From Rhizomucor pusillus (lineage: Eukaryota; Mucoromycota; Mucoromycetes; Mucorales; Lichtheimiaceae): DNA of 64,000 nt. Shown here one piece after another: positions 1 through 64,000 of this stretch. Every line of letters begins with the position of its first letter. Position 1 is the stretch's first letter. A program made the position numbers and the translations under genes. The stretch spans positions 30,781 through 94,780 of the forward strand of contig FWWN02000526.1 of NCBI GenBank assembly GCA_900175165.2, read 5' to 3'. The notes below the pieces were generated by a model. That model saw only the letters and a program-made list of their open reading frames with translations. It did not search any database and was not told the origin of the DNA.

Positions 1-3000
1 GATATTTTTAATCGCCAACTAACCCATCGTTTTGATTGTATAAGTGCCAAAAAGCTTTGAAATAGCGCGGATGCTTCGAGTGTGGACTTGGAGCCGATCA
101 GCACAACTTTGCTTTTGGCTCTTGTCAAGGCAACATTGATACGTCTCCAGTCTCTGAGAAGATCACCCGTCTACAACAAACTTTAGATGTACTTTCTCCA
201 AATATCCCAGGTCATATAGACTTACGTGGGCACCAGCGTTGCTACGAACAAGTGATATAAGAACGCACTCTTTATCACGACCTTGATATTTGTCGATAGT
301 TGCGATCTCCACATCTGGTCGGTTTCGAAGATACTGGGAGATCAGCCGCAACTGTGATCGATATACAGAAATAACTGCGAGTTCTTTCTGATCCAAACCA
401 CACATGAGCAGTGCATCTGCTAATTGACATAGTAAGTTGGCTTCAATGTCATTCTGGATAACATCCATGACACGTTCTTCTCTTGCAGGTATGCGGTCTG
501 TATCAATAAACACAACCTTCCGACTATTTCCAAGGACCAACGATTGAGACAGCTATTCATTTGGAGTATCTGCTCAAGAATCTCACCTTGGATCAATAAT
601 ATCAGCAATCCAACAATGGGAGCGCCAGTCGGTGTGGGCCCCATCTTCGTGGAATGTCTCAAGACCTTGTTGAATATTTGGTAGCTTAAGCATCCGTCTA
701 GCCACGGCGTGAGTCCCGCATTTAAGTTTTGAATCGTACACCAATATGTTTGATAGAGACATGATATCCTTGTTCATACGATACTGATATTCCAAATACG
801 CGACGGATTCTGGATGAGCCTCGGCGAGCAAAGAAAACAATGATTTGGAGAAACCACTCCGTCGGGCCTCTTCGTCGCGTACGACAGGCGGTAGTTGATA
901 CTGGTCGCCAACAAGTACAAAGACATCGGCGTATCTCAACGGACCGATACATGCTGGTAACGTGATTTGAGACGCTTCATCAACAATACAATAGTCAAAA
1001 CGACGTTTTTGGAATAGATTACTACAGATAACTCGGTCAATATGTCACGTTTTTTACCGTTACTTCGTTTAATCTTACTGGGTGATACCAAGACAAGTTG
1101 TGCCCACAACTTTTCTGCTATTATAGAATTGCTCGATCGCAGCTACGCTGTCCAGGTTTACATTATTGCTAGGTACACATTGGCGGAGACTAGGCATCAC
1201 CTTTTGAAAATGTTAGATTCGTTCTTTATACTTGGAAGCCGATAATCTTACCCTATCAGGATTTCCTAATCGCAGGACATCGATTCCACTTTTGTGTACC
1301 TTAGATAGGACGTTATCAAGAGCAGAGTGGGTATAAGCAGTCAATAGTACAGACTTGTTCTGGCGGACAAGTGCACAGATGATGGCTGCAGTCGTCATTG
1401 TTTTGCCTGTTCCTGGCATGCCTAGTATGAGGGTATAGTCTTGTGCTAGAATGATCATGGAATTGCTAAGTACATATATTCGTTTTCTTACAAACCAATA
1501 ACTGCTTACCACTGAAAACTTTCTCCATTGCATGTTGTTGGGCTGGATTGAGGTTATCTAGGGCACCGTCGGGTATCGAGAGGGAATTGTCAAATGCAGG
1601 CTTTTTCAAGTCCACGATTAATCTTCTGCGTTTTTCGTCGCCGCCATCTTCAGGTCGGTTCACTAGTGTCACCAGGTTCCTTCGCATAGTTGCCATGCCG
1701 CCCGCCAATTCATCCTGGTCTATGCGGTACAACATATCCTTTTCAGGCGTTGTTGAAAATACTTGATGGTTCATCAGGTCGAATTCAGATTTGCGCTCAG
1801 GCGCTCGCCGCAGCGGGCCAGTGAGGCTGACAGTAATGGAACGTCTGTCAAGATGTTTTACAAAACCCATGCCTAGATTGATATGACCTTTGACGCTTGA
1901 GACTATGATTGGATCTCCAATGGCTAGGTGAGACATGATGGGCTCTTCGTCAGAGCGTTGAAATCGATAAATATTTACATCCACTGTAGACACGAGCTTC
2001 ATGTTGTGCAGGCATTTTCCAGATTTTTCACGTAAGCTGCTATCTTGTCGCCAGATGTCTCTGCGGATATAATCAATGTCGTCTTCTTCCTTGTCAATCA
2101 AAGCTTGCCAGTCTCGGAAAAATTTTGCAGTAGTTTCGCTAATATGTTGTGTTTTTGCGTCGAACCAGCCGCCCAATCCGCTGGATGCAGCGTTTCCGCC
2201 TTCGACAGCCTTGTGAAATAGCATACATGCATCATTCTCAGTGCAATGTTGACAAGAATGCAAATTTTTCAACATTGTTGGAAGGTTTTCTCGATTTTGT
2301 AGAGCTGAGGCCAGTCTATTCCGTGCAATCAAGAGTCCTTTCAAATCGCTGCGTGCTGCTGGAATGAGGTAAAAGCTGTTTACTTTGGAGTAATAAAGAG
2401 CACCGGCAATGACACCAATATCGTATCGATCGCTCATAAGCAAAGTGTACAATATTGTTTGTGCGCGATGAGAGATGAATCTGCTTGCTCGACCTGTTTT
2501 CAGCTCCAATGGAATAGTAAACGTTTGTCGATTTGGTGCGAATTTGATTTCGATCGAAGCATCAATCATGCCTTTTAATCCATAGGTTGGACTCCATAAG
2601 TGTTCTTCGACATCCAATACTCGGCTCACGGCAACGGCTGTGCATCCTAAGGTTGAAGCTACGTCCGGACCAACATCGTTTGCCGGTTTTGCATGCGGTT
2701 TCGGTTTGGATCCAATGAATGTATCAGCAAATGCTTTGATACTTCCGATAACATGCTGTAAAATGTTCATTGCTGTATCCTCGTCCTGATCGATTGCAAA
2801 TAGTTGATCAAGTGAATGTTTAATAATGTCCCACATTTCCTTTTTAAGGGATTCGATACTAAAGTCTTGTGTCTGCATGGCGCGCTGAATAACACGATGG
2901 ATGATATCGCCGTGAACGAGCGCCTCGCTGTAATCGCTTACACTTTTGACCTTTTGCTGAAGTATTGACTTGCGCAAGCAAAAGAAGCTCTCAGCGACAG

Positions 3001-3996
3001 CAGTGCAAGATATAAGGTGGTCAGGATGCAAAATAATATATCCATGATCATTGTCGATAATATTGCTGAAGTGCGTTGCATCCGGCGCAAGAGGTATATG
3101 CACAATATCACCTAGAATATACAAATTGATACCTAGGGCTTTCCAAATACCATTTTATACGTAGCCCTTACCAACAACGACGTGAATTTGCATCCATTCG
3201 TCCCTCAAGCGTACATTGAATGGCTTGTGGTGTTGGTCCTCCAACAGATAGAGTATCTAAACAATGCACTTCAATATCAAGTCTACTTTTGCCCACGCCA
3301 ATATCCTGTTTCTTACTTTTTCACGCTGTTGAAATCCATGGTCGTCTATGTAGGTCTGCCCGCTAACATTCGCCACGATGTATCGTTTATATTTTGAGCT
3401 AGAATCTGGAGATGGCATTGCTTCATCTTGGCCGTATGAAATCTGCTCCAAGAATTCCATAGGTAAATCGTCGCCAAACATATCATCGTCTTCACCGTCA
3501 AATTCGTCGTTATTATCACCAGCTGTACCGGCGTTGCCATCCTGTGTTCTGTCGTCGCTCTGTTCGTTGATATTATGCATGATATAATCTTGTCCAGCTT
3601 GACCAGTTGTTGGCTTTGGGTCAGTTTGTACTTCGCCGATTGCAAGCGCCTCTTCCAAGTCTTCCACAGGGATATCATCAAACATGGCATCTGTGTCGCA
3701 AGACTGAAACATCATGTCCGCAGGAACTTCAGAGCATGTTATATCACCAACATTGCGCTCGATTTCCTGATTCATTTTCGCCAGGAAACGTTCCTGGATC
3801 TCTCTGGGTCTAATGACAGGTGTTTCAGTATCAGGACTTGCTGGTTCCTGAGTCAACATGAGTGGCATGACCTCCTCATCGACTGCATTGTGTAAGCATA
3901 ACCAGTTCGACCCGCATCTTTTAACCCAATTATACCTCTATATCTCTTCATGAAGCGCTCTGACGGTGAGCGGTAGGGGCCATAACGATCAGCCAT
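1..3996 (-). CDS. DNA2: DNA replication ATP-dependent helicase/nuclease Dna2 (C-terminus off the left edge)
   Basis: Dna2 trims long Okazaki-fragment flaps and resects broken ends in the nucleus. Inferred exons (minus): 3936-3996, 3317-3882, 3172-3256, 1510-3111, 1252-1445, 1079-1200, 587-1021, 226-523, 1-170; phases agree throughout and give about 1177 visible residues. An acidic, disordered N-terminus is followed by the RecB-like nuclease with Fe-S ligands (Cys in CTAVAES and the [10 protein letters not shown] cluster), then an SF1 helicase: Walker A GMPGTGKT near residue 780, VDEASQ (motif II), [23 protein letters not shown] and [13 protein letters not shown]. The start ATG at 3996 lies in a short first exon spliced to a long second one; a start at 3868 inside exon 2 is the alternative. 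The frame is open at base 1, so the end is missing. Introns are 51-64 nt. The identity is firm; the first exon is less sure. Confidence 0.95.
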
Positions 3997-4444
3997 TGGC
4001 GCGTGGTGAACCAAGGCTTAAATAGAAGAAATTCAAACGCGTCTGAGCGCGTTTGGAATCGGGACGCTCTGAAACAAGGATTTTCTCATCATGGTAACAA
4101 GTCGCGAGATTACTGTAAAGCAAAGAATACTGTGAATACTGGTACTTTTACGGTATTTCCTTTTGTAGACCCATGTTTAGCTGCGAAGAGGCGATGAATA
4201 CGAGAAAATGAAAATGAAAGAGATCGTGTATCAAATTGATAGAACTTGTTACCATCACCCTTCTACCTCAATCCGTTTTCTCTCAATTGATGATAATAAT
4301 CGAACATGCCTACCAATAATTATTAAATGCTTACACGCATCTTAATATCAAAAAGAAAACAACCAATCGCTAATGCATTTCGTTGTGCTGTACATTTCTC
4401 TTCGGCGTACGGATGCTATACCTTCCTCCCGGATAATATTCCAG
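3997..4444. other. Intergenic region upstream of DNA2
   Basis: No supported coding exon. It would hold the DNA2 promoter and the promoter plus first exon(s) of the RTC4-like pseudogene that reads away to the right; I could not place that gene's start codon. No clear TATA or other motif can be defended. Confidence 0.4.
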
Positions 4445-5912
4445 TAAACAAGAATTCGAGCATCTCTTTCATCCTCATTCGACACGAGAAAACGAACGTC
4501 TCAATCATTACCGCCCTTCGCAATTGAGATCAAATGCGCCTATTCCTTCAGTACCATGCAAATGGTTCGAATATTCGACACCTGAAAGCAGAGAATGGTA
4601 TATTAAGTTCGAAAGTATTCGACGATTTGGAGGAAGACGAAAAAGCAGAGACGCGAAAGACAAGAAAAATATAAGGATCAAAAAACTTCAGTAAGTCAAA
4701 GTAATTCCTTACTAGAAGACTGGATAGTCCAAATAATACATTTTTGTACAGGTTATAGAAGCGATTGACCTCGGAGACGATGACTTGAACCAATGTACGG
4801 CGCAAAAGCAAACAGAGGTCGAACATATAGAATTACTATTTGATGTGATTAATCGAGGAATGTTGGCAGGTAATTGTTACTCGATCATCTATGATACTGT
4901 TTGCTGACTTAAGTTAGCTGACGTAGAGAAAGATCAAGTCGACGAATCTTCACAAGGGTCTAATATATTGCAAACGAATGTTGATGGACAAGCAAACGAT
5001 GAGCCCAGCATAACAAGTAACAGCGTTCAAGATCTAGATGTCGACGTGCTCGAGAGGATGGAAGGTAATAAGATCGTACCATGGAACTCCCATATACTAT
5101 ACTGTTGATAAGATACTGAACTGGAATCTTCTTGCAGATCGATCGAATGCCCTCACTGTCTCGGATCAATGAAGTTACCGCTACAAAAACTTATTGAAGA
5201 AGAGCTGAACAAGAAAAGAACGATGGATGCGGAATACGAACAAGGGAAAAGCAACGAATAAAGAAAGAAGCTCGTGATCAAGAATCGATTATAGAAAAGA
5301 TGCGGATCCAGAGGCCGATATCTCAGGAAGAGGAAAGGGATTTCTGCCGCATACATGCAATGTACCAGCGATGGATTCCTTTGGGTTAGACTCGAGGTTA
5401 TCCAAAAGAAATCGATTTCGAGAAGATACCTCAGCGTTTGCAATGCTTCAAGCCAAGATTGGAAAACATAATACAGAAAAGACGATCAACCAGGTATAGG
5501 CTTATATCCTTGCAAGCCCATGCAGAACTGAAGAGGAATGCCAATAAGCCTACGATGATGATTAATCGTTTCGAGAGACATCTGGTAAGTAGCTCGCAAG
5601 TCGCATTTATGTTGGTGCTTCAATCTCTTAAATTTTAATTAATTAATCAGTCTGGATATTACGGCATGCGTGGTTTATCAGTAATATATATAGCACTTGC
5701 TGGCATGTTTCTCTGTACAGAGGATCCGGTTCTCACTCATGCAGCTTCTAAGCCGCAGATGACTCCTACTATTTCTTCAAGAAGTCCTGGTTCCTGAGGC
5801 TGCTTGCCTTTTGATTCAAGAAGATTTAGAGCAGAGCAATGGACATTCAGTCGACATTGAGGAAGCGTATAGAGTTTTGGAAGAGAGTCGAGAATATGGA
5901 TCGTACACCCTG
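4445..5912 (+). pseudogene. RTC4-like domain protein, decayed
   Basis: Resembles the RTC4-like family (restriction of telomere capping protein 4 C-terminal domain), whose biochemical role is unclear. Readable exons: 4445-4690, 4752-4869, 4918-5064, 5113-about 5590 and 5651-about 5912, joined by good splice sites in matching phase. Diagnostic segments are a CPHC knuckle followed by a basic helix, then DFCRIHAMYQRWIP, GYPKEIDFEKIP, MMINRFERHL, SGYYGMRGL, and VLVPEAACLLIQEDL with a terminal SREYGSY. Breaks: a frameshift near 5233 (between the acidic helix and KQRIKKEARD), an in-frame TAG at 5387-5389 inside the core, and another frameshift near 5770. Several breaks in one gene, with intact genes elsewhere in the window, argue for real decay rather than sequencing error. 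The first exon is not identified. The family call is from memory of the motif order; no search was run. Confidence 0.65.
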
Positions 5913-6344
5913 CTAAATAGAAATTTTTTGTATGTTCTGACCCTTTTCCTTTCTAGAAAAGAAAAAGCAAAATAGTTTTTTTTATTGTCTGCATGTTCTG
6001 AACTGGCTGAATGGTACAACTTTAATTCTGAAGTGGCTGTCCGTAGACCTGCCGTTATTTTTTGAAGAATACATGCAGATTATTGCGGTAAAAATTCTTT
6101 ATCTTTGACCGAATGAACTCATATATTGGGCGCAGTACTTTGCGCGTATTTGAGCTGATCAGATTTGGTATGCTTACATTATGCAGATCAAGTGAATCAT
6201 TGTCCTCTTAAATCTTTCATTATGCAGAACGATGTGTCTCACAATGAAAACTCTGGGTAGGACAAGCGATGTAAAGGTCGTATTATATCAAATGTCGATA
6301 TTATGTACTCTCTTTCTAGTTTCTCAAGTTTTTCAACCCAACGC

Positions 6345-8300
6345 AATGGCACCAACACTACGCAGTGGCAAGCGATTACGGTCGCCAACACCTCCAGCTG
6401 CATCGACTAGCAGAACACCAAGACGAAGGCGCATGTCAGTCTCTGAGGAAACTTTGGAAGAGACAAGCGGTGAACCTACGGGTATAAGCGGTGAATCATC
6501 GGAAATATCTAGCCAGGCATCCTAAATGAGCGGTGAACCTATGCAGATCAGCCAACCCTCGGAGCAGGCACCAGAAACTGAGGAAGCAGCACAACCGGAA
6601 GCTCAGGAGGAAAATGACCTCGAAGATCCGGACGAAACCGACTATGAAACAGAAGACGGAGATGAAGAGAACATGGAATTAGAACTCGAAGAAGAGGAAG
6701 AAGAAGAAGATATTGATGAACAAGTCGTTGAAGATGTGGTTGCGCAGATAGAAGAGATTCAAGAACCCAGAGAACAAAACCGGCGAGCATTGAGTCGTCT
6801 CCTGGACGATCATGTGACCCAATGCGATACTTCCTTGGAGTGTTCACCGGTGACGGAATCAATCGCAGGAGCGGTGTAAATGGTCTGGGCTTCCGATCAA
6901 CAATGTTTATAGAACTGCATCTGCTTCTTCGACGCTATGGTCTCATAACACCAAGATTAAGGTAATGGTATAGACAGTCTATCATGCAATTTAACATGAT
7001 ATTAAATATCCTTTCCTCTACTGGAAGGCATGCCTGTAATATTAATGGCCCTTTGAATGTCTCGACTATAGATGAACCAGATGACTCCTCCCAGCAACGC
7101 GCCGCCATATTTTTCGGATACGTGATCACGCACTGGAAAAAATCTGTAAAGTGAAAGATTCTACTCCTGATCGAATCGCCAACTTCCTACCTGCAGACAA
7201 CCCTCAGGCACGGACTGATTTTCTCATACTTTTTGTGTTCGGCTTGCTAGTGAGCGATGGCCATGTCTCTTGGACGTATTGCAGTACGCCAGATAACGTA
7301 TGTGTTCGCTACGACGGTTTTCGGCTTGCAGCTCGAGATCGATATATCATGCCATGGCTACTGGATCGATTACGAGAGCAGGACTGTATGATACTGCATA
7401 TATACATTCGACGCGATGGATTGTCAAGGCTTAAGTAGGCACAACCCAAAAGAATAGCGATTTGCTGAGACACGGTCTCCAATTAATGGAGCAGCACGGC
7501 ATCCCTTTGGACGGGAAACTCCAGTTTCTCCGTTTCTCCGTTATCTCCTGCACAATGAACGTATTGTCACGGACACTGTTATGCAGCCCAAACGTTTTCG
7601 TTTCATCAATATCTGAGAGAAAACATTAATGATGATCTATCGTGCGTCATTGCCCAGTAAGTTACATGTTGGACTTGAACAGTCCAGGCAGGCAGGCAAA
7701 TATTAATACTTTATTCTTCCTGCGCCAGGGATTTTTATGAACTCAACCTGTCTTTGCTCAACAATTTACTGGAGTCTGTGGGATTTCCTAGACTTGAAAG
7801 TTCCTACGACTTTAACGTTAGGGGATTTATCGGCCGAGTCAATTCATTGGACCGCGCAAATGCCACAGAACCCCAGAGGCTTTTGATAGACTATATGGCA
7901 ACATGTCGGCAGCGTCGATCTGATCAAGAAGTTTTAGACTTTCGGTATCGACAGGTATGTGGTCACTAGATACATATAATGATTTGCGTATGTAATATAG
8001 CTAACCGCTCTGTTGATAAAAGCCATTTATCCATTGCCGACATTGCCCCCAAAGATTTTTCACCAAGCGTTTCAGATACAAGAACCACATGGGAGCTCAC
8101 CATGAGGTAAACTATCTTTGCTAAGGAAAAGATTTACAAGGATTTGCTACTATTTTTCATTAATAAATAAACAGATGCGCCCATTCGTTTGCAATGAAAA
8201 TGAATGTACCGAGGGTTTAGATATAAATCTCAATTGTTCACCCACAAGCAAGTTTTCATCGAATGGAAATAGTAAGAAACGCAAGCCTAATGGAAACTAA
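6345..8300 (+). pseudogene. LAGLIDADG endonuclease-like gene with C-terminal C2H2 zinc finger, decayed
   Basis: Begins MAPTLRSGKRLRSPTPP, followed by a long Ser/Glu-rich acidic stretch. Then come two LAGLIDADG-type blocks: FLGVFTGDG at 6831-6857 and FVFGLLVSDGHV at 7232-7267, each ending in the acidic residue expected for catalysis and each followed by a helix-rich segment (LHLLLRRYGLITPRL; MPWLLDRLREQD) as in intein or HO-type nucleases. Later exons (about 7730-7952, 8023-8106, 8175-8300) are joined by good splice sites and encode a zinc finger (CRHC ... HMGAHH), a second Cys pair and a basic tail ending at the TAA of 8300. Breaks: in-frame TAA 6523-6525, a frame change between about 6730 and 6830, and one near 7120. 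The stop is only 20 bp from the stop of a displaced PYC 3' end on the other strand. Two LAGLIDADG blocks plus a zinc finger is the domain order of HO; homology to HO itself is not shown. It might be partly rescued by unrecognised introns. Confidence 0.6.
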
Positions 8301-8320
8301 ACCGACTTTGTATGGATATT

Positions 8321-8577
8321 CTATACACCTTCCACAACTCTGGCGATTAGGTCACCAGATGGGAGGCTTCGCCTTTTTGGATAGCAATGTCGTGACTGGT
8401 ATATGAAACGTGTCTTTTGGGACACTTATCGCCGCGGCCAGTCGACAAGACAGGCAGACCTATGTAGTATTGGACATGATAGCTATAGACACACATCCAG
8501 GAGGTAATTTGATCTTCGTTTAGTCTCGATGATGCTTGTGCTCTTATAGTTTTGAGAACACCCTTATCTATGGACAA
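8321..8577 (-). pseudogene. Displaced, strongly decayed copy of the PYC 3' end (copy 3)
   Basis: On the minus strand the end reads SGDLIARVVEGV then a TAG at 8321-8323, matching the last residues of pyruvate carboxylase ([13 protein letters not shown]). One frameshift upstream lies an IQKGEAS segment equivalent to IQEGDSL, and further upstream GVLKTIRAQASSRL resembles [14 protein letters not shown]. On the plus strand the stretch beginning ggtcaccaga and ending ttggata matches copies 1 and 2 with substitutions. The biotin motif MKM is not recognisable. The order of similar blocks is that of the biotin-carrier domain, so this is best read as an older third copy. A fragment of another biotin protein is the alternative. 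Confidence 0.55.
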
Positions 8578-9287
8578 GACAAGAGATACTGAGCAAAATA
8601 TAAAAAAAGTTATTCGTCCTCCAGAGATGGATAAGCTATGTTGCGATGTTGGAGTACGCTGGAGTTAAAATGAAAGCGGAAGATAAACCTCTACGAGAAT
8701 CGCAGCGCCTTCTTTGTGGAGTTTTGTTTCCGTTTCAAACAAGTTACTCTCTCGAAGAACTTTGCATAAGCGTTCAAGCATGATAGCGTTATTCGATATG
8801 TCCACGGAAAACTGGGATATTTGCCAGTGGCTCGTTTCCATATTTTCTGACATGGAGAAGCACCGCCAACCAGCTTGACATATACAGCAGAGCAAAATCA
8901 TCACTCGGGTGAATTCGGTTATCTAGAAAGGGATTTCTCCAAAAGTACTCTGCACTGCCCTTGCTACATAGGATGCAGACTTGAATGTTGTTAAAGCTGG
9001 CTTTATATACTTGGTAATGATTGGATGCTTGTACTCGATTCCACGAACCAGATCCATGTCGATGTCCATCTTCTTTTCTTCGTGCCTATCTGGTTAAGAT
9101 CGTCTGGAAACCAAGTGAGTCGAGACGTGCATAGATGTGCCAAAACGCTCGATCTATGCGAAATTGAACTTGCATGAACGATGGTGCAACATCTCCTTTT
9201 TTAGGCTCGACCTAGTCTCGTAGCGTCGCAGAAAATGAATTTTATTCGATCTGTTTTGCATGTATGTGCCGAGATATATGTATATCA
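8578..9287. other. Spacer between PYC 3'-end copies 3 and 2, no intact gene
   Basis: About 710 bp. A minus-strand reading frame at 8665-8904 (79 codons, with a Cys-rich start CCICQAGWRC) is the longest open stretch, but I recognise no family in it and it has no convincing start context. If copies 2 and 3 mark successive insertions, this would be the remnant of the element between them. Nothing else can be supported. Confidence 0.35.
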
Positions 9288-9519
9288 TCATTTATTTTCC
9301 CAAAAGTATCTACATTATTTAAGCATCTTTTACAATTCTCGCGACAAGGTCACCAGAGGATAAGGAGTCACCTTCTTGGATAGGTACGTGCTCTACACGA
9401 CCGGCCACAGGTGCAGTCACTACGGTTTCCATCTTCATGACGCTCAATACACAGACGGGTTCGCCAGTCTTCAAGTGTGCGCCGGGCTTGGCACGGACTT
9501 CAATGACAACGCCAGACAT
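9288..9519 (-). pseudogene. Displaced copy of the PYC 3' end: biotin-carrier domain (copy 2)
   Basis: Minus-strand codons from ATG at 9519 to TAA at 9319-9321 encode 66 residues of the biotinyl domain, including VLSVMKMET (biotin lysine context) and VPIQEGDSL. The 201 bp align without gaps to 14061-14261 of the intact gene; my hand count is 26 mismatches (about 87% identity). Similarity continues for some 30 bp past the stop (ttatttt, then atctaca and atttaag) and ends abruptly upstream at ATGTCTGG, where the preceding bases are unrelated. Same orientation as PYC. The frame is still open, but only the last domain is present, so it cannot be a carboxylase. It sits about 4.5 kb downstream of PYC, beyond the HNH-type gene. 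Confidence 0.9.
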
Positions 9520-10948
9520 GCTCAGTTTTTCCCGCCTGTCTGGGGAAGGCAATGCAAGGCGAGGGCTGTGACGATTGACGCGATAGAAGCAGGATTACGA
9601 AAGGTCCTTTCAAAGTTATATGGGCACTAGTTATTCTAATTTTATTCCCTTGTTCTGGTTGCAAGCAATCATTTTTCAATCTAGTTCTATCATATCCATA
9701 TCACGTATAGCATAGTTTAGGGAAAGAACGTTCTTTCAAAGCTGTTAGCTAAATGCACTTGTCGCTCATATCCGCGATATCGTTTAATCTACTAAAGAGA
9801 TGTATAGTAGGCGTTATTCGTCGTTAAGCGCCAGCATTCCCTGTAATCAGTGATTTCGCTGCCAGAATTGTAAAAAACGCATACATAATTTCCATAAAAC
9901 CTTTTCTGCTCGATTAAGAACTTGTAACAAAATCACAAAGAGTGTATATAGCAAGTTTATACAAATAAAACTGGGAACACTTTGGTATACATCTATGATC
10001 CCTTAAAAGACTCTTGCATCAAAACTCTAAAGTTTTTGTTGTTCTTGACGCCCGATCGCTACCCTGTACACGCATGACAGCGTTGGTGAGATCTGTCTTG
10101 CTTGAATATGATGTCGCACCCTAACCCATTGCGTTACATGAAGACTATAGTTCTAACACCAATGACTCTCTCAGTATGAAAATCATTTCCTCCTATCGAA
10201 TCTCCAGCTTCGCAGAAATCTATATCATCCCTCAGCATAACATCAATATTCAGCTGTAGCTTTCCTAGAGGCATACCTCTCACCAGCAGGTCTTCATCTA
10301 ATTTCTTCCTTGTGGTGAGTAGGAAATTAGGCTTGCCTGCCAAGTTTCAGCAATATAGTCGGTCATCTTTCATTATAATGAACTGGTGGATATACTCCAC
10401 TTGAGTTGCTCAGTCGCTAAGTCATAACCAAGAACGTTCCACACTGAATCCTTGCTTTCATTCTTTCAGGCTAGTTATGTAGATCTACAAATTAATTTGG
10501 GTCAGTTCCGAGGTCATCAAATCATTTGATCTACAGTCTACCTAACCTTGATCGGTCAGACATGGGATGAGTTTGATTCCTGCATAAAAATGTGCCAGCT
10601 TAGCCAGAGGTGAACGTAAGCGAATTATACCACTAAAAGCCAGTCTAGAGCAAGCGTTTAGCCATTGCGCAAGTAAGCTAATTTTGATAGCATTCAAATC
10701 TACAGATATATAGCGATTGCAGTACATAGCGACTACTAGACGGATATTCGAGGGTTAACAACTAAGTGTACCAGATAAAAGATGCGCTTTAGTAGCTGAA
10801 AATGGAAAGTGTATGGTGTTTTCTTCAAAATATGATGATGGAATAACAGGTTTCGCGGAAAGTGGTATTGTGTGGCCCTTTTTTTTTTTCTTTTGTAAAA
10901 GCTGGAGATGCGCTGTACCTTCTTCCTTCCTTTTATCAATTCGCGTAA
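9520..10948. other. Non-coding stretch between PYC copy 2 and the HNH-type gene
   Basis: About 1.4 kb, AT-rich. Short frames only (for example minus 10134-10343), none with a recognisable motif. It should include the promoter of the rightward HNH-type gene. No repeat or RNA gene seen. Confidence 0.4.
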
Positions 10949-12783
10949 TGGACAGTGCAATGTCGTCTAACGCTGTTTCAGCACCGCAAGCGCAGAAGCA
11001 GGTAAATGAAGCTAATAGCGAGTATTGACGAAAGTATAGCTCACCCCGTGATAGAAAATAACCAAAAACATTCTATACTGAGGCGGATAACAAGAAGATA
11101 ATCGAAATGAATGCGCAACTGGCGAGTAAGCCAGGAAAATGGAAAAACATTTGCGACGCTGGGGGGTAGCCCGAAGGCGGTACGAAATCATGACCAGAAG
11201 TTGCAAAATAATATAAGATATCAAGTTGGAGAAGATGGGAAGCTGGTGTATGTAGCCGAAGAGCTATTGAGGAATCTTCCTCAACATCAAAGAAGAGAAA
11301 AGTCGTAAAGTCTGTAAGAAAAACAACAAACTGAGAGCGTCTATCAGTATACGCATAACCGACATATCTTTAGGGACAGTTACATGAGTACACAGGGGAA
11401 GATAGAATGCAGATAGCAAAGATGAAGGCAGCTGGTCTAACGTATGAAGAAATGGGCGAAAAGCTGAGCCGTACACCGGGTTCAATCAGAAGTTATTATC
11501 ACCGTGTCATGAAACCCGACCCAAAGTAGGCATTAGACAAGTTTGCAGACACAGAGGTGAACTCAGGTCGAACATCATAGGAAGGGATGAATTGACTGAA
11601 CGATACTTGGTGCTTAGCTTGCTGACATAAAAAATTCTGGACAGAAGCGTAGACGTGCTCTGTACTCGAATCTCAGCACTCAGAGACGCACCTGACAACT
11701 TTAAAATCTGTTATAACTGCCTCCAATGCCTGCCATTCACCAGCTTCACCGTAAAAGATGGAAAGAGGCAACGCTGCAGAGAAATGCAAAAAAGGGGTAA
11801 CAATAGCAACGAAAATGACCACTCAATTGATATTTGGCGATGATTTGACTAATAGTTTTTCTATATGGTGTAGTACGACACGAAAAAAAGAGGAGACGTA
11901 CCTGAAGTGTTGCAGCAGATGGCTTATGCGGCAAGACGTCCTGACCGAGAACGTGGTGATGAGTTTGCATCCATAGCAGATGTAACAGAGCTAGTACTGA
12001 AGGCGTATGAACGATTGCAAGCAGATGAAAGAAGATGTGTGTACTGCCGACGGCAAGTGGTCCTGAAAACAAACAATTGGAGTGGATGCCAGGCTTGGCT
12101 AGACCACATGTACCCGGACCGTCCAACACACGACGAGCAACAGCATCTGCATATTATCTGCAGATTCTGTAACCAGTAGGTCAATCGTAATCCAGTCTCC
12201 TTTGCTTTCAGCCAGTAGTAGGATATGCTGTACTGAAACAGAAATGCTATAGAGCCAAGCACGATGGAACTCCAGAGGAATTGAGCAATTCCTCAGGGAC
12301 ATCCAGACGCCGCCAATATTAGAGGGAGTTGGACAGCTCAGCGAGGAGGACAAAAAAGCTCTTAGAGTGAATTGGAAAGCACTTAAATTCAGCGATACCA
12401 AACATCATGCTCAGCAGGCAGAAAGGCATGGTCAAACGGTGAGTCACTATTGAAAAGAAGTATTTAGCTCAAAGCATACTAAACATACATACATATATCT
12501 ATATAGATAATCGGTACCACGGCATCGTTCGAGGAATATTGGAAAGTGCCATGGAAAACGGTCTTACTGACAAATACACCCAGTCACGAGGAGCGTGGGT
12601 GCCTGGCAACAAGTATCACCTTTTTTCCTTCAATCGATTGAAGGGTGTTGCGAACAATGCGCGATGTGTACACTCAGTTGACAACCTGGAAGTAATGCTT
12701 TTACCGCTAAATTACGCTTTGGCTGACATGGACAAGAAAGAACTAGAAGAATGGTTACTTGCAATCAAAACAAGAAATGACTA
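10949..12783 (+). pseudogene. Myb-like plus HNH endonuclease-like gene, decayed
   Basis: Exon 1 starts MDSAMSSNAVSAPQ. A first Myb/SANT-like unit follows (FYTEADNKKIIEMN ... WKNICDA, then GGSPKAVRNHDQKL), a basic SKKRKV stretch, and a second helix-turn-helix-like unit (AGLTYEEMGEKL ... PGSIRSYYHRV). After an intron at 11526-11644 comes a Cys-rich treble-clef-like unit CYNCLQC ... RQRC, then an HNH-type core: CVYC at 12036-12047, LDHMYPD, and IICRFCNQ near 12177. The last exon runs from about 12508 to the TAG at 12781-12783. Frame changes are needed in the GGGGGG run near 11162, near 11265, and near 12280 (between AKHDGTPEEL and FLRDIQ). Splice sites between intact blocks agree in phase, so this was recently a spliced gene. 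It is convergent with PYC. Nuclease activity is inferred from the motif only. Confidence 0.6.
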
Positions 12784-14060
12784 GTAAAGTAAATCTAGTA
12801 TGCGCATTGCGACCCTGTAACGAACCCGTCACAGTTGTTCTGCTATCAAATTAACCATCGAGGCACTCTCCTTGCTTACCTTAGCCAGTGAGGGTAGACT
12901 TTAGATGCATTATACTCGGCTGTCCTAGCGATGATGATATCTTTTGAAGATGCATTTGCCTTGTCTATAACATGCAGCGCAAGACGGGTTTCCATGGATG
13001 ATGCTGCATCCCTAGCTATAGGACAGAAGAACCATCGAGACCAAAGCAGGTCAAAGCATTCTTGGTTATGTATTTTCCGCTAACTGATCATCGCCGAATT
13101 TTTGACTGACTTTTTGGGCAAAAGACGACCGATCATTGGGCAAATGCCAGCCACGAGTGTACTGTACGTACAAGAACCAAATTCAGAAGCCAGGGAGGAG
13201 CTAACCAACAACCAATGCTCGGCCTTTAAAGCCTTTCTTTTATTGCTGGCTCACGAGTATTGAACTGACCAATGATGTTGGCTTCTTTCAAAGCGTAAGT
13301 TCAAGCCGTCGGCTATAGCAGTTGGAAAAGCTAGAAATTTGTAGACAACACCAGTCATTTGACAGCCGAGAACTAACCTCTGATGTCTGCGCTTCTGCTG
13401 TACTGGATTTGATGTCGTCTTATAATGTTCAGCTACACTCTTTCCGGAAACTGATGTCGCATCTTCTAAAATTTTAAAATACAATTTATACAGAAAAACG
13501 ACATCTCAATACGACATTAATTCTTGGAAAAAGTGTACCTCTTGCTGAGCAAGGAAGTCGCACAGATCTATGCATGAATGATGGTGTGACACAAGCTCGG
13601 AAGCTGACAGTTTTCTTTTGGGCTCCCACCTATTCGGCATTATTACAGAGGCTGCGTGCCGTGTCGCACTGCAAATAGGAATTTAGTCTTTGCGATCGTC
13701 TTCTGTCTACAAAAAATCATTAGACGATTTTGGATGACACTTTTTAAGGTGTAGTCATATACAATATAATGAATGTGTGGCGATGAAAAATTGCAAATAT
13801 TCTCCGGAGTTTTGATTGGACCATGCGAGAAAGACACCTACAAGGAAGATTGGAAGGTCCCATATGTTTGTGAATAAAGTGCCCTGAATAAGGACGGCAA
13901 CGTTTGAATACACGTTGACGTGATAAAGCCTGTCACCGATATAATGTTATCTGTGCTGTTCTCGAACATTGCATTTTTTCATGGACTTTTCAGTCGAAAC
14001 AGAACTGTGCAGTATTATGTTCTATTTTCACTTATTTTTTCAGAAAGGTATCTACAATAT
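12784..14060. other. Region between the HNH-type gene and PYC, no intact gene
   Basis: About 1.3 kb holding the PYC 3' UTR at its right end and unassigned minus-strand frames (13251-13484, 13643-13837) without recognised motifs. The bases just left of the PYC stop resemble those left of copy 2, so the duplicated unit includes the start of the 3' UTR. Confidence 0.4.
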
Positions 14061-17000
14061 TTAAGCGTCTTTGACTAGACGCGCTACCAAGTCACCAGAA
14101 GACAGAGAGTCTCCTTCCTGGATTGGTACGTGCTCTACACGACCGGCCACAGGTGCAGTCACTACAGTTTCCATCTTCATGGCGCTCAATACACAGACAG
14201 GGTCACCAGCCTTCAAGTGTGCGCCGGGCTTGGCACGGACTTCGATAACGACACCAGACATGGGTGCAGGAACGTCGCCTGGGTTCGAGAGATTCGCCTT
14301 CTCGCGGCTGATATGCTCAACCGCGGCGTTCTTGTCGACAATACCGACAACACGTGCTTCACCGTTCAATTCAAAGTAGACATCGCGCTTGCCAGTACCG
14401 TTCATAGGTCCGACAGCCAGCAACTTGATGATAAGAGTCTTGCCCTCTTCGATCTCAACATGGAATTCTTCACCGAGTTCAGGCTTGGCCAAGAAGTAGC
14501 GGGTAGGGACAACAGACAAGTCACCGTACTGTGCAACCATGTCGCGGTACTCTGCAAACACCTTGGGGTACAAGGCAGCAGACAAGACGTCGTAGTCGGT
14601 GATGTTGTCGTATTTCTCTTGAAGCTCCTCCTTGAGTTTGGCAAGGTCGAGAGGAGGCAAAGAGGCACCGGGACGGCCGTCGATGCGAGGAAGATCACGG
14701 ACGATGTGGGAACGCAAAGGTTCAGGGAATCCTCCAACGGGCTGGCCAAGGTAACCCTGGAAGAATTCGACGACAGAGGTAGGGAAGGAAAGAGTGGAAG
14801 CACGTTCAATGACATCCTTGCCGCTCAAGTTGTTGGATACCATGAACTGGGCTAAATCACCGACAACCTTGCTTGATGGAGTCACCTTGACAATATCGCC
14901 ACAGAGAATATTGGCTTCAGCGTACGCCTTCTTGATCTTAATCCACTCAGAGCCAAGGCCCAACTGTTGTGCTTGGAACATGAGGTTGGTGTACTATTGT
15001 AAAGAAGTTAAATTGGTTAGATCCCTCTGCTTGAATACGATCTTTTGCAGCATTGTATACGCGCCTGGCCACCGGGCATTTCGTGCAAGTAAACTCCAGA
15101 GTCTGCAGCCTTGACGTTAGCCTCGAAGCAAGAGTACAACATGCGGCATTGCTCCCAGTACGCATTGATAGCTTGGATATCTTCCATGCGGATACCAGTA
15201 CCGAGGTTGGTCTGTTCCAAACCGGCGACGATAGCGCCCATGGCAGGCTGGGAGGTCATACCGGACATGGAGTCGATGGCAGCGTCGACAACATCTGCGC
15301 CTGCAGCGGCGGCAGCCATCATGGAAGCAACACCGGTACCAGCGGTGTCGTGAGTGTGAACGTGGATGGGCAAGTCAGGGAACTTTTGACGGATGGTGCC
15401 GATCAAGAGCTTGGCAGCTTCGGGTTTCAAGAGACCAGCCATATCCTTGATGCCCAAAATGTGGATACCTTCGTTGACGAGTTCCTGGGTAAGGTTGACA
15501 TAGTAGTTGATGTCGTACTTTGTCTTCTCGGGGTTGCAGACATCACCAGTGTAGCAGATGGTAGCCTCAACAACACCACCAGCCTTCTTGACAGCATCGA
15601 TACCAAGGCGCATGTTCTCGACATAGTTGAGCGAGTCAAAGATACGGAAGACATCCATACCAGCCTTGACAGCCTTCTCGCAAAAGTCGTAGACGACATT
15701 GTCAGGGTAGGAGGTGTAACCGACAGCGTTGGCACCACGGAGCAACATTTGGAAGGGGATGTTGGGAACAGCCTTGCGAAGCTTGATGAGACGCTCCCAA
15801 GGATCTTCGTACAAGAAACGCATGGCGACGTCAAAGGTAGCACCACCCCAGCATTCAAGCGAGAAGGCGTTGGAAAGGGCATGGGCAGTGGCAGGGGCAA
15901 CGCGAAGGAGATCTGGGATATGGCAGTTAGCAAATCATCGGCAAATAAATAAAAATGATTGATTTTCTCCGGGCTTATCCTACTTACCAGTAGTACGAAC
16001 ACGAGTAGCGAGCAAACTCTGGTGAGCGTCTCTCCAGGTGGTATCCATGATCAAGGTACCAGGATAGGCACGGACAGCCTTGGCAAAGGCCTCAGGACCT
16101 TGTTCAACCAAGATTTTACGCCAGCCATCAGTGGGAGCAACGGAGATATCGACAATTTCGCCGCGAGCATTCTGCAAGACAGGAAGTTCGATTTCGTGCT
16201 TGAAGGATGGTTCGCCAATCTGGCCCTTGATCTGGGAGCCGTTGACAACAACGTCACCGAGATAGCCCAAAAGACGCTGAGCACGGTTCTGGTATTGAAC
16301 AAGACGGAAGAGATCGGGGGTGTCGTCGATGAAAGTAGTCCAGCAGTTGCCATGGATGAAAGTGTCGTGGGTTAGCAAACGCTGCAAGAAGGGAATGTTG
16401 GTCTTGACACCACGGATACGGAATTCAACGAGAGCACGAACGATCTTGCGACGAGCGACTTCGTAGGTGGAGCCAGAGCAAGTGACCTTGACAAGCAAAG
16501 AGTCGTAGTGAGGAGTGATGATAGCTCCAGCGTAACCAGCACCACCGTCGAGACGGACACCATTGCCACCAGATGAGCGGTAAACTTCAATTTTACCAGT
16601 GTCAGGTTGGAAGTTCTTTTCAGGATCTTCAGTGGTGACACGGCACTGGATAGCAAATCCACGCTGACGGATGCGTTGCTGGGTCAAACCGAGCTGAGGA
16701 AGCAAGGCACCAGCAGCGACCTGGATCTGAGCAGCGACAATATCGATACCAGTGATTTCTTCAGTGATGGTATGCTCGACCTGGATACGGGGGTTGATTT
16801 CGATAAAGTAGTAGCGTCCCTGGTTGTCAACCAAGAATTCGGCGGTACCGGCGTTCTTGTACTTGACGGCCTTTGCGATCTTGACAGCATCGTTGAGGAT
16901 GGCTTCACGGACGGTGTTGTCCAAGTTCTTTGCGGGCGCAATTTCGACGACCTTCTGGTGTCTACGTTGCACAGAGCAGTCGCGTTCAAACAGATGGACG

Positions 17001-17953
17001 ACGTTACCGGCACGATCGGCCAAAAGCTGAACTTCAATGTGGCGTGGTTTATCCAAGAAACGTTCAATAAAGACGGTGCCGTCACCGAATGCAGACAAGG
17101 CCTCGGACTTCGCACGGTTGAATGCGTCCTCGAGGGAAGCTTCGTCGCGGACTACACGCATACCGCGACCACCACCGCCCATAGCGGCCTTGATAATGAT
17201 GGGGAATCCATATTCTTGAATAAATGCCTTGGCTTCAGAGAACTCGCTGACGGGACCAGGAGTACCGGGAACAACAGGGACACCGCATTCCATGGCTGTT
17301 GTCATATGCGCACAGAGGGATCAGCAAAAAATTTCCCATAGGGACCAGACCTTATCTCTATTTTTCTGTTGCACTTACCGATTTGACGAGCCTTTGTCTT
17401 GTCACCCAAGCTCTCAATGACATCGGGGGAAGGACCAATAAAGGTGATACCAGCAGCCTCGACCTTGCGAGCAAACTCTGCATTTTCGGAAAGGAAACCA
17501 TAACCAGGGTGGATCATGGATACGCCTCGTTCCTTGGCAATGCGAACAATCTCATCTTGTGCTAGGTAGGCGCCGACCGGGGTGAACTGACCGATCTTAC
17601 CAATTTGATAGGACTCATCGGCCTGCAGAACGTGATGTCAGCAAATACACATCAGATTTACCGTAGAAATGTATATATACCTTGTATCTGTGCATAGATA
17701 ACCGATCTTCGTAAGAGAAGATGGCGACTGTCCTCATGGAAAGTTCGTGTGCTGTGCGGCAAACACGGATGGCGATTTCCTAACAGAGAAGATTTTCGTG
17801 TTTCAGTCCGAGAGATCCTGGAAGAAAACCACCACCGTTCCCCCCTCTCTTGTTGAGACGTACACCACGGTTGACGACCATGAGCTTGCGGAGGTTGCCC
17901 ATGACCTCGCTGTTTCTTCGGATAGTTTCGACGGAATGTTCGCGGTGTGGCAT
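14061..17953 (-). CDS. PYC: Pyruvate carboxylase
   Basis: Biotin enzyme that carboxylates pyruvate to oxaloacetate, the anaplerotic and gluconeogenic step; cytosolic in most fungi, and no obvious transit peptide is visible. Exons (minus): 17864-17953, 17681-17779, 17379-17622, 15988-17295, 15065-15912, 14061-14993, giving 1173 residues (yeast enzyme about 1180). Order: biotin carboxylase ([51 protein letters not shown]), carboxyltransferase ([40 protein letters not shown]), and C-terminal biotin carrier with VLSAMKMET, biotin lysine near residue 1136. The start [11 protein letters not shown] precedes the first conserved motif (VVNRGEIAIR). Odd points: the last intron (14994-15064) appears to use a GC donor (CAG/GCGCGT), required by the phase of GGQ/YTNLMFQ; two displaced copies of the last 66 codons lie downstream. 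Confidence 0.97.
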
Positions 17954-19578
17954 ATTGTGTCAGTGTTGTTGTATTACGTTGGTAAGCCAGTTACTCTAAT
18001 GCAAAAATGAAGATATGAAAACAGAGTTTGTAAGATAAGACGAAAGGAAAAAAAAGAAAACAAAAAGAATGCCTCCTTGCCCCCATCCAGGATATAAAGG
18101 ACACGACCGGTAGAGGCCAGTGGTTGATTTCATATGATGACATATGGAACGGTGGATGATGGCCATTATGCAAAACAAGACACCCCGTCCTACTCCGGGA
18201 AATTACGCGTAGTTCACGCATGACAACGTTGAGCTGATAGAGGATAGGGGGAAAGAGGCAAAGGCAACGAGCAGAGGACGGGCAGCGTACCTGGGAGAAC
18301 CGGGGAATTGCTTGAGAAAAGATGAGAAGATCTCGAAAAACGACTGAAAAAATATAAAAGAGATTCAGATTGTTCATCCACGATATTGAAACGCCGCTTT
18401 ATCATTCACCCCCGACAAGCCACGTTTCCAAGGATTCCTGTTGTATCGGCCAATGGAAATTCACCCCGCTGCTGGGCTGCCCAACCATTTCCTGCATCAA
18501 TTTTTTGTGCTCTGATAAGGCCAGTGTAAACCGATCTACCGAAAATTTTCCAGTTTGCTCCTGCGAGATCATCGATAAGTAAACTGGAAAACAAAATCAA
18601 AATGAATTAAAAAGATCAATCTTGTCAAACATTGAACTTCTGCATCGTGACTCACCACTCAATCCACCCAGCAGATTATTCCCGACCCCTTTGGTCCGGG
18701 TTCTGCCTCAAGAGGAAGGAGCAACACCTCAAGAGGAAAGAGGAAAAAAATTGTTTGACTCGCACGTATGAAAGCACAAGCACTCGAGCCCAAACGCACA
18801 TGTGTTTCCGGCGAATTTCCGAAATAAAGACAATTGTCAACTCATAAACTTTGGTAACCGTGGGAAAGTAGTTGCTTTTTTCCTACTATGCTCCCACTCT
18901 CTCGGTCCTGCCGTGCGTGCATGCATGGATGCGCGCGCACTTTTTTCTTTTCTTTTGTGCCTGGATAAGTCGCTTAAACCTTGATGCGCTTCAATCGGCG
19001 TTCTTTTTTCTTCTTTTCGGATTTTCCTATATTGGCAACTTGACCCAGATATCTGCACCGACAAAAGGACAACAAACTAATTGGGGTTGCATAGTACGCG
19101 GTGGAGAAAGGGAATATCGACATGTACGCGAGAGAAATGACGTGCATGGGGGCGATGCAAGTGTTCAGTGTTGCAGCACGCTTGTTGAAATTTAAGGTTT
19201 CAGTCTGACAGAGACCAAAAGGCAAATTCACATGAAATTAAATCTTTTAGTTAGCAGCCGAGTAACTTATCCTTTTTTCTTCTCCAAACGATTGGAAAAT
19301 TAAAAATCATGGCTCTATGTACAAGCTTGCTTTACATGGCTGGAGAAGACCCCAAAAGCATATAGAAAAAGTAGGCATCGTTACGTTTGTGAGACCTGCT
19401 GATAGGCATGGTGGCTTTCGCGTTTCAGACTAATAGAACATCCCCGTCACAATGCATGTCAAGTTTTTCCTTGGCAAGTGTACATGTGACCACCTGATCG
19501 ACAAAGTGTATTCTTATATATAAACACACACGAGAGCAAAAAGACAATGTGGGATTATTATTGTAAATTATTTCTTTA
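17954..19578. promoter_or_regulatory. PYC upstream region and 3' flank of the KAR9/GAS2 gene
   Basis: About 1.6 kb without a coding gene. The right half of the PYC leader (minus strand) contains CCCAG/GTACGC near 18290 and an AG near 17995, which could bound a 5' UTR intron; this is a guess from motifs. Pyrimidine-rich tracts occur near 18900-19020. I see no RNA gene. Confidence 0.35.
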
Positions 19579-22500
19579 TTAATGAAGTATACCAAAATGT
19601 AACAAGAAAATCTCCAAATCCTGCCAGCCACCACCGATGCGAACAAGCACCTTGTGCCGATCTGCCGTTGCTGAAGCCGAAGAGGACGACGTTGATGCAG
19701 CAGACCGCCTCGAGTCGCGACCCGTGTAGCTCATCAGTTTGCATGTATACAGTTTCTTGCTGCCGCCCACAGACGGGCTCAGCTCATTTCCAAAGAAATA
19801 GTACCTGCCTGTCCCAGGCGGTCCTTTCTGGCAACGTATAGCTATCGGGCTCGAGTTTACTATTCGTGCTACGTGCACATCCAGGGGATCTTTGAGGTCG
19901 GGTTTGTAGGGCGGATGTTCTGCTGCTGGAGCAGCGGGAGTTTTCCTGGATGGTGGCCAGGGTTCATCATCGTAATAATTATCTTCATCTTCCTCGATAG
20001 AACTAAAACTACTACGTCGCAGTTGCGGTGAAGGGGTGCGTGCATGGATGGGTCGGTGGCGGAACATCGGGGAGGCGGTACGATGATGTTGCATTAAGGC
20101 GGGCATGGATTGCTTCTTGCGTAGTGATGGTCGTGAAGAAGGAGAGTTGGTGCTCGGGGATGGCGGGGAGCTATCTGGCACAACCATAAAGTTATTCTAA
20201 TAATGTTCATCATTGTTTTTGATATGGTAATACTTGCAGCATGTGAGCAGCAGCCGTCGCTGCCTGCGGTGATCGATGTTGCATCGATGATCGTGGCCGT
20301 GGAACAAGTCCGGGCGAAGCAACTCGTCCGCCTGATGAAGGTGTCTTGGGTCGTGGAATAAGGGATGGCGTACCTGCGCGCCGAACAGGCGACATGGCTC
20401 TTTCGCGGTTAGGATAATTTACTGGTAATGGTACAAGCGAATCACCGTGATGATGCCGGTCCATACTGCTTTTCGGTCTCGTAAGTGTTGTGGAACGAAG
20501 CCCTTGACTAGTTGGATTAGGTGTTTTGGAGCGAGGTGGCAGATCTCGTTTTGCTTCCTCAGCACTTTGCTGCGCTTGTCTGCGTGCAAGCGTGCTTTTC
20601 GTCGGTTTCATCCAAGACGCTCTATCATCCTTTGCTGGCTCGTTGACGCTCGGAACCATACTCTTCCGCCGTGTCGTTGTCGTTGCGGTTGTTGCTTTCT
20701 CCTCTGATTTCCACAAGGGATCCAGTGTCGAGAAATCTGACCTTTCGGTTTTCACGCTAGAGTTCCAGGCAGGTCGCTCTGGTGTCTTGGACTTCCTTTG
20801 CGTCGTCATTGCCGTCGTCGGCCGCGGCAACGACGCGCTCGAAACACTCGAGGTATCAGAGGAGCTTGATCTTAGCAAGCTGCCAAAGGAAAGCGGACTG
20901 ACTGTCCTCTGTAGTCGGCCATATGTGCCGCCGCTACTTGGTGACCCTGCCTGGTTCATGGATCGCCACATTTCACGTCCGCCGCCTGCACTGTTTGGTG
21001 TAGCACTGCGTCCTCTGCGAGTTTCGTCATACATTCCCATCGGACTACCCGTTCTAGAATAAACAGGCCGAGTGACCGAGTTTGACAGCGGGCTCTTTGA
21101 CCGTCCCAGCGGCGCGATTGGATCAAAGTAGTCGTGGCTGGACGGTTCAGGGCTTCTGTATCGATTATCCTTCCAGCTTCCTACACTGCGATCGCTTCTG
21201 TCGCTGAGTCGAGACCATGCAGGACTGATCGGCCGGTCGGATTGTCCGACCAACATCCTCTCTGTGTCTGGCAAGTGCCGCAGCCTTAAATCATCCATCT
21301 CTGCTTTCAACGATGCCCACCGTTGCAGCATGCTCTGGTGCCGCCGAAGCGTCGAATTGTCGCGACCCACGCGTGCAGAAATGCCGCTGCCGAGCATCGC
21401 AAGCATCCGATCAATGGATGGAGTGTAGTACTTGTACTTTGCTTCAAAGTTCTTTTCAACTGATCTGAACTTGTGATGATCAACGGGAGGTTGCTGAGGA
21501 TTGTTGTATCCTGCAGATCCAGTCGAGGAACTCGGCGACAGGGAAACATTTGTCCCGTACACTTTCGTTGCATTCCTCAGAGCACTCTTTGGAAGCATCT
21601 CGCTAGACTGTTGTTGCTGCATGGTTGTTCCTGTCGAAGATGAAGATGATGCCTGCCAATCTCTTATCTGGTTAATGACAGCGTAGCACTGAGCCGAGGT
21701 CTTTTCGAGACCATCCATCATGACATCCACTTGATCCGCGACTTGCTTGAAGACCGTGAGCCAGCGGTCTTCCTTGAGACCGTATTTCAAGTCGTCGATT
21801 TCTGATCGTAGACTTTCCCATCGCCCTTGCACCATCGAGTGCTTCCTCTTCAAGGTTCCATGCTTATCTTGGGGCGGGTCATCTGACATCATGCGTGCAT
21901 AAATCCGCTCAATTTCATTGAATACAGGCTCGACCCTCTGATCAATCTCTACAAGCAAGTCCTCTTCACTTTGCTGGGACCGGGTATCACTTGAAAGAGA
22001 CAAGGACGGGGAAGGCATAGTCTCGGTGCTAGACAGCGAGCTTGCTGTGGATGCCAAGGCCGCTTGTTTGCGTTCGTGGTACTGGAATATGAGAAGCGAG
22101 ACATCGTCTATCTGCAGCAAGATGCGCTCCATGGCTGATGCCAGCTGCCGCTCTTCGTTTGCAAGTTCAATCTGCTTCTTGACCGACGCAACAAAGTGCT
22201 GCAATCCGGACCACTCGGATTGGATCTTGGCCATTGCCATTTTGGCCGCCATCTTCCGTTGCTGCGTTTTGCCACCGTTGGTTTCATCATCCAAAAAGTC
22301 ATCATCGTCGTCCTCGTCCCCGCTTTCGTCAATGATTTCTCCAACTTGCATAAACATGTACAAGATCGGCTGCAGCTTTTCCAAAGCAGCATCCAACTCG
22401 GTCGTGTCCATGGGAATATTCTCATTGTCCTTGACATTTTTCTCCAGCGTGTAAACTGCAACATGCGCTGTACCTAGCCAAGCTCCAAGTTTTTCTGTCA

Positions 22501-22708
22501 CAACATCGAAGCGGTCGAGCATGTCGCTGGTCGTCAGCGTATCTCGAAGTCCAAGGATGCTGTGCAGTTCCTTGTCGGGTAGCGACGCATTGCGTAAACT
22601 CTGCAGTGCTGATTCTTCTTGTATGCTTATAGATGGTTTCAAAGTAGTCGGACGGGCGGCGATGGTGGTGGACATGGTGCTGCTTGGAGTAGCAACAACA
22701 GGGTCCAT
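19579..22708 (-). CDS. KAR9-like and GAS2 (GAR) domain microtubule-associated protein
   Basis: Likely cytoskeletal linker: KAR9-type proteins orient microtubules via EB1, and GAR domains bind microtubules. Exons (minus): 20234-22708 and 19579-20196, about 1030 residues. The N-terminal third is helical, with segments typical of the KAR9 family (QGRWESLRSEIDDLKYGL, then DRWLTVFKQVADQVDVMMD, about residues 300-360). The middle is Ser/Pro/Arg-rich with many SP and RTGSP-like sites. The C-terminus holds the GAR domain: DPLDVHVARIVNSSPIAI ... GRYYFFGNELSPS ... YTCKLMSYTGR ... RIGGGWQDLEIFLL. I start at 22708 (ACACCATGG context); an upstream in-frame ATG at 22798 would place a TATA-like tatataaa inside the coding region. 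The intron 20197-20233 is only 37 nt but is the only phase-compatible GT-AG pair I find. Confidence 0.85.
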
Positions 22709-23283
22709 GGTGTTTTTTGGGGGGTGGGGATATATAAATTTTCTATGGAATAGTACGTTGGAATAGTTTGCTTCAATATTTTCAGTCCCTAGACTCAAAA
22801 AGTAACAATTACTCGGTACTTACTTGTCGTCTTTGTTTTCCTGCACTGGGTCAAATGTCACCTACGATGATGGCAGGAACAGGATACAATCAGGGTAGAG
22901 AAAGGCGATCGCCCGGTAGTTGCTACTGTCAAGATTGTTACAGACAAGAGTTTAGAAATACAGGTGCGTGAATACATACATTACTGTCAGTGATATATAA
23001 TGTAAGGGTAAAACGGTGCGTGTGGATAAACTAACGCTGGTATACAAAGAAAGAGAGAAAATGCTGCTGGTCCCAAACCAGAACTGCAGGCGCGTGGTTT
23101 CCTCTGTGGGTGTTGAATGTCCGCCCTTTATAAAAACACATATTACCCAACTAGGGTTCCGCTCATGGCGGGGCCGATCATTTACCAGAAAATAAAACAC
23201 TGCTGCTATGTACTTTACGATGCAAAATGCAAAGCCATGCGACAATTTTTCTCTTCCTTTTTTTCTTTACATGAGACTATAAA
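22709..23283. promoter_or_regulatory. Promoter region of the KAR9/GAS2 gene and 3' flank of eIF2B-alpha
   Basis: A TATA-like tatataaa lies 20-30 bp outside the chosen start of the KAR9/GAS2 gene (about 22729-22737, read on the minus strand as ATTTATATAT). No coding exon or RNA gene is seen in the remaining 500 bp. Confidence 0.4.
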
Positions 23284-24713
23284 CTATAGGTACAGCTTGA
23301 TTAATTCGTCACTCACACCGCTGGGCGTCAAGACACCCAGGTCTGTGAGCAGCAAGGTGACATATTGCGGAGGTGTGTAGTCTACAGATGGATTTGTAGC
23401 TGCTAACTCGTCTACTGATTCTGGGTGGGCGTTGCCAAGTGATTTCCGTCTCGTTGTGAACTTTACAATTTCAGGCAAAGGCGCTGGAAGATCGTACTGG
23501 TTCAAGGGGTACACACGAACAAATTTGTAACTAACAGCAGCAGCAACAGCGGCGTTAGCATTACACTAGTGCTTACTCCAGTCTGCATGAAGAAAAGCTA
23601 ACCTTTCAGCCACTGCATATACGGGCTTTCCGAGTGCATTTGCAACTAATGCAATTTGATATGTACCGATCTAAAAAAAAATAAATAAATAAAGCACTTA
23701 TTTAGTACTTGCCAGCTTACCAACGTGAGACCCAATTACCTGATTGATGACACCGCCGTTTTCAACTACACCTTCGGCGCCTACAAAGACCATGTCTACT
23801 TTATCTACAATGTAACCGACTGCCGAGTCTAGCACTGCTCGGCAGGGAATCCCTATTTCCCTCAGTGCCTTTACTGCCTGCAAACTATGTGTAAGAATAT
23901 GGTTAGTTAACACGGTACAACCTTGAAGAACCAATTTAGTACCCATACCCATCATTGCCTGGCCGACCCTCGGTGACATAGACCTTGAAACGCTTATTTT
24001 GCACATTGGCTGCATATTGCAAGAGACTCATCACCACACGGGAGTAAGCGTGTACAAGTACGACTGCGTTGTCGTTAATGAACTGTGCGCCGACTTCAGC
24101 AGCTTTAAACCTTGCAGCCGATGCTCGATCCAAGATAAGTGCTGATTGTGACAGTAACCGCGCCTTGAAATCCTCGAAACTACGTGCATCTGAAGAAAGC
24201 TAGCAACAACGACGAATATATATCTCAGAATCTTTCTCTCTCTCTGCAACCATCATTATCTCCTTTTTTTTCTATCGTACCGAAAAATCGTGCGAGTTGC
24301 GGGTGACAAAGCGCATAAATAGATCGACACCGGCAAGCGTAGCGATCGTAGCTTTGTGTTGATTCTGCGGCTTACGCGCTTCTCCTGACTGTGTATGCGA
24401 TTTGTCTCGTAGCAGCTGTGCAGCGCACTCTAGTGTCTCCATAAATTCTGACATTGTGGGTGCTTTTTTTTTCGTGTTTTACGTTAGCGTTGAAAACTAA
24501 AAGGTGGGGCAAGCGCGCGGTGCTCTCTACCTGTGTTCTGGCGCACGAACTCTGTCAAGGCTTTGAATGTTGCAACAGGAGTCGAGATTTCCTTCCAGCT
24601 CGGTGTTAGTGAGATTTTCCTGGTAGCAGTATACACCGAGTATTTACATGATCCTGAAGAAATTTCTGGTACGATGCGATTACATCGTATGCAGGGTTTT
24701 CTGTAACAGCCAT
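23284..24713 (-). CDS. GCN3: Translation initiation factor eIF2B subunit alpha
   Basis: Regulatory subunit of the eIF2 guanine-nucleotide exchange factor; senses phosphorylated eIF2. Exons (minus): 24648-24713, 24531-24591, 24463 minus one (24281-24462), 23949-24199, 23740-23884, 23603-23670, 23284-23530, giving 339 residues, close to the family's 305-350. Signature segments in order: [125 protein letters not shown], and [20 protein letters not shown] at the C-terminus. All six introns are short GT-AG types. Two donors 6 nt apart at 23948/23942 would both keep phase; I chose the outer one because it gives the family-like spacing. Confidence 0.95.
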
Positions 24714-24886
24714 AGCAGTGTGAAAAGAGAAAGATTTGCGGTGTAAAGCCCGTCGCCGATAATTCAAAAATCTTTGGTTTTCACTTATTGAGAGATCATT
24801 TGCACTGTTTAAAGCGTATGCCTGAAAGATCCACAACATATAAAGAGAAAGTACTTTTATAAAGAGTATATTTTCTACTATTAAAG

Positions 24887-25997
24887 CTACTCCTTCTTGG
24901 CATAAATAAGACGGAAGCGAGTTGAAACCTGATTGGTCTCTGCTTCTTTGAATGCCTGCTTAACTACGGCATCGTATTCATCAGCCGTAGCACTTGTCAG
25001 TTTGGTGACCATCGGTTTGACTGCATTGAGTGCCAAGCCTTGTATGGAAAGAAACATCTCGCCAGGTTTGCCTCCCCAAATACCTAGAGGAATGTCGTAA
25101 TCGATATCTTTAATGTCAATAAAGTCGGCGTCTGCGAGAAATCCAGAGATCTTGTCAGCGATGAACGAATCAAGCCGGCGTTTCGTCATGGCTTGGTCGA
25201 CTATCATAGAATGCAGCGACGAACTATATTTTAGATACACTCGATCCAGCAAGAATCATCATTGTTTACTTACTCCATGAGGCAATTTGCGAGAAGGCCG
25301 GACCAGCATTTTTGTAATCGTTGACAAGCTCCATAATTTCAATAGCTCCCCCTGGTTTTAGCACTCGCTTCATTTCTTGCACTGAACGCACATATTGCTC
25401 GACAGAAAGGCCCATCACGAGGAACCTCTGGAACACAAAGTCGAACGAGGCATCGTCAAAGTCGAAAGTAGAACCAGCATTCATAATCCGAAACTTCACG
25501 TTGGGCGGTATATTGGTTGTAGGGAACACATCGGCCATGTCGACTCCAATAAATCGCGAGCGCGGGTACAACCTTGCCATGTCCTGTATATGAGAGTTGT
25601 TAGTAAAAATCAGTTGCAAAAAGGAGGTATCACTTTTGACTTGCCCGTGTCCACCAACCAGGGCCGCAACCAACGTCAAGAACATGGATTCCTTTTTCCA
25701 ACTTATCATGTATATCACTCTTGTACAGGCTGCATAGATACCCAGTTAGAAACCTATACAAAGGAAAAAAATCATTCGATAGCCAACCCTCCGAGCACAA
25801 TTCTACATACAAGAATCCCAATCAATAGAGGAATAAACTTGAGAATTGTAAGAAACTTACTTCCACATCTCATGATTCAGCTTGAGTCTATCCACCTCGC
25901 CTTGATCGCTGGGGAGGATGTAAGCAATATCTTTATCGTCGGCGATCCTGCGACCCTCGTTCCATTTGAAGGATGTCTTTACAGTCTGCGGCTTCAT
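24887..25997 (-). CDS. Class I SAM-dependent methyltransferase
   Basis: Seven-strand methyltransferase, substrate unknown. Exons (minus): 25861-25997, 25645-25753, 25274-25583, 24887-25200, 289 residues. The SAM motif I is VLDVGCGPGWWT, followed by FIGVDMADVFP (motif II acidic residue), NAGSTFDFDDASFDFVFQRF, and MKRVLKPGGAIEIMELVN (post-I and motif IV region). A C-terminal helix-strand unit (IPLGIWGGKPGEMFL) resembles the fungal LaeA/UMTA-like small methyltransferases. The second intron (25584-25644) uses a GC donor (CGG/GCAAGT): the frame requires WWTR joined to DMARLYP. The start at 25997 precedes MKPQTVKTSFKW; further upstream in-frame ATGs exist but look less natural. Divergent from elongin C with only 175 bp between starts, so the promoter may be shared. 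Confidence 0.85.
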
Positions 25998-26172
25998 CGA
26001 TATTCGAGAGCAATAAATGGAAAGTTTGACCATACGCATTCAAGTATTTATAGATTTTTAATTGCATGTATCGGCGTGCATGCTTCCATTCATGCAATTC
26101 CCAGCATATTATTGGCCCGAACAAGCGAACAATGAAAATGCCTGGCTTTTTCTCCCATCGCCCCACCACGCA

Positions 26173-26604
26173 ATGTCCGAATCCACGCCCTCTGACTATG
26201 TAAAGCTGATCAGCTCTGACGGTTTCGAGTTCATAATTCACCGCGAGGCTGCTATGCGATCGGGCACAATTAAGAACATGCTTGTAGGACCTGGTAAGTT
26301 TTACCATCCTTCGCGCGTGCGCATGCAACCGACACTGAACCGGACAAAAAACAGCGCAGTTCAAAGAGTCGATTGAGAACGAGATCCCGTTCCGCGACAT
26401 AAAGTGAGTTATAACCTGCATAGCAACCACAAAAACGATGCTTATAACGGAATACAACACAGAGCAACGATTTTGGAAATTGTGTGCAGATACCTTTATT
26501 ACAAGTGGCAGTACGAAGGCAGCGTCACCGAAATACCCGTATTCAAAGTCGATCCCGAAGTTGTGCTGGAGACCTTGATGACAGCAGATTTTTTAGAATG
26601 CTAA
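26173..26604 (+). CDS. ELC1: Elongin C
   Basis: SKP1/BTB-fold adaptor of elongin BC and cullin-2/3-type ubiquitin ligases; in yeast it acts with Cul3 and Ela1 on stalled RNA polymerase II. Exons 26173-26293, 26355-26403, 26463-26604 give 103 residues (human 112). [48 protein letters not shown] and a terminal LMTADFLEC are diagnostic. Stop TAA at 26602-26604, 105 bp from the stop of the convergent phosphatase gene. Confidence 0.97.
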
Positions 26605-26709
26605 AAGGAGAGAGGGAAAGAAAGAAAATGAATGAAAACAACAAATTTACAATGTCTTTTGCTTTATTGTAATCACAATGTAGTATCCCCGTACGAAAAG
26701 TAGCATAAT

Positions 26710-28019
26710 TTAGAGGAACGAGGCCTATGCATAGTTATTGTTGCGTGAGCATTGGAGAAAGAACATGGACCAAATTGCAAAAGAAAAACTTACGCGTCGG
26801 CTGGCAGCCTCCATATCGCTCTCGGAGACCGCGTGCTTTTCATCTTCAGTTGGGATTTCATACACACCACCGAGAATCAAGTAAGGTCGATAAGCGAATG
26901 CAGTCAACTCGTCCATCGAAGTAACGCCGGACAAGACCAGCACGGGGTCGATCTCTGAGCTGATACCGGCAACAATGCTGTAAACAAAAAAAAGTGAGAT
27001 AACTGTGAGACTGAGGATAATAAACAACAAATCAATTCCATACTCTGTATCCATGCGGTCACCGATGATGCAAGTCTCCAGACGAGAGAGTCCGAGGACG
27101 CGCTGAGCGTAGCGCATGATCAAGGCGGAAGGTTTACCACAGAAAAAGGCCTTGGTTCTAGTCACGAGCTCGACACAGGCGGCGAACGCACCGCAGGAAG
27201 GAATCTTGTTACCCTTGGAGTCCAAGTTCTCAACATCGAGGTTGGTGGCAATAAGTTTAGCACCGTTCTGGACGAGCTGCACCGCCTTGCTGAGCTTTTC
27301 GTAATTGTAGGACGGGCCTTCGCCGAGGATGACATAGTCGGGATTGTGGTCGTTCATAAAGAAACCCTTGTCGTACAGCGCGTATGCCAGACCAGGCTCG
27401 CCGATAACGTAGCATGTACCGCCCTACAATGGATAGATCTGGTCACTATGGGGAACAATGGATAATAGAAATGGATTTGACTTACACTGGGCAGCTGCGA
27501 ATGGCAAAACTCGGCAGTTGCCTGACCAGCCGTGAAAAAATGGTCTTCAGTGACCTCGATACCAAGACGGCTCAGCTTTTGTTGCAATTCGCGCGGTGTA
27601 GGTGCCGAGTTGTTTGTCAGGAAGAGATATTTCTTGTTATTCCTGTTCAAGAATTCGACCAATTCCTTGGCGCCGGGGAGCAATTTTGTACCCTAGAGCG
27701 ATCAGTGAGTGAAAAGATTGTTCTTAACACACACACATTGGTCCGTACGTACGTGATAAATAACGCCATCCATATCAATGATGTAGCCCTTCTTTTGACG
27801 GATCGCATCCAAGCGTTCGTTGTGAATGACCGGGTCTCTCAGCAGCGCCCAATCCTTTTGGATAGAAGCAGAGTTGGATCGGCCCAAGCCAGCACCGCCA
27901 GAGCTACCTGCATCCGTGTTTAGACTGTTTGCAAAGTTCTGTGCCAGGTCGCGGGACACGCTCTCGTCCGCGGCGGGGTCTCCAGCTTGGGTAGTGCGGA
28001 TTTCTGGGTTGTCACTCAT
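26710..28019 (-). CDS. NagD-type HAD-superfamily (IIA) phosphatase
   Basis: Exons (minus): 27753-28019, 27486-27692, 27044-27423, 26794-26977, 26710-26724; 350 residues, the last exon coding only ASFL and the stop. HAD motif I is IIDMDGVIYH (nucleophile and acid/base Asp), motif II YLFLTNNS, motif III Lys in FFCGKPSALIMRYA, motif IV CIIGDRMDTDI. The cap is the IIA type, as in NagD and the eukaryotic p-nitrophenyl/phosphoglycolate phosphatases; YVIGEPGLAYALYDKGF and NPDYVILGEGPSYNYEKL look closer to bacterial NagD proteins. A Ser/Gly-rich extension of about 70 residues precedes the domain. Substrate is not predictable beyond small phosphate esters or nucleoside monophosphates. Confidence 0.88.
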
Positions 28020-28304
28020 GATTTGTAGTAGAACGTGAAGGATAAAGAAAAGAAGAAGGAAAAAAAGACGCGTCTTGTCTTCATATCCTAGGGACCCTAG
28101 CTTATATCATCCTCACCTTTTCTTTCGACAACAACTCAGTTTTCACCCGGAGAATTCGCCTGGTTACCAGGGGTTATTCCCCCATGCGTGGTGTTTGTAA
28201 AACTTTTTTGACGTCGTGGATATTATACTAATTGTATAAACAAAAAACGCTCTACAATTATTGGAAAAAACATGAACTAGGTGTACATACTATGCCTTTC
28301 CTCT

Positions 28305-28909
28305 CTATTTATCTTCCTTGACAGCATGGTCCCATTCTTCCTGTTCTTCAGGCTTCTCGACAAATTCAGATCCGCCTAGCATCTTTCGTAACCGTGACGT
28401 TTGCCTAGGCACGATAACCTGAAGCTTATTCGAAAATTCCTGGAACTTTTATTCAATGGCCTTGTCAGAAGCAAAGAAAATGTAGATGTGTAGACCTGGA
28501 GGCCACTTACATTTCGTACGTCTAGCCAATACCCGACGGCGGTCGCTAGGACACCGGCGCCTGTTAAGGCTAGCAAGGTACCGTATCCCAGTGTCTTGAG
28601 TGCAAAGAGCCGTGCTTCACGTTTTGCCACCGCGTATTCCTCGGGTGTCATTTTTGGCGGCAGTGGTATGCTGTTGGTGGTAGCGGCAGCAGCAGCAGCA
28701 GCAGCGGTAGAGGGTTGCGTAGGAGGAGGGGTAGGTTGTTGAGGCGGCAGGTTAGCTTTTTTGGCTTGCTTTCGCTTTGTATAGTAAATGGCACCCAGGA
28801 GACCAGCTCCAAATGCTGACGCAGCACCGATCAGCAATGCCCTCGTCTCCATTTTCTTGGACTCATTGGCCGTCTGTTTCGCAGCGATCGTTTCCGATCG
28901 ATCAGACAT
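28305..28909 (-). CDS. TMEM242-like mitochondrial membrane protein
   Basis: In animals TMEM242 is an inner-membrane protein that helps assemble the ATP synthase c-ring. Exons (minus): 28511-28909 and 28305-28439, 177 residues. Two membrane segments are visible: ALLIGAASAFGAGLLGAIYY (about 27-46) and YGTLLALTGAGVLATAVGYW (about 108-127). They are separated by a Pro/Ala-rich low-complexity loop (CAG/CTG-type repeat near 28690) and the conserved KMTPEEYAVAKREARLFALK. The C-terminus NEFSNKLQVIVPRQTSRLRKM is family-like. Assignment rests on the order of the conserved block, second helix and tail. Confidence 0.75.
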
Positions 28910-29274
28910 GGCAAGTTAAAGATGTGTGTGTGTCTCTACTTGACAACCTCCGACTCCAGTCCCAAAGAAGAAGAAATTAAAGCAGCATTTAGAGTGGTTC
29001 TGTGGAGCATAGTTGAGAAGGAAAAACATGCTTCATTGTATTATATCTGTGGGAGAAAGAGAAAGAAAACATGCTTTCTTCTTTTTCTTCTTGGGCATAC
29101 TACTACTTATTTGGGGGCCAACTCGTGGGGGCCGTAAAGAGAGAGAGAGGAAAAGACACAAATTTAGACGATTAAGACGGGTCTTGTGTGAAAAGTAAGA
29201 AAAAGCATGAAAAAATATTTCACTGAAAAAGGTAGAGAGTGATGCGTGTTGCGTGTGTGTTGCATGTAAGATTA

Positions 29275-30725
29275 TTAGAGGTTGCAAAAGTTTGAGAATG
29301 GATGGTAAGACGACGAGGTGGACGATTGCTGCTGCTGCTGCTGCGAAGACGTCGGCTGTTGCTGCTTAGTTTTATCTCGCTTTACACCAGCGTTGCTGTG
29401 TCGATGGATCCTAATGTGTTGATTCAAATTGTCTGAGCGAGAGAAACGTTTGTGACAATTTTGGTAAGGGCACTCAAACGCTAAATCGAATTAAAATTTC
29501 ATTTTAGCATGCATGCAAATTATTAATCCACCAAGGACTTACGCTTTTCTAGCGTGTGGATAGAGCGAATATGACGTTTGAGATGCTCTGATCGTTTGAA
29601 TACCTTGCCGCATCCTTCTATTTCGCAGGTGAACATGCGAACACCGTGCGTTGGTACATTCGATACACGTCTGCCCCTGGATCTTGGCTGCGGAGGTGGA
29701 GGTGGCAAGCTTTCGTTCTTGTACTCGCCCGAGTTGCCCATCCACGACGGTACATGGGCCGATCTAGCATCACCGTTGCCAATAAACGGTGCAGCAGCAC
29801 TTCCATACATGCCATTCAGCGTATTACGTCGATATCCATACATCTTATCTGCGGCACCGCAGTCGGCAGTGGAAAGCAAGGGCGAGACAGGAGTGACAGG
29901 CCGGGATATGGAGGAGGAGCATGAGGAGACCGTCGAGACCGTGTTTGATGGCGAGGAGGTGGTGCAAAGGTGTCCGAAACTTTGAACCATGCCAGCGGGG
30001 CTATTCATTGCACCTGCAGCATCTCGCTCGCGAGCCTCCTGCTGCTGCTGCTGCTGCTGCTGGAGGTTCATGTATGGATATCCAAACCCATCAAAGATGG
30101 CTGTGTCGGCTGGTGATCTATGGTGACGATGTTGCTGCTGTTGATGTTGCAACGGTCGCGCGATCGGAGAGCTTGGTGGATATGGCACACTCAGAGGATG
30201 TAGCCCTATCCCGTTGCTAGGTGAAGGCGTATTCGGTGGATGAGTCAATGTCGGGGGTGGAAGCATATCTGCCGCCGCTGTCGTTGCAGAAAACGCAGAG
30301 CTATGATGGCTGTTCTGTTGACCCATGGGTTCCTGCTGTCGAGATTGATGTTGCACAGCAGCAGCAGCAACGTTGTTGCCAGCAGCATGATGGCTGTCAT
30401 TTATAGCATCGGTGTGCATCGATGTCATTCCGTTATCGAAAGGCGGCGGTAACGTCGCTGGTGAAGAAAGCAGTTCGGCGTAGCTGAAGAGACGCTGTTG
30501 CTGGTGGTGTTGCTGATCGTTCTTGATATCGAGAGTCGCCATATTCTTGCTACTGTTAGGTGGTGAACAATCGGACGAAGAAGTGAAAGAGGAGGACGAA
30601 GAAACAGTGAAAGTAGGCGACGCTTTGATCCCGTTTGCGGGGCTAACTGGTGTCAATGCGTTTTCTTGCACGTCGTCTGTAGTAGAAGCAGCAGCGAGAG
30701 ACACCGTGGCACGAGGGGATGACAT
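29275..30725 (-). CDS. C2H2 zinc-finger transcription factor, Msn2/Msn4-like fingers
   Basis: Exons (minus): 29543-30725 and 29275-29480, 462 residues. A long Ser/Gln/Pro-rich region with polyQ tracts (near 30050, 30130 and 29330) leads to two adjacent C-terminal fingers: FTCEIEGCGKVFKRSEHLKR with HIRSIH, and FECPYQNCHKRFSRSDNLNQ with HIRIH. RSEHLKR and RSDNLNQ are the recognition-helix sequences of the Msn2/4-type regulators that bind stress-response elements (CCCCT); DNA target is inferred. The intron 29481-29542 splits the linker between the fingers in phase. Start at 30725 (MSSPRATVS) follows a stop-containing leader. Confidence 0.88.
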
Positions 30726-32398
30726 TAGGAGATCAAAGGGAAAAAAAAGCTTTCAAAAGGGGAACGCCTTTTGGGATTATAAGAGATTTGAAAAGGAGTC
30801 TGGACTTGCAAGCTTGTCTAGGTATTATACTTTTAGCATGTGCTTGGGAGGGGTTAAATGCAAACGATGAATTTTAAATGATTGCTACAAAGAAGTGAAA
30901 AGGCCAAGAAAAGAAAATAAATAGTAATAATACAACATGACAATAAAATATCTATATCCAAGAAAAGAAAATAGCCTTGGGAAAAAGACAGGATCATGTT
31001 TTTTTAACAAGAAGAAGGAGTGATAACCTTGGATTTGCAAATCAGGGTCCTTACACGAGTTCGCATGCACCTGTTTGACTTCTACTCCCAGAAGGAATTT
31101 AGCTTTTCGGAAACGTCTCCCTTGAGAATCTGCACCAAAAACAGGAAAAATAAGTGCTCGCCTTTTTTTTTAATTTGAAGTAACTCTTTTTTATCAGAAC
31201 CCCAAAGTGGGGTAGGGAGAACGACAATGGGATCCGTCAAAAACTCACTTTGCGCTAACTAGTTTTGGTAATGGCCAGAGAATCCACTTTGCATTTTCCA
31301 AAATGGTGGCATCCTTACTCGTACACTATGGAAACTCATCCGCATTTCATTCATTTTACTTTTTTGCTTACTGGTAAATAGCCAGACATCTGTGTTCTCT
31401 TTCTCCAAATGATCTGGATTTTTTTTTGCTGCATTGCAATTCGTACCAGCTAGTGCTTGGCTATACTGTTTGTCTTATTAAGGCGGCTACTTTTCATACA
31501 CAGCGTAATTTTAAGAGCTTCCAGGTCTGTGCTATATACAAGATTGACATCATTGTCAAATATTGAGACATGGCACTGCTTGCGCTTTGTTTACTGATGC
31601 ATGTCGGTCAAGTGCACAGATGCTGGTGGTGGTAGAAGAGCTACAAATTTGGAATTCAAGTGTCATGCTTACAGCGTGCTTTCTTCGTTTGCTCAGTGAT
31701 ACGGCTTGTATTCCCAATTGGGCGAACAAGCGTGGTGTGTATGTCATTGTCATATCATGATCACTTGAATTACGGATGTGCTTTCAGAGACAAGAAGCCC
31801 ATCGATAACATTATTACACCGCGGTTCAGCTGAGTAAGTTGCTAATGCAAGGGTAATGTAAATACATGACAGCTTTACAATTATCATCAAGCCTTATAAA
31901 GTGGAGCGTCGGTCCGATAGATAGTTTTGATATTCTGAGATGACAATATACCTGTGATTTACGGATATCTGACACTCGGTCATTGACTGTCACGAAAATT
32001 GGCCAAAATACGTGCGAAAAAAAAAAATTGCTCGTGATTTTTCGAGTCAAGCAGTGCTCCTTGTTGGATCGAAAAATTGACTGGCAGCTGTTGTTTCCTT
32101 TTGTTCTAGAACATTGTTCGATAGCATAGACACTTTTGGGGAGAGCAGCCCGAAAAAAATAGAACCAAACCCACCAATATACCATAATAGAAAGTGTAGT
32201 ACAGGATTCAAGAGCTTGCCATATGCTCTGGCTCTTTCAATCTCCCATCTACAATTTCTCTCGCTAATGCTCAACGGAATTTCAGACCTGCCAGGTTAAC
32301 CGCCCTGCCGCCGCCGCCGACGACTATTGTCTGAATATCACACCTCTTGTTTTTTACATGTAACCCGACCCGATATTGTCCCCCACGCACTACACCAT
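30726..32398. promoter_or_regulatory. Divergent intergenic region between the C2H2 factor and the SAM-HMG factor
   Basis: About 1.7 kb, AT-rich, no frame with recognisable motifs on either strand. Expected to contain both promoters. Homopolymer runs of A/T up to 9-10 nt occur; no repeat or RNA gene seen. Confidence 0.4.
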
Positions 32399-33900
32399 AT
32401 GCCTATACCCGCAGGAGAAGACAACCAAGCGGATCCTGATACACCGCCACGACAACAGCGAATGCAGTACTCACAACAACATCAAATACCACAGGGACAG
32501 TCAGAACAACTACTACTACAGCAGCAGCGGCAAGAAGAAGATACATCATCACCTTCCGCTCGCCAACAGAAAGTTGCCCAGTTTTTGACAGACTGTAATC
32601 TTTTGCAATATTACCCGCTTTTCATTGCAGAAGGGTTCGATCAAATAGAAGCGGTCAGTCTAGATTACTCGCGGTCAAACCCACAAGCAAACAAAAAGTA
32701 TACTGACTGCGTCCTTGAAGGTATATGAAGTGACGGAATTGGATCTAATACAGATGGGTGTCAAACGAGGTCATCGCCGGGTATGCAAAGTAATAATGCT
32801 GGATGTGACGAACTCCTATGTAGCTCACAGTATTGCAACTCAACCCAGTTACTGCAGCGCGCTATTGCTAACGCTAGAGGATTCACAAGTACGCCGCCGG
32901 TTTACGTTCACAGCACCCCGTACGGAACATTAGCAAGTCCCGGCAATGGTAAGCATTAAAGGCCGGTATTGCTTTTTCTTCCAGCGCTGTTAAGTTTTAT
33001 CTTTCGTGGTTACAGAGTTCCCACCGCCAGTGGCAACACCGCTGCCAACACCAGCAGCAGCAGCAACCGCAACGAATATCAATCCCCCTATGTCTACAAA
33101 CACAACTCAACCTACCGCTGCTGCTGCTGCTGTCTCACCTCCGCATCTGCAGACGCAGACAACAGCTACTTTACCCTCCATTGGATCACTCTTATTTTTC
33201 CACCATACACCGCAACCCTCGAGCAGCAGCAGCAGCGTCAATACCGCGTATCAAGCTGGCGCTGGGAACGCGGCGCACAGCAGTTTATCCTCGACAGAAG
33301 AAGATAATGCGCCTACCGAGAACGTAGACCGCGGATGGAAACGTAAATACCAGCGCCACGCCAAAGCCGACGTCAACGCGCCTATCAAACCACCCTCTGC
33401 ATACGTGATGTTCTCCAATCAAGTGCGCGCTGAAGTCAAGGACCAGAATTTATCTTTCACGGAGGTTGCCAAGGAAGTAGGCGAGCGATGGAAGAACCTG
33501 CCTCCAGAAGAGAAAGAGCAATATGAACGGCGCGCAAGTCTCGCTAGAGACGAGTACACTGTCGCCTTGTCACGGTACAAGCAAACAGAGGAGTACAGGG
33601 TATGTTGAGGAAGCGGGTATATTGTACTGATGTGGAGATGCTAACGCGCGCTTCCTAGGAGTATCAACAATACTTGAACGATTTTAACTTAAAATACGGT
33701 ACTCGAGGTACGTATGCACCATCCATTGTCTTGACACACTCGCCTGATACGTATACATCGTAGCTGGATCTTCGAGAAGCGGAAGAAGACGTGCGCGACG
33801 ACGCGGTGGTGCCAACCCATCCCCGAGCACGATCGCTGGTGCTGTCACTGAACCCCAACCATCGCCTTCATCTAATACGCCAGACCCTGGATTGCAGTGA
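32399..33900 (+). CDS. SAM-domain plus HMG-box protein
   Basis: Putative nuclear DNA-binding regulator. Exons 32399-32653, 32721-32780, 32849-32948, 33016-33599, 33659-33707, 33764-33900; 394 residues. Residues about 60-120 form a sterile-alpha-motif domain (VAQFLTDCNLLQYYPLFIAE, VYEVTELDLIQMGVKRGHRR, LLQRAIANAR) split over three exons. After a Pro/Thr/Ser linker with Ala and Gln runs comes an HMG box (about 255-325): IKPPSAYVMFSNQVRAEVKD, EVAKEVGERWKNLPPEEKEQ, and YKQTEEYR. The tail is Arg-rich (SGRRRARRRGG). ATG at 32399 is the first in the frame; the upstream in-frame stretch has no ATG. Convergent with the next gene, 162 bp between stops. Confidence 0.87.
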
Positions 33901-34062
33901 TATATGCAACATTCAAATATTTTCATCATCCACACTTCATCTAATATCGAAAAACCATTGATTGTTGTTCTATGTACATTTTGTTTTCTTCCCATTTGAA
34001 AATCTCTCCCTCTGTGTATGCTATTATATGAAATTTGCAAAGCCGTTGCTCAAGACAAGTAT

Positions 34063-34701
34063 TTACAAAGACGATAAGAAATCATCGAGTCCCAGGCCGC
34101 TTGAAGAGGATGCTTGCTTCTCATTCTGCTTGCGGTTTGCAAGCATGGCTTGCAGGCTGTTCTTTTTTGGTTTCTTTTTCTTCTTGTTGTCCTGCAGTCC
34201 TGCTCCTGCTCTTGAGACTGGAGATGGTGTATATGCAGCAGCGATAGGCGCAACGGGTGAACCAGATGGCGTTTTTTTGCTGATGGTAGTAGTAGTAGTA
34301 GTCGTAATAGCAGAAGATGATGCTGGTATAGACTGGCGGGTATCCTCATCATCCATTTTTGTAGATTTGACGTATGCAGGCTGCGAACCCTGCAAGTAAT
34401 ACTTGTGATGGCATGCGCCGCATTCATACACAAGTCTGTTCTTTTTACTGCGTCGTCGCTTTTTGCAGAGTGGCTCGAGATCTACGGTGCAGTTGAGTCC
34501 TGGTGCGTAGATCTGCCCGCATTTTGGGCACGCTGATCGTGCAATCAATTTGGTGGCTGCTGTTCCTTGCTGTTCGAGGCATTGTTGAAACTCGCTCATG
34601 TAAAATCTCGACAGCGACGGACACGTTGCAAACACTGCATGACTTGCTTGGTACAGATAATCGAGACGCCCGCTTTGTGCTTTGCTCGCCATTATTCCCA
34701 A
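34063..34701 (-). CDS. Zinc-ribbon RNase P/MRP subunit-like protein (Snm1/Rpp21, C18orf21 type)
   Basis: Single exon, 212 residues. An N-terminal helical pair (GRLDYLYQASHAVF, SRFYMSEFQQCL) is followed by a zinc ribbon: CPKCGQIYAPGLNC and, 30 residues later, CGACHHKYYLQG. The tail is Ser/Thr and Lys-rich (KKKKKPKKNS) with a final DDFLSSL. This helices-plus-ribbon layout is that of the Rpr2/Rpp21/Snm1 family, and the order of motifs is closest to C18orf21, the animal counterpart of Snm1 in RNase MRP (rRNA processing, nucleolus). ATG at 34701 or 34692 could both start translation. Family assignment is by motif layout, not by search. Confidence 0.65.
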   Translation of the reverse strand: MGIMASKAQSGRLDYLYQASHAVFATCPSLSRFYMSEFQQCLEQQGTAATKLIARSACPKCGQIYAPGLNCTVDLEPLCKKRRRSKKNRLVYECGACHHKYYLQGSQPAYVKSTKMDDEDTRQSIPASSSAITTTTTTTISKKTPSGSPVAPIAAAYTPSPVSRAGAGLQDNKKKKKPKKNSLQAMLANRKQNEKQASSSSGLGLDDFLSSL

Positions 34702-35370
34702 AAAAAAGAAAAGATCAAGTGATTTGCAAAACGACTACTGCCTGGAACTGACGGCCAATAGATTTTCCCTACGTCCGTGCGCGTCCCCCACCCCGAGATT
34801 GTGTAAATAGATGATTGCAAAGGAATGCTCTTGAGAGGTCAAAAAACGGAGATACTGCATCCCATCACTGCTGTGTAAATGCTCTTCGTCTCCTTTCGCC
34901 GCTGCGATGCATAAACGGTGAAAATCATGGGTCGATACTTCCTCCTATCTCCCCGTCTTCTTCTTTCGTATAGTCTTTGCAGCAACATGCGATTCCCTCC
35001 GTCCACCCTACAGTATCTGATGTACATAGCCACACCGAGCGAGTCTGCAAAAAATTACACGAAACACTGGAAGATACTTTGCAAGGTATATGCCTAAAAA
35101 GGAAAATCATTATTTTGGGGAAACAGAAGAAAGTTGTAAGCTACTGGTATGTACAAGAAGAGGAAAGAGAGGTTTTAGAGATACATGGAGTAAATGGACG
35201 TTAAGTGGAGGGAAAGTAACATGAACGCTCGAGAGACAAGTAATACAGAAGGAGATAGAGAGAGAGAAAGAGAGAAAAAGAGAAATATGAGTAAAGAAAA
35301 AGAAAGAAAAGAGAAGAGAAAAAAGAGAAGAAAAAAAGTAAAGCAAAGTGTAGTAAAAGGATGAGGGATA
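34702..35370. promoter_or_regulatory. Upstream region of the Snm1-like gene and 3' flank of the WWE-like gene
   Basis: About 670 bp without a coding exon. A strongly purine-rich (GA) tract at about 35235-35345 is low-complexity sequence; on the minus strand it is the CT-rich 3' flank of the WWE-like gene. Confidence 0.4.
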
Positions 35371-35949
35371 TTAAGATACTCGAGAAGGCACGGGTCTGGA
35401 TGGAGGGGAAGAGTAGTAACGACCCATGGCGGCTGGTCTCGCAGTCCTGGAGGTATTATCGGAAAGCTCTAGGATGTTGGAAAAGGAAGATGGAGGAGGG
35501 AAAAACGCTTCGTTCATGCGATCAATGTTGTCTTCGGGAGAAGAGGAATAACTTGAATGCTCAGATGAAGAGTTTTCACCGAGGCTTCGCAGCTCCATCC
35601 AAGCGTCTGGTTGCATCACGCGCGATAAGCGGTATTTCACACCGAGATAGCTCAGATAATTAGATTTTGGAAACACTCTGACCCTTTTGACGCCTGGAAA
35701 GTGGGTATCCTGGATATCGACAAATGTCCCTCCCAGATTTAACGTCTGCTCCAGCTTGGATTGGTTCTCGGCATCAAAAGGTACCCATTTGGCGTTCATA
35801 AATACAAGCCAGGTGAAATATGCTGTGGATTGCTGCTGCTGCTGTTGCTGTTGCTGACGGCTGACCGACGGCGGCGGGGTATAGTCCGTGGACGACTGCA
35901 GTGCCTGCTCAAAGGCATATGGATGGTTTCGAATATTGCTGATCGTCAT
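35371..35949 (-). CDS. Small WWE-like domain protein
   Basis: Single exon, 192 residues, start MTISNIRNHPYAF. After a polyQ tract (35828-35855) comes a compact domain, about residues 45-115: YFTWLVFMNAKWVPFDAENQ, LEQTLNLGGTFVDI and VKYRLSRV. The spacing of W...N.KW.PF...n...LE and the following strands is WWE-like (a fold that binds ADP-ribose or mediates ubiquitin-ligase contacts), but key poly-ADP-ribose contacts cannot be judged by eye. The C-terminus is Ser-rich and disordered. No catalytic partner domain is fused. Fungal proteins of this layout are, as far as I know, uncharacterised. Confidence 0.6.
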   Translation of the reverse strand: MTISNIRNHPYAFEQALQSSTDYTPPPSVSRQQQQQQQQQSTAYFTWLVFMNAKWVPFDAENQSKLEQTLNLGGTFVDIQDTHFPGVKRVRVFPKSNYLSYLGVKYRLSRVMQPDAWMELRSLGENSSSEHSSYSSSPEDNIDRMNEAFFPPPSSFSNILELSDNTSRTARPAAMGRYYSSPPSRPVPSRVS

Positions 35950-36908
35950 GGAAAAAGTGCAAGAGAAAAGATAGAAAAAAACGATGTTGTGAATATGCGA
36001 TGTGTAAATGTGTGTGTGTGTGTGAGTGTGCGTTTTGTAACGAGTAAAGAATAAAGAAAGGAAAGCGCAAAGCAAAAAAATGTTGGTCTGTTTATATCTT
36101 GGAAACGCGAACGCATGATCCAATCACACTTCCATCGTGAGAACTGGTTCTCTCGCCGCCCCCAGCTGTTGCCTGCCCGATGATGATCTCAAAGGTGCCT
36201 AACACCCCCAACTACGACGTTGCAACACTTCCCCCCCAAGTCTTGTTTCCAGGGCGCGCCAGGAAAAGGGCGGGACCATAAAAGCCCTCTGCTGAGCTTC
36301 ATTGGGAGGCACATGAGACACGGGAACTCTTTCTAGGTGGGAGCATTCCCTCTTGTGCAAGCTGAGAGAGATCGATGCAAGGATGAATCTGTATTTACGC
36401 GCTAGCATTGGCATGATTTATTCCCACCATTACACACAAAAGTGTAAATTAGTCCCTCGTCATGGGCCCATCCACTTTACTTTTCTGAACTCATTATGCT
36501 CAAAGAACCAGATTCACATCTGCGGCGATCACCGTTTTGAGTTTCAAAGGTCAGGCAGGCTGGGTGAGTCACTCCCTTCATGTGGGACAAGATACCCATT
36601 TTGGACCTAGTGGCCCTAAATGAGCACTTCCACCCACTAGATGCAAGCACTGATATGTACCCAGTGTGCTTTACAGTAAAGTCATGGATGCAAGCTTAAC
36701 AGACAAAGCACGCATCCTCAAGATCAATTTTCACCCTTTTGGGAACCACAGCGTGTCACGGGACGCCCGCTGGACGACTCATATGACAAACGCTCATCAT
36801 CCTTCTTCCCTTTTCTTTGTCTTCTCCCCCAAGTTGGCTCGTCCCGGGTCCCTCTCTCTTCTCTCTCGCGTACCACAGAACAAATCGTAACATTCGGCCT
36901 TTGTCTGT
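35950..36908. other. Intergenic region with a TG microsatellite
   Basis: No supported gene in about 960 bp. Contains a (TG)n run at 36009-36024 and C/G-rich stretches near 36160-36260. It would hold the promoter of the WWE-like gene (minus) and the 3' flank of farnesyltransferase beta. Confidence 0.4.
36009..36024. repeat. (TG)n microsatellite
   Basis: Eight TG units, followed by agtgtg, in the presumed promoter or 5' UTR of the WWE-like gene. Simple sequence, no further meaning inferred. Confidence 0.9.
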
Positions 36909-39048
36909 TCACTGTTCATCAATGTTCATCGGTTCTTCGTCGTTCGGCAAAATATCAACAATGGCTGCTAACTCGTCGGAGTAAAAGTAACGGACCATAT
37001 TTCGTGCACTATCTAGTCCCACATTGTATACCGGATGCGTCGCCGCCTAGAACACCTCATATTTAGCGATCTCCCCGACAACTGCAATGCATTCGCAACA
37101 TATTTGCAGGTGGTATACTCACCAAGCAATTTTCTTCAGAGCCAACAATAACGTACTCGTTCGCCCGTGTCCACATGAGCGTGCCGAGCCCACCAGAAAA
37201 TGCATCTGCGCCACGTTGACATAGCAATGTTGCTTGCTTTATATCAAAGTTGATCAAATGTTGCGAGGTAGAAAGTCCCGAGAGACAGTAGCATGTGTGA
37301 TAGTGGTCCTGTCGGCTGCGAAAAAGGAATAAATTACTGTTGAATATGCATCCCGTGACATGAGCACATTTTTTTTCTAACCTTCCAGGCTTATCTAGCA
37401 ATCCTCCAGATTCTGATTGGCAGCACAGCAAAATATACTCCTGCAACGCCTCTGGAGAACAATTATGATTTTTCTTTAATAAGCGTCTTTGTTATCGTTG
37501 GATACGCAATCTCCCCCACACGCCCACTGGCACTTGCCTCTATCAAACAAATAATTAAGATCTACAACAAAGATGATGATGCATCAGAAACACCAAATTC
37601 CTGCGTCTTCTGGTCCCCCACTTTCTGAAACTCGCCTTGAACGTCACCTTGCTCACGCCATGCTCGGCGCTGCAATTCCGCTCGCAGTAATGGAAAGTCT
37701 CCTGCTCCCCAGAACGAATAGCATCCATCCACAAGTTTGTTTGTTCGTCCCTGGAAGCCACCCTCTAGTTGCATTTGTCGATCCACGCACCATTTCTGTT
37801 GTGAATTCACGAGGTCATGTCAGGATGCATAAATATTTTCTCTTTCTCTCTCCTTTATCGTTATACTTGCTATCAACTTGTCCAGATCGATCCGTTTCAG
37901 TTCTCCTAACACCTCCAGGGCTGCAATGCCGCAATACGTATAGCCGTTATGTGCTTCCTTTCCGGGATAAGGCCCGATGCCGCCTTCGTACGTTTGGGAC
38001 CTACAGAGTTGTTCACGCGGGTCATCCAATGGCGTTGGTAAGCAACGAGCATAGCTGCGAAGGTCACACACCTGCAAATGAACTCGGCACAGTTTGCAGT
38101 AAGTTCAGGGGTCAGCAAATTGGTAAGAGCAGCAACTGTCAAAGCGCAGTAGGATCCACTAATAAGCAAGATAGAGACCCCGTGAGCATAAATAGAGAGA
38201 CTCATGCATCCTTCCTTTTTTTCCTTTCGTACCGGATATCAATTTCGCCGCCCTGATGCATAGTGAAGGACCCATCTGATTGTTTCATGCTGAGCAAGAA
38301 TGCATACAGCGCATCTCTAACGGTTCTCGTTTATCAGTAAATTAATGCTTCACATGATAGATTGATGTGCATATCCATCCTGACCTATCGATGACTTTGT
38401 ATGCTTCCTCACCGCCCAAGATCGCAAGACTATTCACGGCAGCGTACGTAGTTGCAAGATGCGATATTTGCTCAGATCCACCTCCAAATCCTCCATTTGG
38501 CTGCTGCCATTTTGCCACCGTGGCTATGCCTCTAATCACTTTGGTTTAATCTTTTTCTCGAGTTTACAGCTAGTAATTCGCTCATTCAAACCTTGATCGT
38601 TCCTCGGGCGTAAGCTTTTCCTCGAGCAATTCGAGAGAATGCAGGATCCAGTACAGAAGCCACGGTTTACTTGCATCCATAACTGCCATCCAATGTGATA
38701 GACCAGAGAGGCCTTTTTTCAGATATGCGACGTGCTCCTGTCTTTTCAGAGATACCCTGGAAACGAAAAACCAGGCGTTACTACTTCTTGCTGGAAGCAA
38801 GTGATAAGATAAAACGTACGTTTCCAACGGTTGACGGAGCACATTGTGCGGTGCATAGTCTTTGAAAAGTCTAAGCACATTCTCTTCTACGTGTTTCTGC
38901 GATCGCGGCTGTCAGTAAAGCAGCTGGCTCCAAGCTAGATCCCGGGCAACAGTGAAATATTAACCTGAGCGATGGACGATTCTGTCGGAAGACCGTCATC
39001 GTCGAACTTTAGAAGCGTCAAAGGAATAGGTCCATCAAGTATCCCCAT
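36909..39048 (-). CDS. RAM1: Protein farnesyltransferase subunit beta
   Basis: Catalytic beta subunit that, with the alpha subunit, attaches farnesyl to CaaX cysteines (Ras, mating factors). Twelve exons (minus): 38965-39048, 38820-38896, 38592-38756, 38385-38531, 38233-38316, 38072-38158, 37871-38000, 37648-37795, 37538-37561, 37382-37451, 37123-37315, 36909-37046; 448 residues. Prenyltransferase repeats include PNGGFGGGSEQISHLATTYA, YEGGIGPYPGKEAHNGYTYC and LEGGFQGRTNKLVDGCYSFW. Zinc ligands are the Asp and Cys of VDGCYSFW and the His of YHTCYCLSGLS; GGLLDKPG before it favours FTase over GGTase-I. Odd: a 24-nt microexon (37538-37561), and two introns with GC donors (37452-37537 and 37796-37870, both GCAAGT), each needed to keep the frame. 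Confidence 0.93.
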
Positions 39049-39530
39049 GAGCACTGACTACAAAAACCAAGCAAGTGGAGTGGGGCGTTTTCACCGCGTT
39101 CCTCTTCGCATGAAAAAACTGTCCCGACACGCCCACATCATCATCGGAGACTCGCAAAGTAGTGGATATGTGCTCTCTTAGATACAGACCGTATACAAAA
39201 GGGGACTATATATACGCTACATACGTGGATACGACAAAATCGTTGATATATATCTATTTAAGTAGCTATAGTAACGAACCATAGCAATAAAGGTCGTAGG
39301 GTTCCAATACCTGTTTCCACGGTAACACATCAATGGATTAATTTTATTTGAACTTGATTATTGCTGTTGAAAGTATTCTCTATATAGCCGAGATGGTCAA
39401 TGTTGAGAGTGTCCCGTTGTGTGTAAACTTTTGCAATTTTGGGCAAGATTAGCTGATCGCCGAGAATTCCACGAGTACACGCGAGGTCGCGAAAACAGCG
39501 CGCTTTGTATCTTTTTCGCTCTCCTCCGCA
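39049..39530. promoter_or_regulatory. Divergent promoter region of RAM1 and the RBBP4-type gene
   Basis: 482 bp separate the two start codons. AT-rich, with no coding exon. Both genes must be transcribed outward from here; no individual element can be defended by eye. Confidence 0.5.
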
Positions 39531-41478
39531 ATGACAAGCGATCACGACGACCAGATCGGCCCTGTATTATCAGAGGAAGGACACGACGAAGTTCCCAGCG
39601 ATGTGACAAAGAACTACTGGCTGTGGAAGAAGAACACACCTTTCCTTTACGACATGTTGATAACTCATGGTCTCGATTGGCCAAGTTTGACATGCCAGTG
39701 GTTTCCTGATGTTGAGCAGTACGTGGACACTAGCACATCTCCCTCCTCTTTTGACAATTTACAAACTTGGCATCTTAGGCGCCCTGAGAAAAACTACAAG
39801 ACACAGCGACTTTTGCTAGGAACGCACACAAACGACGAAGAACCAAATTACCTGCAAATTGCGTCTGTGCAGCTACCGAAAAGTTTAGAAAATGTTGACC
39901 CACGCAAATACGAAGAAATAACCAACGGTATATACCTGTAGTGAAGAAATTACCGGATGGAGGCATGTTCTGATATGAAAATGTAACGTACAGAGATCGG
40001 TGGATATGGCGGATACAACGATGCACATATAAAGACCACGCAAAAGATCGTCCACGACGGCGAAGTGAATCGCGCACGATATCAATACGAGAACCCCAAT
40101 ATCGTTGCAACAAAAGTTCGAACCGGAGATGTCTATATCTTTGATCGCACTATGCATGAATCATTCCCCAAAGAGGACGAAAAATGTAACCCTGCATTGC
40201 GACTAGTAGGCCATGACAAGGAAGGGTAATGAGACAATATGCAAATGCTTTACAAAGGAAAAAGGACAAATTATTGACTTGTATAATGGATTAGATACGG
40301 ATTGGAGTGGAACCCTCACAGTACTCGATCAAATTATTTAATAAGTAGCGGTTTCGATGGACGAATATGCCACTGGTAGGCAGTCGGTAGTCGGTCCTGT
40401 TTGGCAATGTATATACTCAGCAGGTTTCATTTATCAGGGATATTTCAGCAGCATCGAGAGAAGACCGAAGATTATTACCTTACAGAACATACAGTGCACA
40501 CCAAGGAGGCGTGGAGGTAAAAAGGATGCTTCTTTTCTGTACCACGGATCCCGAAGAGCCTATTGACGTGGAAATTATATCACAGGACGCAGTGTGGCAC
40601 TGGTACCACGATTCATTTTTTGCATCAGTAGGCGATGACGGGCATTTGATGATGTGGGTGTTGCAACCAGTGTTAGTTCTTCAAAAGTCGTACAGACATC
40701 GCTGATAATACCTAGATGGGATATTCGGGGGGATAACACAGGTCGACCGATGCATGATATATGGGCGCACAAAGCTGAAGCGAATTGCGTTGGATTTTGT
40801 CCAGGCAGCGAATGGATCCTTGCCACTGGATCATCTGACAAGGTAACATTCAAGGAGGGGGAATGGACACCGATAATTGCACAATCGACAATAACTGCGT
40901 ACTCTTGGTTCTTACAGACTGTGGCGCTGTGGGATTTACGGAATCTAGGCTCCAAAGTGCATGAGATGCTCGGTCACGACGAAGAGATATACCAGCTAGC
41001 ATGGTCGCCGCATCACGATGCTATCTTGGCGACAGGTAGTAACGATAAAACAATTCGCGTGTGGGACGTGGCACGGATCGGGGACCTTCAGTCGCCTGAG
41101 GATGCACAAGATGGGCCACCTGAACTGCTGGTTAGTAGGACAACCACTATTTTCATATTCTCCAATCGGGTCGGCATGATTAACTTAATACTAACCTTTG
41201 AATAGTTTAAGCACGGAGGTCACATCGGTCGAATTACAGATCTATGCTGGAATCCAGCCGAGCCTTGGTGCTTGGCGAGCGCCGCCGAAGATAACCTTGT
41301 CCAGGTCTGGCAAATGGTAAGTTGTTCGCTGCTGTTGCTGCTGAATTCACATGTAAAGAAAGCCAGGAAAAAAGAAAATTCACCTTCCTGATAAATTCCA
41401 CAGGCAAGCACCATTTACAGCCAAGACGACTCGGATGCCAATTCAGACAACGATGTGGAAATGTCTGATAACAGCTAA
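39531..41478 (+). CDS. RBBP4/RBBP7-type histone-binding WD40 protein (Hat2/Msi1/Mis16 family)
   Basis: Histone H4-H3 chaperone subunit shared by CAF-1, HAT-B and deacetylase complexes. Exons 39531-39927, 39994-40225, 40295-40375, 40438-40516, 40586-40653, 40716-40842, 40918-41130, 41206-41316, 41404-41478; 460 residues. The N-terminal H4-binding helix region (KNYWLWKKNTPFLYDMLITH, LDWPSLTCQWFP) precedes WD repeats: LEWNPHSTRSNYLISSGFDG, HWYHDSFFASVGDDGHLMIW, WILATGSSDKTVALWDLRN, and ILATGSNDKTIRVWD. The binding loop EDAQDGPPELL and the final CWNPAEPWCLASAAEDNLVQ are typical. The exon 5 donor (40654) was chosen so that LMI joins WDIR. The acidic C-terminus ends at TAA 41476-41478. I cannot separate Hat2 from Msi1 function. 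Confidence 0.95.
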
Positions 41479-41924
41479 AAATCTCTCTCCCCTTCTAGAT
41501 GATTCCCCCATTTTTCTCTTTGCGGCTTGCACAAGGTCCTCTTGCATTCTATAATCTCCACATTCCAAAATATTTATTTTCTGCATCTTATCTACAATAT
41601 TTTTCGAAGAGAAGAAGAAAGTTACGTTCACTTGTTGCACAAATTAACGGCTTGGAAACCAAGTGCTTGCAAGAATTCTTTCATGTGTTTCAGGTACTTA
41701 ACTTGCTTAGAAGTGCTGATATTAGATCGTAATCGCTCTCTTTCTTCCTCTGTGTTTCTGACTCATGAGCAGAGTAGCTACACTCATATGTCCAGGATCA
41801 TTAGCTTAACGCACATACGATTTGGCAACAATAAGGTTCCCTAACCATGCGATCTTTGCGTTACCTCCAGTTAAATTGCATACATCGATATAGATAGGAA
41901 ATAGGAATGTCTGCCGTATGAAAG

Positions 41925-41951
41925 CTCGCACTGCTATACATGCAGTGCGAG
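41925..41951. repeat. Perfect inverted repeat (10-bp arms, 7-nt loop)
   Basis: CTCGCACTGC, loop tatacat, then GCAGTGCGAG. The arms are G+C-richer than the surroundings and fully complementary. It lies about 450 bp beyond the stop of the RBBP4-type gene, too far for an ordinary polyadenylation signal. It could be a transposon end remnant or a structured RNA element; no direct evidence for either. Confidence 0.8.
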
Positions 41952-44386
41952 TATGAGCACAGGACATAAGGTATATATTATGTGATATGTCGAACTACCG
42001 TCTTTTTCGATTTAGAACGTCATGCGAGTAGGCATCCTCCAGCATCGAACGGGGTAACACACTAACATGCAGAATGCAGTACTCACCGCTGCAAATACAG
42101 TGGCAAAACTAGGTTCAATAATGCAAGTAAATGCGGATGTGGTTTATCCCTACGGTTAATGCATGTACCTGGAAATTTCGATCTGGCTCATGTCACCTTG
42201 AAGACTATAGACACTACAAGTTGCATGGCACCATGCAGCGACATACAGCGATATTAGGATGATATCGTTCTTCAAATGCTGCAGGTGGCGTCTTTATCAA
42301 TCCCCTTATAAATATCACAGTGCTCTGGCTAGTTTACCTTCATCAACGTTTCTCTACAGTGTTCTAGGTATGAAAGTGAAAGCAGCTCAACGAATCAAGT
42401 TTAATGTAAAGTATTCACATAGCAGTACAAAGTAATTAGTTACTCTATCTTAGAAGTCATGCATCTCCAGCTCCTTATGCTCGTCCTCTGCCATGATCGC
42501 TTCAGTCTTACTTCTCTCCGCCGGAAGTCAGGAACAAGGAGTCGAAATATTTGATCTTGAAGTGGCGATCAATTGCATTAGAAAAAATTGTGGGGATCAA
42601 ATCCGACCTACAGTTGTTTTACGAGGGTGCTCCAGAATGCGCGGCCGGACGCCCGCTAACTATAATCCTGTCAGATCTTGATCAAGGAACAGAGACTCTT
42701 TCCAACAATATGTAAATCTCTTTACCCTTCTCTTCAAAAGCACTTAAAAAACCAAAATTGGCTGTATCACCTTCTGTTGTCGTTCCTACTTCACAAATAT
42801 GGATATCGAGCTTTGTATTTCCATGAGTTTCTTTGCATTATTTCCATCAATTTCCTCTATTCTCTCCCACTCCTTGTTCTTGTTTCTGCTCTAAACCTTC
42901 TATCAGCTGGAGAACCGCGTTTGAACGCAAGTTTTAGGAACCGGAACGCCGCTAACCTCGCAGTAGAATGAATTATGATGTCTTGTGTATCCAGTAAAGT
43001 AATATACCCGGGACATCCAGATGATTCACCGTGAGAGCAACAAAGTCAGTGAGGTAAAAGCCGTTACCAGTACTGCGTACATTATGAAGAAAATGGAGGT
43101 TTATGAAGACCAAGCGAGGTTATTACATTATATATTTCATTGAAAACATTTCCGGGGTAGTGAGGACGAGCGAAGCGAACGTGAAGCGCTTGTTATTATT
43201 GAAACCAAAGAAATAAAATGGCATTATTCATTCTCCTATGTAGGTCTTCCAGAAAAAAAAATGTATTTTGAATGGTTCGGGCAGCAAACTACAATATTAC
43301 GGTGCACGCAATTTATGTAACACTTTGAAATGTTTCTCAGTGCCGTAAAGGCTGATGATGTCCAAAGACGTGCTTCTTTAGTTCAACACTTAGAGCTATT
43401 TATTTATAGTCATCGATGTTATTCTTCATTCATTACGCACAATCCACTCTTCGACTAAACGACTATCATAATACAGATCGCTATCAATATTTGTGCATGT
43501 TAAATAACCGATCTTTATGCCTTGGAAATGCAGGGCCTAACGTAATTAACGCTATTCTACTGTAACGCTTGCAAACACGCCGAAGAATGTTGCTTGGAAT
43601 CACACTGCGTCTTTCTACGTACATGTTCCTATTAGAATCAAGCCAGCTTGACTGGATGCCCAGCTGCCGTCACCAGTAGAGCTGTCAAGCTGCGTCTCCT
43701 ACGAAGCTATTTCAATCGAAACGTCCACGACCAGCATTAGACACACTGTCAGTGCAAGTATGAGAGGCAGAGAAATCATCTTCGCCTCTCAAGTTGCTAA
43801 CCTAGTACAAGGTACTCACTGTATACGAATGTACAGAGTGCCATCCAGTTGGCTTGAGACAGGTGCTTGACAATAATCGTTGCTATAAAATACATTTGGA
43901 GTCCAATCCTGAAATATGCAAAATCTACCTAACAGTTAAACAATCCCTCACTTTCCGGATGTCCTGAGCATCAAAGCGAAAGTATCGACGAGGCTTAATA
44001 AATTGTATATATATTGATGATACTCAATATGCACTATACCTACTGCGAGATTTCGTTTCTAAAGTCGATGTTGCCAGCGTTGCAGTAGTACCTTATAACA
44101 TGTATCCGTTACTCCTAATATGTTGCAATCTAAGAATCCTACTCATCGCTCGGCGGAGTAGTTTGGCAGTAAAATTTGATGCTCTGATCGATGCTTTAAC
44201 TTTTATGCAGCATGTGGTATCTTTGTTTGCTGAAATTGCCTTTATATAGGTGGTACATGTGTGGATACAGGAACAATACTTACACACTGACGAAGTCAAG
44301 GATGCATCCTGCTGAAAGTACACCTACCGCTGCTAATGAATTTTTATCCGGAATAACGCAACAATCCTGCAGTTTCTTTTTTAATA

Positions 44387-44725
44387 ATGAGAGGAACAGC
44401 ACTGGAATTCATAAAGTCAAACTACCAAAATCTCTCCATCGTCTCTTCGAGACAATGGCAAATCCCGATAGAGAAACAGCCAACGATAGCTCTAAGCTGG
44501 CTTGATAAAATCTGTACTTGGAAGAAAGGCAGAAACAAAAGCATCTATGCCTGGGCCAAGAATATTCAAAGCAACGACTATACAGTACGTAAGGAGACAA
44601 TAGAACCCCCGAAATCCATTAACTCCTTCCAGATCTTGGATAGTTCAGCTGTCGTGGCATACTGGGATCGCATGCAGGTAATACGACAGGAGAGGCACTC
44701 GGCATATGGACAGCATACGATGTAA
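44387..44725 (+). pseudogene. Unassigned coding remnant
   Basis: A 112-codon frame with balanced composition and coding-like content (LSWLDKICTWKKGRNKSIYA, then WAKNIQSNDYTVRKETIEPP), followed by IVAYWDRM-like residues. I recognise no family. Upstream and downstream stops and the lack of splice-linked neighbours suggest part of a decayed gene, perhaps a transposon accessory gene. It may also be chance. Confidence 0.25.
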
Positions 44726-45229
44726 AATATTATCAGAGAAGAGATTAATGAAGCAGCAGGTTTGTATGTAGCCAGCTCTCGTCAGGGTCATCTATTATAT
44801 TGATTTTGCAAACAGAATTGAGTATAAACAGCAGAAACAGACAGAATGAAGATGTTAATACGGAAACAGATCTGCTAATAATACGAGAAAAGTCGCACTT
44901 TTAGCTCCAGTGCCATAGCCCGTTTTATCGTTTTGAAGGGAAACAAAGAACGGAAATCGACACCACAGCTGAGGCTCTTATTGGTTGATGTCGGTACGTA
45001 TCGTTTTCTGATGTTTTGTGGTCGTTCCATCGACTGAATTTTCTTCGTACTTTTCCGTTGCTTTTGTGTTTTTCTCATTGTTTTCTTTACTTTAGTTGTT
45101 ATCGTTGTTGCCAGGTAATCTTTTGATGTGGTCAAGCAATTCCTCCACTTCTTCTGTTACAATGTTCAGTTTCTACAATTCGCCAAAGTCAGTTGCTAGA
45201 TCGCGTTTATCAAACATGTTCTACCTACT

Positions 45230-45505
45230 TTAGCATTGGACTTTTCTGATATTTGTGATTTCTTCTCCGCTATATGTACACAGATTGAAACGACCCGCGT
45301 TTGAAATGAACATTTCATATATCGATGTTGCGTCGAGCGTCAATGAATGGACTCTTCCTGCCGAAACTAATGGCGATATTTGCGTTGTGAATTCTTGATA
45401 TCCACAGATTGTCAGCACCATATTGGCAAAGACAACGAAGGGAAGTGCATCAGCAATCGATCGGTGCTTTTTTCCATTTGACTCTCGAACAAAAGGTCGT
45501 AGCAA
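45230..45505 (-). pseudogene. Unassigned coding remnant
   Basis: Minus-strand frame of 91 codons beginning LRPFVRESNGKKHRSIADAL. The upstream sequence continues the same protein-like pattern in another frame (NILPKLAATT), suggesting an interrupted gene. Family not recognised; placed among mobile-element relics by context only. Confidence 0.25.
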
Positions 45506-46399
45506 GTTGACGATGGTTCTTCAGCTTGAACCTCTCGGGACTGGAGTTCAAGTCGTTGCAGCAAGTTTCGGTAATATGTTGTTCGGTAAGATCATTGCCG
45601 ACCGTGGTTGAGAAAATGAGACTCTTGGGACTTGGCTCTGCATGCTTTTTTTGGTTGTCTTGCTCGTCATCGATGCCAGGAGTATCCTTGTCAGGAGAAT
45701 CCTCTTCGCTGGAGGATTTGAAGACTTTCTAAGCTTGGAAGAATGCAGGTCTGAACAATTGGTCTGCACAGCTGAAGACAATGATGATTTATCACTCCAT
45801 GACACTCTTTCTCAAGTATCGAAGAGCTCCCATTTTCCATCGTGATACGTGTATAATATGGCTGGAGATTGTGTCCCAAGCATTGAGAAAACTGCACGAG
45901 TAAGTCGGTTATAGAATGGCATGTAAAACATGTACTTATGCGCTGTGCCAGTGGATCCTAAACATAGTGGAGGGGGACATCAATATCACTGAGAAATTAT
46001 TGCAATTTCGACCACAAAGCATAGAAGAGAGCAAAAAGTGCCACAATGCTATTGTTGATTGATATATTAATGCCAGCATAAAGATTCAGGACCTCGTCGA
46101 CAAGACGTCTTAAATAGTGGTTGATTTGATGCTTGCTGGTTTCCTGCGAGGGAGGTTGTTGATCTCAAGTAGATGGCTCCAACGGAAATGTATGCGTCCG
46201 ATAGAGAATGGCTGGAACAAATCTACGTTCAACGTCAACAACAAAGAATGGTCGTCATTTACGAAGTGGTAAGTTTGCTCCACACTCGACCATCGTACAC
46301 GTAGTACGAATAATCTGCTGTAACAGGGCGAGATCTCCAAACGTTGATCCTTTGAACGAAATCACGTCGGTTGAACATTGCAGTTAACGTATGCTTCAC

Positions 46400-46784
46400 G
46401 GAGCTATATGCACACATCTTTACCTCTGACAGTACAATGCACTACGTCGGAATAAGACAGACGATGGAGCTCGGAACAGCGAGTTCAATGTCGTCGTTCA
46501 ATGGCTGCATGTTGGTCGCCGCTCCGTCGCTAAATCCTCACTGCGGAAACCGGAGAAGTCTCGCTTCGGTTGTTAACAGGCGTGTTTGGAAATTGTTGCT
46601 TGCATTTATAGCATGCGCAGACAGAGGCGATATCTGTAAAGCCAGACACTATAGGCGCTGCAGGTATGTCGCAAGCAAGCATCAGCATTGCTGCTCGGAC
46701 TCTACCGCTTCGAAGGCCTTTGTAAAGCGCAATTATTGATACTTTGGTCACCGCTAACGCATATTTGATAACTAGGAGCCTCAA
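46400..46784 (-). mobile_element. Relic of a Tnp2-type (CACTA/EnSpm-like) transposase
   Basis: On the minus strand, RVRAAMLMLACDIPA, VSGFTDIASVCACYKCKQQF and, after one frameshift near 46560, RDFSGFRSEDL form the ordered block typical of Tnp2-family transposases (VRAALL..ACDIPAARK..GF, C.C..F, then DFSGF). No terminal repeats were found, and the rest of the transposase is not readable, so this is a decayed fragment. Identification is from family motif memory. The desert on both sides is consistent with transposon decay. Confidence 0.6.
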
Positions 46785-47213
46785 CTACGTCTATCTCTTT
46801 TGTCCTGATGAGCGACGAAGTGTCATATCAACGGTATCATCGATCTCAAAAGATTGCATGGTAAAGCAGACCTCCCGGTAGGCCCTGTAGGTGAATGGAT
46901 TCAACGGGTCACCAACGTACGTCTGTTTGGAATATCTTCGCGTATGACTAGCTGATACTATTCTTTTCAGATTGTGCTCGGAGATGATAGTGACAGTCAA
47001 TGGTGAGCAAGATCACCACCACAAGAATCGAAGCAGAAGTCATTGCAGCAGCAAAGGATGATGGTTTATATACATTTTTTTGAAATTCTTTCGCACTTCG
47101 CTTTGACACCAGGGGTTTACGAGATGAATATAAGCGAAGACACATTGATCCACCGGCGCCTACATTCATCTTTACATCGAATCCTCGTCCAGAACAAACA
47201 GAGATAAAGAAGG

Positions 47214-47870
47214 ATGATCACAGCAAGTCTAGGATACTCAACTCTTGCTGCAGATTCACTTAGCGCACCTGCCGTGGACGATTCAGGGAAACGGACTATG
47301 TACAGACGAGCTCAATATCTATTCATGCAATGGGCACTCCAGCACGATGTGGACATCAACCATTTTTCCTCGGCAGACCTTATTAATTTCTCAGCAGACA
47401 CCTATGCAGATCTGTACAGTTGCAACACCCTCCATATTTTTCGATCGGCTATCCTACACTTGCAGGTCAACCCGCAATTTATTTGTACCCTTTTTCCAAA
47501 AATTAATGTCGCCGCAATTTGTCGTCTTGGTATATGAATGTATCATAAAATTTCACAAAATGCGACATTACTTTTGGGCAAATGTGTACTCCGAATGATT
47601 TACGCCAACTGTTACAGCAATTCAAGCGCTCTACCCAACCTCATCCTTTATTTCGTCCCACAGTTGACCTGTCTCGCAGCCTGCAGTATATCGCTGTTAT
47701 TCGTTCTGCGATTACCACGCATCTCTGTGATCTCAATGTCAAGACAGCGTCCTGCTCGCGTGGCTACCTTTCTTCGACCATCCGACCTGCATTGTATCGA
47801 CACGAGTGCTAGTGGATTGGACACTTGAGGTCGTTTACAACTTGTGATTAACGCCCCAAAAGAGCGAAGA
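47214..47870 (+). mobile_element. Relic of a Crypton-like tyrosine recombinase
   Basis: The first frame gives RRAQYLFMQWALQHDVDINH, FSSADLINFSADTYADLYSC and LHIFRSAILHL, the N-terminal DNA-binding bundle of tyrosine recombinases used by fungal Crypton-type elements. A second block in other frames reads LFRPTVDLSRSLQYIAVI, then VATFLRPSDLHCIDTSASGL and GRLQLVINAPKERRR, matching the start of the catalytic domain (the FLRPSDLHRI signature with the first Arg). Frame changes near 47540, 47740 and a TGA near 47826 show decay. The C-terminal RHR-Y residues are not readable. Family call is from motif order only. Confidence 0.6.
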
Positions 47871-49286
47871 AGAGACAAAGGAAATCCACCCACCATCCAT
47901 GGAAGAAGAAGAACAGAACATCGACGTAGATACCTGTATAAATGTCTGTATCTGTAAACTGCCATTACTAACTCTATCTCCTTTTCTGCATTCAAATGAA
48001 TTCTGCCTATGTACAGTATTATGTTCAGAAAGACACAAGTCCTCGGTTGTAATCGTAAAGACCGTGAGTCTTTAGACAAGCAACCATACATTGGAAACTT
48101 TTGCTTGCAAGTGGACAGAATTGGATTACCCAAACAGTAGACGAAGAAATTCGAGTAAAAATGCACGGCCGAACTGTTATGACAGATCAAGTTGCGAAAT
48201 GGCCGACTTTTGCAGTTACAGTGATCTACAGATAGCTTCTTCATACATATCCCATCCTTTCGCTTGTTCAAGTGTATGTAAAAGGAGGGACCTTTGTATT
48301 CGTACCCGTCTGATTGTCTCCATTTGAAAGAACTTTGATTCAGAAAAGAAATTTCGTAATTCATGGTGATCAGTCGCATTAACGCATTTTCAAGGCCTAC
48401 TTAGAAATTACCCTATATTTGATATTTTAACGGTGATTTCCCATGATGTGGTCCTAAGTCTATGTTACTCCACGCACTGCTCTTCCCCTCAGCACACCAT
48501 ATGCTGAGCTTATTTCAGGCTGACTTCCTTCCAACCTGGTTAACGAGATTTAACAGCATGTGAAATATTAAGATGACCGGATTAAGAAAATAAGGGATGA
48601 TTTGCTAAATCTTTCATCATTCATAATGATGGTAATTTCGCTTGAGTAACGCACGACGAACCAGTAGAGAGGAACCCGGGACTCGCAACATCTGATGCAC
48701 TTTCAAAAGATTCTTTTATATTTTTATTCACCTAGATAACAAATGTGTATAGCTGGCTTGCAGTCAACATATTTTCTGAGATACATCATGTTGGTGAAAC
48801 CCCCTTGACTTCCCATCGCTCAACTCCCCTTCCTTTGTCGGTCTCCCTAAGTTTGCTAGGCACAAGTTGATTCTTTTTAACTGCCATCCATGGTTCAGCT
48901 AACGGGATCGATTGCACCTATATGTACGTCAGAGCATGTAAAGATATAACTTAGTCTTGATGAGTATATATGCAGGCATAGAAGAAGATATGGAACCTTG
49001 GTGCATACATACTTGTGGTGACTTCAGTTATACCAACGTTTGTTCTTGTTACTAGTTCCGGTATCCCTTCTCGTTTTCCCCTATAATTTCTTCTCTCTGT
49101 ATTTCATTTCACAGAAAGTTGTCCACAGCAATCTGATCTTCTCCCCTCCTCTTCCTTTCTTCCTTTCTTTGCGTGCGTGCTTTCAGATTTTCATTTTCCA
49201 AAGTCTCAAACACACACACGCACACCCCAACCACCACCCTCCTTCCCTTTTTCCTTCACTTCTATTTGCCTCGCTGTAATTATACT
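47871..49286. other. Gene-poor region and pyrimidine-rich leader of the receptor gene
   Basis: No supported gene in about 1.4 kb. The minus-strand frame 47648-48379 (243 codons) lies across the recombinase relic and has no motifs, so I do not call it. From about 49040 the plus strand is rich in C/T tracts up to the receptor ATG, typical of a fungal 5' UTR or core promoter. Confidence 0.4.
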
Positions 49287-52200
49287 ATGTCTCTGACGGA
49301 TAATACCAGCGGCGTCGAGGAGCCCAAGACAAGCACCTCAACAGCGACAGCTATAAACGAGCAGCATGTGACGTACAACGATGATCCTGCCAAGCTTGCT
49401 AAGCTCGATCCAAATATTACGGTCGTCAGAAAGAATGGTGCAACATATATTTCACCGCGTGTCGTAGATCCATCCTGGATTGAGCTTAAGGTCGGCGTTC
49501 TGCTGCCGTTTCATCAGCAGGGGAATGCGTGGACAAGAGAATTGACACTGAGGTATGCGTAAACTTGTCTTGACAAAGTCCGCGTAACTGACCACATCGC
49601 CATGATGGATCCAAATTATACACCACAGCGGCACATCGGCTATCCGTCTCGCAGCTCGAGAAATAAACAGTCAACGCATCATCCCCGGAGCATACATTAC
49701 GCTCATCGAAAAAGACTCGTACCCAAAGGATGTTGATGGTCAAGAGGCGATTACGCAGGCGGTCTTCTCTACGGTGTCACTGATCCAAGAAGGCGTGGTG
49801 GGTGTTATTGGAGACATATCCTCGTCGTGGACTTCGCTGTCTGCGCTCATGACAAGCACTCTTCAGATACCACAATGCTCTTTCACAGCTGCTGCAAGTA
49901 TGTCTCGTAGTCAGGACGAACGATGCATATACAAATTTGACTCACACGCGATATGACAATTTTTTTTTTCAGCATCGTTGTCAGACAAAACACAGTATGG
50001 TTACTTTTTCCGTACGGTACCTACAAAGTTGATGTTTGCCGACGCGGCATTTCCGTTCGTGACGAGCCAAGGATGGCCCAGACTCGGAATATTATACACC
50101 AGCGACGATGTTGGCCAGCAACGTAAGGCATCTTGAGGACTGTAGTAGGAGGATTCTGACTCATAAACGGGTTACAACGTGATAGTCTCGGAAAACCTCA
50201 TAGTAAAGTCAAAAGCAAACGGTATTAACATCAGAGCATACCAAAAGTTCTACGAAGATGGGCCTGCCAGCGACGTTGCAGGTGCTATCAAGACGCTCAT
50301 GGAGTCAGGCGTCCAGATAGTGTTCCTGGCTGCCGAGGGTGAGCCTCAGACGACTGCGCTCGCTTTGGCGGCTAGTATGGGCTACGTAAGCAACCACACA
50401 GTCTGGATCACGATTGGAGCTATTACCAACGAGCTGTACGATGCAGTTCAAGACTTGAACCATGCTCTTCAATCTTCCAGCGCAGGCAGCAGTAATAATC
50501 GCACTACGTCCAATGTGAGCGCTTTGCAACATGCAGTTCAGACAACAAAAAACTTGAATACGCTTGTAGACTTTAACAGCACATTTGCCGGAGGAGTGTT
50601 CATGTTTGAGCCTCTGCTTAATCTCACCGGTTATCCACCGTACGATGCATTTCAGCAAAAATGGTCGAATTTGGATCCGAGAGCGTAAGTGTTGAATTGC
50701 AAGATATACACGCATTTTCTTCCGCTGACGTCTCCATGCAGATATCCATACGGTGGTCGCAGCGGGGTCGAAAGCAACCAAGGGTATGTAATGTGCAGTT
50801 GCTCGAAAATGTACGTCAGAGCGCTCATAGAAAATCGCCTCGTTTTAGCATGGCATATTCTTGTATGATGGTCATGGCTTATGGGTTTCAGCAAGCAGTT
50901 CATAATTCGACAAATACTACGCTTGCGTTGCAAAAATTATCAAAAAACAAGATGGGAAATCAGCTGCAGCTATCGACCTTTAACACCAGCTTTGTAGGGC
51001 CGTCAGGGCCCATGATATTTGATCAGAACGGCGATGTCATGCTCGCAAGCTTCTCTCTGTACAATATCCAAAATGGCAATCAAGTCAAAATAGGCAAATA
51101 CATTGCAGGCGAACTGACATTAACGTCTCCACCTATCTACCACGACGGATCAAGCACGGTAATTGTTGTCTAAAATATGGAATATCTGGAAAGGGAAAAG
51201 GATTAACACTCGACATTTATAGTAGCCGCCTTCGGGAGTCCCCACCAAAGTTGATCTAAGCGCAAGAATGGATTCACCCATGTCGATCGTCATAGCCTGC
51301 GTAGCTGGGCTCGGTACGCTGCTTGCGCTTGTCATTATGGCGATCGTTATTAAATACCGCAAACGCAACGTATTCAAAGCATCCAGGTAAAGCAAGCACC
51401 CATTCGACGTTTCTAAAAGTCTGACACAATATTTATATGCATTGCTTTTGCGTTGTAGTCCACTCTTTTGTGTACTCGAGCTGCTTGGATTTATCCTAAC
51501 CTACGCAGCTGTGCTGCTCTTCCTTGCCGGCCGCAGCAAGATTGGCTGTATCCTGATACCTACAACATTTCATTTGGGCTTTTCATTGGTTCTATCGCAA
51601 GTACAACATGAATGACATGCGTCGAAAAGGGACAGGAGCATCCTCCCATCTTTGGTGCTAACCTTATCACACTCTCTATATATAGGAACTTGATCGCCAA
51701 AAATTATCGCATTTACCGTATATTCAATAACATCTTTGTCACCCGGACCGTTGTCACTGACTGGCAGTTGTTGAAAGTGTCTGGAAGTATGGCACTGATT
51801 GAATCGGTAAAAAAAATTTATGTGGGAAAATTGATTGGCACCCCTGAGTACTAACTTTGCATACATATAGATCATTCTCTTGGTTTGGTTATGCACTAGC
51901 GACAGCACCGTTATCACTATCCCCGTGACACCCACTGCGTTTTATGTCGGGTGTTCATTTAAGGGCCCAGCATCCTCCGTATGCTCCCTCCTCCTGACCA
52001 TAATGGCTGCCGGCCAACTTGCTTTTGCAACTTTCCTTGCTATCAAGACAAGGAGTGTCGGCAAGAGTTACTCCAAATACAGCGAGTACAAGCAGATCGG
52101 TATCTCGGTCTAGTACGTAAAATGGAAAGAGGAGCAAGAACTTGAAGCAATGCACAATTTGCTAAGCCAACAATTCTTGTGTATAGTAATATATTTTTCT

Positions 52201-53323
52201 CCGCGCTTATCGGCTTTGTGATATTTTCTGTACCTGCGACCGATTACTACACTCGCCACTATTTGACAGCGACGACGGTGACGTGGGCGACCACATTCTC
52301 GTTGCTTGTTTTGTTTCTGCCGAAGCTGCATGTCTTCTTCTTTGGAAGAAACGGGAGCGATGCGTCGGGAGGCAAGCATTCGGATCTATCCGGCCGAATT
52401 CGCAAGTCGAATGCATTTTCAGTACCGTCTCCAGTCAGTAACGAGCTCATCAGCTTGAATCGCATGATAAGCAACCCCAACTCCATTGACCCTGCGTTGG
52501 CAGTCAATCAAAACGTGTCCCTTCCTTCTGCTGCACAAGAAGAACAATCTGGACGTCATCCAGGAGGCGGAGCACATGCTGTTTTGGAAGCTCATGAGGC
52601 GCGTATGCCTGTTCAAGTGACATTCAAGTATTTACCATTCCTTGCAGCGTGGGACATGAAACAAGTAATTTTGTTTCCGAGTTTAGGCTATTTCTCCTTC
52701 TTTTCTGTAAGTTTCATCCTCAAACGCGATTGCTATCGCCAAAAATCGGCGCACACGATGTATGTGGAAGTATATTGCTAACCATCGTTCGTGCTTTAAC
52801 TATATAGGAAAAGACGCAAAAGGGGCAGGTGTTTAGTTTTACAAAAGCAACTGTAGTGTCTGCAACTGCAGAAGCGTGCATCTTTCGCGTCCACGGTACT
52901 GGTCTCTTTGATGTTCTGATTCAGGTGGCCAATAGACAAGAGCTTGAACAATGGTGCGCAAGGTTCAACTCGGCAGGTGACTCACCATTGGCTTCCTTCT
53001 TGACGTGCTCGAATGGTGGCACGACAGAAATAGACAGCAGCAGCAGTAGCAACACCACCGGGACGCGAACGCTAACAACAGCGCACGAGCCGTATCCACA
53101 CCCAAAGCAAAATTCAGATTCAAGACGTAATCTGCTTCGACAAGAGAGCAATGTGACTCTAGAGTCGATCGATAACTGCATCCATCAACAACCTGTCGTG
53201 TCTGCATCGATCAATGATCATCGGCTTCCTCCTCCTCCTCCAAATCCGTTTTTCACGTCATTCGCAGAGTTCTTGGATTCTGACAAACCACTGCAACCTG
53301 ACAGCTCAACGTTTAAGAGTTAG
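49287..53323 (+). CDS. Class C (GABA-B-like) G-protein-coupled receptor with C-terminal PH-like domain
   Basis: Exons 49287-49552, 49629-49897, 49973-50122, 50186-50684, 50742-50783, 50849-51158, 51226-51386, 51459-51596, 51686-51806, 51871-52112, 52187-52706, 52808-53323; 1077 residues. Residues about 65-450 form a periplasmic-binding-protein/ANF-type ligand domain (ELKVGVLLPFHQQG, GDISSSWTSLSALMTSTLQI, SDKTQYGYFFRTVPTKLMFA). About 530-785 hold seven hydrophobic helices; TM3 reads FHLGFSLVLSNLIAKNYRIY followed by RIFNN, the family signature. A long cytosolic tail contains a PH-like unit (LGYFSFFS, QVFSFTKATVVSA, FRVHGTGLFDVLIQVANRQE, LEQW). No signal peptide follows the ATG at 49287. The intron 51597-51685 needs a GC donor (TC/GCAAGT). 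Ligand unknown. Confidence 0.85.
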
Positions 53324-53936
53324 CCATCTACTATGCGACTGTAATCTTCCAAAGTCCCAATCACTCTCTCCATCCATGCATCGTTTATCCCGCCGCTCCA
53401 CGGCGATCCTTTTGTCTCATATTTTGATATGTATGATGTATATTTTCTCTTATTTTCTTTCTTTATTCTCCCTCACTTTCTTTTCGCCGCATTCTTCCTT
53501 ACTTCTTTCAATTTGTTTGTAAAAACAATGCTGCATGTGGTCAACCAAAGAAATGGCGCGGCCTGCGTGTTCCGAATTTGGGCCCTCCCAGTGTGATCGT
53601 GATTCAAGGGCGAGATCCCTCATTTTTTTGTCGATTCGCATTTACCATACTGGGAAGTCCTTTTTGAAGTGGCGGTTGGTCAGGCCATACCCAACCTGTA
53701 TATAACAGAAGCAGGGTTTATAATGGGTTGGGCATTTTCCTTGGCAAGTCTCTCCCCCCTTTTGCCCTTTTGAATTACCTGCTTCTTTCCGCACTCCTTT
53801 TCCCCCGCCTGAATTTTGCTGCTATACATTTTCGCTTTCTGTCTTGTCTTTTAGTTTTTTACTTATCCCTTATCCTGCCATCAATTTTCGGCTTTTACCG
53901 CATAGTTTTTGCCAAGACTGAACTACATTATCTACA
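53324..53936. promoter_or_regulatory. Intergenic region upstream of the bHLH gene
   Basis: About 610 bp. A TATA-like tatataa at about 53699-53705 is followed by C/T-rich sequence leading to the bHLH start, which looks like that gene's core promoter. No coding exon. Confidence 0.45.
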
Positions 53937-54797
53937 ATGGATACCGCTCATTTTGACTTTGATGTCCTACCCTTCCTTTCTTCTTCTTCTTCTTCTTCCT
54001 CAAATGTATCATCGCAACAACCATTACCTCCTCAGACAATGTCCCCAACGATGCCAATGCCGCCGCCGCTACCACCTACCGCCAGCATCAACGGCAATGG
54101 CGGTAGTGGCAGCAGTAGTGGTGGTAGAAAGTGAGTGATTGTCTCCCGCATGTTAGCATTTATGTGTATCACGATTGCCCATTAACACCGCATGTCCCAT
54201 CATTGAAAAAAATGTTTAAAATGTCACAGGTTCACTACGCCGGAACGCCGTGCTGAGCACAATGCCACTGAGCGAGCTCGACGTGAATCGCTGAATGGCA
54301 AATTCCACCTTTTGGCCAGTGCTCTCCCTAACCTGCAAGCATGCAAACGTCCTTCCAAAAACCAAATTATCGAAAAGGCGCTCGAGTGGGTGGAGCACAG
54401 TCTTTATCGAGAACAGGATTACATTATCCAAATTAAGATGCTCCAACAGGAGAACAAGCGCATGATGGAGCATATCCAAAAGCAAGAACAGCAGCAACAG
54501 CGGTGCTGGAGTAACATGTTACCTTCTCCTCCACAAAGAGCACATTCGAGCATAGTGGCCATGTCTACCACATCCACCGTAACAAACGCCAACCACGTCC
54601 TCTCCGACGCTGCCGCCCACGCCGCCATCGCTGATGCTACTACTACAAGTTCTTACTACCCGCAGCAGCAGCAGCCGCCCTCGGTATTACCAATGCAAAT
54701 GCCAACGGTGCCGCCCCAGCCCGAGGGTTTGACAAACTCTTCTCCAATACTGCATCAAATGCCAATGGCGGCAGCCTCTTCTAGTCTTCTATGGTAA
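53937..54797 (+). CDS. bHLH transcription factor
   Basis: Exons 53937-54130 and 54230-54797, 253 residues. N-terminus Ser/Pro-rich with an eight-Ser run. The basic region RRAEHNATERARRESLNGKF (His, Glu and Arg positioned for E-box contact) is followed by helix 1, loop and helix 2 (LASALPNLQACKRPSKNQII, EKALEWVEHSLY) and a heptad-like extension (IIQIKMLQQENKRMMEHIQK), suggesting bHLH-zipper dimerisation. The rest is Gln/Pro/Ala-rich. The intron falls just before the basic region in correct phase. Target genes unknown. Confidence 0.9.
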
Positions 54798-55246
54798 GAC
54801 AAAAAAGCAATGCCACTCCCTTTTATTATTATTCTTTCTACTTTCCTTCGTTTACCTGTTTCGCAAACATCGAGAAATCTTCTTCTTTTACCCTCTCGTT
54901 TCTTCCAGGTGGCCCTTCGCTGTAAACCATATGTCTCTCTTGTTCTGTTTTCTTCGGTTGTCTGTTTACCCTATTTTTATATATGCCTCCATTTGCCAAC
55001 GTCTCCTCCTCCTTCGTTTCGCTCGTACTTAATATTCTTTAAAGCAAGTAAAACCATAAAAAGAGTACATATGAAAAAGAGTATTAAGCTGACAACCTGT
55101 ACACATTTGACTCTTTGATGAAGGCATAGAGAGGGAATGCAAAGTCCGATTTCAATTTCCAAATTTGAAATTTAAGTGACAAGCCATCTTTGTCCCCTGG
55201 CTTGACGTTTTGAGCGGGAACGTTTTCAGCATTTAAAAAACAAGAA
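54798..55246. other. Intergenic, 3' flank of bHLH gene and uL16m promoter
   Basis: About 450 bp, T-rich on the plus strand. No coding exon or RNA gene seen. The last 100 bp must contain the uL16m promoter. Confidence 0.4.
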
Positions 55247-55885
55247 ATGTTCAGTCAATTGTACAAACGCACGACGCTGTTAGCGACTTCGCTCGTCACG
55301 CGACCTGCCGGCATTGCTCGACCTTCGCTTGTGCGTTTCGCCTCAGACTTTTCACCGCGACGAGTAAAGCATCGCAAAGCGCAAAAGGGTAAAATCCCAC
55401 TTCCGATTGGCGGTTCAACAAAGGGCACAACGGTCGAGTTTGGTGAATATGGACTTCGTATCAAGGAAGGTGCACGACTCACCGGCCGCCAGCTCACGTC
55501 TGTTTACAATACCCTTCGTCGCAAAATCAAGACAGTCAAAGGTTCACAAATCTGGATGCGTGTTTTCCCGGATGTGCCGGTGACGACCAAGGGCAATGAA
55601 GTACGTATGGGTAAAGGCAAGGGTACGTTCGAGTACTGGGCCTGCCGCGTGTCGCTCAACCGTGTCGTATTTGAACTCGGCGGTCTGCGCAAGGAAATTG
55701 CAAAGGAAGCCTTTCGACAAGCAAGTCACAAGCTACCTGTCAAGACAGAGTTTGTAGAACGAGGTGCAAAGCCCGTTGTGGGTGCTGGATACGTCCCTCC
55801 TCCCTCTCCTTCTTCATCATCACCAAAATCCACCACCACCACCGCTACCAACGCTTCCAAACCTTCTTCATCCTCATCGGCATAG
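55247..55885 (+). CDS. MRPL16: Mitochondrial large-subunit ribosomal protein uL16m
   Basis: Single exon, 212 residues. N-terminus is Arg/Thr/Leu-rich without acidic residues (MFSQLYKRTTLLATSLVTRP), fitting a mitochondrial targeting peptide. The uL16 core follows: RRVKHRKAQKGKI, FGEYGLRIKEGARLTGRQL, IWMRVFPDVPVTTKGNEVRM, GKGKGTFEYWACRV and EIAKEAFRQASHKLPVKT. This protein sits at the central protuberance/peptidyl-transferase region of the ribosome. A low-complexity Pro/Ser/Thr tail of about 40 residues extends past the bacterial end of the family. Intronless, unlike most neighbours. Confidence 0.95.
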   Translation: MFSQLYKRTTLLATSLVTRPAGIARPSLVRFASDFSPRRVKHRKAQKGKIPLPIGGSTKGTTVEFGEYGLRIKEGARLTGRQLTSVYNTLRRKIKTVKGSQIWMRVFPDVPVTTKGNEVRMGKGKGTFEYWACRVSLNRVVFELGGLRKEIAKEAFRQASHKLPVKTEFVERGAKPVVGAGYVPPPSPSSSSPKSTTTTATNASKPSSSSSA

Positions 55886-56154
55886 AAGACAGATAAAAAC
55901 GAACGACCGCGCTTTTGTAAATTGAAATGACAGAAAACAAGTGAAAAAAGAGAACGATATACAAAGATTCTAATGAAAATGATGCATATATATGTGTTTT
56001 TGTGTCTTGATGTGTTTGCTATATGTGTCATGGAATGTTTCTGCTGAGTGAATACAGCTATGTTGTGTGTGTATAATGTGTATATATATGCTGCATGTTT
56101 GTACGTTTCGTGTAGATTTTCCTTATTATAAATGTGTGTGTATTGGGCTACATA

Positions 56155-57601
56155 TTACCACTGTGGAGGAGATGCGTTCCATTGAGTGTTACCATAATGC
56201 TGTTGATGGATGGCTGCAAGGGTTTCTTGTTGTTGCTGTGGAGTCGGGCGTTGTTGTTGAGGAGACTGCTGTTGTTGCTGCTGCTGAGATTGTTGTTGTT
56301 GTTCTTGTGATCGCTGCTGAGCTTGTTGCTGCTGCGTTGCATGAGGCAATGCGTGAGGATGTGGATAGTATAAACGCTGCTGATCTGCAGAGCCCTGCTG
56401 GACTGGAGGCAAGGCCCACATTTGCGGGTACATTGGATGATGCAAGTGAGCATACATATTGCGCATCGAAGGATGGTGCTGATAATCAGGAGTAGCAGCA
56501 GGGTTAGAAGGGTGAGGATGAGGAACAGCAGCAGCAGCAGTGGTAGCTGCTGCAACGGAGGATGGTGTCGCATCAGAAGCAGTAGTTGCAGCAGAAGTAG
56601 TAGTAGTAGTTGTTGTCTTGGAATCATCGCGAGCTTCCTCTTTTGGCTGGTCGGAGTGATCGAGGACAGCGCTGCAAAGCTGGGAGAGAATGGTCAGCTT
56701 GGAACCTTCTTCGTCGGAGTCCGCAGATGGTTTGGTGCTCACTGGTTTTGGAGTTTCCGGCTTGGCTTGAGTGGTTGTCGGATACGCAGCTGGGTACATT
56801 TGCTGCATAACACTCGGAACAGTGTACGGAGAGACAATGGCACCGTGAGGGTATCCTTCCCCGTAGCGGAAATACGGGTTGCCATGACTCAGCAGTGTAT
56901 TACTACCGTTGCTATTGTTGGCCACTGCAGGTGTCGAACCGTCGTACGATGACGCGGCTGCAGCGTTGGCTTCGTTTGCCAGATCTATAACAATGTTCAG
57001 TGTATCTAGTTCACGGCAATGCACTCGGTGTCTTATTTACCTTGGTCGTTGCGGCGCTTGTAAGGACCGCGCTTGACTCCCTTTTTGCGCTCTTTGCGGA
57101 CGGAGTTGACACACGTGGCGGTGATGCCATACTTGATGCAGCGCGGGCAGGGACGCGCATCATCACATTTCTTGCAAGCTTTCTGACAATTAACTTTAAA
57201 GTGACATTTTAGCGTTACAGGTTTACAAACTAGGAAAGACATGCGACTGTGTAATTACCACAAGCGTTCTTTACTTGGCGTCGCTTAGGCTTCACCATAG
57301 GCCCACCTCCAGCAGATTGCGTTACTGCTGCTGCTGCTGGCGCTTGCTGTGGAGCATAGTGCAAAGGCGGCATACCAACAGGCGTTGGATAAGGCAATTG
57401 CTGCGGGACACCGTGTGCGGCTGCCTGTTGATGTTGCTGTTGCTGCTGCTGCTGTTGTTGCGAGTGATGATGATGATGATCATGGCTATACGGAAGAGCA
57501 CCGGGGTTTGCAATGGTATTATTGGTAGGCGTAGCAGAAGCGGAAGACGTGGGCAGTTCACCCGACGTATAGCCGAGATAAGTTGTTGGCATAAATTGCA
57601 T
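56155..57601 (-). CDS. Zn(2)-Cys(6) binuclear cluster transcription factor with polyQ tracts
   Basis: Exons (minus): 57259-57601, 57041-57193, 56155-56984; 441 residues. The cluster is split over the first intron and reads KNACVNCQKACKKCDDARPC then PRCIKYGITATC, spacing CX2CX6CX5CX2CX8C, followed by a strongly basic linker (RKERKKGVKRGPYKRR). Flanks are His- and Gln-rich before it, and Ala/Thr/Gln-rich after it, with long polyQ runs near 56270-56330. No fungal-specific transcription factor middle homology region is visible; the protein is shorter than many members. The ACVNCQKACKKC variant with the RGPYKRR tail is a conserved fungal subtype whose regulon I cannot name. Confidence 0.9.
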
Positions 57602-58465
57602 CGTTGTAGTAGATTACACACTAAGTGGATAGATTCTATTATATCGGTGACAAGAAGATCAGTTCTGCTGTTGTTCTTTCTGCGTATCTTCCTCTGAGTT
57701 GCTGCTGACAAACCGTACCGAAAATGTAAGAGGAGCAAGTGTTAAAAGGTTTAAAGGTGCTGAGTGGAAAGAAAAATCAAACAGCTTCCTCGGCAACGAG
57801 CGACAAGAGACAGGCGATACTGTTTCACAAAGAAAAGTGATCGTAAATTGAGTAACCACGGGTGTCCCGCGATGAATCCTTGACAAGAAAGTGGGAAAGA
57901 AAAGGAATGAAAGGGAATCGGAGCAGTAAGCGACCTTTAAAGAATCAGAAAAGCCTTCCCATTTTTTCGACAAAAAATTTTCAACACGGGCAAAAGCGCA
58001 AAAAGATTACCCGATCGTCTTCTCTCTTCTTTTTTTTCTTTTCTTTCGTTCTGTTCGTTTGCCCTTATTTCCAGGGAGAAGGATCAAGAGGGATAGGCTG
58101 GTTCGTGTAAGCTAAAAAGCCGTCTTTCAGGCCTGCGAATGCTAGAGAATTACGTGATACAGCTCCTTCCCAAATTTTGCACTACTGCTTCTTTTGGAAC
58201 TTGTAGCCGTGTTTTAGCAGAACAACTTTCGTGTATCTTAGATGTAGGCTTATCGCAAACTATCTGGTCGTATTGCAATGCCCACGAGAAAATAGAATTA
58301 TTTACATTGGGGATAGGTGTCTGCTGTTAGACGAACTCAATTCGTTGCCTGTTTAAATCGGATATGGGTCAATGATTCGCAACAAGGCCCATGTTCGCAT
58401 TTTCTACAACTCTATTCAAAATTATCTATCGATGAAACATCCAATTGATCTATATGATAATTAAA
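57602..58465. other. Intergenic upstream of the Zn-cluster gene
   Basis: About 860 bp. No coding exon recognised. Pyrimidine-rich run near 58020-58060. The 3' flank of the FSH1-type gene is at the right end. Confidence 0.4.
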
Positions 58466-59459
58466 TTAATTATCTACAGTAAATTTCGATACAAAAGCGA
58501 GCAGTTCATTTCTGCTTGCAGCGTTGGTGGGCACCAAATGTCTATTAGAGCAACGTCACTTTAGCATTAAATTCTGCAAAAATAGCTTTTCCTAGTCAAG
58601 CAACTTACCCGCCAGGATGCTTGAATAGGACTGGATCTTGAAACGCCTCTGCCAATGCAAGCATGCGTTCAGGTACGATGAGGGTATCCGCCTCGCCAAC
58701 CATGTGGAAACTAGGGGTCTTTATTTTTTCCTGGAACAATGCTCGCGTGGCATCCTGCGAGTCAGGCTTGAATCCAGCCGAGATCACCGCAAACCGGAAC
58801 GCTGGATGTTTGAACTCTGCAGGTACCAAAGAGGGCATCAAATCCCGGTTTTCCAACAAACTTGCCATGACAGCGGCCAAACATGCACCTAATAAAATGT
58901 TCATGCATCAGTGAAATTGACAGCGGCGACTATATTTAGCGCAGAGTCATAACAACCTTGAGAGAACCCAAACACGCCGTCAAATGGTCCCTGTTCGATC
59001 AAGATTTTCTTGACATGTTCGATGGATTCTTTAAACCCTGCATAGTAGCCCTCTGCTGTGTTTGGATTGCTGGATACAGGGAACCACCAACCATACGGCT
59101 TAAGTTCTAGCCAATAAAAACGTTTAAGATATGGCAGAAACAAACGAAGAAGGAATAGCATACCTTCTGGAGCTTCAGGATCTGCGGCAGCGGCCCGGTG
59201 CGCCTCTGAGGTATACTTTGGATCGTCAATGACGTGAGGACCGGTAACATAGACTTTGCGATACAACGTCCCCATTTCCATGATTAGTATAAATCTAGTT
59301 TGGAAACATTTGCTAAGATCACTCGGTTCTCTCACCCATATCGGCTATCTTTTCGAGCTTCTTGCGTAGAACAGCTGTCTTTTTACGAAACACGGCACCA
59401 TTCTGAACCATGCCATGAAGGCACAGAATACGAAGCTTTGTACCACTGCTGCTGCTCAT
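58466..59459 (-). CDS. FSH1/OVCA2-type serine hydrolase
   Basis: Small alpha/beta hydrolase, substrate unknown (yeast FSH1-3 and human OVCA2 family; OVCA2 acts on long-chain esters). Exons (minus): 59336-59459, 59164-59253, 58957-59106, 58609-58888, 58466-58541; 239 residues. Start strand LRILCLHGMVQNGAVFRKKT; nucleophile elbow GVFGFSQGACLAAVMASLL (Ser of FSQGA) split by an intron; acid segment SFHMVGEADTLIVPERM; catalytic His in FKHPGGHLVPTN, the His being coded by the last exon. The second exon starts at VYVTGPHVI, chosen because G/TC completes a Val codon and matches the family's spacing. All motifs of the triad are present. Confidence 0.9.
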
Positions 59460-60577
59460 GTCTCAGGAACGCTGGTTCCGGCGAGGCGGATTAGAAATCA
59501 AATCAATTTTTGACAGGTTCAGGAACAACACTTTGTTGGTTTCAGATTCTGATTCCTATGTAGATATCACAAGTTTTAATTGGAATAATTGAGAGGATCA
59601 TATGCTGCAGTCTTTGTGTATGCTTGGATAGCACTCGAAATGGATTTCGGTTGCAAGCTGTTGTATTACGATTTATGTATCATATTCAACAGGCATGTAT
59701 CGGTTAAAACAGTATTGCATTTCCAAGAGAAAGGAGATAATTACGTGTGAGATCCTCAAGAGGACTGTGAAGGTGATCGTACAAGGATTTTATGCACTTT
59801 AGCCTGTACAAGACATTTTACCATTACTAGCTGCAAAGTGGTGCAACAAGTGCATACATAGCAAATGGAATAATTAGCCCAACAGAAAATGCTTACTTAT
59901 TTAGACACACGGTACGCTGTGATAGATGAGGTTGTTGGAAAAGCAACTCGTCCTTGCATGGTAAATCATCTAGAAACTACTGGGCACTTTTACATTTAGT
60001 CCTTAAACACAGCTAGCTGCGCAACAGTACTGTGAAATTTCAAGTATCAATTATACATGGCTGATGTTTGCCAGGAATGCTTAAACCATAGTCTTTCGGT
60101 GGCAAACACAGAATTCCCGCCAGGTGTTGCATTTAGTCTCAGGGCACTGTGCGCGGGTCTTGTTTACTGAAGCTCTCTCCGACAAGTCGCTTGTGAAATC
60201 AAGCTCGTGCGTGTCTTAAACAGTGAACTCAATTATTCAGGATACAATGGTACAACAGAGCGTAATCCTTGATACATGGATTGCATCCGAATTTGCCGAC
60301 AGCTCAGAGACGAGTAACGCGTGCTTGCCATACCGTCCCTGGCAAGAGACAAGCAACAAGCGATATGCGGGGCGCTGAAACTCCGTCCTTCTTTTGCTTT
60401 GCTGCCACCCGTCATACCGTGTCCTGTTTCCTCTCATCACGCTGTAAAGTTACATTCTGGTAAATCTTTTTGTCTAAACAGCAACAGTTATCTAAAGGCT
60501 CTGACCGAATAACTGTTCTTCCTTTTCCCCTGTCGGCTGCTTTGACAGGTTTGAGAGAGAGAATAACCTGGCCCTCA
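59460..60577. promoter_or_regulatory. Divergent intergenic region between the FSH1-type gene and kinesin-13
   Basis: About 1.1 kb without a supported coding exon. It should hold both promoters and perhaps a kinesin leader. No repeat or RNA gene seen. Confidence 0.4.
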
Positions 60578-63794
<3,217 letters not shown>

Positions 63795-64000
63795 AATACC
63801 CAACCACCCACCTCATTGTCTTAAACGTTCCTCCCAGCTACCTCCCAATTCCCGATCGCTTGTTTGTCTTCTTTCTTCTTCTTCTTGTATACCAGTTTGC
63901 ATCTTTACTTCGCTGCTCTTTCTTTCTTTATTTCTTTCTTTATTTCTTCTTTTTTTTTGGCGTCTTACATTCGACATTTATGATTCTTTTTTTTTTTTTT
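63795..64000. other. 3' flank of kinesin-13
   Basis: Pyrimidine-rich, with repeated ttctttctttatt units near 63920-63950 and long T runs up to the window edge; probable 3' UTR and terminator region, no gene. Confidence 0.4.

Follow-up and report, generated by a model that had tools for sequence, protein, structure and literature searches.

Tail-replacing elements have been described in the nucleus of budding yeasts (WHO elements, PMC7282813) and in fungal mitochondria (mORFs, PMC3630166). The WHO family is described as having a very limited distribution, in budding yeasts; its elements in Torulaspora and Lachancea have FBA1 as host gene, and the alternative tails TdFBA1-S and -R are 85% identical (PMC7282813). 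mORFs replace gene C-termini in Allomyces (atp6), Glomus (atp6, atp9, cox2 and nad3), Rhizopus (atp9) and Mortierella (cox2), and at atp6 the protein sequence of the native C-terminus is kept while its DNA is changed (PMC3630166).

The window (the whole 64,000-nucleotide stretch of Rhizomucor pusillus DNA that was analyzed) contains a pyruvate carboxylase gene, PYC1, with displaced copies of its own 3' end downstream. We consider it likely that WHO-like homing elements, which replace gene tails, are stacked here on nuclear PYC1, and the array probably represents homing elements of the WHO/mORF type with a new host gene (PYC) and an HNH nuclease. As with WHO elements (PMC7282813), the locus is nuclear, a nuclease gene lies downstream of a full-length central-metabolism gene, and displaced host 3' fragments are interspersed with nuclease genes. 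Further likenesses to the WHO description are the unusually divergent alternative tails (about 85–87% identical, here within one genome), nuclease pseudogenes, occasional placement of the nuclease gene on the strand opposite to the host gene, and lone members of the family at other genomic sites (PMC7282813). The differences are that the host here is PYC and not FBA1, and that the best-supported nuclease is of HNH/EndoVII type with an HTH/Myb-like part, whereas WHO nucleases are intein-derived LAGLIDADG enzymes; a second gene, LAG, has a C2H2-like finger and no Hom_end match, while the WHO finger is CxxC (GATA-like) (PMC7282813). The genes of the PYC1 array, as read by eye, also differ in containing introns.

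The arrangement of inserted C-terminus, endonuclease ORF and displaced native C-terminus described for mORFs (PMC3630166) has its counterpart here in copy 1, the HNH-A gene and copy 2, the presumed native tail. In contrast to mORFs, which are mitochondrial and encode LAGLIDADG or GIY-YIG enzymes (PMC3630166), the putative elements at PYC1 are nuclear, HNH and LAGLIDADG-like, and stacked.

Host gene and genomic context

The 3' part of PYC1 that we studied extends over 14061..17637 on the minus strand, 17637 being the reach of a further ORF of the gene. The stop codon lies at 14061-14063 and Pfam matches to PYC_OADA, Biotin_lipoyl, HMGL-like and Biotin_carb_C fall on ORFs within 14064-17320, with the PYC_OADA and biotin-lipoyl domains reaching the gene end; the end of PYC had accordingly been placed well at 14061 in the initial annotation. 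The next host gene, DNA2 (163..3937, minus strand), forms the left limit of an enlarged intergenic region. Its Pfam matches (Dna2, AAA_11/AAA_12) are on ORFs within 163-3154, and the ORF at 3260-3937, which has no Pfam match, was assigned as the DNA2 N-terminus from position and strand only. From PYC1 to this ORF, taken as the DNA2 start, is about 10.1 kb; from the paralogue PYC2 (contig C2) to the next ORF is about 330 bp, and PYC2 has no tail array. With the 225-bp tail as DNA query against the whole genome, the three places listed were PYC1, copy 2 and PYC2.

A left limit of 4445 had been proposed for the insertion stack; it lies too far out, positions 4728-6009 being occupied by a dispersed repeat whose other copy adjoins a Tc1-type transposase ORF (the transposase recognized by eye). 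The repeat controls were regions chosen for other reasons. ARAGORN and Rfam scans gave no result. GC content is 45% in the window versus 23–31% on contig C294, which we consider mitochondrial because its sequence is AT-rich and abundant in LAGLIDADG motifs. By this comparison, and with PYC and DNA2 as neighbors, the array is nuclear, not mitochondrial.

Displaced copies of the PYC1 tail

The array of displaced PYC tails downstream of the intact gene is real and comprises the PYC end together with copies 2 and 3. Copy 1 (14006..14262, minus strand) is the resident PYC 3' end with the start of its 3' UTR, delimited by sequence comparison, and PYC2 ends in the same 66 residues; copy 1 would be the tail delivered by the newest element. 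Copy 2 (9265..9520, minus strand) is a displaced PYC 3' end with UTR, truncated on its 5' side at C|ATG of ...AP-MSGVV. It shares 86.7% identity with copy 1 over 226 ungapped bp in the same orientation (E = 1.8e-73), confirming the earlier observation of a second tail of 66 codons plus UTR start at about 87%, and gapped homology between 9265-9520 and 14006-14262 is 84.6%. Its last 66 codons and stop, at 9319-9519, form an open frame that matches Pfam Biotin_lipoyl (8e-17).

Copy 3 (8322..8388, minus strand) is an older displaced PYC 3' end, recognizable in its last part only (nhmmer E = 3.6e-5). Its local score against copy 2 is 63. The best of 1000 dinucleotide shuffles scored 38, and real but unrelated parts of the window score up to 40, or 44 at a possible inverted fragment. 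A third decayed copy had been drawn at 8321-8577; it exists, and 8322-8388 (about 70 nt) stands above chance, but the remainder, running upstream in the direction of 8577, gives alignments no better than those of random DNA. The most decayed tail is the outermost one, and no further PYC tail was found beyond LAG. No nuclease is recognizable between copies 2 and 3, where a 142-codon minus-strand frame with one stop gave no useful match.

Nuclease genes

HNH-A (10948..12784, plus strand) is a decayed HTH/Myb-like plus EndoVII-type HNH nuclease gene, identified by six-frame translation, own-genome search, profile match and residue alignment. Its coding blocks lie at about 11065-11306, 11371-11526, 11676-11810, 11874-12179, 12245-12440 and 12507-12784, the first exon being uncertain, and the reading frame has at least two breaks. 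With introns placed by eye, the exon-joined protein matches phrog_1035 (endonuclease VII, E = 4.5e-9) and several HNH phrogs, which confirms the HNH part of the HNH/Myb nuclease-like gene that had been noticed between the intact end and copy 2; one of the two nuclease ORFs, whose joint failure to match any endonuclease family was to have counted against homing, has such a match. Pfam HNH (E = 0.98) and Myb (0.01) are both under the cut-off, an NCBIfam search with the core exon found no match, and a six-frame search of the genome with phrog_1035 found nothing. Across four aligned HNH sequences C57, D76, H77, C95, C98 and N99 are invariant (C-x2-C, D-H, C-x2-C-N), the first Cys being Arg in P0001, and we take these residues to have the catalytic and zinc roles of EndoVII-type HNH enzymes. 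HNH-A thus resembles that type in profile and in its C-x2-C ... D-H ... C-x2-C-N arrangement, and differs in apparently containing introns and in its HTH/Myb-like part.

Close variants of HNH-A exons (94–98%) are present in other public records. Single queries of a 5.8-billion-protein database returned no nuclease relatives at E 1e-3 among 4222 and 2396 candidates, an alignment query against the protein database gave four short clusters, and scans of viral and prokaryotic contigs yielded no confirmed relative.

HNH-B (9620..9797, minus strand) is what remains, decayed and inverted, of a last exon from a gene of the same HNH family. It is 66% identical to 12628-12807 over 187 columns (E = 6e-5 in the whole-window comparison, 4e-7 with 9500-9950 as query), and its score of 59 compares with maxima of 39 in 1000 shuffles and 35 in 240 other windows. 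It adjoins copy 2 on its inner side, nearer to PYC than LAG is. The spacer between HNH-A and copy 1 (12785..14005, no strand assigned) contains a MITE-like repeat at 13434-13538, the sole match besides the spacer itself among the 40 candidates listed in a similarity search. This stretch had been a candidate for a part common to the HNH locus on contig C206 and was rejected as a MITE-like repeat found in at least 41 places including itself.

Five other HNH-relic loci of the genome were examined (C59, C206, C177 and the weak C19 and C281). The check for other 3'-fragment arrays proposed in the initial annotation found no duplicated host 3' ends at any of them. ABC-transporter tail fragments were sought beside the C59 relic, and the sole match was the query's own overlap; C59 carries two full-length tandem ABC genes. 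An inverted 0.25-kb repeat flanking the C19 relic was rejected as a tail: it is an exon-like match internal to two paralogues (P450-like by eye).

LAG (6816..8300, plus strand) is a decayed gene with two LAGLIDADG-like motifs (at 6831 and 7235), a C2H2-like finger near 8033 and at least two frame changes, recognized by translation and motif scan. LAG may also include an acidic ORF upstream, at 6526-6879. When 144 kb was scanned in six frames, a LAGLIDADG 9-mer pattern matched at only 2 of 287,980 codon positions. Both matches belong to LAG; they share a strand, are separated by 404 bp and fall in different frames of this broken gene. The zf-C2H2_4 match is weak (E = 0.087), and searches of the Pfam, NCBIfam and PHROGs endonuclease families (LAGLIDADG_3 and Hom_end included) and of PDB endonuclease sequences gave no match to LAG. 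The proposed LAGLIDADG/zinc-finger nuclease beyond copy 3 therefore stands on its two motifs and C2H2-like finger but not on an endonuclease profile. A LAGLIDADG_3 match elsewhere in the genome was set aside, as it lies on the mitochondrial-looking contig C294. In its combination of LAGLIDADG motifs and zinc finger, LAG is like HO in outline, and it differs from HO and the VDE intein, as described in PMC7282813, in having no demonstrated intein splicing domain, another finger type and another locus.

Divergence of the tails and alternative explanations

The comparison of synonymous and non-synonymous differences between copies that had been suggested at the outset was run, and the differences between copies 1 and 2 are nearly all synonymous: 18 of 22 changed codons (dN 0.042, dS 0.57). 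Copies 1 and 2 diverged mostly while both were working gene ends under purifying selection, because they differ at 26 nucleotides but at 4 amino acids, compared with a mean of 16 and a minimum of 7 in 20,000 neutral simulations. On the copy-2 branch alone, with PYC2 as polarizer, in-situ neutral decay has P = 0.0005–0.002 with 14 changes and was seen in 0 of 20,000 with 20. All four amino acid changes fall to the copy-2 branch, PYC1 and PYC2 being alike at these sites, a distribution that points to relaxed constraint.

Of the columns aligned with copy 3, 16 distinguish copy 1 from copy 2; copy 3 agrees with copy 2 in 10 of them, with copy 1 in 0 and with neither in 6. The preferred topology is (c2,c3)|(c1,PYC2), with AU p values of 0.032 and 0.0066 for the alternatives. 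It draws on 75 columns of alignment to copy 2, in which 4 informative sites favor this topology and 1 opposes it. The tail tree recommended earlier was built with the paralogue PYC2 as outgroup in place of related strains, and it groups copy 3 with copy 2, not as outgroup to copies 1 and 2. Third-position differences between copies 1 and 2, counted along the tail from the presumed cut, number 8/45 and then 12/22 (p = 0.026), against p = 0.45 in the control, copy 1 versus PYC2. This clustering away from the cut is suggestive of conversion of the cut-proximal part.

A fragile PYC 3' end might instead have captured pieces during end joining, the nuclease genes being bystanders that landed in an intergenic stretch which tolerates insertions and abounds in mobile DNA. 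The MITE-like repeat, the dispersed repeat (with its other copy by a Tc1-type transposase ORF) and the inverted HNH relic in the interval, as well as HNH relics elsewhere that lack tail copies, are in keeping with such a patchwork of break repair. We regard it as unlikely, as it leaves unexplained both the divergence of copies 1 and 2 under purifying selection and the grouping of copy 3 with copy 2, and would make the presence of two nuclease families at one site a matter of chance.

If the resident PYC tail had simply undergone segmental duplication in series, with the nucleases unrelated, tail-only copies at one locus in the same orientation would result, as observed. Copy 2 should then also have decayed neutrally (P at most 0.002), and copy 3 should branch outside a pair formed by the other two copies (AU p = 0.032). 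The codon pattern and the copy 3/copy 2 grouping therefore argue against serial local duplication, already disfavored and in our estimate very improbable, and for replacement of the resident tail. That copy 2 is itself functional, whether as an independent biotinyl-domain ORF of 66 codons or as a last exon used alternatively, would account for its few amino acid changes and for a Biotin_lipoyl-matching frame open from ATG to native stop, but it would explain neither copy 3 nor the nucleases, sits badly with four changes that all fall on the copy-2 branch where PYC1 equals PYC2, and is the least credible of the three.

Proposed mechanism

Under replacement of the PYC1 tail by successive homing elements, each element would consist of a nuclease gene and its own PYC 3' end, resistant to cleavage. 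The nuclease would cut a sensitive PYC allele at or near the AP|MSGVV codons, and repair from the element-bearing allele would install the element's PYC tail and nuclease gene. The old tail would be pushed outwards and then decay. At least two rounds, with nucleases of unrelated families, would have occurred, the most recent by an HNH (EndoVII-type) element and the older by a LAGLIDADG-type element. The nuclease genes lie between or beside PYC tails, as tail replacement predicts. Also in its favor are the strongest decay in the outermost tail, the enlarged interval downstream of PYC1 compared with the short, array-free one at PYC2, and the close variants of HNH-A exons in other public records.

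Several observations are against this stack. HNH-A and LAG are both broken genes, the inverted and strongly decayed HNH-B does not fit a simple stack, copies 2 and 3 have no recognizable nuclease between them, no PYC tail was found beyond LAG, LAG lacks a profile match, and the other HNH relics lack duplicated host 3' ends. The proposal that PYC hosts a WHO-like homing system, with displaced ends decaying outwards, is thus strengthened by the synonymous divergence, the copy 3/copy 2 grouping and the HNH-A profile, but weakened by the latter two points and by a copy 3 of about 70 nt.

More tentatively, and with slightly less than even confidence, we suggest that tail replacement may be a general nuclear lifestyle, independent of the nuclease. 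HNH/EndoVII-Myb and LAGLIDADG-C2H2 enzymes would then have colonized the same PYC site independently, and the C-terminus of a central metabolic enzyme would have been re-imported repeatedly from diverged donors.

We know of no earlier case of nuclear tail replacement outside budding yeasts, or with an HNH nuclease. If true, PYC1 would be a second, apparently independent case, with another gene and another nuclease class, and tail replacement would be a convergent strategy. It would provide a case in nature of homing elements that are stacked and displace one another, with an order readable from their fossils, would bear on the origin of HO-like endonucleases, and would account for chimeric evolution of essential genes.

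The PYC1 locus and its displaced 3' ends

The stretch, part of contig C121 of the 24.45-Mb, 353-contig source genome (G000), has a GC content of 45%, and its genes appear intron-rich by eye. The pyruvate carboxylase gene (PYC1, reverse strand) ends at 14061, and its ORFs match the PYC_OADA, Biotin_lipoyl, HMGL-like and biotin-carboxylase models. The next host gene to the left is DNA2, with Pfam-matching ORFs within 163-3154; counting the ORF at 3260-3937, which has no Pfam match, as its N-terminus, the intergenic region spans ~10.1 kb. For the paralogue PYC2 (G000:C2:443730-449931), the corresponding gap is some 330 bp: its frame stops near 443730, and the following ORF, which we read as FHA-RING-like, ends near 443403. 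Short blastn matches of the PYC2 region extend beyond the gene into the PYC1 neighbourhood (17852-21964), which suggests a segmental or whole-genome duplication.

When the 225-bp PYC1 tail (copy 1) was searched against the whole genome at the DNA level, three places were listed: PYC1 itself, PYC2 and a displaced tail, copy 2. The initial annotation had described the latter as an 87% identical repeat of the PYC 3' end, and the alignment bears this out: 9295-9520 matches 14037-14262 without gaps at 86.7% identity (E 1.8e-73), and with gaps the homology covers 9265-9520 and 14006-14262. Copy 2 starts at the C|ATG of codons AP-MSGVV; its 66 codons are open and the native stop is present. A presumably older tail, copy 3, had been placed at 8321-8577, of which 8322-8388 was recovered (nhmmer E 3.6e-5), while the remainder, upstream of that stretch, resembles the tail at chance level. 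Copy 3 scores 63 against copy 2, above the maxima of 38 in 1000 dinucleotide shuffles and 40 in unrelated real stretches; its score of 30 against copy 1 was not significant, being reached by 46 of 1000 shuffles. Scanning the 64-kb window revealed no further PYC tails, including beyond LAG, the LAGLIDADG-motif gene. A weak inverted PYC-tail match at 9836-9891 (forward strand; E 0.019, score 44) adjoins an inverted HNH relic and may belong to an older unit in inverted orientation.

Two repeats also lie in the region. One of roughly 105 bp with inverted ends (ACACTYTTTCC..., by eye), at 13434-13538 in the HNH-PYC spacer, is a MITE-like element; among the matches listed it occupies at least 41 places, this one included, at 75-85% identity to this copy, and blastn self-comparison gave another match at 47485-47588. 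The other, at 4728-6009, is a dispersed repeat whose second copy (G000:C77:6419-8162; two pieces, 87-88% identical) carries ~0.47 kb extra and adjoins a Tc1-type transposase-like ORF.

Tail replacement or serial duplication

Had copy 2 arisen by local duplication of the resident tail, neutral changes would be expected in it; had the resident gene given rise to the tails one after another, copy 3 would be expected as the outgroup. Between copies 1 and 2, 26 of 201 nt differ, affecting 22 codons, of which the proposed synonymous versus non-synonymous check scored 18 as synonymous and four as nonsynonymous (dN 0.042, dS 0.57). Simulation of 26 random changes produced a mean of 16 amino-acid differences and never fewer than seven in 20,000 runs. 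With PYC2 as polariser, the copy-1 branch carries six changes, none protein-altering, and the 66-codon peptide of copy 1 equals that of PYC2; the copy-2 branch carries 14 clear changes, or 20 with six ambiguous sites, four of them protein-altering. Neutral decay on the copy-2 branch alone has a P of 0.00045-0.00195 for 14 changes and was matched in 0 of 20,000 simulations for 20, which argues against serial duplication. The few protein changes among many synonymous ones indicate that copies 1 and 2 diverged mostly while both tails sat in working genes, and slightly after the displacement of copy 2.

Copy 3 groups with copy 2 instead of taking the outgroup position. Sixteen aligned columns distinguish copy 1 from copy 2; copy 3 shares the copy-2 state at 10 of them, the copy-1 state at none, and matches neither at six. 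The tree suggested in the initial annotation, run here with the PYC2 paralogue on 75 columns aligned to copy 2, joined copies 2 and 3 (alternatives AU p 0.032 and 0.0066; informative site patterns four for, one against). Differences at third codon positions between copies 1 and 2 are unevenly spread, with 8 in 45 codons and 12 in the following 22 (max-chi-square p 0.026; control, copy 1 versus PYC2, p 0.45), and may mark conversion near a putative cut.

Nuclease-like genes

HNH-A (~10948-12784, forward strand), a decayed gene with at least two frame breaks, lies between copies 1 and 2. The initial annotation called it HNH/Myb nuclease-like. The HNH part held: with its exons joined, the protein hits phrog_1035 (endonuclease VII; 4.5e-9) as well as several HNH phrogs (2e-4 to 0.04), and D-H and C-x2-C-N are invariant in four aligned sequences. 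In Pfam, Myb_DNA-bind_6 (0.01), HNH (0.98) and sigma-70 region 4 (0.007) all fell under the cut-off. Searching the genome in six frames with phrog_1035 gave no match. Three public-record protein clusters (P0001-P0003, source code lgn) share 94-98% identity with HNH-A exons and depart from them at four, three and six residues (one of P0001's four being the start residue), and therefore close variants exist elsewhere; in P0001 one C-x2-C cysteine has been lost, so variants in other records show decay as well.

HNH-B, a relic at 9620-9797 inverted relative to HNH-A (66% over 187 columns), was detected at E 6e-5 in the whole-window comparison and 4e-7 with a restricted query; its score of 59 stands above all of 1000 shuffles (at most 39) and all of 240 other windows (at most 35). 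It is strongly decayed, yet closer to PYC than LAG is. Other HNH-family relics occur on C59, C206 and C177, and weakly on C19 (E 0.0018) and C281 (E 0.029); none of these five loci has a duplicated host 3' end. The C59 relic (G000:C59:8754-9464) converges within ~200 bp on an ABC-transporter gene 3' end, an arrangement that matches the one at PYC except that tail copies are absent. A fourth cluster, P0004, is present verbatim on C59.

No nuclease relic was recognised between copies 2 and 3. A 142-codon frame with one internal stop lies there (8668-9093, reverse strand); a genome search gave no other copy, and a 60-bp part (~8885-8948) recurs on C243 and C126. It is a possible relic of copy 2's lost element.

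LAG (~6816-8300, forward strand) had been read as a LAGLIDADG/zinc-finger nuclease-like gene. Two motifs (FLGVFTGDG, VFGLLVSDG) and a finger, HCRHCPQRFFTKRFRYKNHMGAHH, are present, but endonuclease profiles and PDB sequences gave no supporting match. When the window and four other regions were translated in six frames (287,980 codon positions), a LAGLIDADG 9-mer pattern matched these two sites and no others. A further copy of LAG was not reported by the genome search. The AT-rich contig C294 (G000:C294:2147-6225; GC 23-31%), mitochondrial by appearance, carries several LAGLIDADG frames that are probably intronic.

Comparison with known elements

The passages of PMC7282813 on WHO, the HO-related elements of yeasts, describe a nuclease gene plus a tail resisting that nuclease, replacement of the FBA1 3' end and outward displacement of older tails and nucleases. 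In T. delbrueckii, they report two tails 85% identical and gene-conversion tracts extending from the cut in the direction of the stop codon. WHO genes can be antisense to FBA1, and some are located away from that gene; likewise HNH-A is antisense to PYC and the other HNH relics are located away from it. The Glomus mitochondrial mORFs, in the account that PMC3630166 gives of them, leave behind a foreign C-terminus that was inserted, an endonuclease ORF and a displaced native C-terminus, in atp6, atp9, cox2 and nad3; that account notes the same for Allomyces atp6, Rhizopus atp9 and Mortierella cox2.

Among the matches listed, no PYC homing element was apparent in open-licence PMC literature on homing endonucleases in connection with pyruvate carboxylase or Mucorales, on WHO and on atp6-type elements, nor in that on nuclear HNH selfish elements and HNH, Myb and LAGLIDADG proteins; open-licence PMC full text gave no paper on HNH endonuclease homing in Mucoromycota. 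Because the host gene (PYC versus FBA1) and the nuclease type differ, we do not file the PYC element as WHO. By analogy with WHO elements and mORFs, the PYC array would work in the same way, with cutting, resistance and homing at PYC as its putative functional steps.
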